Origin: a virus
Direction: 5' to 3' (one strand)
DNA: 32,121 nt
IMG/VR virus record: IMGVR_UViG_3300008110_000234
Coordinates: 1-32,121 of that record
Part shown: piece after piece, positions 1-32,121 of the stretch
Numbering within the stretch: the stretch's first letter is position 1
How the letters are laid out: each line of letters opens with the position of its first letter
The notes under the pieces: generated by a model
What the model was told of the DNA's origin: nothing
Databases searched by the model: none
Seen by the model: only the letters and a program-made list of their open reading frames with translations
Made by a program: the position numbers and the translations under genes

Positions 1-599
1 ACATTTGATGCATTTTCCCATACTGCTGTCAACAGGTCAATTCCATCACCTGCACCCAATGGTGTGCCTGAATTACTGTTGATGTATGGAACAAGATTGT
101 TTGCTACCAAATTAGGAATGTAAACTGACCACATTCCATCTGTCAGATTGATGTCATCATTCACACTTGCTTTGTTGCCAAAGAATGAAACCAACAACAT
201 CTGTTTTCTCAATGCCTGTTGCATTCTTGTCATCAAAATATCCATGAAGATTGTTCCTTCAAGATTTGTGATTTCAGAACCTTTTTTCAGTTTTTGTTTG
301 TAAACTGTGCCAATGAATTCATCATAACACAATTCCAAATTCACTTTGATTTCTTCTGTGTCAATGCATCTTTCAAAGATAGAAACTGCACCCTTTGGTG
401 TCCATCCACATGAATTTGACAATTGCATGATGTTTTCCATCTGTCCAACATATCCAATATTTTGCTTTTTGTTGACCAAAACCATGATGTCAAAAATGTC
501 TTCAACTGATGCATCAAAGAACACAGGTTTGAACAAAAGTTCCTGTGCTTCTTCACCACGAAGGTCAATTCTAAACTGACCTGCTTCAAATGTTGCCAT
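1..599 (-). CDS. Major capsid protein-like, cut by the left window edge
   Basis: The frame opens with ATG at 599 (MATFEAGQFRIDLRGEEAQ) and is still open at base 1, so about 199 residues of the N-terminal part are visible. I call it the major capsid protein because it follows the ClpP-like prohead protease and a decoration-like gene on the same strand. The sequence is a soluble mixed alpha/beta protein with no membrane segment or low-complexity stretch and resembles coat proteins of Bacteroidetes phages (segments such as SNSCGWTPKGAVSIFERC and NLEGTIFMDIL). This rests on recall and context, since there is no short diagnostic motif. Its end, and probably the portal and head-completion genes, lie beyond the left edge. 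Confidence 0.6.
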   Translation of the reverse strand, partial: MATFEAGQFRIDLRGEEAQELLFKPVFFDASVEDIFDIMVLVNKKQNIGYVGQMENIMQLSNSCGWTPKGAVSIFERCIDTEEIKVNLELCYDEFIGTVYKQKLKKGSEITNLEGTIFMDILMTRMQQALRKQMLLVSFFGNKASVNDDINLTDGMWSVYIPNLVANNLVPYINSNSGTPLGAGDGIDLLTAVWENASN

Positions 600-634
600 A
601 TTATTATTTTTTGTTTTTGATTGAATGAATTATT

Positions 635-1411
635 TTATGCTATTGTCCAAGTGATATTGATTGATTCTGTTCCACCTGTTGAAACAATGTTCACATCACC
701 TGATTTTACACCTGCTGTCAAATCTGTGTCAACTGTGCCTGAAAGAACAACAGATTGATTTGGAAATAAAACATCACCACCATTTGGAAGAACTGCTGTC
801 AAAACATCTGCAACTGCTGTCAATGATGAAATATTCAATACTGACAATCCGGTGTTTTTGATAACAAATTGGAATGGTTCTGATGTTCCTGCTGCAAATG
901 TTCCCAAATCAATTGAAACAACTGCTTCTGTTCCACCAACTTCATAAACTTTCAAAACAGGACTCAACAATGTTGTTGTGTTGACATCCAACCCTGAATC
1001 ATAAACATAATCAAATGTAAACATTTTACCACATGCACATTCAATTGCTACTTCACTTTCAAGTTCAATGTCAATTGTAACAACCCAAACACTTGATTTG
1101 TCAAATGCTGTTGTGTCAACTGTTACACTTGGCACATTGCCTATTCCAACTGCTGTTGCAAAATTTCCTTTTCCATCTGTGATTGTCACTTTTATATAAT
1201 TGGTGTCATATCCATCTGTTGGTGCTGCAAATGCAACCTGTGTTCCACCCATAATTTCTTTAAATTCTGCAACAAGTTCAATGTCACATGTGCCACATGA
1301 ATTGATTTTCAGGATTTCAGCATTTGCAGCATTTGCCAATGGATTTGTTCTGCTGAAAAAATATTCTTCTGAATTTCCTTCCTGAAATAGATTGTCTTTT
1401 AAGAATGCCAT
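635..1411 (-). CDS. Capsid decoration / head-fibre-like protein with C-terminal Ig-like domain
   Basis: 258 aa between the prohead protease and the capsid gene, the usual place for a decoration or head-fibre protein. The first ~60 residues form an N-terminal segment (MAFLKDNLFQEGNSEEYFFS). The middle is a beta-rich domain with a Cys pair motif (IECACGK). The C-terminal ~110 residues (after VLKVYEVGG) look like an ASPM/HYDIN-type immunoglobulin-like domain, with alternating strands, FVIKNTGLSVLNISSL and the terminal NITWTIA. No signal peptide or membrane segment is seen. The Ig-like reading is from pattern, and the decoration role is inferred from position. An alternative is a capsid-attached receptor-binding spike. 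Confidence 0.5.
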   Translation of the reverse strand: MAFLKDNLFQEGNSEEYFFSRTNPLANAANAEILKINSCGTCDIELVAEFKEIMGGTQVAFAAPTDGYDTNYIKVTITDGKGNFATAVGIGNVPSVTVDTTAFDKSSVWVVTIDIELESEVAIECACGKMFTFDYVYDSGLDVNTTTLLSPVLKVYEVGGTEAVVSIDLGTFAAGTSEPFQFVIKNTGLSVLNISSLTAVADVLTAVLPNGGDVLFPNQSVVLSGTVDTDLTAGVKSGDVNIVSTGGTESINITWTIA

Positions 1412-1439
1412 ATTTCTTTGATTTTTTTTTGTGAAAAAA

Positions 1440-2420
1440 TTACTTCATGATTGATTTGATGAATGCATTTGCTTTTGCAATTGTTTCCTGTGTGTACTTT
1501 GAAGATACCTTCTTTTCAGAAGATACTTCTGCCTTGTATGTTGCAGTTGATTTTGCAAGTATTTCCGCTTCCAAATTTTCCAATGCAGATGTTTTTTCTG
1601 CAATCTGCTGTTCAATCTTTGAAAGTTTTTCTTCCATTTCTGCAATCCTTGCCTGTTCCGGTGAAATTGTGTCTGAAATAGGTTCAGCAATTGGTGCAAC
1701 CTGATCTGTGACTGTTTCTGTTGATACTTCTGTTCCGGATTCACTTATTTCTGCCTTGAATCCAAACATGTGTGCAATTTGTTGGATGATTGATTTTTTG
1801 TTTTCCTTTTCCATTTTAAAATGATTTTTGATTTCTGTTGGTACATTTTTAAATTGTGCTGCAATGTTTTGCATATTTTGAAATGGATTCATGGTCAATG
1901 CATTTGTATTTTCCACAACTTCATCAATGAATCCCATGTCTTTTGCTTCTTCTGCTGTCAACCATGTTTCTTTGTCCATCATTTCCTTCACCTTCTTTGA
2001 TGTCTTGTCAAAACTTCCATCAATCAATTTCCCCTTTGATGCAATCTGTGACACATATATTGCAGCCATTTGTTCATCCACCTTTTCCAACAACTCCTTT
2101 GTCCTTTCCAATTCAGTAGCATTTCCATCAACTGCTGCTGATGAATTGTGAATCATGAAAAATGAATTCTTTGTCATTTCTTTCTTGTCCGCTGCCAACA
2201 TGATGACTGTTGCTGCTGATGCCACAATTCCAATTCCTTTTGCTGTTGATTGACCTGCATATTCAGAAATGATTCCGGCAATTGCCAATCCTTCAAAAAT
2301 TGAACCACCTTCTGATGCAATATTGAACACAACATCCTGCCTTCCTGCACCATTCAGAAAGTTTTGGATTGTGTCTTTGCCCTTTGCAATTGAACCTAAT
2401 ATGTTATATTCTAATGCCAT
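1440..2420 (-). CDS. ClpP-like prohead protease fused to a scaffold-like coiled coil
   Basis: 326 aa. Residues ~1-180 are a ClpP/S49-type serine protease. The nucleophile Ser lies in GIVASAATVIMLA, the His in FFMIHNSS, and the family signature near the acidic residue is ETWLTAEEAKDMGFIDEV. Residues ~200-326 are charged and largely coiled coil (ARIAEMEEKLSKIEQQIAEK), as expected for a scaffold that is cut out of the prohead during maturation. Internal Met codons near residue 175 (MNPFQNMQ) and 200 (MEKENKK) could start a separate scaffold, as in the lambda C/Nu3 arrangement; this is inference. It is the first gene of the head unit, and a TATGTTTG -7 element lies ~27 bp upstream of the ATG. Confidence 0.85.
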   Translation of the reverse strand: MALEYNILGSIAKGKDTIQNFLNGAGRQDVVFNIASEGGSIFEGLAIAGIISEYAGQSTAKGIGIVASAATVIMLAADKKEMTKNSFFMIHNSSAAVDGNATELERTKELLEKVDEQMAAIYVSQIASKGKLIDGSFDKTSKKVKEMMDKETWLTAEEAKDMGFIDEVVENTNALTMNPFQNMQNIAAQFKNVPTEIKNHFKMEKENKKSIIQQIAHMFGFKAEISESGTEVSTETVTDQVAPIAEPISDTISPEQARIAEMEEKLSKIEQQIAEKTSALENLEAEILAKSTATYKAEVSSEKKVSSKYTQETIAKANAFIKSIMK

Positions 2421-2446
2421 TGATCAGGTGTTTTGTATAGTTCCCA

Positions 2447-2454
2447 CAAACATA
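2447..2454 (-). promoter_or_regulatory. Candidate -7 element for the head genes (TATGTTTG)
   Basis: TATGTTTG matches the Bacteroidetes TAnnTTTG consensus and sits ~27 bp before the protease ATG in the divergent gap at 2421-2576. No TTG is found at the preferred 19-20 bp spacing upstream; the nearest (2471-2469) gives only 14 bp. This makes the call tentative. Confidence 0.4.
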
Positions 2455-2498
2455 AAAAAAATATTTTACAAAAAATTATGATTTTTTTTCACAAACAC

Positions 2499-2536
2499 TT
2501 GCACAATTCAGAAAGTTGTCATATTTTTGTGACAAC
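2499..2536 (+). promoter_or_regulatory. Early-type promoter with overlapping palindromic operator, site 1
   Basis: The -33 TTG (2499-2501) is followed after exactly 20 bp by the -7 element TATTTTTG (2522-2529). The -7 element is the centre of a perfect inverted repeat with 7-bp arms, GTTGTCA (2515-2521) and TGACAAC (2530-2536). The same composite occurs at 13.84, 23.60, 27.64 and 29.55 kb. It reads into the two plus-strand genes starting at 2577 and 2830, with a 5' leader of ~40 nt. The promoter match is to a known consensus; the operator role of the dyad is inferred from its repetition. Confidence 0.8.
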
Positions 2537-2576
2537 AAATAAGGGAAATAATTCATACACATCAAAATCACACATC

Positions 2577-2837
2577 ATGAAAACTTTGGAAATTGGCAAA
2601 AAATATCACTTACACAACGGATGGGCAAAAACATTTGAAGATGTTTGGTTCAACAATTCAGAATTGATTTCAGTTGAAGAATTGCAAAATGGTTTAGTTG
2701 AATATTTCTTCAAAACTGAACAAGGACAAACCATCATCATTGATGGTGAATTAATCAGACAATTCCACAAACCTATCACAACAAAATGTTGGATGTTCAT
2801 TGAATCACAAACACAAAATCACAACAATCATGAATGA
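2577..2837 (+). CDS. Small plus-strand cassette protein, unknown function
   Basis: 86 aa. The start at 2577 is chosen because the frame upstream of it runs through promoter site 1, and because the ATG has the A/C-rich leader (AATCACACATC-ATG) shared by the early genes. The product (MKTLEIGKKYHLHNGW...) is a small soluble protein, probably a beta-barrel or SH3-like fold judging by alternating hydrophobics, with no membrane segment. I do not recognise a family. It overlaps the next gene by 8 nt and forms a two-gene cassette transcribed against the surrounding tail and head genes. Its location and early-type promoter suggest an accessory (moron) gene, perhaps acting on the host or its defences; that is inference. 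Confidence 0.75.
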   Translation: MKTLEIGKKYHLHNGWAKTFEDVWFNNSELISVEELQNGLVEYFFKTEQGQTIIIDGELIRQFHKPITTKCWMFIESQTQNHNNHE

Positions 2838-3174
2838 AAGAAAAACTGCAAGTTATTGGCTTTTGATTACTGCCCTGAATACTGCAAAATATGCCATTGT
2901 AGAACTTGAACCATCCGGAATGAAATTCCAACACAAACAACAATTCACAATGCTGCAAAACGCAATTCATGGATTCCTGTCAAACATACAAAAAAAAACA
3001 AGTAAGGAAGACAAAGAACTTTTGGATTCAATGTCTTTTGAAAATGTTGCTGCCCTTGCTGAAACATTTGCAATGATTTCCCAAATTCCTGAACCACAAA
3101 TTGAATGGTTTTTGAATGAAACAAACAAATTGGTTTATGCTTCTGTGAACAATGAAAGAATGAAATCTAAATAA
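2830..3174 (+). CDS. Second plus-strand cassette protein, helical, unknown function
   Basis: 114 aa, started at MNERKTASYWLL because that ATG follows the leader AATCACAACAATC and overlaps the end of the preceding 86-aa gene. An earlier in-frame ATG at 2800 would overlap more. The protein looks mainly alpha-helical, with a conserved-looking C-terminal part (ENVAALAETFAMISQIPEPQIEWFLNETNKL). No known domain is recognised. The stop codon (3172-3174) touches the AT-rich start of repeat element C, and a terminator hairpin follows at 3204-3236. It is the distal gene of the early-promoter cassette inserted between the tail and head modules. Confidence 0.75.
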   Translation: MNERKTASYWLLITALNTAKYAIVELEPSGMKFQHKQQFTMLQNAIHGFLSNIQKKTSKEDKELLDSMSFENVAALAETFAMISQIPEPQIEWFLNETNKLVYASVNNERMKSK

Positions 3175-3273
3175 AATATTTATTATTATTCTTTCTTTAT
3201 TGTATGCCATTCAGGAACATCTTGAATGGCATTTTTGGCACAACAAGATGTGCCATTTGGGAACAACTGAAAG
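3174..3273 (+). repeat. Iteron element C (AT-rich tract plus three 23-bp-period dyads)
   Basis: Starts with AAATATTT and an A/T-only stretch, then CTTTCTTTATTGT, then three 18-bp dyad units beginning at 3214, 3237 and 3260, an exact 23-bp period. The best unit is GGCACAACAAGATGTGCC (3237-3254); the others are GGAACATC... and GGAACAAC.... It is about 60-70% identical by eye to element B (16381-16479, inverted) and shares layout with element A (27081-27183). It lies between converging genes. The first unit is partly remodelled into a terminator hairpin. Confidence 0.75.
3204..3236 (+). terminator. Rho-independent terminator of the 2.6-3.2 kb cassette
   Basis: ATGCCATTCA (3204-3213) pairs with TGAATGGCAT (3223-3232), a 10-bp stem with a 9-nt loop, followed by TTTTT. 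It is correctly placed 30 bp after the plus-strand gene and overlaps the first iteron of element C. Confidence 0.75.
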
Positions 3274-3275
3274 AA

Positions 3276-3593
3276 TCAGAAATCAATCTTGTTTGGTCTG
3301 AAATAGGAATAATGATTTGCCAAAATTGAATAGATTGATGACTGTTCCAATGGCAATATTTTTGCCATTTCACCAATTGCTTTTTGCTTCCCATATCTTT
3401 CCAAATATTCAGGATATATTTTCAGCACAACAAATCTGTTCACAATTGATTGCCGGATGATGTTGTGTTGAATCAAAAATCTGATGATGGTGCTGATTTC
3501 ACCAATGCCAACATCCTTGAATTGTTCATCAATCAATTCACAAAACAACTTGTTTGCATATTTCCTTTTTTTGCAGATGATGCCCTGAATCAT
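3276..3593 (-). CDS. Small phage protein downstream of the tape measure, unknown
   Basis: 105 aa (MIQGIICKKRKYANKLFCEL...). The start at 3593 is chosen because it forms an ATGA overlap with the stop of the preceding gene; an upstream ATG at 3644 would overlap it by 55 nt. The protein is basic and helical. The C-terminal part (KQKAIGEMAKILPLEQSSIYSIL) looks like a helix-turn-helix, so DNA binding is possible. It is last in the tail transcription unit and converges with the plus-strand cassette. I recognise no family. Confidence 0.65.
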   Translation of the reverse strand: MIQGIICKKRKYANKLFCELIDEQFKDVGIGEISTIIRFLIQHNIIRQSIVNRFVVLKIYPEYLERYGKQKAIGEMAKILPLEQSSIYSILANHYSYFRPNKIDF

Positions 3594-3823
3594 TGATATG
3601 TGTTTCTGAAAAAATATATCACCTTTGATACACAATTCCTGCATGACAAATCTTTTTCCATTTGCTTCTTTGCTGATGTTCCCTTTGGAATCCTTGCAAT
3701 GTGCCTGTAATAGAATGAAAACAATTTTTTGATGTCTTCCCTATCAAATGAAAAAGAATTGTTCCTTGCAAGGATTTCTTTGATTTCAGGTGTGTGTTCC
3801 TGTGGAATTTCTCTAATGTACAT
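3590..3823 (-). CDS. Small protein following the tape measure gene, unknown
   Basis: 77 aa (MYIREIPQEHTPEIKEIL...), starting 2 bp after the tape measure stop and overlapping the next gene by ATGA, so clearly part of the tail operon. It is charged and helical, with a C-terminal CRNCVSKVIYFF segment containing a CxxC pair. It has no signal peptide or obvious enzyme motif, and no function is assigned. Confidence 0.65.
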   Translation of the reverse strand: MYIREIPQEHTPEIKEILARNNSFSFDREDIKKLFSFYYRHIARIPKGTSAKKQMEKDLSCRNCVSKVIYFFRNTYQ

Positions 3824-3825
3824 GA

Positions 3826-6800
3826 TTAAAATTGTGCTATTGTCTGAATGGTTTTTCTTTCATTCCTTCCTTTTGTGACATCATCATCTGTTGCTGCTGT
3901 GTAAACAACCTGAATCCGGTCAATCCTGTTGGATGTTTCTTCCATCATTTTCTGCATGATGTCCATCTGAATCTTTCCATCTGCTACTGATTTATTGTTG
4001 GCTGTTATCAATGTACTTGGCGCACCAACCACACCACCAACTGCAAAATTTGGAATGTTTGCCTTCTTTAATGCAGAATATCCAATCCTTTGCTGCTGCT
4101 GTTGGTTCAACACAACTTCACCTGTCCTTAATGTTGCAAGTACATTGTCACCATTGGACAATGGCTTAATATTACCTTTATTTGTTACCCTTCCACCTGA
4201 ATCAAAATTTGGAATCAATTCAGCAATTTCATTCCCTTTTCCAACAACACCACCTTTTGCCAATGGCTGTGCTGCAATGATTGCTGTCTGTGCTGCACCT
4301 GCAACACCTGCTGTGATTGCTGCTGCCAATCCTGCCGGAATAAATGGTTGTGTCAACAATGCTGATGTGACTGCCAATGCTGTATTGATAATGGACTGAA
4401 TTATTGCAATTGCTTTTTGCTGTTTTGCTGCCTTCTTTGCTGCTTCTGCTTTTGCCTTTTCAATCTTCTGTGCTGCTGCAACTTCTAATTCCAATTGCTG
4501 TTCAAAATACCTTCTGCGCAATCCTGATGAATTGTCAATTTCTTCCTGCAATTTGGATTGTCTTTCCTGACTTTTTTCAATGTCCTTTTCAAATTGTGCC
4601 TGTTGTCTTTCTGCCATGACATTCAAAACATTTGACAACAATTCCAATCCTTGTTTGGTATATTCCAAAACATCTGCAAAGGTTTTTTTCCATTTGCCCT
4701 TGTTTTTGTTTGCTTCTGCTGATTGCATATCAGATTGTTGCAGTTCCAATGCTGATAATTCAGTATTCAGTTTTTGTCTTTCTTTGGCAATTGCATCATA
4801 TTCTTCTTTTGCAATTTCAATACCCATATTTGCATTTCTTTTCAATAATGCTTCCTGTGCATCAAGTTCCAATCCCTTTGCTTTGATTGCATTTATTTTG
4901 TCAACCAATGCTTGTTCATCTGCCAACCTTTGAATTTCTTCCCTTTTCCGGATGTCCCTTTCATTCTTCAACAATTTGTTCAATGATTCCTGACTTTTCA
5001 GTTCAATCATTTCTGCTTCTGATTCCACCCTGTCAAGCCTGTCATTGAGTAGCTTATCCCTGATATTTCTCAATTCTTCTGCATTCTCTTTTGCCTTTTC
5101 AATTTCTTCCTTTGCAGCATCATCCCTGACCTGTTTCAACTTGTTCTGTGTTTGGATTTCAAGTTCTTCAAGGATTTGTGCCTGTCTGATTTTGACTTCT
5201 TCCAACAATTTGATATTTTCCTGCTGAACTTTGATGACTTCTGCTGAACCTTCTTTGAATTTTTCAATCAATTCATCTTCCCTTTCCTTTGCTGCAATAA
5301 CCAAATCATCATATTGTTTTTGCAATGCTTCCTTCTGCTGTTTGAATGTGTTTTCAATTTCAGCAATTTGTCTTTTTTGGTCATCCTGAATATTTTGGAT
5401 TCTTTCATCCAAATATCTTTGATTCAAATCCGCTAACAATGCCAACCTTGACCTTTCTTCCTTTTCTTCTTCCTTCTGAAATGCTTTTTTTTCTGCTGCA
5501 AGTTTTTCTTGTGCTTTTATTGCTTCATCCCTTTTCTTTTTATCAATCTTTGCCTGTTCTGTCTTCAATTGATTCAATTCAATCTGCAACTGCCTGTTGG
5601 ATTCCTTTATAGCTTGATTTTCGCCATCTGTGACTTTGATGTTTGCTGCTGCCAACCTTTGATTTTCTGCCAATTGGTCATTGTTCAACTTTATCAATTT
5701 ATTGATTCTGTCTGTGTTGATTCTGATTTGTTCTTCTGAAAACTGTTCATCAGAAATCAACCCTTGTGCATTTTTCAAATCCAATGCAGCCTTTTCCTTT
5801 TGATATGCTTCCTCAATTGCTGCAATCCTTTCCCTGTATAATTCAGTTCTTTTTTCTGCTTCTGCTGCTGCTTCCTTTTCCTTTTCTGCTAATTCTTCCA
5901 ATCTTTTTGTTTCATCATCTGTTGCATCTGACATGCTGACCAATGCTGCTGCTGCTGCTGTTGCACCTGCAATGATGATTCCAATTGGTGATGCCTTCAT
6001 TGCCATATTGAATGCCTGTGTCGCTAATTTTGCACCATTTGTGAATGCTGTGTATAATTTCAATGCAACATTGTATGCAGCCAATGCAAATGTCTGTAAT
6101 TTGGTCACAATTGTTGATGCAATCATGACTGCTTTGTATGCAACAACTGCTGCAATGACTGCTGCAATGACAGGTGAAAACAACTTCAAAACATTGATAA
6201 TTCCTGTCAAAACATTGACTGCAACCTTCAATGGGACAATTAACATGTTCAACACACCTGTCCAAACATCCATCATGTTGATTGTTTGTTTCCCACCTGC
6301 AAACACACCATATATTGATTTTTGCAAATCAAATAATGCACCAAACAATTGCCTGAATGCCTGAATCAATGGTTTGGACAAATCCCACAACCGGACAAAG
6401 AAAACAATCAATGTGTTCTTTATTGTTGCACCAACAATCTTGAATTCATCTGACAACCTTTTGGAATCTTTTGCAATGGCAACCTGTGATTCTGCCAATG
6501 CTTTGTTTGCATCCAACAACCTTCTGTTTGTATCTGAAAATTCTGTTGCTGCATCATCTGCCTTTTGAAATGTGTTTGGAAATTCTTCCACAGTTTTCAA
6601 AAACTCAGTAGCATTTCCCCTTCCTTCAACCAATGCACCTTCAATCTGCATCATTGCATCTTCAAATGAAATGCCCATGCTTTTGCTCAATGATTTTGCT
6701 GCTGCTGCAATGGAATTGGCATCTGTGTCAAATGTATCTGCCAATGCTGTTGTCTGTGCTGTGATGCTGTCTAAACTTGCACCATATTCCCCTGAAAATT

Positions 6801-7452
6801 TCTGAACTGTGTTGCTTGTTTCAATTATTTTTTTGCTGAAATCATCAAGATATTTAATTGCTCTCATGATTTGCTTTGCACCCTGAAAAACCATGAATCC
6901 ACCAATCAATGCCTTTCCAAATCCTGTGATTTTGCCTTCACCATCCCTTAATATGTCAGAAAACATCTCAAAACCCGGAATTGTCTGCATCAATGCCCTT
7001 TGCACCCTTCTGAATGTCATTGGATAGTTACCAACATTTCTTTGGAACTGACCAACTTCACCATCTGCTTTTTTGATTGAAGAATCCAATTCCTGAATCC
7101 TTTTTTTCAATGCAGCCATTTCATCTGCTGTCTTGCTTCCATCAAATGCAGCATTTTTGAATTCTTTCCGCAACTTGTTCAATTCTGCTGCTGCTTTGTC
7201 ATATGCACCCAAATTTTTGTTTGCATCCATGAAAGATTTGTTCAAATCATCCTGTTGTTTTTTCAAGACTTTTTGTTCTGCTGTTAATCTTCCAAGTTTT
7301 TCAGACAATGCAGCAAATTCCTTTTGCCCTTCTTCTGTTGTCAGATTTAGAGCATTCATTGCTGCTTTTGTTTGTTTGATTTCCTGATTCAATTCATTGA
7401 TTGAACTGATTCCATCAACTGATATGGTAAAACCTACAACTGTGTTTGACAT
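3826..7452 (-). CDS. Tape measure protein
   Basis: 1208 aa, the longest gene in the window, which fits a siphovirus tape measure that sets tail length. Order: N-terminal coiled coil (residues ~20-130, SEKLGRLTAEQKVLKKQQDD); a TP901-type region (~150-330); hydrophobic segments (~415-510, including VIAAVIAAVVAYKAVMI and GIIIAGATAAAAALV); a very long charged coiled coil (~520-950, Lys/Glu/Gln rich); and an Ala-rich hydrophobic C-terminal stretch (~1000-1065), then a globular end. The hydrophobic parts probably help DNA passage through the host membrane. The gene sits between the large tail protein (2-bp gap) and two small genes. At typical siphovirus scaling its length suggests a tail of roughly 180 nm; this is only an estimate. 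Confidence 0.9.
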   Translation of the reverse strand: MSNTVVGFTISVDGISSINELNQEIKQTKAAMNALNLTTEEGQKEFAALSEKLGRLTAEQKVLKKQQDDLNKSFMDANKNLGAYDKAAAELNKLRKEFKNAAFDGSKTADEMAALKKRIQELDSSIKKADGEVGQFQRNVGNYPMTFRRVQRALMQTIPGFEMFSDILRDGEGKITGFGKALIGGFMVFQGAKQIMRAIKYLDDFSKKIIETSNTVQKFSGEYGASLDSITAQTTALADTFDTDANSIAAAAKSLSKSMGISFEDAMMQIEGALVEGRGNATEFLKTVEEFPNTFQKADDAATEFSDTNRRLLDANKALAESQVAIAKDSKRLSDEFKIVGATIKNTLIVFFVRLWDLSKPLIQAFRQLFGALFDLQKSIYGVFAGGKQTINMMDVWTGVLNMLIVPLKVAVNVLTGIINVLKLFSPVIAAVIAAVVAYKAVMIASTIVTKLQTFALAAYNVALKLYTAFTNGAKLATQAFNMAMKASPIGIIIAGATAAAAALVSMSDATDDETKRLEELAEKEKEAAAEAEKRTELYRERIAAIEEAYQKEKAALDLKNAQGLISDEQFSEEQIRINTDRINKLIKLNNDQLAENQRLAAANIKVTDGENQAIKESNRQLQIELNQLKTEQAKIDKKKRDEAIKAQEKLAAEKKAFQKEEEKEERSRLALLADLNQRYLDERIQNIQDDQKRQIAEIENTFKQQKEALQKQYDDLVIAAKEREDELIEKFKEGSAEVIKVQQENIKLLEEVKIRQAQILEELEIQTQNKLKQVRDDAAKEEIEKAKENAEELRNIRDKLLNDRLDRVESEAEMIELKSQESLNKLLKNERDIRKREEIQRLADEQALVDKINAIKAKGLELDAQEALLKRNANMGIEIAKEEYDAIAKERQKLNTELSALELQQSDMQSAEANKNKGKWKKTFADVLEYTKQGLELLSNVLNVMAERQQAQFEKDIEKSQERQSKLQEEIDNSSGLRRRYFEQQLELEVAAAQKIEKAKAEAAKKAAKQQKAIAIIQSIINTALAVTSALLTQPFIPAGLAAAITAGVAGAAQTAIIAAQPLAKGGVVGKGNEIAELIPNFDSGGRVTNKGNIKPLSNGDNVLATLRTGEVVLNQQQQQRIGYSALKKANIPNFAVGGVVGAPSTLITANNKSVADGKIQMDIMQKMMEETSNRIDRIQVVYTAATDDDVTKGRNERKTIQTIAQF

Positions 7453-7453
7453 T

Positions 7454-9646
7454 TTATGGTAATGCTTCTGTGATTATTAAACCTTTGATTTCTGAATCTT
7501 CAATTTGATTGTCTTCTGTGCCTGTTCCTTTCCCATCATACAACAAATATGTCTTTGTTGAACTCCTTTGTCCAACATTAAATGAATTTATTTCCTGCAA
7601 GATATATTCATCCCCATGAATCCTGATTTTCTTTCTGAATGTCAAATTTTGCAGCAATACAGCATCCCAAAACATGAATGTTTGCAATCTTTTTCCGGTC
7701 TGCAATCTGATTAAATTTTTCAGATAAAATCTTTCCATCAATCCTTTTATTTCCCTTCCACTCACTTGATAATTACTGAATGACAATGATGTTTGATATC
7801 CAAATGAATCATTGTAATCAATCATGTATGCCAATGGACATGGCAAATCCTGAACAATGCTTCCTGTGAACACCCTTATCAATCCATTGTATGGTGAAAA
7901 TAAAATTTCTGAAACAAGTATTCGTGGCAAAACATTGATGTTTTTTTCCTGTGATGTTGATGTTGCTGCATCCAAATAGTTATCTTTCCAAATGAAAGGA
8001 ATCATTGGTGTTTTTTCAAATGGTGTTGATATGACTTCAAAATCTGCAATCATCAATGTTGGTGCAAAGAATGGATTTTCAATGATTGTTTCACCATCCT
8101 TGAATCTGTTTGCAGAATAGTTGAATCTACTTTCAAATAAACCAAGAACATCTTTGTTTGTCCCATTCAATGCTTCAACTGTTGGGTCTGCTGAATCTGA
8201 CTTCCATGCTAACCTAAACATGCTACTGAAATCAATTAGACTTTCCAATTCACCTTCTTTCACCAAATCAATGAATGGTGTCTTTTCTGTTGTCTGACCT
8301 AAATTTGTATAATAGAATCCTTCATTCAATTTTCTTGTGTTTGGATTTCTGTCTTCTTCAATATACATGTCAGCAGGTTCAATTGTCACAATCCTTGTGT
8401 TGGTGTTTGTTTCAAAAACCAAATTGAATGCATGTGCCAATCCTTTCAGGAAATCAATTGATTTCCAATTTTTATTCACAATGTACCGGAAATCAATCAA
8501 TGTCCCATCTTTGATTTCTGTTTCACCTGTGATTCTTAATTTTGCTGAAACATCTGCCTGTTGTTGAAAAATCATCCCAATTTGAATGGTGTCACCTGCT
8601 GACAATTGATATACATATTCACCTTTGAACACATTGTCTGTGTTGTATGGTTTTGGCAATCCAATTGATATTTGTCCCCAAATTGGCTGTTGTCCCAATG
8701 GTGGCGCACCATTTATGATGAAATTGAAAACAACACCATATTCCCCTGAATATGGATATGCTGATGCATTTGTGACTGTGAATTCAAATTCAACAAGATA
8801 AAATCCATCAAATGGTGCTGTGTAAATTCCTGTGCCTGTGTCATATGGATTTGCACCAACAGTTGGTGCAACTGTTTGATTTGTGCAATTGAAAAAATAT
8901 CCTGTTGATGTGAAACCAACAATTGTTTCATCTGCTTCAATCCTTGTATATGCTGCATCAAAATCTTCACCAAATTTTTCAGGCAATGGAATAGGCATGA
9001 CCAACTTTTCAAACCATGATGTGGACATGAATGCAGAATTGATTGTATATCCAATTGATGCAAATATCCTTTCAACAATGCTTTTGATGAACAATGCAGG
9101 TGTTGATTCTAATGGGTCAACTTGTTGAAACACATCCCAATCTTTCCATTTTATCAAAAGATATTTAAAAGTGTATCCCATAGGATAAATTTGTGCCCAA
9201 TATGAAACCCATATATCATCCCTTGTGTAAATGTGTGTCCCAAAATCATAATCAGAAAGAAATTTGTCTTTCAATTGAACAATCCAATCAACATTGTTGC
9301 CAAAGAATGCTACTTTGTATTTGTCCCCCTTCCAATAATAGAAATCTTTTGTCAAGTTCACAGATTGCATTTGACATTTTCCTGTGAAGAATGTCATCCC
9401 ATCAATTTCAATCCTTGCATCCAAAAAAATCTGTTTGTTGATTGTCACTTCACCAACATCAAAGAATCTTGAAAATATTTCATCATTCTGTTTTGTTGCA
9501 GGAAATTCAAATGCATATTCTGACCTTGTTCCGGTGTTTGTTTCAATGCCTTCCTTTTGTTTGATTGCATAGGTCAACACCAAATTCACACCATCAGGTG
9601 AAACATCTGCAATCTTGTTGTCAATATAGATTTTTACTTGCTGCAT
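7454..9646 (-). CDS. Large tail (tip/hub-like) structural protein with C1q/TNF-like insert
   Basis: 730 aa from MQQVKIYIDNKIADVSP. This start lies 4 bp after the preceding stop, whereas the ATG at 9685 would overlap it. The N- and C-terminal parts look like a conserved Bacteroidetes-phage tail protein (FEFPATKQNDEIFSRFF; IRIHGDEYILQEI near the C-terminus). Residues ~245-385 form an inserted domain of C1q/TNF jelly-roll type, with YDTGTGIYTAPFDGFYLVEF at its start and LSAGDTIQIGM near its end. Such inserts often bind surface glycans or trimerise. Being encoded just before the tape measure gene suggests a tail tip or hub. The precise role is inferred from position. Confidence 0.7.
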   Translation of the reverse strand: MQQVKIYIDNKIADVSPDGVNLVLTYAIKQKEGIETNTGTRSEYAFEFPATKQNDEIFSRFFDVGEVTINKQIFLDARIEIDGMTFFTGKCQMQSVNLTKDFYYWKGDKYKVAFFGNNVDWIVQLKDKFLSDYDFGTHIYTRDDIWVSYWAQIYPMGYTFKYLLIKWKDWDVFQQVDPLESTPALFIKSIVERIFASIGYTINSAFMSTSWFEKLVMPIPLPEKFGEDFDAAYTRIEADETIVGFTSTGYFFNCTNQTVAPTVGANPYDTGTGIYTAPFDGFYLVEFEFTVTNASAYPYSGEYGVVFNFIINGAPPLGQQPIWGQISIGLPKPYNTDNVFKGEYVYQLSAGDTIQIGMIFQQQADVSAKLRITGETEIKDGTLIDFRYIVNKNWKSIDFLKGLAHAFNLVFETNTNTRIVTIEPADMYIEEDRNPNTRKLNEGFYYTNLGQTTEKTPFIDLVKEGELESLIDFSSMFRLAWKSDSADPTVEALNGTNKDVLGLFESRFNYSANRFKDGETIIENPFFAPTLMIADFEVISTPFEKTPMIPFIWKDNYLDAATSTSQEKNINVLPRILVSEILFSPYNGLIRVFTGSIVQDLPCPLAYMIDYNDSFGYQTSLSFSNYQVSGREIKGLMERFYLKNLIRLQTGKRLQTFMFWDAVLLQNLTFRKKIRIHGDEYILQEINSFNVGQRSSTKTYLLYDGKGTGTEDNQIEDSEIKGLIITEALP

Positions 9647-9650
9647 TGCA

Positions 9651-10889
9651 TCAATTTTGTTGTGTGCTGATTTGATTTGCTTCAATGAACCTGATTGTCA
9701 ATGTGACAAGTTCATCAGATTCAGAAATCACCATGTCAGAATCATCCACAATCACAGAAATCAATCCACTATCTCCTTCAAGATAAACTTCCGGTGATGA
9801 AATCAATTCAGACAACCATTCCCCAAATTCATGGTCATAAAACTGACTTTCAACTTCATAGAAAACAATTGTTTGTTGCTGATATTTGAATGTCCCCCTG
9901 TCATATGTTGTTGTTGGTGGCGCAACATATCCAAATGACTGTGGCTTTTGTGCCTGACTGCCATTTGTCTTTTGAACAATCTTTTTCCCATTTGGAAATG
10001 TGTATGCATCAGCACCACCCAATCTGTTCATCCAATGCAATCTTGTCCTTTTTTCTGTGCAACAGTTCCTTTCAATAAAATAAACATGTGTTGCAGATGT
10101 TGGAATGAACAACCAAGATGAACCAAAAAAATATGATTTTCCAACTGTGACCAAATAATATTCAACAGCAGGATTGTTGATATTCACACTTCCTGAAAAA
10201 TATGTTTGTGAACCCAATTCATTCACTCCAACACCAAATGTTGTTGGAACAAATGTTGCATCAGGTGTGATTGATGCCAATCCAACATCAATTGGAATTC
10301 CCCCTGCACCTGTCTGAATTTCAACTGTGTCTGATAATTCATTGATGAATGTCAAATATAAACTATCTTTTTCGCAAATGTAATATGGCTGTGGTCTGTT
10401 GGTCAAAAACTTTGTTCCCCCATTCAATGTGTCCATTACATAATCATTCAACCCCATGAAATCCCTTGTTTGTCTTGTCCCATTAGTAGCATAGTAACCA
10501 TATGGAACAATGTCTGTGGATGCCAACTGTGTCAACAATCCTGTTGTTGGGTCATTGTAGTAATAAGAAACAATCAATCCAACATAGGTATGGCAATCTG
10601 AATTCTGCTGATTGTATGGAATCCCCAATGTGTCCGGAAAGATTGATGTTTTCTGCTGTGCCTTTGGTGCTGACTGTGTCTGCAATACCTTTGCAACATC
10701 AAATTCAAAATAATATGTTGTTCCAAGTACCAAAAATGGTGCTTTTGTCATGGATGTCACACCAACTGCATTCACCACAATTGATGCCTGTGCCAACACC
10801 AAAGGATTCAAAGATGTCATTGACATCACAAAAATGTTTGGTCTATATTGTGAATTTGGAAAAAACAAAGGTGATGTTGACAATGGCAT
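9651..10889 (-). CDS. Tail structural protein, conserved in Bacteroidetes phages
   Basis: 412 aa, beta-rich, Thr/Tyr/Gly rich, without membrane segments. The stretch TRLHWMNRLGGADAYTFPNG resembles the W-N-x-L-GG-x-D-x-F pattern of a conserved but uncharacterised protein in Bacteroidetes phages and prophages. It lies between a small 106-aa gene and the large tail protein in the same operon, with 3-4 bp gaps, so a tail tube, distal tail or baseplate-like role is likely. No enzymatic motif was found. The start at 10889 is the first ATG after the preceding stop. Confidence 0.6.
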   Translation of the reverse strand: MPLSTSPLFFPNSQYRPNIFVMSMTSLNPLVLAQASIVVNAVGVTSMTKAPFLVLGTTYYFEFDVAKVLQTQSAPKAQQKTSIFPDTLGIPYNQQNSDCHTYVGLIVSYYYNDPTTGLLTQLASTDIVPYGYYATNGTRQTRDFMGLNDYVMDTLNGGTKFLTNRPQPYYICEKDSLYLTFINELSDTVEIQTGAGGIPIDVGLASITPDATFVPTTFGVGVNELGSQTYFSGSVNINNPAVEYYLVTVGKSYFFGSSWLFIPTSATHVYFIERNCCTEKRTRLHWMNRLGGADAYTFPNGKKIVQKTNGSQAQKPQSFGYVAPPTTTYDRGTFKYQQQTIVFYEVESQFYDHEFGEWLSELISSPEVYLEGDSGLISVIVDDSDMVISESDELVTLTIRFIEANQISTQQN

Positions 10890-10892
10890 GAC

Positions 10893-11213
10893 TTATTTTT
10901 TAAGGTAGTTATTCATTTCTGTGTCTGTTGCAACAACTGCTTCAAATTTTTGATTGAATTCATCATATGATGATGGAAATGGTGCAATCAATTGTGATTT
11001 GACTGAACATCTTGCAAAACCAAATTTTTGTGATGTGGATGCTGTTTCAAATTTTGCTTTGTATGCATGTGGAATCATGATGACAATGTATTCAATTTCA
11101 TATATTTGATTCCATTTTGGGATATATTCATGTCTGACAATTGTGATTGCACCTGACTTTGTCAATGTATCATTCAAATCTGTGACCAATTGAATTGCTT
11201 GTTGCTGTGTCAT
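10893..11213 (-). CDS. Small tail-module protein, unknown
   Basis: 106 aa (MTQQQAIQLVTDLNDTLTKSG...), overlapping the preceding gene by ATGA and ending 3 bp before the 412-aa tail protein. Alternating hydrophobic strands (EIEYIVIMIPH) suggest a compact alpha/beta fold without membrane segments. It is placed where neck or tail-connector genes usually are. No family is recognised. Confidence 0.6.
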   Translation of the reverse strand: MTQQQAIQLVTDLNDTLTKSGAITIVRHEYIPKWNQIYEIEYIVIMIPHAYKAKFETASTSQKFGFARCSVKSQLIAPFPSSYDEFNQKFEAVVATDTEMNNYLKK

Positions 11214-11755
11214 AATTTTATGTCAATTTTTATATTGTTTGAATCCTTTTTTTCAACATTTGTGAATGCCTTAACAAAAAATATCCTGAACACTTCTTCC
11301 ATTGCATCATTTATCAATTGTGTGATTTCATCATTCACATCTTCCAATGCATTGAAAATTGCACCTGTTTTTGTCTTGTCAATTGGCATCCCAAATTTTT
11401 TGTGTTTTTTGGCAATTGCAAATGCAATGCTCAATGCTTTTTTGTCATCAACTCCAAATCTTAATTTGGCAAACATTTTCAATCCATCAATGTATTTACT
11501 GTTTTTTGCACCTGAATTTGGTGTGTATGGAATTCTTTCCGGTCTTACACCATAATTCAACACCATCCCATAATTCAACAACATGACTTCAATTTTGGCT
11601 GAATCTGTTTCTGCCTGAACATTATATTCAATGCTTTTTTTCAATGCTCCTGTTAGGTCATGCCCTTGAATTTCAAAAGCATATTTGACTGCCTTGACAA
11701 CAATTCTTCCAATTTCATTCCCTAAATCTTCAAATATTTTTTGGTTATTATTCAT
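11210..11755 (-). CDS. HK97 gp10-like neck/tail-completion protein
   Basis: 181 aa. The pattern DLTGALKKSIEYNV, the MLLNYGMVLNYGV segment and the central KYIDGLKMFAKLRFG match the look of HK97 gp10-type proteins that join head and tail. The following KKALSIAFAIAKKHKKFGMP helix is also typical. It overlaps both neighbours by ATGA, indicating translational coupling, and follows a tail-terminator-like gene. The assignment is by motif pattern and position. Confidence 0.6.
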   Translation of the reverse strand: MNNNQKIFEDLGNEIGRIVVKAVKYAFEIQGHDLTGALKKSIEYNVQAETDSAKIEVMLLNYGMVLNYGVRPERIPYTPNSGAKNSKYIDGLKMFAKLRFGVDDKKALSIAFAIAKKHKKFGMPIDKTKTGAIFNALEDVNDEITQLINDAMEEVFRIFFVKAFTNVEKKDSNNIKIDIKL

Positions 11756-12324
11756 TGTTTTTCCATGTCTGTTTGTAATGGTGGAACATCATTGAATCCT
11801 GTTGGCAATCCGGCAATATCTGCTGTGTCTGTTGGACATTCCCAAAGATACCAAATTTGGAATTGACAATCTAACAAAACAAGATTTTCATTGTGTGCAT
11901 CACTCAAATAATCTATTGTGACATTGTTGTTGATTCCTGCCTGATATTTGCTTCCCCTGCCAATTCTGTTGAATTCTGAAAGGATATTGACTGCCAATGC
12001 TTCAAGTTCTGCATGGCATTCCAAAATTGACTGATTGTTGAATGTTGCATCATTGTTGTAATACTGTGGTCGGGAAATAATCAATCTGCATTCCATTGTC
12101 CCTTTGACTGACTTTTCTTTGATTTCTGCCCTTGTTGTTGGATATAGCAATTGAACTGCCGGATATAGCCTTCCAAGATGATTGTTGCCTGTCCAATTGT
12201 TTGTGACATTGCTGTTGATGTCTGAATACCAACCATAATGATAAAAACCAATCCTGTTAGGTGTTGATTGATTGATTGCAAGACAAACCTGATTGAAAAG
12301 ATTTGATAATTGAACAATGTTCAT
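11752..12324 (-). CDS. Tail terminator-like / minor tail protein
   Basis: 190 aa, starting at MNIVQLSNLFNQVCLAIN. This ATG makes an ATGA overlap with the 54-aa membrane gene; the longer frame from 12372 would be read through that gene. The protein has an N-terminal helix followed by strands (ATFNNQSILECHAELEALAVNILSEF; LVLLDCQFQIWYLWECP), compatible with the tail-terminator fold that ends tail-tube growth. It directly precedes the gp10-like gene, the usual neighbour of such proteins. The family match is not certain. Confidence 0.5.
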   Translation of the reverse strand: MNIVQLSNLFNQVCLAINQSTPNRIGFYHYGWYSDINSNVTNNWTGNNHLGRLYPAVQLLYPTTRAEIKEKSVKGTMECRLIISRPQYYNNDATFNNQSILECHAELEALAVNILSEFNRIGRGSKYQAGINNNVTIDYLSDAHNENLVLLDCQFQIWYLWECPTDTADIAGLPTGFNDVPPLQTDMEKQ

Positions 12325-12485
12325 TGCTGTTGTTTTTGAAAGAAACAAATAAAATACCCAATGCAGAAACAAAGAACAAAACAGATTGCATCAACAACCA
12401 TATTTGAAAACTGTGATGCAAAGAACAATGCTGTTGTGCCGAATACAGCTACCAAAATTGCAATGATGTTGAAGATGTTTTTCAT
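12321..12485 (-). CDS. 54-aa two-helix membrane protein (holin-like), very short gene
   Basis: MKNIFNIIAILVAVFGTTAL opens a 54-aa protein with two hydrophobic segments (residues ~4-23 and ~29-49, DAICFVLCFCIGYFICFF) and a polar end KKQQQ-like (FFQKQQQ). Both junctions are ATGA overlaps, at 12482-12485 with the chaperone gene upstream and at 12321-12324 with the next gene, which is strong evidence that it is real. Size and topology fit a class II holin, but its place inside the tail operon, far from the endolysin, leaves other membrane roles possible. Confidence 0.7.
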   Translation of the reverse strand: MKNIFNIIAILVAVFGTTALFFASQFSNMVVDAICFVLCFCIGYFICFFQKQQQ

Positions 12486-12802
12486 TTCTTGTTTGATATT
12501 ACTTCCTGTAATCTATTTTGATATTTGTTTTCTGCTGCACATGCTGAAAGATATGTGAACGCTTCATAAAGATTTGCATTTTCTGCTGATTGCAATGGAT
12601 TCATGTCAGGTCTGTTGAATATTCCTGATTCTGCCAATTGTTTGATTGTTAAATACCATCCATATGATTCTGTCAATTGTTCAATTCCTGCTTTAATTTC
12701 ATCAAATTTTGCGCTGCCATATAGATTTGCAAATTTTGATGTGATATTTCGCTTCGTTTCAGCAAAAAAAAAGATACCCTCATGCAATCTTTCAAGTTCC
12801 AT
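12482..12802 (-). CDS. Tail assembly chaperone, frameshifted C-terminal part (GT-like)
   Basis: A 106-aa open frame overlapping the end of the 256-aa gene by 130 nt in the -1 frame. A free-standing start would be MELERLHEGIFF at 12802. More probably it is made as an extension of the upstream protein by -1 slippage at the T9 run (minus strand, 12772-12764), joining ...CMRVSFF to FAETKRNITSKF.... The segment ESYGWYLTIKQLAESGIF and the following helices resemble the downstream half of tail-chaperone pairs in phages. It ends in an ATGA overlap with the 54-aa membrane gene. Confidence 0.65.
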   Translation of the reverse strand: MELERLHEGIFFFAETKRNITSKFANLYGSAKFDEIKAGIEQLTESYGWYLTIKQLAESGIFNRPDMNPLQSAENANLYEAFTYLSACAAENKYQNRLQEVISNKK

Positions 12803-13443
12803 TTCATGAAAATTGATTCCCTTTGCATCAACTTGTCTGAATACTTTTCATCCTTTTTCCTGACAATTACACACATCACTTTTGCCAATGCTTTCCATTG
12901 ACCTGCTGCAACATCTTTCATATTCTGTTCAAATTGTGATGATTCTGCAAATTCAATGACAGTTGATTCTTTCATGTATTTTTGTGGCAAATACCAATTT
13001 TCCCCATTTACTGTGATGATGTGTTCATATTCCGGTTCATCAATCTTGTTGAAAATATCTGATACAACAGAAAACAATTGTTGCAACTGTGCAACATTCA
13101 TCCCATCACCCCCATCTTTGCCCAAAATTTCATCTTCTGACAAATCTTTTGTGAAAAATGATATCACCCTTGCATAGTATGGAAAAATGTGCTTATACAT
13201 GGCAATATTTGTGATTGCATCATATGCCTGTGTCAATTTCTCATTTGCTTTCAGAATGTTTTCTTCATTGCCTTCTTCCCTTGCTGTCATTAATTCTTCC
13301 AATGCATTGTCAATGTCTTTCAGATGTTTTGGTTTTGTTGGTTCAACCATTTCCAAATACTGAATATACTGTTCCAATGTGATGTCTTCCAATCCGGAAG
13401 GGAAATTGAACTTTTTGCCTGTGGATGTGCTGATTTTATACAT
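12673..13443 (-). CDS. Tail assembly chaperone-like protein (G-like, zero-frame product)
   Basis: 256 aa, starting at MYKISTSTGKKFNFPSGLED, because this ATG overlaps the end of the preceding gene by a few bases; longer versions to 13509 would overlap it extensively. The N-terminal pattern FNFPSGLEDITLEQYIQYLEM is typical of a Bacteroidetes-phage family adjacent to tail genes. The protein is acidic and helical with no catalytic motif. Near its end the codons TCT TTT TTT TTG form a slippery run leading into the overlapping -1 frame. Identification as a G/GT-type chaperone rests on that architecture. Note that the tape measure gene is not immediately downstream as it usually is. Confidence 0.6.
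   Translation of the reverse strand: MYKISTSTGKKFNFPSGLEDITLEQYIQYLEMVEPTKPKHLKDIDNALEELMTAREEGNEENILKANEKLTQAYDAITNIAMYKHIFPYYARVISFFTKDLSEDEILGKDGGDGMNVAQLQQLFSVVSDIFNKIDEPEYEHIITVNGENWYLPQKYMKESTVIEFAESSQFEQNMKDVAAGQWKALAKVMCVIVRKKDEKYSDKLMQRESIFMKWNLKDCMRVSFFLLKRSEISHQNLQIYMAAQNLMKLKQELNN
12764..12772 (-). other. Candidate -1 frameshift (slippery) site, T9 run
   Basis: Nine A on the plus strand are nine T in the coding strand, read as TCT TTT TTT TTG in frame. The heptamer T-TTT-TTT allows both tRNAs to re-pair after a -1 step and enters the overlapping 106-aa frame, giving TTT GCT GAA. RNA polymerase slippage on the same run is an alternative. Confidence 0.6.
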
Positions 13444-13756
13444 TTTTGCTTTTACGTTTTTTTGGAATGATGTCATCTTCACTTGTTGCCAACAGATTTG
13501 TTGGTTCATCTTCCAATTCTGCCCTTTTCTTTGCTGCTTCCATCAATGAAAGATTTTCAATTTCCTGTTGTTTGATTTTTTCATCTTTTGCCAATTTGCC
13601 TGAATCTTGTGACAATCCAAATTTCTTTTGTCCTTTGCCCTTCTGATTGATGAAAGATGATGTTGAATTGAACAAAGATTTTGTTGAAAAATCACTTGCA
13701 TACTTTGCAAGGATTCCAATCCATTGTTCACCAATTTTGATTTCTTCCGGTGTCAT
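13436..13756 (-). CDS. First gene of the tail unit, charged protein, unknown
   Basis: 106 aa (MTPEEIKIGEQWIGILAKYASDF...). The N-terminal half is helical; the C-terminal half is strongly charged and probably disordered (KKRAELEDEPTNLLATSEDD, ending PKKRKSKNV). It stands directly behind a well-formed TTG-N20-TACTTTTG promoter and overlaps the next gene by 8 bp. A structural or assembly role is implied by the operon. I do not recognise the family. Confidence 0.6.
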   Translation of the reverse strand: MTPEEIKIGEQWIGILAKYASDFSTKSLFNSTSSFINQKGKGQKKFGLSQDSGKLAKDEKIKQQEIENLSLMEAAKKRAELEDEPTNLLATSEDDIIPKKRKSKNV

Positions 13757-13784
13757 AAATTATTGATTTGATTGTTTAATGAAA

Positions 13785-13815
13785 CAAAAGTAAATATTTT
13801 TTAAGAAATTTTCAA
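13785..13815 (-). promoter_or_regulatory. Tail-module promoter (TTG-N20-TACTTTTG)
   Basis: On the minus strand TTG (13815-13813) is followed after exactly 20 bp by TACTTTTG (13792-13785), a full match to the Bacteroidetes -33/-7 consensus. It lies ~29 bp before the ATG of the first tail-unit gene. Unlike the five early-type sites it lacks the TTGTCA/TGACAA dyad, suggesting different timing or control. Confidence 0.7.
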
Positions 13816-13836
13816 AAAATGTTTTTTTATTCAAAA

Positions 13837-13860
13837 TGTTGTCATATTTTTGTGACAACA
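13837..13860 (+). promoter_or_regulatory. Early-type promoter with palindromic operator, site 2
   Basis: The best dyad of the set: TGTTGTCA (13837-13844), -7 element TATTTTTG (13845-13852), TGACAACA (13853-13860), 8-bp perfect arms. Upstream, TTTTTTTATTCAAAATG is nearly identical to the region upstream of site 3. It drives the plus-strand gene at 13896 with a ~35-nt leader and is back-to-back with the minus-strand tail promoter. Confidence 0.85.
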
Positions 13861-13895
13861 ATAATTCAATTATTCACAACAAAACACATACAGTC

Positions 13896-14561
13896 ATGAA
13901 AATCACAACATCAACAGAACTTTGCCAATGGTCATCAATTGCAGCACAAATCATTGAAACAGCAATTGAAAAGGTACTAACACCTGAAATGATTGCACAA
14001 CTTGAACATGATGCAATCAACAAAAAACAGGAAAATTGGGGAAAATGGATTGGTCAACAGGTAAAATTCAACCTGACCATGAAACAGGGAAATCTTGTTT
14101 CCAAAAACCTGTTCAAATTGATTGAATCAGGATGGCACATTGAACACAATGGAATCAAATTTCAATTGCCAATGAACATCACATGTTTTGAAATGCACAG
14201 CAGAACAGGAAAATTTGGTGAATATATTCAGGTTCAATTCTGTTTTTTTGTCCTGCCTGATGAAACATTGATTGAACCATCAAAAACAGATTTTACAAAT
14301 TTAATTGGTGAATGTGTTTTTGTGGATGGATGGCAAAATGACAATGGTGGAACAATTTTGGATGGAATAATTACATCAATAGAATATTTTGGTGAAAAAT
14401 ATGGTCACACCACATATAAAATCAGCACAAAAAATGGCAATACTACATTGCCCTGTTATATACTTCAAAACCTTTTGGACAAAGGTAGTTATCAATCAAA
14501 TCCCCTTCTTAATACAGGGACTAATGCTGTACTGAATCCGAAAATAAAACAACAAAGATAA
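13896..14561 (+). CDS. Single-gene plus-strand cassette, 221-aa protein of unknown function
   Basis: Starts at MKITTSTELCQWSS. The ATG follows the early-gene leader (ACACATACAGTC) and lies ~35 bp after promoter site 2; the longer frame from 13836 begins inside the operator and cannot be transcribed from it. The first ~65 residues are helical (AQIIETAIEKVLTPEMIAQL). The rest is beta-rich (FGEYIQVQFCFFVLPDETL), with no membrane segment or catalytic motif that I recognise. The gene has its own promoter and a strong terminator and is inserted between terL and the tail genes in the opposite direction, the classic layout of a phage moron. A role in host takeover, exclusion or anti-defence is possible but unproven. 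Confidence 0.8.
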   Translation: MKITTSTELCQWSSIAAQIIETAIEKVLTPEMIAQLEHDAINKKQENWGKWIGQQVKFNLTMKQGNLVSKNLFKLIESGWHIEHNGIKFQLPMNITCFEMHSRTGKFGEYIQVQFCFFVLPDETLIEPSKTDFTNLIGECVFVDGWQNDNGGTILDGIITSIEYFGEKYGHTTYKISTKNGNTTLPCYILQNLLDKGSYQSNPLLNTGTNAVLNPKIKQQR

Positions 14562-14567
14562 ATCAAC

Positions 14568-14593
14568 AGCCACAGCAATGTGGCTTTTTTTTT
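14568..14593 (+). terminator. Rho-independent terminator of the 13.9-14.6 kb cassette
   Basis: AGCCACA (14568-14574), loop GCAA, TGTGGCT (14579-14585), followed by a run of T to 14593. It starts 7 bp after the plus-strand stop codon, and its T-run overlaps the stop codon of the converging large terminase gene. Confidence 0.9.
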
Positions 14594-15779
14594 ACCCAAA
14601 TGCCAACAATCCCTGCCCTTTTCCCTTTGTAAGCATTCCCATTGCCCAATACCGACATGCATCCCATGCATGATTGAATGCATCAATTGGCTTGTTGACC
14701 TTTTCACCTGTCTTTAATTCTCGCCATTTATAATTTTGTGCTTCCTTCAACCAATTCTTTGAATCCCTTGTGATGTGAATCTTTCCCCTTTGTTTTATCA
14801 GGTCAATGGAAAAATTGATTGAATCTGCACCCTTGTCTGCCGGAATGATGTTCCATCCAAACAACCTTAATTCTTTGATTGATTTTGGGTCTGCTGAATC
14901 TGCAAATATCATTGAATTCTTTTTAATACCCAATTCAATGAACATGTGGTGAATTTCTCTATTGGTCATGCCTGTTTGATACAACAATTCCTGTCCATAC
15001 ACTTCACCATCTGAAACACCACACATGACCAATGATGTTGGGTCAACTGAAAAACCAAAATCCAACCCATATGCTACTTTATCCAAATGTTCAGGCAATT
15101 TCTCACAAACAGAATAATCAAAAATAACACCTTCAACTTTTCCTGTCTGTCCTAAACCGTAAACCCTCCACAACATTGGGTCTGATTTCTTCAATTTCAG
15201 GATTGATTCCACAATGTTTGGTGAAACAAATGGATTGTGTTCATAATTGCTGATGAAATATGCTGTGTTATCTGCTCCAATCAACTTTTCATGCACCCAA
15301 AATTCTGTGTTTGGATTATAGTCAAGATAAACCCTTTCATCTGTCCTGATTTCCAATTCTTTATATATTGGATATGGAATTCCATTTGCTTCATTCATGA
15401 AAAGAACTTGTCTTTTCCCTGATTTTGCATCCTGTGGATTCTGATATGATGTGAATTCCACAACTGAACCATTTCTGAATGTCAAAACCCTATCTGTTTG
15501 ATTGTAGCCAATAAGATTTGCCCTGATGAATGGTGTTTGTTCAATGATGCTGAATGAATCCCTGATTGCACCTTTTTTCAGATTTGGAATATCCTGACCA
15601 ACAACTGTGATTTTCCATCCTGAATTCTCTATTGCAAGACAAAACAGAACTTGTAAGATTGAATATGTCTTTCCTGATGATGTTCCACCCTGATTGATGC
15701 AAATGATTTTCCTGTCAGATGAAACATCTGCATATTGTTCCGGAAATTTGTTCCACAAAAAAAGACATGATGTTTTCAT
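14592..15779 (-). CDS. terL: Terminase large subunit
   Basis: 395 aa from MKTSCLFLWNKFPEQYAD. This start is chosen because ATG at 15779 forms an ATGA overlap with the stop of the 40-aa membrane gene. ATPase: Walker A GGTSSGKT (~31-38), Walker B VLFMNEAN (~125-132). RNase H-like nuclease: YGLDFGFSVDP (~240), FADSADPKSI (~290) and DAFNHAWDACRYW (~370) supply the acidic metal ligands. The length and motif spacing fit the Terminase_3 (PBSX/SPP1-like) family, which packages DNA into proheads in an ATP-driven manner. It converges with a plus-strand cassette. The small subunit lies ~740 bp upstream and not next to it. Confidence 0.95.
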   Translation of the reverse strand: MKTSCLFLWNKFPEQYADVSSDRKIICINQGGTSSGKTYSILQVLFCLAIENSGWKITVVGQDIPNLKKGAIRDSFSIIEQTPFIRANLIGYNQTDRVLTFRNGSVVEFTSYQNPQDAKSGKRQVLFMNEANGIPYPIYKELEIRTDERVYLDYNPNTEFWVHEKLIGADNTAYFISNYEHNPFVSPNIVESILKLKKSDPMLWRVYGLGQTGKVEGVIFDYSVCEKLPEHLDKVAYGLDFGFSVDPTSLVMCGVSDGEVYGQELLYQTGMTNREIHHMFIELGIKKNSMIFADSADPKSIKELRLFGWNIIPADKGADSINFSIDLIKQRGKIHITRDSKNWLKEAQNYKWRELKTGEKVNKPIDAFNHAWDACRYWAMGMLTKGKGQGLLAFG

Positions 15780-15898
15780 CCAAACAATCCAATGAATGAT
15801 TTGATGATTTGATACCAAACCCAAATGACTGCAACAAATACCATTGTTGTCAGGATTGCAGAAAATATTGCAATTGCTTTGTTTGTCCTATTTTTCAT
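15776..15898 (-). CDS. 40-aa single-span membrane protein before terL
   Basis: MKNRTNKAIAIFSAILTTMV begins a 40-aa peptide with a basic N-terminus and one long hydrophobic helix (residues ~8-36) ending IIKSFIGLFG. It overlaps the stop region of the 160-aa gene upstream and the terL start by ATGA, so translational coupling is likely. Candidate roles are a small holin, a pinholin or a membrane anchor. It sits about 1 kb downstream of the endolysin gene in the same direction. A longer form from 15970 would lie mostly inside the 160-aa gene. Confidence 0.6.
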   Translation of the reverse strand: MKNRTNKAIAIFSAILTTMVFVAVIWVWYQIIKSFIGLFG

Positions 15899-16370
15899 TG
15901 TTTTTTGATTTTTCAAGTTCATCAATTTTTTTGATTGCCCATTCAATCCCTGAATCACCACCCCATGCATCCCACATCAAACCACCACACCCATCTGTGT
16001 ATGACACATTTTTGTTCTGCTGATGTCTTTTGAATGCTGCCATCCTTTTGATTGTTTCAATGCTGATGTTTTCCTTGTTAGCCAATTGTCTTGCCCTTGC
16101 CCAACCAACCAATGTGCCACATCCATTTTTGTTGTTGTTCTTTTCCCTGAATTCAATTGCCCTTTTTGCATTGTTTGTTGCTGCTTCCGGATAGTCATTG
16201 AATGTTTCTGCTTCTGCCCTGATTGCTTTTGCTTCTGATTCATATGTCATGGAACAAACACCATATCTTTGTTTGACATCAGGATATTCTTTGAACATCT
16301 GTTCATCTGACATGCATCTGTCAAGAAAGAACATTGATGATTCACCTTTTTTTGGTATTGGTATTGGCAT
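15888..16370 (-). CDS. 160-aa protein with a phage NNAKRAIEFR-type domain
   Basis: MPIPIPKKGESSMFFLDRCM... contains ATNNAKRAIEFREKNNN, CGTLVGWARARQLANKENIS, ETIKRMAAFKRH and a C-terminal GLMWDAWGGDSGIEWAIKKI. This combination recurs in phage and prophage proteins, sometimes fused to head or packaging proteins, and looks like a helical nucleic-acid-binding module. Two or three Cys (C19, C38, C77-like positions) may be structural. The ATG follows the leader AACACACATC and begins 10 bp after iteron element B. It probably belongs to packaging or head assembly, but the function is not established. Confidence 0.6.
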   Translation of the reverse strand: MPIPIPKKGESSMFFLDRCMSDEQMFKEYPDVKQRYGVCSMTYESEAKAIRAEAETFNDYPEAATNNAKRAIEFREKNNNKNGCGTLVGWARARQLANKENISIETIKRMAAFKRHQQNKNVSYTDGCGGLMWDAWGGDSGIEWAIKKIDELEKSKNNEK

Positions 16371-16380
16371 GATGTGTGTT

Positions 16381-16479
16381 TTTCAGTTAGGCATTTTTGG
16401 AACAACTTGTTGTGCCTTTTTGGAACAACTTGTTGTGACCAAATGGCACACAATAAAGAAAGAATAATAATAAATATTT
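16381..16479 (-). repeat. Iteron element B (inverted copy)
   Basis: In minus orientation: AAATATTT (16479-16472), an A/T-only tract and CTTTCTTTATTGTGTGCCATT, then dyads. On the plus strand the units start at 16399 (GGAACAACTTGTTGTGCC), 16422 (the same with one inserted A) and 16445 (GGCACA half-unit), an exact 23-bp period. It fills the gap between the small terminase gene and the 160-aa gene. Its first ~40 bp are almost identical to element C. Confidence 0.8.
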
Positions 16480-16516
16480 TTTATAGTACCATTTTGTTGA
16501 TGTCAACAGAATGATG

Positions 16517-16894
16517 TCAATCAGGTTCAAATGGAAGAATCTTTTCCCCTTGAATGACCTGAATGTTGAAATCAATCTTTTCCCCATCCACACCACTTAT
16601 TTCAGTACGTTCAACATATCCCCTTCTTTTTCCTTTTGTTTTCAACAGGAACAAAATGGCTGCTGTATTTCCCCCACTTACCTGTGCATACAACTGTGAT
16701 TCTGCAAAATCCAAAACAATGTCATCAATTTCCCTGACCTTTGCTGCAAATTCTGAATCTTCATTGTACCATTTGTAAAACTGTGTCCTGCTGATGTTTG
16801 CCTTGTTACATGCTGTTGTGACAACACCAAGACTTTTTTCCAACAGTTCCAACACCTTTTTTTTATTGCTGTTCGTTTTGTCATTTGTCTTCAT
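16517..16894 (-). CDS. terS: Terminase small subunit
   Basis: 125 aa. Residues ~10-45 form a helix-turn-helix of the small-terminase type (LGVVTTACNKANISRTQFYK followed by WYNED). A helical region follows (DDIVLDFAESQLYAQVSGGN) with AAILFLLKTKGKRRGY, a motif very common in phage small terminases just before the C-terminal part. It recognises pac/cos DNA and regulates the large subunit. It follows the endolysin gene with a 2-bp gap and is followed by iteron element B, so an interaction between packaging and that element is worth considering. Confidence 0.85.
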   Translation of the reverse strand: MKTNDKTNSNKKKVLELLEKSLGVVTTACNKANISRTQFYKWYNEDSEFAAKVREIDDIVLDFAESQLYAQVSGGNTAAILFLLKTKGKRRGYVERTEISGVDGEKIDFNIQVIQGEKILPFEPD

Positions 16895-16896
16895 GT

Positions 16897-17523
16897 CTAT
16901 AATTCAATTAATGTGAAATTGATGAATTGATTTTGCTGAAAGATTTTGATTGCTTCTTGCCATTGTTTATCAGGAACAATCAAACATCCTGCTGACCATT
17001 GGTCAATGATGCTACCTAAACCACCCCTGTGAAAATTGATTCCATACCATCCTTTTGTTTTGATGTCTTTGTTCACATTTTTGTCTTTGTTCCCATCCCT
17101 GAATATTTCAATTGCACCTGACTGAAAGAAATATGGCATTCCCAACCACAAAGACTTCCAATTTGGACTTGTGATGAATTTATGTGATGCAATGACCTGT
17201 TGTTCTGCTGCAACTGCTGTTCCTGTGATTCCCCCAACTGTTAATGGATTGTAGACTGAAAAATTCCCTGCTTTTGTGCTGCATGGCATGACCATGTCTG
17301 CAACCCTGTTGTTGAATCTGATGACAAAATCTGAATATTTGTTATCAAATTGTTGATTTGTTCTAATCCAAACCAAATCATTTACAGGTTTTACCCATCC
17401 CCTGATGTTCATTTCTGTGTCAATCCATTGTTTTGCACCTGCCAATGTCAATTTTCCAACAATACCATCAATGTTGCCGGAATAGAATCCTTTTTCTTTT
17501 AAGATTGTTTGAAAGTTCTTCAT
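16897..17523 (-). CDS. Endolysin: peptidoglycan-binding plus L,D-transpeptidase-like catalytic domain
   Basis: 208 aa. Residues ~1-35 (FQTILKEKGFYSGNIDGIVG followed by KLTLAGAKQW) are a peptidoglycan-binding helix bundle. The C-terminal domain carries GINFHRGG, then DQWSAGCLIVPDKQW, the His and Ser-x-Gly-Cys pattern of the YkuD-like fold seen in many Bacteroidetes-phage endolysins. It likely degrades host peptidoglycan at lysis. No signal peptide is visible, so a holin is needed; the 40-aa membrane protein ~1 kb downstream and the holin-like gene at 29678-30199 are candidates. It lies between the ParB-like and small terminase genes with 2-3 bp gaps. Confidence 0.75.
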   Translation of the reverse strand: MKNFQTILKEKGFYSGNIDGIVGKLTLAGAKQWIDTEMNIRGWVKPVNDLVWIRTNQQFDNKYSDFVIRFNNRVADMVMPCSTKAGNFSVYNPLTVGGITGTAVAAEQQVIASHKFITSPNWKSLWLGMPYFFQSGAIEIFRDGNKDKNVNKDIKTKGWYGINFHRGGLGSIIDQWSAGCLIVPDKQWQEAIKIFQQNQFINFTLIEL

Positions 17524-17526
17524 ATG

Positions 17527-18105
17527 TTATTGATAAAATTTTTCACCACAATGTGGACATGTTAGTTCTGTTTCGCCAATGGAATTGTCTGATTCCTGTT
17601 CATAATCATCTGCATCATCATCAATGTCATTGAAATTTGCATCATCTGATGTGTCTGTGAAATTGAAATCCATGTCTGTATTGACATATATTTCCATCCC
17701 AAAATCTTTGATTTCATCCAAATCCCATTCATTTGCAATGGATTCCCAATCAATTTCACCAAAACTGATGTTGTCTTTGATTGTCAATGCCTTCAATTGT
17801 TTAACTGTGAATGATTTTGGAATTATTTTGCATGGAATTTCTTCAATGCCCAAATCTTTACATGCCTGATATCTCATGTTCCCACCAATGACAATGTATG
17901 CATTTTTGTGCTTATAAACAAGAATTTCCCTTCCACCTAAAAATTCAGGATTGTCTTTGATGCTTTTCTTCAATGCTTCAAATCTGTTTGACCGGATGAA
18001 TCTCGGATTCTTTGGCAATCCTTTTATTTGTCCTGTGTTTGTGAAAATTTCATCAACAGGAATGAATACTGATTCAAATATTTCAATTTTTCCCATATTT
18101 TTCAA
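17527..18105 (-). CDS. ParB/Srx-like protein with C-terminal CxxC
   Basis: 192 aa. Residues ~10-115 have the ParB N-terminal fold: VDEIF near the start, then FEALKKSIKDNPEFLGGREI, VIGGNMRYQACKDLGIEEIP (the GG-x-x-R-x-x-A box) and VKQLKALTIKDNISFGEIDW. The middle C-terminal part is very acidic (Asp-rich), and the end, LTCPHCGEKFYQ, has a CxxC. Phage ParB-like proteins of this type usually sit beside terminase genes and may act as nucleases, CTPases or DNA-binding factors rather than in partition. It overlaps the upstream gene by 23 bp; a start at 18096 is also possible. Confidence 0.7.
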   Translation of the reverse strand: MKNMGKIEIFESVFIPVDEIFTNTGQIKGLPKNPRFIRSNRFEALKKSIKDNPEFLGGREILVYKHKNAYIVIGGNMRYQACKDLGIEEIPCKIIPKSFTVKQLKALTIKDNISFGEIDWESIANEWDLDEIKDFGMEIYVNTDMDFNFTDTSDDANFNDIDDDADDYEQESDNSIGETELTCPHCGEKFYQ

Positions 18106-18493
18106 TGTGTGATTTTACTATTGGATATATTGCCCTTGTTTCATTTTCTGCCCATGTGATGATTTCTTCTTCATGTTGGATATCCCAATTGAATATTTTT
18201 AATCCTGCATGTAACAGTTCATGATTCAATGTCAGAATCATTTCCAATTCTGATTCAATGCACCTTGTTAAATTGATGAACACAAAGATATCATCTTCAT
18301 GTGTGTATTTGTTATCATCTTTTGGGAAAAAATTGCACCATCCGGCAATGTATGCATCTGTTTTTGTGTTTCTGTGCAACATGCAATCTTTGTAATTCAA
18401 CCCATGCAATTCTGTTACACCTAAATGCCAAAATATTTCACATGGATTAAAATCAAGTAGCAATTTGTATTGTTTTCTGTCTATTTCAAACAT
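18083..18493 (-). CDS. Putative zinc metallopeptidase-like protein (HELLH)
   Basis: 136 aa. The sequence LTLNHELLHAGLKIF contains HExxH, the zinc-binding and catalytic motif of zincin peptidases. Further on, the acidic/hydrophobic segment HEEEIITWAENETRAI could give the third ligand (Glu). Phage proteins of this size with HExxH are known but mostly uncharacterised. The ATG carries the leader AACACACACACATC and stands only 18 bp after an intrinsic terminator hairpin, so its expression may depend on read-through. It overlaps the ParB-like gene. The catalytic assignment is by motif only. Confidence 0.55.
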   Translation of the reverse strand: MFEIDRKQYKLLLDFNPCEIFWHLGVTELHGLNYKDCMLHRNTKTDAYIAGWCNFFPKDDNKYTHEDDIFVFINLTRCIESELEMILTLNHELLHAGLKIFNWDIQHEEEIITWAENETRAIYPIVKSHIEKYGKN

Positions 18494-18510
18494 GATGTGT
18501 GTGTGTTTAG

Positions 18511-18544
18511 AAAAAAACAGGCAGTTCCAAATTGGTCTGCCTGT
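18511..18544 (-). terminator. Intrinsic terminator or attenuator between 18563 and 18493
   Basis: Minus strand: ACAGGCAG (18544-18537), 12-nt loop, CTGCCTGT (18524-18517), followed by a T-run (18517-18511). No promoter fits between it and the next ATG at 18493, so downstream genes (metallopeptidase to terminase) need read-through or another promoter. Confidence 0.75.
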
Positions 18545-18562
18545 CTGAAAAAACTATTTTAA

Positions 18563-18763
18563 TCACTTTTTGACCTTCTTAATATTTACAGTTGATTTGA
18601 CATTCTTTTTGTCAACATTTGAATTCCCTTTCTTTCTTGGTATTTTTCCACCAACATTGTTGAAATCCAAATCTTCATAATTGTCTTTTGTTGTTTTGAT
18701 ATATCCATTTTTTTTGAATTCTTTCAATTCATTTTCATATTGCTTTTTTTCTTCCGGTGTCAT
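18563..18763 (-). CDS. Small basic protein, unknown
   Basis: 66 aa (MTPEEKKQYENELKEFKKNG...), Lys- and Asn-rich with a helical N-terminus and a basic, probably disordered tail (NVKSTVNIKKVKK). It follows the poly-Gln/GNAT-like gene by 24 bp on the same strand and ends just before an intrinsic terminator, so it is the last gene of that unit. DNA or RNA binding is possible from the charge alone. No family is recognised. Confidence 0.55.
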   Translation of the reverse strand: MTPEEKKQYENELKEFKKNGYIKTTKDNYEDLDFNNVGGKIPRKKGNSNVDKKNVKSTVNIKKVKK

Positions 18764-18787
18764 GTTGCTAAAATTTAAGATTATTTG

Positions 18788-19768
18788 TTATCTGTTACTT
18801 CTTTCTTGTTGATAAGAATTTAATGTATTCATTGAATATGAATTATCTTTCAAATCAAATGTTCCTGACCATTGCCTTCCGTTTCTTTTCCACCATTCCC
18901 TTCCTTGTTCTGTTGCCATTACTTGTTTGAAATTTCTAACTTCTGCAAGACCATTTTGACGAGCATAATCATTGAAACCACTTACACCCAATGTTGGATT
19001 CCCTTTTGATTCATATCCAAATCTTGCCCATGTATAATATCCATTCATAGATGAACCATAAGAACCACCTGCTGTGACTGTGATTTGATTGAATCCGTTA
19101 CTTCTCAATGAATCAACCTGACTGCTGAATATTTCCAATCCCCTTCCATCATGCTGTGTATTTTTATCAATTCTAAAATATTCATTATAAACAGTTTTGT
19201 CACGCAAATTTATCACCCTATTCATTGTAACACCTTCACCTGACACTTGCACATATGCACCATCACTTGTGTAACTTACACTTATTTGCCCACCAAAATC
19301 TTTTGGAACACCTGTGAATGAAACAATATCACCTGTTGAAAACTGTGGAAATCTGTTTGTTCCCCTTTCACCAATTGTTGCATTATAATCCTGTGTTCCA
19401 TTTTGTTGACGTTGTTGTCTTTCCTGTTCTTGTCTTTGTCTACTCCTTTCTTCTGCTTGTCTTTGTTGTTCTGCTGCTTGTCTTTGTTGTTCCTGCTGCT
19501 GCTGCTGTTGCACAATTTGCTGTCTTTGTGAAACAAGTTCATCAATTCTTCTTCTTGTGTCAACCAAATCTTGAAGAATTTGGTCTTCTTCTTCATCTGT
19601 TGTTGCATTATCTAATCTTGTATTTAAATCTGCTCTTCTTTGTCTTTCTCTGTTTATATCATTATTGATATCATCCAAACTTCTTTGGAATGCATCAGCA
19701 GGTGCAGTTTTTATGTTCTGCCCAAATCTTTGACCTGTTCTGACTGATTGTCCTGACCTTCCACCCAT
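18788..19768 (-). CDS. Poly-Gln coiled-coil protein with GNAT-like C-terminal domain
   Basis: 326 aa. Residues 1-35 are Gly/Arg rich. Residues ~35-125 form a coiled coil and a Gln/Arg low-complexity tract (RQQIVQQQQQQEQQRQAAEQ and more). From ~140 on there is a globular domain: NEYFRIDKNTQHDGRGLEIF with SSQVDSLRSNGFNQITV, then NGYYTWARFGYES and, at the end, QGREWWKRNG plus FDLKDNS. This pattern resembles an N-acetyltransferase-like fold found in phage head-associated or toxin-like proteins; the GRGL-like turn would bind acyl-CoA. It overlaps the DUF4417 gene by TAATG. Virion cargo or an injected enzyme is possible, but this is inference. Confidence 0.55.
   Translation of the reverse strand: MGGRSGQSVRTGQRFGQNIKTAPADAFQRSLDDINNDINRERQRRADLNTRLDNATTDEEEDQILQDLVDTRRRIDELVSQRQQIVQQQQQQEQQRQAAEQQRQAEERSRQRQEQERQQRQQNGTQDYNATIGERGTNRFPQFSTGDIVSFTGVPKDFGGQISVSYTSDGAYVQVSGEGVTMNRVINLRDKTVYNEYFRIDKNTQHDGRGLEIFSSQVDSLRSNGFNQITVTAGGSYGSSMNGYYTWARFGYESKGNPTLGVSGFNDYARQNGLAEVRNFKQVMATEQGREWWKRNGRQWSGTFDLKDNSYSMNTLNSYQQERSNR
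19420..19515 (-). repeat. Low-complexity CAA/CAG-type tract encoding poly-Gln/Arg
   Basis: On the plus strand there are short tandem copies of CTTGTCTTTGTTGTTC and CTGCTG units. They code for the Gln/Arg-rich segment of the 326-aa protein. The length is likely variable between relatives through slippage. Confidence 0.7.
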
Positions 19769-20418
19769 TATATTAAATTTTGTTTTCTTTTTCTATCAAA
19801 AAAAGAATCTATGTGAAGAATATTTTGAAATTGTTCATAATCTTTCCGGAACTTCTTATTGCACATGAACACAATCTGTCTTGGCTGAATCCTTTCAACC
19901 ATTGCCTGAAAACCATAATCAAAAAATCTTTTGTGACTTTCATTCCTGCACCCAATGTTGGAAACTGCAACTGTGCTACCAAAATTGATTCCCTGAAAAC
20001 AATACTTCAATGAATTCTTGTCTGCCCAACTAATTGCCGGAATCACTTTCAATCCGTATGACTGCCATACATGACCAACCAATCTGTTTTTGTACACATT
20101 GAATTGTTGCAATGGTTCAGGCATCCCAACAAGTAAGGAATAATCAGGTGACTGAATGAATCTTGCAGGAAGGAACTTGTTGATGTGCTTTTCAGGACTG
20201 TTCCAAAATCTTTCAAGGATGTAATCATCCACAAATGTACACACCAAAGAACCTGCAACAATGTTGTTGTAGTCATTGCAGTTCACAATGTTGATTCCTT
20301 CCGGAACAACATTCAAAAATGAACCAATTGCAGGAAAATCAGCATCAAAATTTATGTGTTTGATGTTGAATTTGTCTGCACTATGCATCCATTTATGTGA
20401 TGTTCTTGTTTCAAACAT
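19768..20418 (-). CDS. DUF4417 family protein
   Basis: 216 aa. The order of features matches DUF4417 proteins of phages and mobile elements: FVDDYILERFWNSPEKHINK, a QSPDYSLLVGMPEPLQQFNV segment, GLKVIPAISWADKNSLKYCF, GSTVAVSNIGC and MVERIQPRQIVFM. The biochemical function of the family is unknown. The repeated conserved Asp, Trp and Ser residues suggest an enzyme. It opens a unit with the GNAT-like protein (TAATG overlap) and is divergent from the plus-strand gene at 20505, with promoter-like TAnnTTTG elements for both in the gap. Confidence 0.75.
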   Translation of the reverse strand: MFETRTSHKWMHSADKFNIKHINFDADFPAIGSFLNVVPEGINIVNCNDYNNIVAGSLVCTFVDDYILERFWNSPEKHINKFLPARFIQSPDYSLLVGMPEPLQQFNVYKNRLVGHVWQSYGLKVIPAISWADKNSLKYCFQGINFGSTVAVSNIGCRNESHKRFFDYGFQAMVERIQPRQIVFMCNKKFRKDYEQFQNILHIDSFFDRKRKQNLI

Positions 20419-20435
20419 TCAAAAAAAGATTTTGA

Positions 20436-20443
20436 CAAATTTA
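20436..20443 (-). promoter_or_regulatory. Possible -7 element for the DUF4417 unit (TAAATTTG)
   Basis: TAAATTTG lies 18 bp before the DUF4417 ATG on the minus strand and fits TAnnTTTG. No TTG is seen at the preferred spacing, so the call is weak. Confidence 0.35.
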
Positions 20444-20465
20444 TGCATATTTTGATAAAAATTGA

Positions 20466-20473
20466 TACATTTG
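20466..20473 (+). promoter_or_regulatory. Possible -7 element for the 20505 gene (TACATTTG)
   Basis: TACATTTG fits TAnnTTTG and lies 31 bp before the plus-strand ATG. It lacks both a well-spaced TTG and the TTGTCA/TGACAA dyad, so this cassette is probably not in the five-site regulon. Confidence 0.4.
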
Positions 20474-20504
20474 TTGCATTATTTTATCACAAAATCATTA
20501 TTTT

Positions 20505-20840
20505 ATGAATGCCCTGAAAACCTGTGTTGTGATTGTTGCTGATTTGATATCTGAAATTGGTTCAATCACAGAAGATAAAAAAATCACATTTGGTGAAATT
20601 CTTGGTCTTGCACCTGAATTGATGAAAATACCTTCACTTGTTGCCAACATGCCATTGGCATTGGCAGAACTAAAACAAGGAATTTCTGACCAATATCTTG
20701 CAGAAATCAAATCTGATGTTGCAAAAAAACTTGACCTAAAAAATGACAAATCTGAAAAGATTGTTGAAGCATGTGTCAATTGGCTTGTCATCACTTCTGC
20801 AACAGTTTTTGAAATTAACAATGCAGTCAAAGCAAAATAG
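20505..20840 (+). CDS. Plus-strand 111-aa helical protein, unknown
   Basis: MNALKTCVVIVADLISEIGS..., all-helical by pattern, with a central LAPELMKIPSLVANMPLALA segment and a C-terminal WLVITSATVFEIN helix that is hydrophobic but has polar breaks. It is the third gene transcribed against the flow, and a very clear terminator follows 26 bp after its stop. It could be a small membrane-associated or structural protein; no family is assigned. The early-gene A/C leader is weak here (TTTTATCACAAAATC upstream). Confidence 0.7.
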   Translation: MNALKTCVVIVADLISEIGSITEDKKITFGEILGLAPELMKIPSLVANMPLALAELKQGISDQYLAEIKSDVAKKLDLKNDKSEKIVEACVNWLVITSATVFEINNAVKAK

Positions 20841-20865
20841 ACTTTTGTCTGTCTATGTGTGTGTG

Positions 20866-20897
20866 TGCCTGTGGTGTGTGTGCCACAGGCATTTTTT
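20866..20897 (+). terminator. Rho-independent terminator after the 20505 gene
   Basis: TGCCTGTGG (20866-20874), loop of alternating TG (8 nt), CCACAGGCA (20883-20891), then TTTTTT. Nine perfect base pairs make it the strongest terminator in the window. The DUF3127 gene ends 43 bp further on from the other side. Confidence 0.92.
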
Positions 20898-20939
20898 ATG
20901 TCGTTTCATGTCAACTGTTATTTGACAACTTTTTATTGC

Positions 20940-21272
20940 TTAGAATGGCAATTTTATCCCATCATTTTCTACTTGTTCAACATAATGTTCAACTGTTTTT
21001 TTGCCAACTTCAATTGACCATGCATTCAATTGGACATAAAACTTTTCCTGGTATTCCCTTCCGGATATGTTGAAAGATACCTTTGCAGGACAATTCACAT
21101 AATTTGGTAGCCTATCGAACACATATTCTGTGAACCTGTTGTGCCTGATGCTGAATTTCAATGTCTGTGGATATTGTTCATTGGTTTTCAAGATGAAATC
21201 CTTGAATGATGCTGATGCTGTCTTCTTTTCTTCAAAGACTTGAATGATTGTTCCTTCAATTGTGTAGTTCAT
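20940..21272 (-). CDS. DUF3127-like single-stranded DNA-binding protein
   Basis: 110 aa with an OB-fold pattern: MNYTIEGTIIQVFEEKKTAS, FKDFILKTNEQYPQTLKFSI, then VSFNISGREYQEKFYVQLNA with WSIE. The order (G-x-I, F-ilk, YPQT-x-kF, FNI-x-GRE-Y, AW-x-IE) is that of DUF3127 proteins, small Bacteroidetes relatives of SSB. It probably coats ssDNA during replication and recombination and would partner the YqaJ exonuclease and ERF annealing protein encoded on the same strand. It overlaps the preceding gene by ATGA. Confidence 0.8.
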   Translation of the reverse strand: MNYTIEGTIIQVFEEKKTASASFKDFILKTNEQYPQTLKFSIRHNRFTEYVFDRLPNYVNCPAKVSFNISGREYQEKFYVQLNAWSIEVGKKTVEHYVEQVENDGIKLPF

Positions 21273-21670
21273 ATGATTCTGATGTGTTTTATTTGTGATG
21301 AATGCTTTGGTACTGATATTTTGATTCCCCTGTATTCTGCCAATGTCCCTGAATTGATGTTGTGAAATATGCCAATTCTGTGCAAATGGACATAATATTC
21401 TGCATGGAACTGAATGGATGTGATTTCATCCATTTCAATTGTTGCTGTTTGGATTTCTTCTTTTGGAATATTGTCAATCCACCAATCCAATAATTGCTTT
21501 ACCATTTTTTGCTGTTTTTTTGCCTTCTGTTGAATTTTTTTGTAGGTGTGGCAATCTGTATTACCACACCCACAAAAATCACTATAATAGCCAAAAGAAT
21601 TGCAGATGAATTCATATTTGTGGGATTCTTCTGACAACAACTTCATAAAAAAATTCATGCAACCTGTCAT
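21269..21670 (-). CDS. Cys-rich protein after the exonuclease gene, unknown
   Basis: 133 aa from 21670; alternative in-frame starts are at 21658 and 21646 (MKLLSEESHKYEF), which reduce the overlap with the exonuclease gene from 59 nt. The segment FCGCGNTDCHTYKKI has closely spaced Cys and may bind zinc. A helical region (QQKAKKQQKMVKQLLDWWID) and a beta-rich end follow. It ends in an ATGA overlap with the DUF3127 gene, placing it in the recombination operon. No family is recognised. Confidence 0.6.
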   Translation of the reverse strand: MTGCMNFFMKLLSEESHKYEFICNSFGYYSDFCGCGNTDCHTYKKIQQKAKKQQKMVKQLLDWWIDNIPKEEIQTATIEMDEITSIQFHAEYYVHLHRIGIFHNINSGTLAEYRGIKISVPKHSSQIKHIRII

Positions 21671-22250
21671 GTAATTTTAGAATGTCATCTGAATTTGGAA
21701 ATACCCTTTGCACAACCATCTGAAATTGTTCCGGAAATCTTGGGTCAAATGTGACAAAATCACACCATTCTGCACCTGTTATCCACAAATATCCCTGAAC
21801 CTGCCACCAATATGTTTCAAGATAATCACCATCAGGACAATTGAAAATTTCAGGTTTTGCAGTTCTGATGATGTCAAGTTGATTTGTTGGATTGTGTGGG
21901 CATTTTACTTCAATCATTCCCATGTTCCCTGCAATGTCACATTCAATGATTCCATCAGGCAACCCATTCACAAAACCAAAAATGTCTGATTGGATTCTTT
22001 CAGGTTTTGACACATTGCAAAGATGTTCAAATTCATACTTTTTGATTGCTTCTGCTTCATTGTTGATTCCCCACCACATTGCTGTGTTTGTGATGTCAGG
22101 CATTGGAACACCCATTGCTTTGCAGATAATTTCATCTGCATATGTCAATGCAGTTTTGCCAAATCCTTTTTTGCCTGTTGACAATGCCATCACTTTTGAA
22201 AATTGGCTTGGTGTGATGCTGATGTTGTTTTTGATTTCAATTATGTCCAT
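21612..22250 (-). CDS. YqaJ/lambda-type exonuclease
   Basis: 212 aa. The PD-(D/E)xK nuclease core is clear: ITPSQFSKVMALSTG at the N-terminus, GINNEAEAIKKYE (helix Glu), GLPDGIIECD (metal Asp), MGMIEVKCP (the E-x-K), and YWWQVQGYLWITGAEWCDFV (conserved Gln). These match YqaJ viral recombinases, which resect dsDNA 5' ends to give ssDNA for the annealing protein. With ERF (28211-28801), the DUF3127 protein and the RuvC-like resolvase it forms a Red-like recombination set. The leader ACACACATCATT precedes the ATG. Confidence 0.9.
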   Translation of the reverse strand: MDIIEIKNNISITPSQFSKVMALSTGKKGFGKTALTYADEIICKAMGVPMPDITNTAMWWGINNEAEAIKKYEFEHLCNVSKPERIQSDIFGFVNGLPDGIIECDIAGNMGMIEVKCPHNPTNQLDIIRTAKPEIFNCPDGDYLETYWWQVQGYLWITGAEWCDFVTFDPRFPEQFQMVVQRVFPNSDDILKLHDRLHEFFYEVVVRRIPQI

Positions 22251-22264
22251 AATGATGTGTGTTT

Positions 22265-22636
22265 TTAGATTTCTTTGAATGTTGTTTCCGGTTTATATAC
22301 TTTCAATCCTGCTTTTTTGACAATTTTGATTGCTTCTTCAAGCATGTCTTCATCAAATTGTTTTTCTTTCAGTTCCAATTCCAATTCCAATTGCTTTGGT
22401 TTTGGTAGCTTTTCAACTGTCTGAACAATTTCTGTTTGTTTGTTCTTGTTCCAACTCCTTGTGAAATTTATATTCCTGTGTGCATATTTTGCCAAATATT
22501 TCTTTGCACTACCATTCCTAATTTTGTCTTCCAACAATCCATATTTCCGACATGCATTGCAGAACTGTTTTGATGTGAATTCTTCCGGCATGTCTGCAAA
22601 TGCCTGTTCAAAAATTGCTTCAAATAACTTTTCCAT
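22265..22636 (-). CDS. 123-aa early protein, unknown
   Basis: MEKLFEAIFEQAFADMPEEF... has a helical N-terminal domain (SKQFCNACRKYGLLEDKIRN with KRN-like basic residues), then a charged Glu/Lys coiled segment (KQLELELELKEKQFDEDMLE). The first part could be a DNA-binding helix-turn-helix. The ATG has the leader AACACACACAC. It stands immediately before the YqaJ gene (14-bp gap), so a recombination or replication accessory role is plausible. No family is recognised. Confidence 0.6.
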   Translation of the reverse strand: MEKLFEAIFEQAFADMPEEFTSKQFCNACRKYGLLEDKIRNGSAKKYLAKYAHRNINFTRSWNKNKQTEIVQTVEKLPKPKQLELELELKEKQFDEDMLEEAIKIVKKAGLKVYKPETTFKEI

Positions 22637-22781
22637 GTGTGTGTGTTATTTTTGAAAGTGAATAAAAAAATGTTTCTTTTGTTGTGGGACAATGCAACAT
22701 GCATCTTGGATGCCCTGAATTCTGTCTGTAATAGGCAATGAACAGACATTCTTTGTTTGTCCATGTCAATACCTTGTCCAT
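22620..22781 (-). CDS. Very short gene, 53 aa, unknown
   Basis: MDKVLTWTNKECLFIAYYRQ opens a 53-aa frame that begins 4 bp after the stop of the 143-aa gene and overlaps the next start by 17 bp, filling an otherwise empty 150-bp gap. It contains PRCMLHCP, a possible metal-binding Cys/His cluster. The tail SKITHTHGK is encoded by the A/C leader of the next gene. Spacing supports it; nothing else identifies it. Confidence 0.45.
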   Translation of the reverse strand: MDKVLTWTNKECLFIAYYRQNSGHPRCMLHCPTTKETFFYSLSKITHTHGKVI

Positions 22782-22785
22782 AAAA

Positions 22786-23217
22786 TTAAAGTTCTGCATG
22801 TGTCAATTTTTTAATGATTTTTAAAATGTCATTGTTTGACTGATAATCAAATTGCAAAAAATCATTACTATATGTGTCTGTAACTGAATGAAATTTCACA
22901 TTAAACAGATGTTTTAATTCATCTAAAATGTCATTGTTTGAACATGAATAATGGGGCAGAATTGCAATTTCAAACAAATAAAACTTTCCATCTTTATTTC
23001 GTTTTGACCTGATCCCATTACCTGCTGCAATTGACAATTTGTATTTTCCAATGCCAAAAAATGCATGGAAGCAAAAATCAACAAAATTTCTTGTGACAAT
23101 ATTGTGGAAATCAACAGGCAGATTGACAATGTCAATCCCTTGTGATTCTGCCAATGTCAATGCAAGTTCATATTGACCTGATTCAAAAATGTTAGCAATG
23201 TTTTGTTCTGTTGTCAT
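22786..23217 (-). CDS. 143-aa early protein, unknown
   Basis: MTTEQNIANIFESGQYELAL..., with a helical N-terminus (leucine-rich, LALTLAESQGIDIVNLP) and an alpha/beta remainder (GKFYLFEIAILPHYSCSNND). The N-terminal part recalls short phage or host repeats of the kind seen in leucine-rich or TPR-like caps, but no clear domain can be named. The ATG follows AACACACATACAGCC, the early leader. It is in the operon driven from promoter site 3. Confidence 0.6.
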   Translation of the reverse strand: MTTEQNIANIFESGQYELALTLAESQGIDIVNLPVDFHNIVTRNFVDFCFHAFFGIGKYKLSIAAGNGIRSKRNKDGKFYLFEIAILPHYSCSNNDILDELKHLFNVKFHSVTDTYSNDFLQFDYQSNNDILKIIKKLTHAEL

Positions 23218-23248
23218 GGCTGTATGTGTGTTATTGTGAATTAAAAAA

Positions 23249-23542
23249 TTATAGTGATGTGTATAATCCGGTTATCTGTGTGAAAATTTGCTGCAATTGG
23301 TCACAATATACATTATTGAATTTTGCTTTTGTGACAATGGTGAAATCTTTCTTTGCTGTGAAGAATTCCATGTCATATGTGTCCATTGAATTCAAGGTGA
23401 TTTTTAGCCATTTAGCACCTGATCTGTTTCTTGAAAGATTCATTCTTAATGAATTTTTGTCTGCAACATAGTTTTTTGAACCTGTCATCAATGTGAATCT
23501 TTTTCCACCTAATTGTTGAAGAATTGTTTGTGCAACTTGCAT
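23249..23542 (-). CDS. 97-aa conserved phage protein (LGGKRF-GSKN type)
   Basis: Start at 23542 (MQVAQTILQQLGGKRFTLMT). The frame also has an ATG at 23596, but that lies inside the -7 element of promoter site 3 and cannot be in its transcript; 23542 has the leader AATCACACACATC. LGGKRFTLMTGSKNYV, LRMNLSRNRSGAKWLKITLN and DTYDMEF recur in small phage and plasmid proteins of unknown function. It is the first gene of the site-3 operon leading to exonuclease and SSB, so it is likely an early DNA-metabolism protein. Confidence 0.7.
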   Translation of the reverse strand: MQVAQTILQQLGGKRFTLMTGSKNYVADKNSLRMNLSRNRSGAKWLKITLNSMDTYDMEFFTAKKDFTIVTKAKFNNVYCDQLQQIFTQITGLYTSL

Positions 23543-23588
23543 GATGTGTGTGATTTTGTGTGTGTTGAATGTTGTTGTTTGTCCCTTT

Positions 23589-23610
23589 GGTGTCACAAAG
23601 ATATGACAAC
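23589..23610 (-). promoter_or_regulatory. Early-type promoter with palindromic operator, site 3
   Basis: Minus strand: GTTGTCA (23610-23604), TATCTTTG (23603-23596), TGACACC (23595-23589); one mismatch in the second arm. Upstream TTTTTTTATTCAGAATG closely matches site 2. It starts the operon 23542 to ~20940, with a ~47-nt leader. Confidence 0.85.
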
Positions 23611-23626
23611 ATTCTGAATAAAAAAA

Positions 23627-24100
23627 TTATTCTGCAAGTTTTTTGAAAATATTTTTTGCAAGAAATGCCAATTTGAATGCATCCCTTTTGTCCTGTTCTG
23701 TTTTGTTGCCTTTATAATTGTTTACTGTGCTATATTTTGCAAACAATGGAATGATGTCTTGATGTGTCAATTTCCTTCCTTTTGCCTTTGGGGAAATTTC
23801 ATAAACATGTTTCAACTTGTGTTTTGCATAGTCAAAAAACATTTGGCTGATTGCCTGATTCATCCCAACATTTCTGCTGATTTTTTTATCCTTCCTTACA
23901 TTGCCTGTCCTGATGAATGTCACATTCTGCAAATTGCTATTTTCGATGACCATCACAACATCATCAGGATTCAGGTCATCAACAAATTCAACAAAGGTGA
24001 TAAAGCTACCTATTTTGGGAAAATTTATTGTGTCCCCTTCGATCAGGCAACAACCAATCCCATCCTTTCTGAATGCAGGGTCAATTCCAATATATATCAT
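23627..24100 (-). CDS. RuvC-like Holliday junction resolvase
   Basis: 157 aa. RNase H-fold acidic residues are visible: MIYIGIDPAFRKDGIG (first Asp), VVMVIENSNLQN (Glu), and EQDKRDAFKLAFLAK (terminal Asp pair), the RuvC order. The central basic segment (GNVRKDKKISRNVGMNQAI) fits the DNA-binding helix. It would cleave four-way junctions during recombination and clear branched DNA before packaging. It overlaps the glucosaminidase gene by 20 nt and ends just before promoter site 3. Confidence 0.85.
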   Translation of the reverse strand: MIYIGIDPAFRKDGIGCCLIEGDTINFPKIGSFITFVEFVDDLNPDDVVMVIENSNLQNVTFIRTGNVRKDKKISRNVGMNQAISQMFFDYAKHKLKHVYEISPKAKGRKLTHQDIIPLFAKYSTVNNYKGNKTEQDKRDAFKLAFLAKNIFKKLAE

Positions 24101-24527
24101 ATTTTTCTAATTTTTTTTGTTTAACAATTTTATAAATGAATGCCCAATATTCTGAACTTTCCCCATATCCTTTGAAATTTGCCCAATGTGCAGCAGATTT
24201 CCGGCATCCGGATTGATAATGTTCTGAAAGGAATCTTGCATGTTCCCAATATCCCTGAAATACTGTGTCAAATGCTTTCCATTTTGTTCCTGATTCTGAT
24301 GTGATGAATTGTCCATCCTTTGAAAAATGCATCATTCCAAAGTGATTTTTGGCTGTCTGTGCAATGATTGACTTTCCACCACCTGATTCAACAATTGCCT
24401 GTGCAATCTGAATTGATGTTGGAATACCAAACACAACTTCACAAATCTTTGCATTCAGCAGATTACATTGGATATATTGTTCATGTGTGTTTGATGTCCC
24501 AAAAAATGCTAAAAATATGTAAATCAT
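24081..24527 (-). CDS. Glucosaminidase-type peptidoglycan hydrolase with N-terminal signal-like segment
   Basis: 148 aa. MIYIFLAFFGTSNTHEQYIQ resembles a short signal or anchor. The rest is a FlgJ/LytG-like glucosaminidase domain: GIPTSIQIAQAIVESGGGKS (catalytic Glu in the VESGGG turn), TAKNHFGMMHF, KWKAFDTVFQGYWEHARFL. Its position between the methyltransferase (ATGA overlap) and the RuvC gene is unusual for a lysis gene. It may be an accessory muralytic enzyme or be made early. A second endolysin (16897-17523) is better placed for lysis. Confidence 0.8.
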   Translation of the reverse strand: MIYIFLAFFGTSNTHEQYIQCNLLNAKICEVVFGIPTSIQIAQAIVESGGGKSIIAQTAKNHFGMMHFSKDGQFITSESGTKWKAFDTVFQGYWEHARFLSEHYQSGCRKSAAHWANFKGYGESSEYWAFIYKIVKQKKLEKYDIYWN

Positions 24528-25936
24528 TTCATGTAATTTAAAATGTGAACAATGACATCAACAGTCCATCCATTTCCTAACATTCTGTATCTTTGTGAAT
24601 CAGATACATGATTTGTGTAATCATCCGGAACTGTTTGCAATCTTTCACATTCAATTGGAGTTAATCTTCTGATTTTTGATGTTATTTTGGCGATTTTTGA
24701 AACGGCATCCATATATTCTTCGGAACTGCCTGCCCTTGATTGTGCAAGGGTTAATGTATTTGCTTTGTCTGCATTAATATTTGGATTGAATTTTTTCAAT
24801 TGATTTTCATTCAAGGCTTTTTTTTCCATATGAACAACAACATTAATTCCAAAATTTGACATTCCCTTATAATCACGTTGAAGCAATGTTTGAGCTTTTG
24901 AATTTTCTTCAAAATTTTTTTCAAATCCCATTTGACCACATACAATTTCAACAGCATTTTCATCAACAATATGTGTATTGTTTGCTGAATTAATTGTCTG
25001 AATGATTGCAATTGATTTTTCTGTATGAATTGATTTATTGTATGAATCCAACAAAACACCATGTTCCAATGAATCAAAATGTTTTTCAATATTTTCATTC
25101 AATCTTTTGTTATTAAAAATTTCAACTGTATTGGTGTTGTGGATAATAATGTTGTCAGAAATATCCAAAGAACCGCTATGGGCATTGATACATGCTGCTT
25201 TTTCATTCCCTTCTTTATAATTGATTTTTCCATTATTAAAATTATTCTTTCTTGTTTCAAGATAGTTCATCATCTTAGATGAAAGAAAGTATTTTTCATT
25301 GACATCTTTTTCAAGAATATGTTTTAAAAGAATTCCTTTGTCTTTTGGTTGTTGAATAATACTTTCCAAATCACCAAACAATCCGGAAGGTTGCATTCCA
25401 ATATTTGTCCAATAGATTCTTTTTCTATTTTGCGCAGAAACAAGTGAAGAATTGATATGAATTCCATTCACACCAATTGCTTTTGACAATACTTTTTCCC
25501 ATTTTTCGCCCATTTCAACATTTTCAAGAAGAAAATAAACATTAGGATTCTTTGTTCTTAGTTCATTCAATATTCGCATATATTCCCAAAACAAATATGA
25601 TTGACCTTCAAATTCATATCCTTCTTCTTTCAGTTGCAGATAATGATTCAATTCTAAGATTTGAACATTGTCTTTTGTAGACATTCCCTTTCTTTTTCCT
25701 GCAAAGGAAAATGATTGACAGGGTGAACCACCAATCAACAAATCTATTTTTGGCAAATCATATGCATTGACATCAACAACAGAACCTAATTGGACAGTAT
25801 TTGGAAAATTTGCCATTGTTACCTTAATTGCATATTTGTCAATCTCTGATGCAAAATAATTGTCAATTTTGAATCCTGATCTGTTCAATGCAATTTGTCC
25901 GCATGACATACCATCAAATAAAGATAAAACATTCAT
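24524..25936 (-). CDS. DNA cytosine-C5 methyltransferase
   Basis: 470 aa. Canonical motifs in order: I SLFDGMSCGQIALNRSG (~5-21), IV IGGSPCQSFSFAGKRKG (catalytic Cys ~78), VI FLLENVEMGEKW (~135), VIII SAQNRKRIYWTNIG (~167-180), IX-X region RLTPIECERLQTVPDD and RYRMLGNGWTVDVIV (~420-460). About 230 residues between VIII and IX form a large target-recognition region, so the recognised site cannot be read from the sequence. It would protect phage DNA or reprogram host methylation. CpG is clearly more common here than in neighbouring genes, suggesting a recent acquisition. It has the early leader AATCACACACAC before the ATG. Confidence 0.95.
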   Translation of the reverse strand: MNVLSLFDGMSCGQIALNRSGFKIDNYFASEIDKYAIKVTMANFPNTVQLGSVVDVNAYDLPKIDLLIGGSPCQSFSFAGKRKGMSTKDNVQILELNHYLQLKEEGYEFEGQSYLFWEYMRILNELRTKNPNVYFLLENVEMGEKWEKVLSKAIGVNGIHINSSLVSAQNRKRIYWTNIGMQPSGLFGDLESIIQQPKDKGILLKHILEKDVNEKYFLSSKMMNYLETRKNNFNNGKINYKEGNEKAACINAHSGSLDISDNIIIHNTNTVEIFNNKRLNENIEKHFDSLEHGVLLDSYNKSIHTEKSIAIIQTINSANNTHIVDENAVEIVCGQMGFEKNFEENSKAQTLLQRDYKGMSNFGINVVVHMEKKALNENQLKKFNPNINADKANTLTLAQSRAGSSEEYMDAVSKIAKITSKIRRLTPIECERLQTVPDDYTNHVSDSQRYRMLGNGWTVDVIVHILNYMK

Positions 25937-25955
25937 GTGTGTGTGATTTTGTGTG

Positions 25956-26819
25956 TTATAGACATAATCTTTTCATGTATTCAAAAACCAATAATTTTGA
26001 ATAGATTCTTTTTGCAGGTTCAATTGTTTGTTCTGCATTCTGCATCAACTTTCTTTTTGCTGCCCTTGCTTCTGTCATGTTGGAATAATTCCTTGACTGC
26101 TCAATCAATTCCTTTTTAGCCAATTGTTTTGCCTGTTCCCAAATCTGTCCTTTGAATTCCCTGTCATCTTCAATCCATCCATTTGCACATGCAATTTCTG
26201 CATAAAATACAGGAACATCTTCCCATCCATCCCATTCAATTTCTTCACCTGATTGCATTGAAATCAACTTATCTTCTAAATCTTGCAAAACTGATTCAAT
26301 TGCCCTTCTATTTTTTTCTTCCCTTTTTGCTGCTTCAAATTCTGCATCTTCATACATTTTTTTCAAATTTATGACATCTGAAAGGATTTTGTTTCTGAAT
26401 TTCAAATATGCTGAAAGGATATCCCCCAACATTGCAATTGTAAACTGTCCATAAAATGATGACAATGTGATTCCATCCCAATAATTTGCTGCTGCCATGC
26501 TGAATGCTTCCCTAATTTCCTGAACACCCAACATTGGAAAGTTTTTATAAATGAACCGCACACATTCTTGAATACTTTCAGGTAGCATTTTGTCTTCCTG
26601 CATCCCTGAATACATCTTTGCACAAATCACAACCATTGCAGAAACAGAATTGACAACATCTGTTTTGTCCATGTTCCTGATTTGGTTTTCATGCCCTGCA
26701 ACAATCAATTTGATTCTTTCTTCTTTGCATTGGATATTAGTCAAGTTCAAATGTTGCAGATTGTTTGATGAAATTTGCAATTGATTCTTTGCCTGTTGAT
26801 TTTTGATTTGTAGTTCCAT
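25956..26819 (-). CDS. Replication-associated protein, possibly helicase loader (lambda P-like position)
   Basis: 287 aa, all-helical and charged (VVNSVSAMVVICAKMYSGMQ; GVQEIREAFSMAAANYWDGI; long Glu/Lys coiled region at ~160-260). No Walker motif is visible, so an ATPase loader of the DnaC type is unlikely. It follows the O-like initiator with an 83-nt overlap, and the leader (AATCACAAAATC) lies within that gene. By the O-P order in lambdoid phages it may load or bind the replicative helicase. The family is not recognised, and the function is inferred from position. Confidence 0.5.
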   Translation of the reverse strand: MELQIKNQQAKNQLQISSNNLQHLNLTNIQCKEERIKLIVAGHENQIRNMDKTDVVNSVSAMVVICAKMYSGMQEDKMLPESIQECVRFIYKNFPMLGVQEIREAFSMAAANYWDGITLSSFYGQFTIAMLGDILSAYLKFRNKILSDVINLKKMYEDAEFEAAKREEKNRRAIESVLQDLEDKLISMQSGEEIEWDGWEDVPVFYAEIACANGWIEDDREFKGQIWEQAKQLAKKELIEQSRNYSNMTEARAAKRKLMQNAEQTIEPAKRIYSKLLVFEYMKRLCL

Positions 26820-27495
26820 GATTTTGTGATTTTGTGTGTGATTGATTCAAATATTCTTTGCTGATGAATGTTCCCTGCCAACCATTGGCAATACATGTGT
26901 CAATTGATTCCAAAACTGCCCTTTCTGAATACTTTTCTGCCTGTTGGATGAATTGGTCAACCTTTGTACTAATTGATTTGTCTGACTTGAATTTTTTGCC
27001 AATTTCAACCCTGTATTCAAAAAACTTTTGGATTCCTTTTTTCAAATCTTCTGAAATTGATTCAGGCAAATCAAATAAAGAAATATTTCTTTTTCTTTCT
27101 TTCTTAATTGTAGGCAATTTGGGCACATCCTGTTGTTCCTTTTGGGCACAACTTGTTGTTCCATTTGGGCACAACTTGAAAGATAGGTTCTGAACACATT
27201 CTGCATCAATTTTGAAATGCAATGTTGCCGGACATCCCTTCAATTTTGTTTTTAGCAATCCGGCATTCTCCAACCTGTCAAATGCTTTTCTTTGCACTTT
27301 TGCAGATAGTGTTGTTGAATCCTGAATCTGTTGACCTGTCCTGAAAAACCAATCTTCAATTCCATCATGCAGAAACATTTTTTGTGCTGATGCTAATTCT
27401 GCATAGATGATTGATGCATCCAATCCAATCTGCTTTGCAAGTTCTTTGTTGATTGCCAAAAATGGTGTATCAATTATCATTTTTAATGCATTCAT
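26737..27495 (-). CDS. Lambda O-like replication initiator with internal iterons
   Basis: 252 aa from MNALKMIIDTPFLAINKELA; this ATG follows ACAAAATC and is preferred over 27522. Residues ~15-95 form a winged helix (SIIYAELASAQKMFLHDGIE; LSAKVQRKAFDRLENAGLL). Residues ~105-135 are a linker encoded by iteron element A. The C-terminal part (FFEYRVEIGKKFKSDKSIST...SIDTCIANGWQGTF) is a DnaD/replisome-organiser-type domain. It probably binds its own gene at the iterons and recruits the replisome. It is served by promoter site 4 and a structured ~130-nt leader. Confidence 0.8.
   Translation of the reverse strand: MNALKMIIDTPFLAINKELAKQIGLDASIIYAELASAQKMFLHDGIEDWFFRTGQQIQDSTTLSAKVQRKAFDRLENAGLLKTKLKGCPATLHFKIDAECVQNLSFKLCPNGTTSCAQKEQQDVPKLPTIKKERKRNISLFDLPESISEDLKKGIQKFFEYRVEIGKKFKSDKSISTKVDQFIQQAEKYSERAVLESIDTCIANGWQGTFISKEYLNQSHTKSQNHGTTNQKSTGKESIANFIKQSATFELD
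27081..27183 (+). repeat. Iteron element A inside the initiator gene (candidate ori)
   Basis: AAATATTT at 27081, then a pyrimidine-rich AT tract and TAATTGTAGGCAATT, then units starting at 27122 (GGCACATCCTGTTGTTCC), 27145 (GGCACAACTTGTTGTTCC) and 27168 (GGCACAAC half-unit), an exact 23-bp period. Because 23 is not a multiple of 3, the same DNA word is read as KLCPN, SCAQK and DVPK in successive copies, so conservation is for DNA. The layout matches lambda ori: dyad iterons within gene O beside an AT-rich tract. Confidence 0.8.
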
Positions 27496-27511
27496 GATTT
27501 TGTAAAATAGA

Positions 27512-27612
27512 AAACCGGACATTCAAATGTTTGTAGGGAAAACAAGTGAACAATCCGGTCATGTTGCCAAATGCCTGTTGGCATCTGAAAAGAACAGATG
27601 GATTCCCTACTT
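27512..27612 (-). ncRNA. Structured 5' leader of the initiator gene with predicted pseudoknot
   Basis: In the transcript from promoter site 4, GUAGGGAA (27610-27603) can pair with UUCCCUAC (27540-27533). Within that loop ACCGGA (27559-27554) can pair with UCCGGU (27519-27514) lying downstream of the first stem, giving an H-type pseudoknot. Inside are two mutually exclusive hairpins, CAUCUG/CAGAUG (27600-27595 with 27587-27582) and AUGCC/GGCAU (27584-27580 with 27575-27571). It lies 17 nt before the ATG. The pairing is read from sequence; the regulatory role is inference. Confidence 0.5.
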
Positions 27613-27627
27613 CCATATGCTCTTTTC

Positions 27628-27647
27628 TTATCACAAAGATATGACAA
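27628..27647 (-). promoter_or_regulatory. Early-type promoter with palindromic operator, site 4
   Basis: Minus strand: TTGTCA (27647-27642), TATCTTTG (27641-27634), TGATAA (27633-27628); one mismatch in the second arm. Upstream TTATTCAATAAA resembles the other sites. It lies directly after the 28-aa membrane gene and feeds the initiator gene. Confidence 0.8.
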
Positions 27648-27670
27648 TTTATTGAATAATCAAATCTTGA

Positions 27671-27757
27671 CTAATTTTTTTTCAATTGCAATGTGATGCC
27701 AATTCCAAGACAAACACCACCAATGAAAATAAAAACTGTTGCTGCAAAACTAAACAT
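27671..27757 (-). CDS. 28-aa membrane micro-protein
   Basis: MFSFAATVFIFIGGVCLGIG begins a single hydrophobic helix ending in LQLKKN. The ATG overlaps the stop of the preceding 154-aa gene and the frame ends 23 bp before operator site 4. The overlap supports translation; the short length makes it uncertain. It could be a small membrane regulator or part of a lysis/exclusion function. Confidence 0.45.
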   Translation of the reverse strand: MFSFAATVFIFIGGVCLGIGITLQLKKN

Positions 27758-28214
27758 GTGATTCTGATTTTGATTTTGAATACTTTCTTTTTTCCCCCCT
27801 GATTTTGACTGAATGTTCTGCCAATGTCTTCTGAACCTTCTGTGAATTTGGATGCAATTTCCTGATGAACTTGATGATTGCACAAACAAATTGCATTTTG
27901 GAATTCAATGAACCCTGTTTGACAACTGTGTCAACAATCCACCTTTTGCCCTGATCTGTGATTCCCAAAACAAAACATGTTTCAAGAATTGATTCAATCA
28001 TTTCTGCTTTGGACACACCCAAATTGGTAGCCTGTTCTGTGATGAATGCATCTTCTTCCTGCTGAAATCCCAACATCATTGTCCGGATATAATTATTGTC
28101 TTGATTCAAAGTTTTGAATGATATTATTTTTGGCATCCCTGAATGCTGTTGTGTCATAACAGCATTCAGACATACATCAACATTCCCTGAAAATTTTATT
28201 CTGATTGTTTTCAT
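27750..28214 (-). CDS. 154-aa early protein, unknown
   Basis: MKTIRIKFSGNVDVCLNAVM..., with an alpha-helical middle (AFITEQATNLGVSKAEMIES then ILETCFVLGIT) that resembles a helix-turn-helix, and a basic C-terminus (KIRGEKRKYSKSKSESHV). It overlaps the ERF gene by ATGA, implying translational coupling with the annealing protein. A DNA-binding partner in recombination, or the regulator of the five-site regulon, are possible roles. No family is recognised. Confidence 0.55.
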   Translation of the reverse strand: MKTIRIKFSGNVDVCLNAVMTQQHSGMPKIISFKTLNQDNNYIRTMMLGFQQEEDAFITEQATNLGVSKAEMIESILETCFVLGITDQGKRWIVDTVVKQGSLNSKMQFVCAIIKFIRKLHPNSQKVQKTLAEHSVKIRGEKRKYSKSKSESHV

Positions 28215-28801
28215 AATGATGAAATTGTGTCTTTTTGTTCTATGGTTAATTGATAATTTTGAAATGCTTTGTTCATCCTTTCTGTCTTTTCTGATTCAAC
28301 TGCCTGAATCCATGCAACCAATGCTGTGAACTGTTCTTCATTGACTGTCTTCTGTGTCTTCTGTGTCTTTAAATTCGCCTGTGTGATGACTTTTGTTGAT
28401 GATTGTGCATCATCATCCACATCAACAGAAATATTCAGCATAGCTGAAAATTGATATCTTTTTGCATAGGTTATTCCACCACCCAAATCTTGCAATGAAT
28501 TTGTTCCTTTGTTCCCCTGCATTGGTGAAAATGGCATCTTTGCACCTAAAAATTGACCTGATGTGTGATATATTGTTGTCACTAAATAATCACCTGCCAT
28601 TGCCTGAACAACAACCAATCCACATTCTGACAACAATGGTCTGCATGTGTGCAGGATGTTGTCAAAAGAAACATATTTGTTTCTTAAATGCTCATTCTTT
28701 TTGTCCTTTTCCAATTTTACATTTTGGAATTTTGTTTGAAATTTGACCAATGCTGCAATGATACCTTCAATGTTTTCTGTTTGAAATGTGTGCTGTTCCA
28801 T
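28211..28801 (-). CDS. erf: ERF-family single-strand annealing protein
   Basis: 196 aa. The ERF signature is present: HLRNKYVSFDNILHTCRPLL near residue 40, ECGLVVVQAMAGDYLVTTIY, the TSGQFLGAKMPFSP turn, and GGGITYAKRYQFSAMLNISV followed by DVDDDAQS (the Y-A-K-R-Y box and Asp cluster). ERF proteins anneal ssDNA in phage recombination and recircularisation. It works with a YqaJ exonuclease, here encoded ~6 kb further down. The ATG follows the leader CACACATACAAAATTTTTAAATC-type. The C-terminus overlaps the next gene. Confidence 0.9.
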   Translation of the reverse strand: MEQHTFQTENIEGIIAALVKFQTKFQNVKLEKDKKNEHLRNKYVSFDNILHTCRPLLSECGLVVVQAMAGDYLVTTIYHTSGQFLGAKMPFSPMQGNKGTNSLQDLGGGITYAKRYQFSAMLNISVDVDDDAQSSTKVITQANLKTQKTQKTVNEEQFTALVAWIQAVESEKTERMNKAFQNYQLTIEQKDTISSL

Positions 28802-28885
28802 GATTTAAAAATTTTGTATGTGTGAAAAAAAATTGCTGTCTTTCCATGCTGTCAACCCTGTACGAATACTGTGGGATTTTTATCT

Positions 28886-29281
28886 TTAAAATTGACATTC
28901 AAATTCCTGCTGATGTAACTGTTGCAATTCTTGCTGATGATAATATGCCAACTTTTGTTCATCTGTCAATGTATCACCATATTCAATCAATCCGGCATTC
29001 AACAATTCAGATTCATATTCATCAAATGACTTTTGGAAATCAAATGGATTGATTGTGAAAGAACTGACATAAATACAATCCAAATAAACTGTGCATTCTT
29101 TGCCAATTATTGCTGCAAGAATTTCCACCAATTTTGATGCTACATTGTATCTTTCTTGAACCTTTTCTTTGCTTTGTTCATCATCATATTTTGACAATCT
29201 TCTGTAAAAATCCATGTTTGTGTTGATTTTTTCAACCAATGCTTTTGCTGTTTCATACTGTGTTTTGAATAATGTTTTCAT
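28886..29281 (-). CDS. 131-aa early protein, unknown
   Basis: MKTLFKTQYETAKALVEKIN... is helical at the N-terminus (coiled pattern), with an alpha/beta middle (KECTVYLDCIYVSSFTINPF) and a Gln-rich C-terminus (YYHQQELQQLHQQEF). The ATG carries the leader AATCACACATC and stands 24 bp behind a terminator-like hairpin, so expression may be attenuated. The gap at 28802-28885 downstream holds a GTA-TTCG-TAC mini-hairpin and an 8-T run but no gene. No family is recognised. Confidence 0.6.
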   Translation of the reverse strand: MKTLFKTQYETAKALVEKINTNMDFYRRLSKYDDEQSKEKVQERYNVASKLVEILAAIIGKECTVYLDCIYVSSFTINPFDFQKSFDEYESELLNAGLIEYGDTLTDEQKLAYYHQQELQQLHQQEFECQF

Positions 29282-29304
29282 GATGTGTGATTTTAATTTT
29301 GTTG

Positions 29305-29338
29305 AAAAAAGATTCCGGTTTTAAGGATTGCCGGATTC
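29305..29338 (-). terminator. Terminator or attenuator hairpin before the 29281 gene
   Basis: Minus strand: GAATCCGG (29338-29331) and CCGGAATC (29318-29311) pair with one A-A mismatch, followed by TTTTTT (29310-29305). It lies between the 51-aa and 131-aa genes of the site-5 unit and would reduce read-through to ERF unless antiterminated. Confidence 0.6.
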
Positions 29339-29346
29339 CTTGTTTT

Positions 29347-29502
29347 TTAAAACATTGACTGATATGCCAACATCAACTTATATTCAGATACAATTGCATC
29401 TTTATATCCTTTCAATGCTTTGAATGAATTGTTTGTGAAAAATCCATTTGCAATCAATTCTTTTGCCATTTGAGTGACTTCCATTTGTGTGTACCTTTTC
29501 AT
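29347..29502 (-). CDS. 51-aa first gene of the early unit, unknown
   Basis: MKRYTQMEVTQMAKELIANG... with the start at 29502. The frame also opens at 29583, but that lies upstream of promoter site 5; 29502 has the leader ACACAACACACACACC. The peptide is helical and amphipathic (AKELIANGFFTNNSFKAL), compatible with a small DNA- or protein-binding helical hairpin. As the first gene after an early promoter it might be a host-takeover protein; this is inference. Confidence 0.6.
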   Translation of the reverse strand: MKRYTQMEVTQMAKELIANGFFTNNSFKALKGYKDAIVSEYKLMLAYQSMF

Positions 29503-29543
29503 GGTGTGTGTGTTGTGTGTGAAAAAATTCAATTCCTTATTTG

Positions 29544-29563
29544 TTGTCACAAAGATATGACAA
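29544..29563 (-). promoter_or_regulatory. Early-type promoter with palindromic operator, site 5
   Basis: Minus strand: TTGTCATATCTTTGTGACAA (29563-29544), a perfect dyad with 6-bp arms around the TATCTTTG -7 element. T-rich sequence (TTTTTTTATTTAAAAAC) lies upstream, as at sites 2 and 3. It begins the early unit leading to ERF. Confidence 0.88.
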
Positions 29564-29610
29564 GTTTTTAAATAAAAAAACATTTGATGAAAATAATTTC
29601 AAAAAATGTG

Positions 29611-29651
29611 AAAAAAAAATGTCCAAACAGTAAAAATCACCATTTGGACAT
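29611..29651 (-). terminator. Terminator at the end of the 32.1-29.7 kb unit
   Basis: Minus strand: ATGTCCAAA (29651-29643), 15-nt loop, TTTGGACAT (29627-29619), followed by nine T (29619-29611). It separates the late-type genes to the right from the early unit. Confidence 0.85.
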
Positions 29652-29677
29652 GAATAACCCTAATAAAACCAAAAAAA

Positions 29678-30199
29678 CTATGTATTTTTTTTCTGCAATT
29701 GCTTTATCATTTCATCTTTTGATTCCAACTGTTGTTTCAACTGCTGCTGATGTTCTTTGTGAAGATTGTCAAAGGTCAAAATTGTGTCTTTGTGTTCTTT
29801 TCTCAATTCTGTTGTTTCATCTGTGAATGATTTCATCTGTTCCTTCATTTGCCCTTTCATTTCCCTGAGCCAAAACCACAAAACTGCTACTACACCAAAC
29901 TTGCTGATGATTTCAAAAATGGCATTTTCAATACTTAGTTCTGCACCTGTAAAAAGAAATAATCCGGATAGTGCTGCAATATCCGGAAGAACTGATTTGT
30001 CCATTGGTTTATGTTTTATAATTTCTAAATGTTTTACCCACCAAAATTCTGTATTGGTGCAACCTGTGATTTGATGCATTGGCAGAATCCAATTCCCATC
30101 TGCATCCTGTTCCGGTGTGAAATATTTTCCTTTTGCATATTGTTTTCCAATCAATGCATTCTTTTCTTCTTCATCTAACAATCCAACATTGTTGCACAT
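29678..30199 (-). CDS. Holin-like protein with one membrane segment and a coiled-coil tail
   Basis: 173 aa. The first ~75 residues are soluble (FTPEQDADGNWILPMHQITG; FWWVKHLEIIKHKPM). A membrane-like stretch (FEIISKFGVVAVLWFWLREM, ~97-116) follows, then a charged coiled coil to the end (MKEQMKSFTDETTELRKEHK...). The membrane-plus-charged-helix part resembles BhlA/UviB-type holins. Placement at the end of the fibre unit, right before its terminator, is common for lysis genes. It overlaps the preceding gene by TAATG. Confidence in the membrane part is fair, in holin function moderate. Confidence 0.55.
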   Translation of the reverse strand: MCNNVGLLDEEEKNALIGKQYAKGKYFTPEQDADGNWILPMHQITGCTNTEFWWVKHLEIIKHKPMDKSVLPDIAALSGLFLFTGAELSIENAIFEIISKFGVVAVLWFWLREMKGQMKEQMKSFTDETTELRKEHKDTILTFDNLHKEHQQQLKQQLESKDEMIKQLQKKNT

Positions 30200-30432
30200 T
30201 AGATTTCAAATTGAATCAACCAATTGTTGACCATTGCAGGAATATCATCATCATCCCATGTATTTACATATGGCATGTCTTCTGCCCTTACCCCAAATTG
30301 TGCTGTGTCTGTTGTCAAAACTATATCAACAGACAACAATTTGTCCAATGCTTTGTCTGAAATACTGTTCAAATTGATTTGGATTGTAGGATTCACAATC
30401 TCAATTTTGAATTGTTCAAATTTATATGTCAT
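30199..30432 (-). CDS. Small protein in the fibre unit, unknown
   Basis: 77 aa (MTYKFEQFKIEIVNPTIQIN...), beta-rich at the start and acidic near the end (YVNTWDDDDIPAMVNNWLIQ). It lies between the lectin-like protein and the holin-like gene with a TAATG overlap. It might be a small structural or fibre-chaperone protein. No family is recognised. Confidence 0.55.
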   Translation of the reverse strand: MTYKFEQFKIEIVNPTIQINLNSISDKALDKLLSVDIVLTTDTAQFGVRAEDMPYVNTWDDDDIPAMVNNWLIQFEI

Positions 30433-30445
30433 GATGTTTTATTTT

Positions 30446-31042
30446 TTAAGATAGTGTTGTTCCTGTTACTGTGAAAGTGCGGCATGGAATCCATGATGTC
30501 CCTGAACTTGTTTTGCCTTGTATTAATATTGTTCCTTGTGATTGATTTAAGTAAAATGCATTTCCCGAACTTTGTGCCCAAGTGTTTGATGTCCAAAGGT
30601 TTTGAAATGTTACACTTATATTAAAAGGACTATAATTTAAGGTATTTCCTAATGCCACATTTGAAATACTGAACAATTCATAATTATTTGGCAATCTCCA
30701 ACCTGTTGTAAATGGTGCAATGCTTACTAATAATGCATTGTCTATTGCTTGATTCCATTGATGAACAGAACCAAAAGGTGTCCTTCTCCAACCCAAAACT
30801 GTGCTTCCATCAAATGTTGACCAATCAATGACAATATTCTTTGTGTATGTTTGAGTGCCAAGTTCATCTGTAAATCTGTTTGTGTTGCCAAATGGATTGT
30901 TTTCTGCAAGAACTGAAAAACTTGCATTTCGACCTGCTTCAATGTCACCATCATCCCCTGTTCTGTATGATGTTGTTTGCCCTGTTTTCATTAGCTTTGC
31001 AGTTGACAAGGCTGCCTTTGTTGCTTTAATATAACTATTCAT
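30446..31042 (-). CDS. DUF1566/Lcl-like domain protein, probable receptor-binding accessory
   Basis: 198 aa. After a short helical N-terminus (ATKAALSTAKLMKTGQTTSY) comes a DUF1566-type domain: RFTDELGTQTYTKNIVIDWS, GWRRTPFGSVHQWNQAIDNA, TTGWRLPNNYELFSISN (the GWRLP signature), NLWTSNTWAQ, and WIPCRTF at the C-terminus. Related C-type-lectin-like folds occur in phage and bacterial adhesins. It overlaps the tail-fibre-like gene by TAATG. GC and CpG use differ a little from neighbours (no CCGG, other CpG present), consistent with module exchange. Confidence 0.7.
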   Translation of the reverse strand: MNSYIKATKAALSTAKLMKTGQTTSYRTGDDGDIEAGRNASFSVLAENNPFGNTNRFTDELGTQTYTKNIVIDWSTFDGSTVLGWRRTPFGSVHQWNQAIDNALLVSIAPFTTGWRLPNNYELFSISNVALGNTLNYSPFNISVTFQNLWTSNTWAQSSGNAFYLNQSQGTILIQGKTSSGTSWIPCRTFTVTGTTLS

Positions 31043-32121
31043 TATGCTTTTGTTATGTTTAGATTGACAACTGATGCTGTGTTTGCTGTGACTGTAACTT
31101 TTGAACCTGATGCAATTGTGTTTGTCAGGGTATATGCTACTCCATCATCTTGAATTGTTATTGTTGGACTGTTCAAAATATTACTAATTGTATTTATTTT
31201 CATGTTGTATGGTGCATAAAAATCAACTGTTAATGCTGCAACCAATTCAACTGTGTACACAATGCCTTTGTTCACCCACAATGTCCCATTGTATTCCAAA
31301 TAATTGCCATTTGCAGCACCTGTGATGGACACATCATGTAATTCTGAAATTTCATATCCATTGTCAATTTTGACATATATTTTGCCATTATTGATGTGTG
31401 AATATTCAACATAACCAATCCTTACTTCATGGAATGGTGCTGTTGGTTTAACATTTGTGATTGCACCTGCTGTTGTTGGACTTAGATATAAAATATCCCC
31501 ATCACTCCATGTTTCACCCTGCAATGAACCTGTTGTGTTTATATTGTCCAATGTTCCTGTTGTTGCAATGAACCCTTCCTGATTGACTGCAATATCTTCT
31601 GCAACAATTCCCAATGTCCCTGCTGAATTTACATCTGAATCAGCCTGTGCCAATCTGACTGACAATCTTTGCCCTGTCGCACCTGCAACAAGACAAACCT
31701 GATAATTTGCCCTTTGTAGTGCAACCAATGGTGTTGTCTTATTGACCACCCTTGCAAATTCCTGTTGTCCCAATTGTGCCTGAATTGCTCCACCTTTCAA
31801 CCCAATTGCCAATGTCCCAAATGCATCATTCCATCCAATTTGACCTGTTGTTGGATTTGTTGAAACACTACTTTGAAAATTGACAATTTTAACTTTGTCA
31901 ATATCATTTCCATTCATGTCAATGTCATATGTCCCTGCACTATTACCAACTGACAAAACATCATCCAAATCCTGTGAACCACCTGTCCCTGTTAATTCAA
32001 AAAAAAAATCAGATAGAATCAGCATTAAATCATACACATTCCCTGAAAATGCAATTGGTGATGCAGGTTCAATTTGATAATTGTCAATTTCAGACACAAA
32101 AATTGATGTGAACTGATTCAT
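31042..32121 (-). CDS. Tail fibre/appendage-like protein, possibly continuing beyond the right edge
   Basis: 359 aa are visible from an ATG at the very last bases (MNQFTSIFVSEIDNYQIEPA); the gene could start further right. A beta-rich, repetitive protein: IGWNDAFGTLAIGLKGGAIQ, a middle module (LGIVAEDIAVNQEGFIATTG; WSDGDILYLSPTTAGAITNV; HEVRIGYVEYSHINNGKIYV), then KIDNGYEISELHDVSITG. The latter pattern is common in phage fibre and baseplate-attached proteins. The C-terminal ~80 residues form a separate small beta-domain. Probably host-contacting, with the lectin-like protein encoded next. Confidence 0.7.
   Translation of the reverse strand: MNQFTSIFVSEIDNYQIEPASPIAFSGNVYDLMLILSDFFFELTGTGGSQDLDDVLSVGNSAGTYDIDMNGNDIDKVKIVNFQSSVSTNPTTGQIGWNDAFGTLAIGLKGGAIQAQLGQQEFARVVNKTTPLVALQRANYQVCLVAGATGQRLSVRLAQADSDVNSAGTLGIVAEDIAVNQEGFIATTGTLDNINTTGSLQGETWSDGDILYLSPTTAGAITNVKPTAPFHEVRIGYVEYSHINNGKIYVKIDNGYEISELHDVSITGAANGNYLEYNGTLWVNKGIVYTVELVAALTVDFYAPYNMKINTISNILNSPTITIQDDGVAYTLTNTIASGSKVTVTANTASVVNLNITKA

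Follow-up and report, generated by a model that had tools for sequence, protein, structure and literature searches.

Inverted repeats around the −7 promoter element in a family of Bacteroidetes phages, with covarying arms and a candidate ribbon-helix-helix regulator

Ribbon-helix-helix (RHH) repressors of phages and viral RHH regulators that act at multiple sites are already known, with Arc and AvtR as examples. Arc and Mnt of phage P22 are small phage-encoded RHH proteins that act on phage promoters, and Arc controls an immunity region, not five dispersed early promoters. AvtR of Acidianus filamentous virus 6 carries two RHH motifs per chain, controls its own gene and has eight potential sites in the viral genome, which share an imperfect inverted repeat (PMC5569661). 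In Bacteroidetes, sigma-ABfr promoters carry a −7 element TAnnTTTG, refined to TAHHTTTG, together with A/T-rich motifs at −18 and −28 and a weak −33 motif; in Flavobacterium johnsoniae the −7 element spans −12 to −5 and transcription starts 4–5 nt after it (PMC6847099). Neither phage operators on Bacteroidetes promoters nor a circuit controlling the early genes of small Bacteroidetes phages were found in the literature searched, which misses most subscription journals.

The promoters described here resemble the Arc/Mnt case in that a small phage-encoded protein of predicted RHH fold would act on phage promoters, and single-chain Arc (1u9p) is the solved fold nearest to our candidate regulator. 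Unlike in Arc and Mnt, the Bacteroidetes −7 box forms the operator spacer, and the candidate protein, at 133–154 aa, is longer and has extra helices. The likeness to AvtR lies in a virus-encoded protein with RHH fold, an inverted repeat at several sites and control of its own gene, the fold and the self-control being predicted here; AvtR differs in its archaeal host and promoters and in a site whose description does not place it around a promoter element, and no sequence similarity between the candidate and AvtR was detected. The cores of our inverted repeats fit the sigma-ABfr −7 element, with A/T-rich DNA upstream, whereas the published consensus has no flanking inverted repeat. Cro-type shut-off in lambdoid phages is a working likeness, since we propose that an early product lowers early transcription including its own, but neither an HTH_3 (Cro/CI) repressor above its cut-off nor an integrase (PF00589) was found (0 of 12 records each, the window being short of an estimated 3 kb). 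The window, by which we mean the whole stretch of 32,121 bases that was analyzed, thus lacks the pair of HTH_3 repressor and integrase that defines CI/Cro temperate-phage immunity.

A terminase, head protease, tape measure protein, ERF recombinase, O-like replication initiator, RecE-type exonuclease and SSB are recognizable in the window, indicating that the record is a tailed phage, and most of its genes lie on the minus strand. A preliminary description had reported the dyad TTGTCA-N8-TGACAA around TATYTTTG at five positions on both strands, with perfect arms at three sites and one mismatch at two. Re-examination recovered all five sites with the same mismatches (Table 1). Distances from the end of the dyad to the next ATG are 41, 37, 47, 132 and 41 bp for sites 1 to 5, as expected from the spacing given earlier (35–80 bp, 132 at site 4); the value for site 4 uses the ATG at 27495, and an upstream ATG at 27522 of the same ORF gives 105 bp. 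Sites 3 to 5 follow the main gene direction, and sites 1 and 2 stand at the heads of reverse cassettes. Site 3 has a syntenic counterpart in five related records (G008, G009, G023, G024 and G026). Further downstream, the site-4 operon carries C5 methyltransferase, endolysin-like and resolvase-like genes; the endolysin-like gene (24081-24527, minus strand) has the methyltransferase and resolvase genes of this replication operon on either side and lies outside any lysis cassette.

Table 1. Promoter sites, candidate regulator and neighboring features in the window.
Feature	Position	Strand	Description
Site 1	2516-2535	+	Perfect dyad, TTGTCA-TATTTTTG-TGACAA; −7 box 2522-2529; heads reverse cassette 2577-2837 + 2830-3174
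Site 2	13839-13858	+	Perfect dyad, TTGTCA-TATTTTTG-TGACAA; −7 box 13845-13852; heads reverse gene 13896-14561
Terminator-like hairpin	14568-14585		After reverse gene 13896-14561
−7 box without dyad	20466-20473	+	TACATTTG, before reverse gene 20505-20840; internal contrast
Site 3	23590-23609	-	One mismatch, right arm TGACAC; −7 box TATCTTTG; heads 23249-23542 (phrog_9437, small gene)
Site 4	27628-27647	-	One mismatch, right arm TGATAA; heads O-like replication initiator 26737-27522
Candidate regulator	27750-28214	-	154 aa; predicted (single-chain) ribbon-helix-helix; same place in relatives
ERF-family single-strand annealing recombinase	28211-28801	-	PF04404, E 2e-19; anchor gene of early operon
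Site 5	29544-29563	-	Perfect dyad, TTGTCA-TATCTTTG-TGACAA; heads ERF recombinase operon incl. candidate regulator
Strong terminator-like hairpin	29651-29619	-	15 pairs then T8; between tail-gene operon and site-5 promoter

Dyads of this kind are rare by chance. In 300 first-order Markov resamplings of the window, the exact dyad occurred at a mean of 0.023 and at most once, compared with three observed copies; any perfect 6-bp dyad around TAnnTTTG occurred at a mean of 0.02 (three observed), and dyads with up to one mismatch around TAnnTTTG at a mean of 0.36 with a maximum of three (five observed). A relaxed pattern with three mismatches was uninformative, as its 56 matches are at chance level (58 in shuffles). 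Matches to the exact site in viral and bacterial collections were mostly due to chance, many of them in coding DNA, and one of these (L004 in G001) was rejected as a coding coincidence in an unrelated phage.

All five cores, TATTTTTG or TATCTTTG, match TAnnTTTG and its refined form TAHHTTTG, which bears out the earlier assignment of the octamer to the Bacteroidetes consensus. The −33 region of the five sites shows a T-tract without a clear TTTG, and the published −33 motif is itself weak. If transcription starts 4–5 nt past the box as in Flavobacterium, the dyad would span about −18 to +2, so that both the −7 box and the start would lie beneath a protein bound to it. The gaps upstream of the packaging genes showed no clear TAnnTTTG box, and late control is thus not explained by the operator model. 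The similarity between sites reaches past the dyad, with TTTTTTTATTC (T-tract, ATTC) upstream and CAAATAAGG downstream, over ∼30 bp upstream and ∼10 bp downstream. From the window alone the five sites could therefore be copies of one cassette, and diverged relatives were sought.

A search with the terminase identified related phages at 63–67% identity, and the single-protein search with the replication initiator returned only G002, a near-identical record of the same phage, which was left out as independent support. The same architecture with different arms was present in at least ten dyad-bearing records from ∼7 independent lineages, a count that takes into account the near-copies (G002 of the window, G021/G022 and G023/G024). 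At syntenic promoters, G009 carries TTGTTA-TACCTTTG-TAACAA and, at a third one, TTATTA-TACCTTTG-TAATAA with both arms altered; G008 and G030 carry TTGTTT-TACCTTTG-TAACAA with a constant T-T mismatch. A pattern that left the inner arm letters free revealed further phages of the same family with the arms TTGTAA/TTACAA (G021/G022), TTGTTA/TAACAA (G023-G028) and TTGTCA/TGACAA (G029). The arms vary between phages and agree within one phage. Dyads head equivalent genes in different phages, i.e., the ERF operon and the phrog_9437 gene, and in G023 the sites before the ERF operon and the phrog_9437-like gene, with an imperfect site between them, follow the same order as in the window.

The two arms change together. 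At arm position 5, all 22 distinct sites have complementary bases, in the form of C-G, T-A or A-T pairs; when partners were shuffled, a mean of 9.7 sites were complementary and 22 was never reached in 20,000 trials, although this shuffle ignores relatedness. At arm positions 3 and 6 the same 22 sites showed no significant covariation. In trees of three structural proteins, C-type arms appear in two separate places, indicating at least two occurrences of the paired change, and the A-T pair type raises this to at least three; the trees rest on structural genes, and recombination occurs in phages. As the search required TAnnTTTG, variation within the core is confined to the two free positions of this motif. 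Of the 26 such dyads in these records, 25 enclose the −7 box, and together with the complementary change of the arms around a constant core this backs the proposed operator centered on the box. Judged from the sequences, the paired arm changes would very likely reflect selection for a two-fold symmetric protein site.

The position of the palindrome relative to the box was compared by scanning for the best palindrome center in each phage group. This center lies at 3.5, midway through the −7 box, in every dyad-bearing group except G034, which has a partial dyad only. In a sister set made up of G003/G006/G040 and G005/G039, the best palindrome of the repeated promoter is located 9 bp downstream (L215 and L216 in G039, L091 and L092 in G005), as in TTGTATTACAATACAA, which overlaps the last letters of the box. 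In G038 (L213, L214) it is found 11 bp downstream of the box center. Another example of these shifted palindromes is GTTATACATTAATAAC. Each phage thus repeats its own promoter-plus-palindrome at two to five places, and the register to the box differs by clade, the shifted palindromes being less secure as they come from small samples. Centering on the box, as originally suggested, therefore holds for the dyad-bearing group and does not extend to the sister phages.

A repressor-type gene was sought in the genome, as the preliminary description had suggested, and the gene directly after ERF is a candidate of predicted RHH-like fold. The first 4 bp of this gene are shared with the end of the ERF gene, making it a member of the site-5 operon. 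In all readable ERF-bearing dyad phages the gene at this place belongs to one protein group, whose members are divergent (108–154 aa, about 20% identity); in the fragmentary records G021/G022, G027, G028 and G029, which have dyads, it was not found in the available sequence. A presence/absence profile gave no gene family that is common to all dyad phages and missing from the non-dyad ones, and the candidate was therefore picked by its position, as the gene diverges too fast for such a profile.

In the AlphaFold model, the candidate forms a strand-helix-helix unit (E42-49, H52-65, H69-83; pLDDT 86–88). Among solved structures, RHH proteins fill the first seven places (Z 4.3–7.2), followed by a next match at Z 3.0 and unrelated folds at Z 3 and below. 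Permuted single-chain Arc (1u9p) scores Z 7.2, which is under 8 and within the range of background best hits, F TraY up to 6.1 and AvtR 4.3; for the sister-clade counterpart the top structure is F TraY (Z 5.0). Searches of the candidate against Pfam and PHROGs gave no significant match, the family profile matched CopG weakly over the full domain (E 0.15), and Foldseek with the candidate model gave a best E of 0.35 and no match among viral models. An hhalign comparison of the two regulator groups yielded an E of 0.0015 but a probability of 16.5%, so that their homology rests mainly on position. By position and predicted fold, we assign this gene with moderate confidence as the putative regulator of the dyads.

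Based on these findings we propose that each dyad serves as an operator, with the host −7 box TAnnTTTG as its spacer, and is bound by a dimeric (two-fold symmetric) protein encoded by the phage. The bound protein would occupy about −18 to +2 and exclude RNA polymerase, so that a single regulator could turn off the ERF, replication and site-3 operons and the two reverse cassettes together. This regulator may be the fast-evolving RHH-like candidate; as it lies in the site-5 operon, it would also repress itself. Early genes would then be on at infection and go off once the regulator accumulates. A single regulator for the early operons and two reverse cassettes had been postulated before; the presence of a candidate in the same genome speaks for this, whereas a third reverse gene has a box without a dyad, so that the dyad is not present at every reverse cassette. 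What we infer here is the binding, which protein is the regulator, its repressing and not activating role and the early timing, and operator and phage-encoded regulator combined are a likely reading if another phage-encoded regulator than our candidate is allowed for.

Other explanations account for part of the data. A host regulator borrowed by the phage could bind the dyad, so that phage genes follow host physiology. The −7 box is itself a host sigma-factor signal (PMC6847099), which makes the phage dependent on host transcription, and the phage regulator is known as a candidate only, but TTGTCATANNTTTGTGACAA occurs just nine times in 84,980 species genomes, in single copies, at about the chance level and never in a phage promoter context. 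Moreover, arms that agree within a phage and differ between phages fit a phage-borne regulator, making a host protein unlikely. Unlikely too is that an extended strong promoter was copied within each phage and that its symmetry has no function. Such copying would explain the shared T-tract and downstream flank, and sister phages do repeat their own promoter block without a box-centered dyad; it accounts for sameness within a phage, but not for the joint change of left and right arms at position 5, nor for the variant third promoter of G009, in which both arms changed within one phage.

Very improbable is an RNA hairpin, acting either as a terminator of opposite or upstream transcription or as a 5′ stabilizer. 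Sense-strand RNA of the sites folds at −7.9 to −12.3 kcal/mol, and a terminator-like call was obtained on the opposite strand of site 2. However, a start 4–5 nt past the box would leave only the right arm in the transcript, stems on the opposite strand are weaker (−4.6 at site 5, equalled by 48 of 200 shuffles), most sites are not followed by a T-run, and mismatches of the types A-C, T-T and T-C are commoner than G-U, unlike in RNA pairing. The protein at the dyad might also activate, or switch between activation and repression with dose as AvtR does, instead of simply repressing. AvtR, a viral RHH protein, is a repressor of its own gene and has activating as well as repressing effects on a neighbor (PMC5569661), but a site over the −7 box and the expected start is a polymerase-blocking position, and we consider activation about as unlikely as a host regulator.

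For the phage-encoded repressor, a wider reading can be put forward tentatively, as possible but somewhat short of probable. According to this, a virulent Bacteroidetes phage family would keep its early genes under a self-encoded, rapidly diversifying single-chain RHH regulator, whose two to five dispersed operators are rewritten per lineage in concert with the regulator and are wrapped on the −7 box in one group and placed about one helical turn downstream in others. The literature searched contained no operator that is spaced by the −7 box, recurs over the early promoters of a phage and is rewritten by lineage. The phages offer a testable circuit with a defined operator, a candidate regulator and relatives with paired operator substitutions, and thereby a natural experiment in regulator-operator co-evolution. 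If the lineage-wise rewriting is true, they would form a natural series for following the joint evolution of an RHH protein with its operator. They might also supply Bacteroidetes, where regulatory tools are few, with a repressor/promoter pair that is compact and possibly orthogonal.

Besides these promoters, several further features of the genome were observed. The genome is probably circularly permuted and ∼35 kb in length, with the window ending at 1 and 32121, and synteny with G009 indicates that ∼3.3 kb are seemingly absent between the major capsid-like and tail-fiber genes. Two small overlapping genes on the minus strand (3276-3644 and 3590-3823) adjoin the tape measure gene and are kept in nearly all relatives at 44–53% identity, without a family match. 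Iteron-like units of 23 bp (TTTTTGGAACAACTTGTTGTGCC) form three clusters with the common flank TTCTTTCTTTATTGTA (27111-27182, 16365-16459 and 3203-3274) and, among seven records scanned, are restricted to the window and G002. These clusters are candidate replication origins, and one of them is located within the gene for the O-like replication initiator, just as O contains the origin of lambda.

Follow-up and report, generated by a model that had tools for sequence, protein, structure and literature searches.

An Inverted Origin-Like Element between the Terminase Genes of a Phage as a Candidate Additional Binding Array for Its O-Like Initiator

Element B and the Terminase Region

The DNA under study (the window) is a virus record of 32,121 bases. 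A non-coding stretch of its late gene region, located between terS and a gene of unknown function, houses the element that we refer to as B. Coordinates of B, of its parts and of other features discussed below are collected in Table 1. Read on the minus strand, B consists of an AT-rich block, a right half-site, two full dyads and a left half-site, in that order. The two dyads are exactly 23 bp apart (start to start), and about 14-15 bp separate the outer edge of B from the start codon (16370) of the next gene. The AT-rich block, a candidate unwinding element, is within the top 0.1% of all 36-bp windows of the whole stretch by AT content. A first-pass annotation of this DNA described two dyads plus a half-site at 23-bp spacing; the dyads and the spacing were recovered in our analysis, while the single half-site has to be replaced by two, since half-sites flank the dyad pair on both sides. 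We also considered the units of B as three spacer-centred inverted repeats and rejected this description: the arms are imperfectly symmetrical, and the sequence alone does not fix the centre of the binding site.

Table 1. Elements and genes of the window referred to in the text.
Feature	Coordinates	Strand	Remarks
Element E3	3163-3268 (about)	+	Same module as B; between convergent genes 2830-3174 (+) and 3276-3644 (-)
terL	14592-15824	-	Terminase_3 family
Gene downstream of B	15888-16370	-	PHROG 2859 (unknown function); widespread phage module parting terS from terL here
Element B (= E16)	16385-16485 (about)	-	AT-rich block, right half-site, two full dyads, left half-site
B left half-site, TGCCTAACT	16385-16393	-	Outer edge; 3 mismatches in 9
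B dyad 2, GGCACAACAAGTTGTTCC	16399-16416	-	0 mismatches to consensus GGMACAACWWGTTGTKCC
B dyad 1, GTCACAACAAGTTGTTCC	16422-16439	-	1 mismatch to consensus GGMACAACWWGTTGTKCC
B right half-site, TTGTGTGCC	16445-16453	-	Adjoins AT-rich block
B AT-rich block	16450-16485	-	Candidate unwinding element; 91.7% AT
terS, small terminase subunit	16517-16894	-	Directly upstream of B
SSB-like protein	20940-21272	-	PHROG 4932, DUF3127
YqaJ/RecE-like exonuclease	21612-22250	-	
Holliday-junction-resolvase-like gene	23627-24100	-	Weak PHROG match, no Pfam match
Gene adjoining initiator	25956-26819	-	In helicase-loader place; no family match, role assigned from position only
O-like replication initiator, 261 aa	26737-27522	-	PHROG 678 and 9773 (E 6e-14)
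Element E27	27073-27176 (about)	+	Same module as B; within the O-like initiator gene
ERF-type single-strand annealing protein	28211-28801	-	

In 41 of the 44 terminase relatives sampled, the Walker A motif, which we read as the start of terL, is found no more than 400 nt past the end of the terS match, whereas in this phage it is 828 nt away from the terS stop. It thus follows that B sits in a cassette that interrupts the terS-terL pair. The gene at 15888-16370 is a very common phage module, with at least 597 confirmed relatives found in unrelated contexts at GC contents from 0.29 to 0.55. These relatives have other surroundings, with no element matching B upstream of them.

Matching Elements and the Initiator Gene

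Two further elements of the window, E3 and E27, follow the plan of B, with half-sites on both sides of a dyad pair. B is inverted relative to both of them, in agreement with its earlier description as an inverted third copy beside terS. The dyad consensus across the elements is GGMACAACWWGTTGTKCC. When the window was scanned with this consensus allowing up to two mismatches, five sites were retrieved (3237, 16399, 16422, 27122 and 27145), all of them within the three elements; the same scan of order-2 Markov sequences yielded 0 sites. An ungapped alignment brings the elements into one four-step register of 23 bp, with a similarity far in excess of chance. Over 86 ungapped bp, 58 positions match between B and E27, 54 between B and E3 and 62 between E3 and E27. 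The best match to B outside the elements reaches 43 positions in the window, and the best matches in 60 Markov-3 sequences averaged 43.3 and reached 49 at most.

The similarity is not confined to the dyads. On their AT-rich sides, B and E3 have a 45-nt stretch in common at 93% identity (3167-3211 versus 16442-16486 reversed), so that the AT-rich block of these two elements is better preserved than their iterons. This bears out the first-pass observation that the first ~40 bp of B are nearly identical to an element called C there: C must be E3, and the shared part comes "first" when B is read on the minus strand. By inspection, the AT-rich block of E27 follows this pattern too but differs in length by one base. 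In E3, the first dyad is degraded; it overlaps a 12-bp hairpin followed by TTTTT (3205-3236), a terminator-like arrangement that looks as if an iteron had become a terminator. B lies 13.2 kb from E3 and 10.7 kb from E27, with at least 10.6 kb left to circle closure, and the spacing of the elements may therefore be near-even.

The gene that houses E27 codes for a protein that aligns with the O-like proteins of phages phiBB (31% identity), Fpv5 (28%) and LL-Ku (25%). Its single-sequence structure prediction had a mean pLDDT of 34.8, and a sequence search against solved structures returned nothing usable, only short matches, mostly to designed repeat proteins. The iterons of E27 correspond to initiator codons from about 115 to 138 and the AT-rich block to codons 138-150. 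E27 is thus an iteron array within an initiator gene, as in origins of the lambda ori or SPP1 oriL type, and an AT-rich block adjoins this array on its downstream side in the coding direction. Since one of three matching elements sits inside the initiator gene, B and E3 are most likely initiator-bound. The earlier proposal that B may link replication to packaging is supported in its replication half, for an element of the same build occupies the place where lambda-type and SPP1-type origins are found; its packaging half fared otherwise, as described below.

The contexts of the three elements differ: E27 is inside a gene, E3 is between convergent genes, and B is between co-directional ones. A role at the level of DNA fits this diversity. 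An element acting in RNA as a hairpin, leader or terminator could account for the strong hairpin with T5 in E3 (z -5.6) and for the folding of B (z -2.6 to -2.9). However, E27 folds no better than its shuffled versions (z -0.24), the stem of B is not followed by a T-run and was not called as a terminator, and Rfam matches were far under the gathering scores; the probability that we give to this explanation is close to nil.

The differing contexts also bear on the possibility, raised in the first-pass annotation, that the elements are repressor operators laid out like lambda oL/oR, i.e., three sites ~23 bp apart that control transcription. The 18-bp dyads and their 23-bp spacing are indeed similar to the arrangement of lambda oR, whose sites are 23-24 bp apart, B stops about 15 bp short of a start codon (16370), and one sigma-70-like pair near it, at 16520-16491 on the minus strand, scores 10/12. 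Yet operators of this type should overlap or abut a promoter, which is not the case for B, E3 or E27: E27 is within a coding sequence, E3 separates convergent genes, Bacteroidota -7 boxes (TAnnTTTG) are absent from all three, and sigma-70-like matches around B occur at chance number (4 found versus 3.2 expected). By contrast, the arms of another dyad family, TTGTCA-N8-TGACAA, enclose Bacteroidota-type -7 boxes (TATTTTTG) at 2516 and 13839. Since the boxes are enclosed by this other family and are absent from the three elements, the operator explanation is weak; only the spacing agrees with it, and we consider it very unlikely. The TTGTCA-N8-TGACAA family itself (2516-2535, 13839-13858, 23590-23609, 27628-27647 and 29544-29563) looks like a repressor operator acting over several promoters.

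Dispersed dyads could also make up a centromere-like site, the more so as a ParB-like protein is encoded ~1 kb away from B, at 17527-18105. A parS site calls for a ParB with a DNA-binding domain, but this protein matches only ParB_N, weakly and below the Pfam cut-off; its tail is acidic and zinc-ribbon-like, and no helix-turn-helix domain is recognisable, which makes a centromere extremely improbable. The gene lies two genes upstream of terS, and its ParB_N-like product, whose tail is acidic and whose zinc-ribbon-like end is of the CPHC type, is probably not a partition protein.

Distribution of the Array in Relatives

A contig near-identical to the window, IMGVR_UViG_3300008107_001030, covers positions from about 13144 to 32121 at 97.6-100% identity, depending on the block, and also carries B. 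Because it continues 2,406 bases beyond the right end of the window, the genome must be at least about 34.5 kb long; a 462-aa frame in this extension was read as a candidate portal gene. A Bacteroidota host is likely, since phages of Flavobacterium and Bacteroides are, among others, found in the terminase matches.

Searches with the initiator, the neighbouring gene and TerS retrieved no relative at moderate divergence that shares this initiator, and the element was found only in the near-identical contig. A blastn search of phage records with B and a scan for its AT-rich block likewise gave no further matches. The exact pattern GTTGTKCC-N5-GGMACAAC is present in 35 stretches of viral contigs, but apart from this phage, an array was seen only in the near-identical contig; outside this lineage, dyad pattern scans of viral contigs produced isolated single matches.

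The terminase relatives allow one to weigh a further possibility, that B is a packaging (pac or cos) site recognised by TerS. This possibility, also put forward in the first-pass annotation, has in its favour the location of B directly downstream of terS. A pac site should, however, be confined to the terminase region and common to relatives with the same TerS. The dyads of B recur within the initiator gene and near 3.2 kb, and none were detected in the terminase relatives, whose best segments are mostly 54-65% identical to TerS and in which terS and terL mostly adjoin, usually nearly abutting. On these grounds we consider a packaging site highly unlikely. Since the TerS relatives have no dyads and the array is found in just one other contig, IMGVR_UViG_3300008107_001030, whose initiator is identical, the dyads appear to go with the initiator rather than with the terminase, a correlation drawn from one phage lineage.

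We also compared phages with O-like initiators. Among seven such genomes or genome parts (lambda was partly covered), a strong copy of the in-gene array outside the initiator gene was seen in this phage alone; no clear second copy was detected in the other six phages or records. Additional copies of the array are therefore not a general rule among phages with O-like initiators. In Fusobacterium phage phiBB, whose O-like initiator is 31% identical, dyad iterons at 23-bp spacing are located in the same part of the gene, but the iteron sequence is different and the rest of the genome shows no clear second array. A weak second match to the phiBB (L174) O-gene array, at 32215, comprises 40 of 60 positions, and two random controls gave 36 and 37. 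The O-like gene of another record, G029, contains a weaker array with 21-bp spacing.

Origin-Like Elements and Late Replication

At control loci of iteron plasmids, P1 incA for example, initiator-binding iterons are located away from the origin, without an unwinding element. B resembles loci of this kind in its distant iterons and differs from them in having a candidate unwinding element. One can imagine that B and E3 titrate the initiator or, by handcuffing, pair with E27, thereby keeping initiation in check, a known effect of extra iterons on iteron plasmids. The location of the extra arrays away from the initiator gene agrees with such a function. So does the finding that ectopic copies of the lambda origin in the host arrest lambda replication (PMC4488673). 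Yet titration requires no unwinding element, whereas B and E3 have retained the AT-rich block, and retained it better than the iterons. We therefore consider titration unlikely.

In lambda, two iterons with the AT-rich block constitute the minimal fragment that unwinds (PMC7466680), and B has the same make-up. The lambda iterons correspond to O codons 116-144, and the AT-rich block flanks them on the side seen in E27. Lambda ori is similar to E27 in that dyad iterons of 18-19 bp, spaced by 20-24 bp, lie in the initiator gene and are followed by an AT-rich block. The difference is that lambda has four iterons in a single such origin, while this phage has two full dyads plus half-sites three times.

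An origin outside the initiator gene has a precedent in phage SPP1, whose G38P binds at two origins, oriL within gene 38 and oriR in an intergenic stretch, each composed of repeats and an AT-rich unwinding region (PMC3485210, PMC6316719). G38P at oriR has been described as a second origin or fork barrier (PMC3485210, PMC5615212), and a fork stalled there has been proposed as the trigger of concatemer synthesis (PMC3485210, PMC6316719). Moreover, oriR is located in a segment of three accessory genes that interrupts late genes (PMC6316719). As with the elements of this phage, one SPP1 origin is in the initiator gene and the other in a non-coding stretch of late genes, with direct repeats and an AT-rich region; B, too, combines the repeats of the in-gene element with an AT-rich region elsewhere in the genome. 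The copies are 12-13 kb apart in SPP1 and 13.2 and 10.7 kb apart here, and both phages encode an exonuclease, an annealing protein, an SSB and, on a weak match here, a resolvase. In contrast to SPP1 with its two origins, this phage has three elements, with B inverted and dyad iterons at 23 bp. The initiator of this phage is called O-like, and SPP1 G38P is set beside it by published description only.

Taken together, the sequence comparisons suggest that B is probably an extra array, origin-like in build, that the O-like initiator of this phage binds and that serves as a secondary origin and/or a fork barrier. Within this initiator-bound reading, a second origin and a fork barrier are about equally likely. 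For both B and E3, additional initiator-bound origins or sites of fork arrest are most likely, ahead of a packaging site or a gene switch. GC skew was uninformative, since nearly all genes are on one strand.

We propose that the initiator binds the iterons of E27, within the initiator gene, and unwinds the AT-rich block, where theta replication would begin, and that the same protein also binds B, where it may open the DNA, and E3. Late in infection, the bound arrays at B and E3 would become further start sites, or else barriers that stall forks coming from E27. Because the AT-rich side of B faces E27, a fork that exits E27 on the AT-rich flank of that element would run head-on into B 10.7 kb away. 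The exonuclease, the annealing protein, the SSB and the resolvase-like protein could then restart synthesis in the form of concatemers for the terminase, with B serving the theta-to-concatemer switch as a secondary origin and/or fork barrier. This set of proteins is the one used in the SPP1 model; its members here include an ERF-type annealing protein and an SSB-like protein, and the evidence for the resolvase is weaker.

A bolder version of this scheme would have three working initiator-bound origins about a third of the genome apart (arcs of 13.2, 10.7 and at least 10.6 kb), with fork stalling at the inverted terS-terL copy delivering concatemer ends to the start of packaging. We regard this version as distinctly unlikely, but if true, it would provide a physical link between replication and packaging.

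An in-gene origin with a second copy was already known from SPP1, where there are two. A phage with three such elements, including an inverted one between the terminase genes, was not found in the open-access papers searched. The switch of phages from circle-to-circle replication to packaging concatemers is unsettled even in lambda and SPP1. Three look-alike origin-type elements, with one inverted between terminase genes, offer a natural setting for experiments on fork barriers, second origins and packaging, element by element. They also suggest a search rule for other phages: to take the iterons of the initiator gene and seek copies elsewhere in the same genome.

Follow-up and report, generated by a model that had tools for sequence, protein, structure and literature searches.

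To our knowledge, few phages have mapped replication origins. The initiator of phage lambda binds repeats that lie within its own gene and adjoin an AT-rich unwinding tract. In phage SPP1, the initiator also binds repeats inside its own gene, beside an AT-rich unwinding tract; oriL lies in gene 38 and the intergenic oriR ~12-13 kb away, each with similar direct repeats and an AT-rich tract (PMC3485210, PMC6316719). At oriR the SPP1 initiator is thought to stall forks and so to start recombination-dependent concatemer synthesis, by which replication passes from theta to sigma (PMC3485210, PMC6316719). In RepA_N plasmids such as pSK41 and pPR9, the N-terminal domain of the initiator and the origin are exchanged as a module, and the central linker of the protein is encoded by origin DNA (PMC5703833).

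Here we analyse a window of viral DNA, by which we mean the whole stretch of 32,121 nucleotides (positions 1 to 32,121 of IMG/VR record IMGVR_UViG_3300008110_000234), in which a 116-bp element with an AT-rich tract and dyad repeats occurs within the initiator gene (e27) and at two other places (e16 and e3; Table 1). The arrays, their 23-bp rule and core motif, the domain layout of the initiator, the joint exchange of winged-helix (wHTH) domain and array, and the three modules were all computed here. Origins of this kind are already known; the 23-bp rule and the layout in three copies appear to be new.

The window and a sister contig

The window is an incomplete genome, since a second contig of the same phage, 99.98% identical to it (IMGVR_UViG_3300008107_001030, L006), runs past its right end. 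The 2.4 kb beyond that end (L006 1-2406) appear to encode a portal-like gene, identified by reading, and no further copy of the 116-bp element. Window positions 14630-14792, 19189-19262 and 31887-32064 are missing from L006, through either strain variation or a difference in assembly, and the first of these absences shortens the C-terminal part of TerL. Along almost the whole window GC skew is negative, with no switch that would mark an origin.

Table 1. Positions of the initiator gene, the three elements and neighbouring genes in the window
Feature	Position	Strand	Remarks
Initiator gene, 261 aa	26737..27522	-	winged-helix N-terminal domain, disordered linker ~118-157, helical C-terminal domain 158-212
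e27 element, proposed main origin	27070..27185	+	within initiator gene; AT tract then repeats, antisense to gene
e27 AT-rich tract, proposed DNA unwinding element	27078..27115		encodes TIKKERKRNIS
e27 dyad unit 1	27122..27139		GGCACATCCTGTTGTTCC; dyad search
e27 dyad unit 2	27145..27162		GGCACAACTTGTTGTTCC; dyad search
e27 half unit	27168..27175		GGCACAAC
e16 element, second copy, non-coding	16376..16491	-	between terS-like gene and gene starting 16370
e16 dyad unit	16399..16416		GGAACAACTTGTTGTGCC; dyad search
e16 dyad unit	16422..16439		GGAACAACTTGTTGTGAC; dyad search
e16 AT-rich tract	16452..16485
e3 element, third copy, almost wholly non-coding	3162..3277	+	between convergent genes 2830-3174 (+) and 3276-3644 (-)
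e3 AT-rich tract	3173..3204
e3 degenerate dyad unit	3214..3231		GGAACATCTTGAATGGCA
e3 dyad unit	3237..3254		GGCACAACAAGATGTGCC; dyad search
e3 half unit	3260..3267		GGAACAAC
Gene overlapping initiator 3' end, helicase-loader candidate by position	25956..26819	-	no family match
ERF single-strand annealing protein	28211..28801	-	PF04404 E 2e-19
Holliday junction resolvase-like	23627..24100	-	phrog_1770 E 2e-5
YqaJ/RecE-like exonuclease	21612..22250	-	PF09588 E 5e-13; phrog_149
Single-strand DNA-binding protein	20940..21272	-	phrog_4932 E 2e-13
ParB-like protein	17527-18105		phrog_620 E 3e-17
terS-like gene	16517-16894

A dyad array inside the initiator gene

The e27 array has the highest TRF score (103) among the 47 arrays in the window. 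As the first-pass annotation had reported, its three units follow each other with a period of exactly 23 bp, starting at 27122, 27145 and 27168, of which the first reads GGCACATC, with one mismatch, and the other two GGCACAAC. The AT-rich tract that the annotation placed beside them is present within the gene. The same DNA word is indeed read in different frames in successive copies, as KLCPN, SCAQK and DVPK. The full repeat unit is an 18-bp imperfect dyad, GGMACAAC-WW-GTTGTKCC, and a search of the window with GGMACAACWWGTTGTKCC, allowing up to three mismatches, gave 5 sites against 0.35 expected, a number reached in 0 of 100 shuffles. When the codons of the initiator gene were permuted synonymously and the protein was kept (row L006), none of 300 shuffles matched its 23-bp signal, in agreement with the earlier proposal that selection acts here on DNA. 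Selection of the repeats at the protein level, or an assembly artefact, has a negligible probability in our judgement: Asn and Lys abound in the low-complexity linkers of the family, as the former would have it, but most of the signal disappears in synonymous shuffles, a 23-bp period does not divide into whole codons and linker residues are poorly conserved, while e16 and e27 are both unchanged between the window and L006.

The initiator matches two PHROG families annotated as O-like replication initiation proteins, phrog_678 (E 6e-14) and phrog_9773 (E 5e-11). AlphaFold2, given an alignment of 36 proteins from the window and the loci, predicts a high-confidence winged helix at residues ~22-117, followed by the disordered linker and the helical domain, and the array and AT-rich tract together encode residues ~112-148. 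We propose that the disorder of the linker reflects a constraint on its coding DNA, which has to keep the sequence of the origin. The winged-helix N-terminus suggested by the first reading agrees with this AlphaFold2 model. The first Foldseek matches include DnaD and RepA_N N-terminal domains (4pql, 5kbj, 4pt7 and 4pta), those to RepA_N having a probability of ~1.0 yet marginal E values from 8.5e-3 (best) to 5e-2. Pfam gave no match to the initiator, with PF06970 (RepA_N) absent at E values up to 1 and matching the relative L089 only below the cut-off (E 0.006); a PDB sequence profile search with the initiator gave nothing significant. The C-terminus had been called replisome-type, a description for which Pfam finds no domain here, while some relatives do carry DnaD-type or Phg_2220_C C-termini.

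The 23-bp spacing in homologous genes

Initiator relatives among known phages are distant (22-34%), and alignment-based homologue searches yielded 72 viral and 8 genomic loci. For 44 non-redundant homologous genes, we scored the self-match, at each lag, of the DNA just behind the winged helix. At lag 23 the mean z was 4.41, against 2.74 +/- 0.10 in protein-preserving synonymous shuffles (14.5 sd), and no other lag from 14 to 33 rose above 4.1 sd. The lag-23 z was 1.72 in random windows of the same loci and 1.21 in the winged-helix region of the same genes, and with lambda O as a positive control the lags 23, 20 and 24 were recovered. Taken singly, 28 of the 44 genes pass the shuffle test and 16 do not, several AT-rich homologues having weak arrays. 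The core AACNAGTT occurs three times at 23-bp spacing in half of the genes (22/44), compared with at most 2 genes at other spacings and with a mean of 3 and a maximum of 7 in shuffles. Chance or low complexity as the source of the arrays is ruled out by the codon shuffles together with the windows elsewhere in the same loci.

The letters of the unit vary from gene to gene (for example GTCAAAAAACTTGACC, AACTTAACAACCAGTTGTTAAAG and GTTTCGTCCGCGGACGAAAC), the outer letters of the dyad being free while the core recurs. Mean identity of the homologues to the window initiator is 39% in the wHTH, 16% over the array and 11% over the AT-rich tract, which in homologues follows the array and is often (AAT)n-like, with periods of 12-15 bp. 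An alignment of homologous genes had been suggested as a check on e27; across the 44 genes, the 23-bp spacing and the AACNAGTT core are kept and the linker residues vary. This family-wide spacing, with the domain layout, argues for the reading of e27 as an intragenic, lambda-type origin, although only part of the lambda plan carries over: the dyads do lie in the initiator gene beside an AT-rich tract, but they form a family-wide 23-bp array and not the lambda iteron. Many initiators have Asn-rich linkers (AATAATAAT repeats), for example in L008, L046, L051, L078 and L145, which have the look of unwinding tracts in the DNA, not of features of the protein. The B. smithii plasmid pDSM4216 encodes a homologue whose gene holds, at the corresponding place, a 23-bp array built on a CCAAAATGG core and followed by an AAT-rich tract; a second HTH protein on this plasmid could be its Rep instead. 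In the open-access literature we found no description of the 23-bp/AACNAGTT rule, and descriptions for single phages may exist.

The DNA pattern by itself was also sought in 2.9 million viral contigs. Outside the phage of the window it occurred at 11 loci, which were then read in all frames. Eight of these (L095-L099, L101, L103 and L104, with L096 and L097 on the same contigs as L069 and L071) are in genes with a winged-helix or HTH-like N-terminus and the array behind it, the type of N-terminus being judged by eye for loci not found by protein similarity. The other three (L100, L102 and L105) have the pattern without a winged-helix initiator gene. Here it stands outside obvious initiator genes, at L100 305-358, L105 8131-8184 and L102 13222-13275, and one array is common to L100 and L105.

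Two further copies of the module

The five dyad sites of the window fall in three places, e27, e16 and e3. The first-pass annotation saw the array of e27 and overlooked the copies at 3162-3277 and 16376-16491, and the element is not restricted to the initiator gene. Aligned without gaps over 116 bp, anchored on the common word TTGT..GC, the three pairs have 77, 78 and 73 identical positions (63-67%), about 8-9 sd above a background of 32.5 +/- 5.0 taken from all windows on both strands. The order is the same in all three, namely an AT-rich tract, a half dyad, two full dyads and a half dyad near AACTGAAA, the outermost half dyad being degenerate in e16. The elements e27 and e16 are 10.7 kb apart, e16 and e3 13.2 kb, and the remaining arc would be at least 10.6 kb if the genome is circular. 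As e3 lies in a convergent gap and e16 in the interval that separates the terS-like gene from the gene after it, two of the three modules are non-coding or almost so. The AT-rich tracts of e3 and e16 both contain AATATTTATTATTATTCTTTCTTTATTGT, and these two elements are most alike in the first 48 columns, which form the AT part (40/48 match) and which in e27 are held by coding. The sequence TTATTATTATT is also retained in non-coding e3 and e16.

Extra binding sites can titrate initiators, as in iteron replicons and at datA-type sites. It is conceivable, if unlikely, that e27 is the sole origin and that e3 and e16 are decoys which titrate the initiator and limit re-initiation. Dyads alone would suffice for a decoy, but e3 and e16 share the AT-rich tract as well as the order and spacing of the origin, and the retention of this tract argues against pure titration sites.

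We consider it improbable that a phage regulator uses e3 and e16 as operators or transcription signals, with e27 a chance resemblance or an intragenic operator. The position of e16 directly upstream of the gene start at 16370 would suit an operator, and the 9-bp stem of e3 (TGCCATTCA/TGAATGGCA) with TTTTT can be read as a + strand terminator; this stem (3205-3236) could double as a terminator for the + gene ending at 3174. The three contexts are unlike, however (a convergent gap, a co-directional gap and the inside of a gene), promoter and terminator scans gave no excess, the AT-rich tract is conserved along with the repeats, and the 23-bp array is found family-wide in the linkers of initiator genes.

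No second array was found in relatives, whether each locus was searched with its own unit or whole records with the generic core, an absence that is indicative only, since many of these records are fragments. The function of e3 and e16, which have no counterpart in relatives, accordingly lacks comparative support, and the extra copies may have arisen recently in this lineage.

Exchange of domains and arrays in close relatives

Phages whose TerL is 63-67% identical to that of the window carry different combinations of initiator domain and array. L109 has a winged helix of the same type with a AACAAGTT array of 23-bp period, and its C-terminus differs; L113 has winged helix and C-terminus of the same type with only a weak array. 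L107 combines an HTH_36 domain with the same C-terminus, the 23-bp signal being absent, and L112 has another N-terminal domain and, in the same place, a 22-bp CCAAATGGG array. Array type thus appears, in these four phages, to go with the N-terminal domain, as is expected if that domain reads the array. The gene at 25956-26819 has orthologues after the initiator in L107 and L112; in L109 and L113 that place is taken by a DnaC-like protein with a P-loop (GDVGTGKS). Its position makes the gene a candidate for a helicase loader of non-AAA type, exchanged between phages with an AAA+ loader. At ~9000-9600 of L107, a GIY-YIG-like homing endonuclease frame seems, by eye, to lie between a small gene and terS.

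Relatives also bear on a very improbable alternative, in which the elements are partition or packaging sites for the ParB-like protein or TerS. Dispersed multi-copy dyads recall centromere-like sites, e16 adjoins terS, and a ParB-like gene is present. Relatives nevertheless retain ParB-like and some TerS-like orthologues, yet the window's dyad, at up to three mismatches, is absent from all 13 searched; the array type goes with the wHTH of the initiator, and ParA was not identified among the proteins scanned. We reject binding by ParB or TerS because the sites do not track those genes in the relatives searched.

Discussion

We place the probability that e27 is the main replication origin, bound by the initiator, at about 85%, binding, melting and initiation being inferred. 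The winged-helix domain would bind the 18-bp dyads of e27, probably as one dimer per dyad stacked every 23 bp, and the adjoining AT-rich tract would melt and receive the replicative helicase. The elements e16 and e3 would be duplicates of the whole origin module, bound by the same initiator. The precedent of SPP1 and the matching recombination kit lead us to propose e27 as main origin and e16 and e3 as probable secondary origins and/or initiator-bound fork barriers, in a passage from theta to recombination-dependent concatemer synthesis that would use the phage's ERF, exonuclease, SSB and resolvase. That e3 and e16 have a role like that of oriR is to us a little short of an even bet. More tentatively still, this phage may have three working origins, or a single origin with two dedicated fork-barrier or secondary origins, lying more than 10 kb apart and all served by one initiator. 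Joined to this three-origin reading, and equally tentative, is the suggestion that the phage belongs to a class of replicons, widespread among phages and plasmids, whose origins are recognisable in the DNA without other evidence, by AACNAGTT-type dyads at 23-bp intervals within the initiator gene.

In the element e27 two codes are clearly laid over the same DNA. Dyads at exactly 23 bp in a linker that follows a winged helix, a rule common to many otherwise unrelated phages, would permit origins to be predicted in many phages and some plasmids, in Bacteroidota, Bacillota, Fusobacteriota and other taxa.

Among known systems, lambda resembles this locus in that repeated 18-bp dyads lie midway along the initiator gene, with an AT-rich tract on their 3' side, and through the O-like PHROG match. 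It differs in its iteron spacing (20/24/23) and in its dyads, where this phage has a regular 23 bp and the AACNAGTT core, and it is described with one ori, as against three modules here. With RepA_N initiators of the pSK41 type, the protein shares a predicted winged-helix N-terminal domain, repeats central in the rep gene, a disordered linker, a separate C-terminal domain and, apparently, the joint exchange of N-terminal domain and origin; it differs in giving no Pfam RepA_N match, in belonging to a phage and not a plasmid, and in the extra copies of the proposed origin. The O-like initiator of Fusobacterium phage phiBB is 28% identical, and its gene holds, at the corresponding place, near-palindromic repeats every 23 bp and then an A-rich tract; the letters of its dyads are different and its complete genome has a single array.

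SPP1 appears to be the nearest described parallel to the dispersed copies. Both phages have a distant intergenic copy of the repeats and AT-rich tract (here e16, 10.7 kb from e27, and e3) and a similar recombination kit of annealing protein, exonuclease, SSB and Holliday junction resolvase, with the difference that SPP1 has two origin copies and this phage three. Three dispersed copies would offer a direct test of the idea, developed for SPP1, that extra origins act as barriers which trigger concatemer synthesis.
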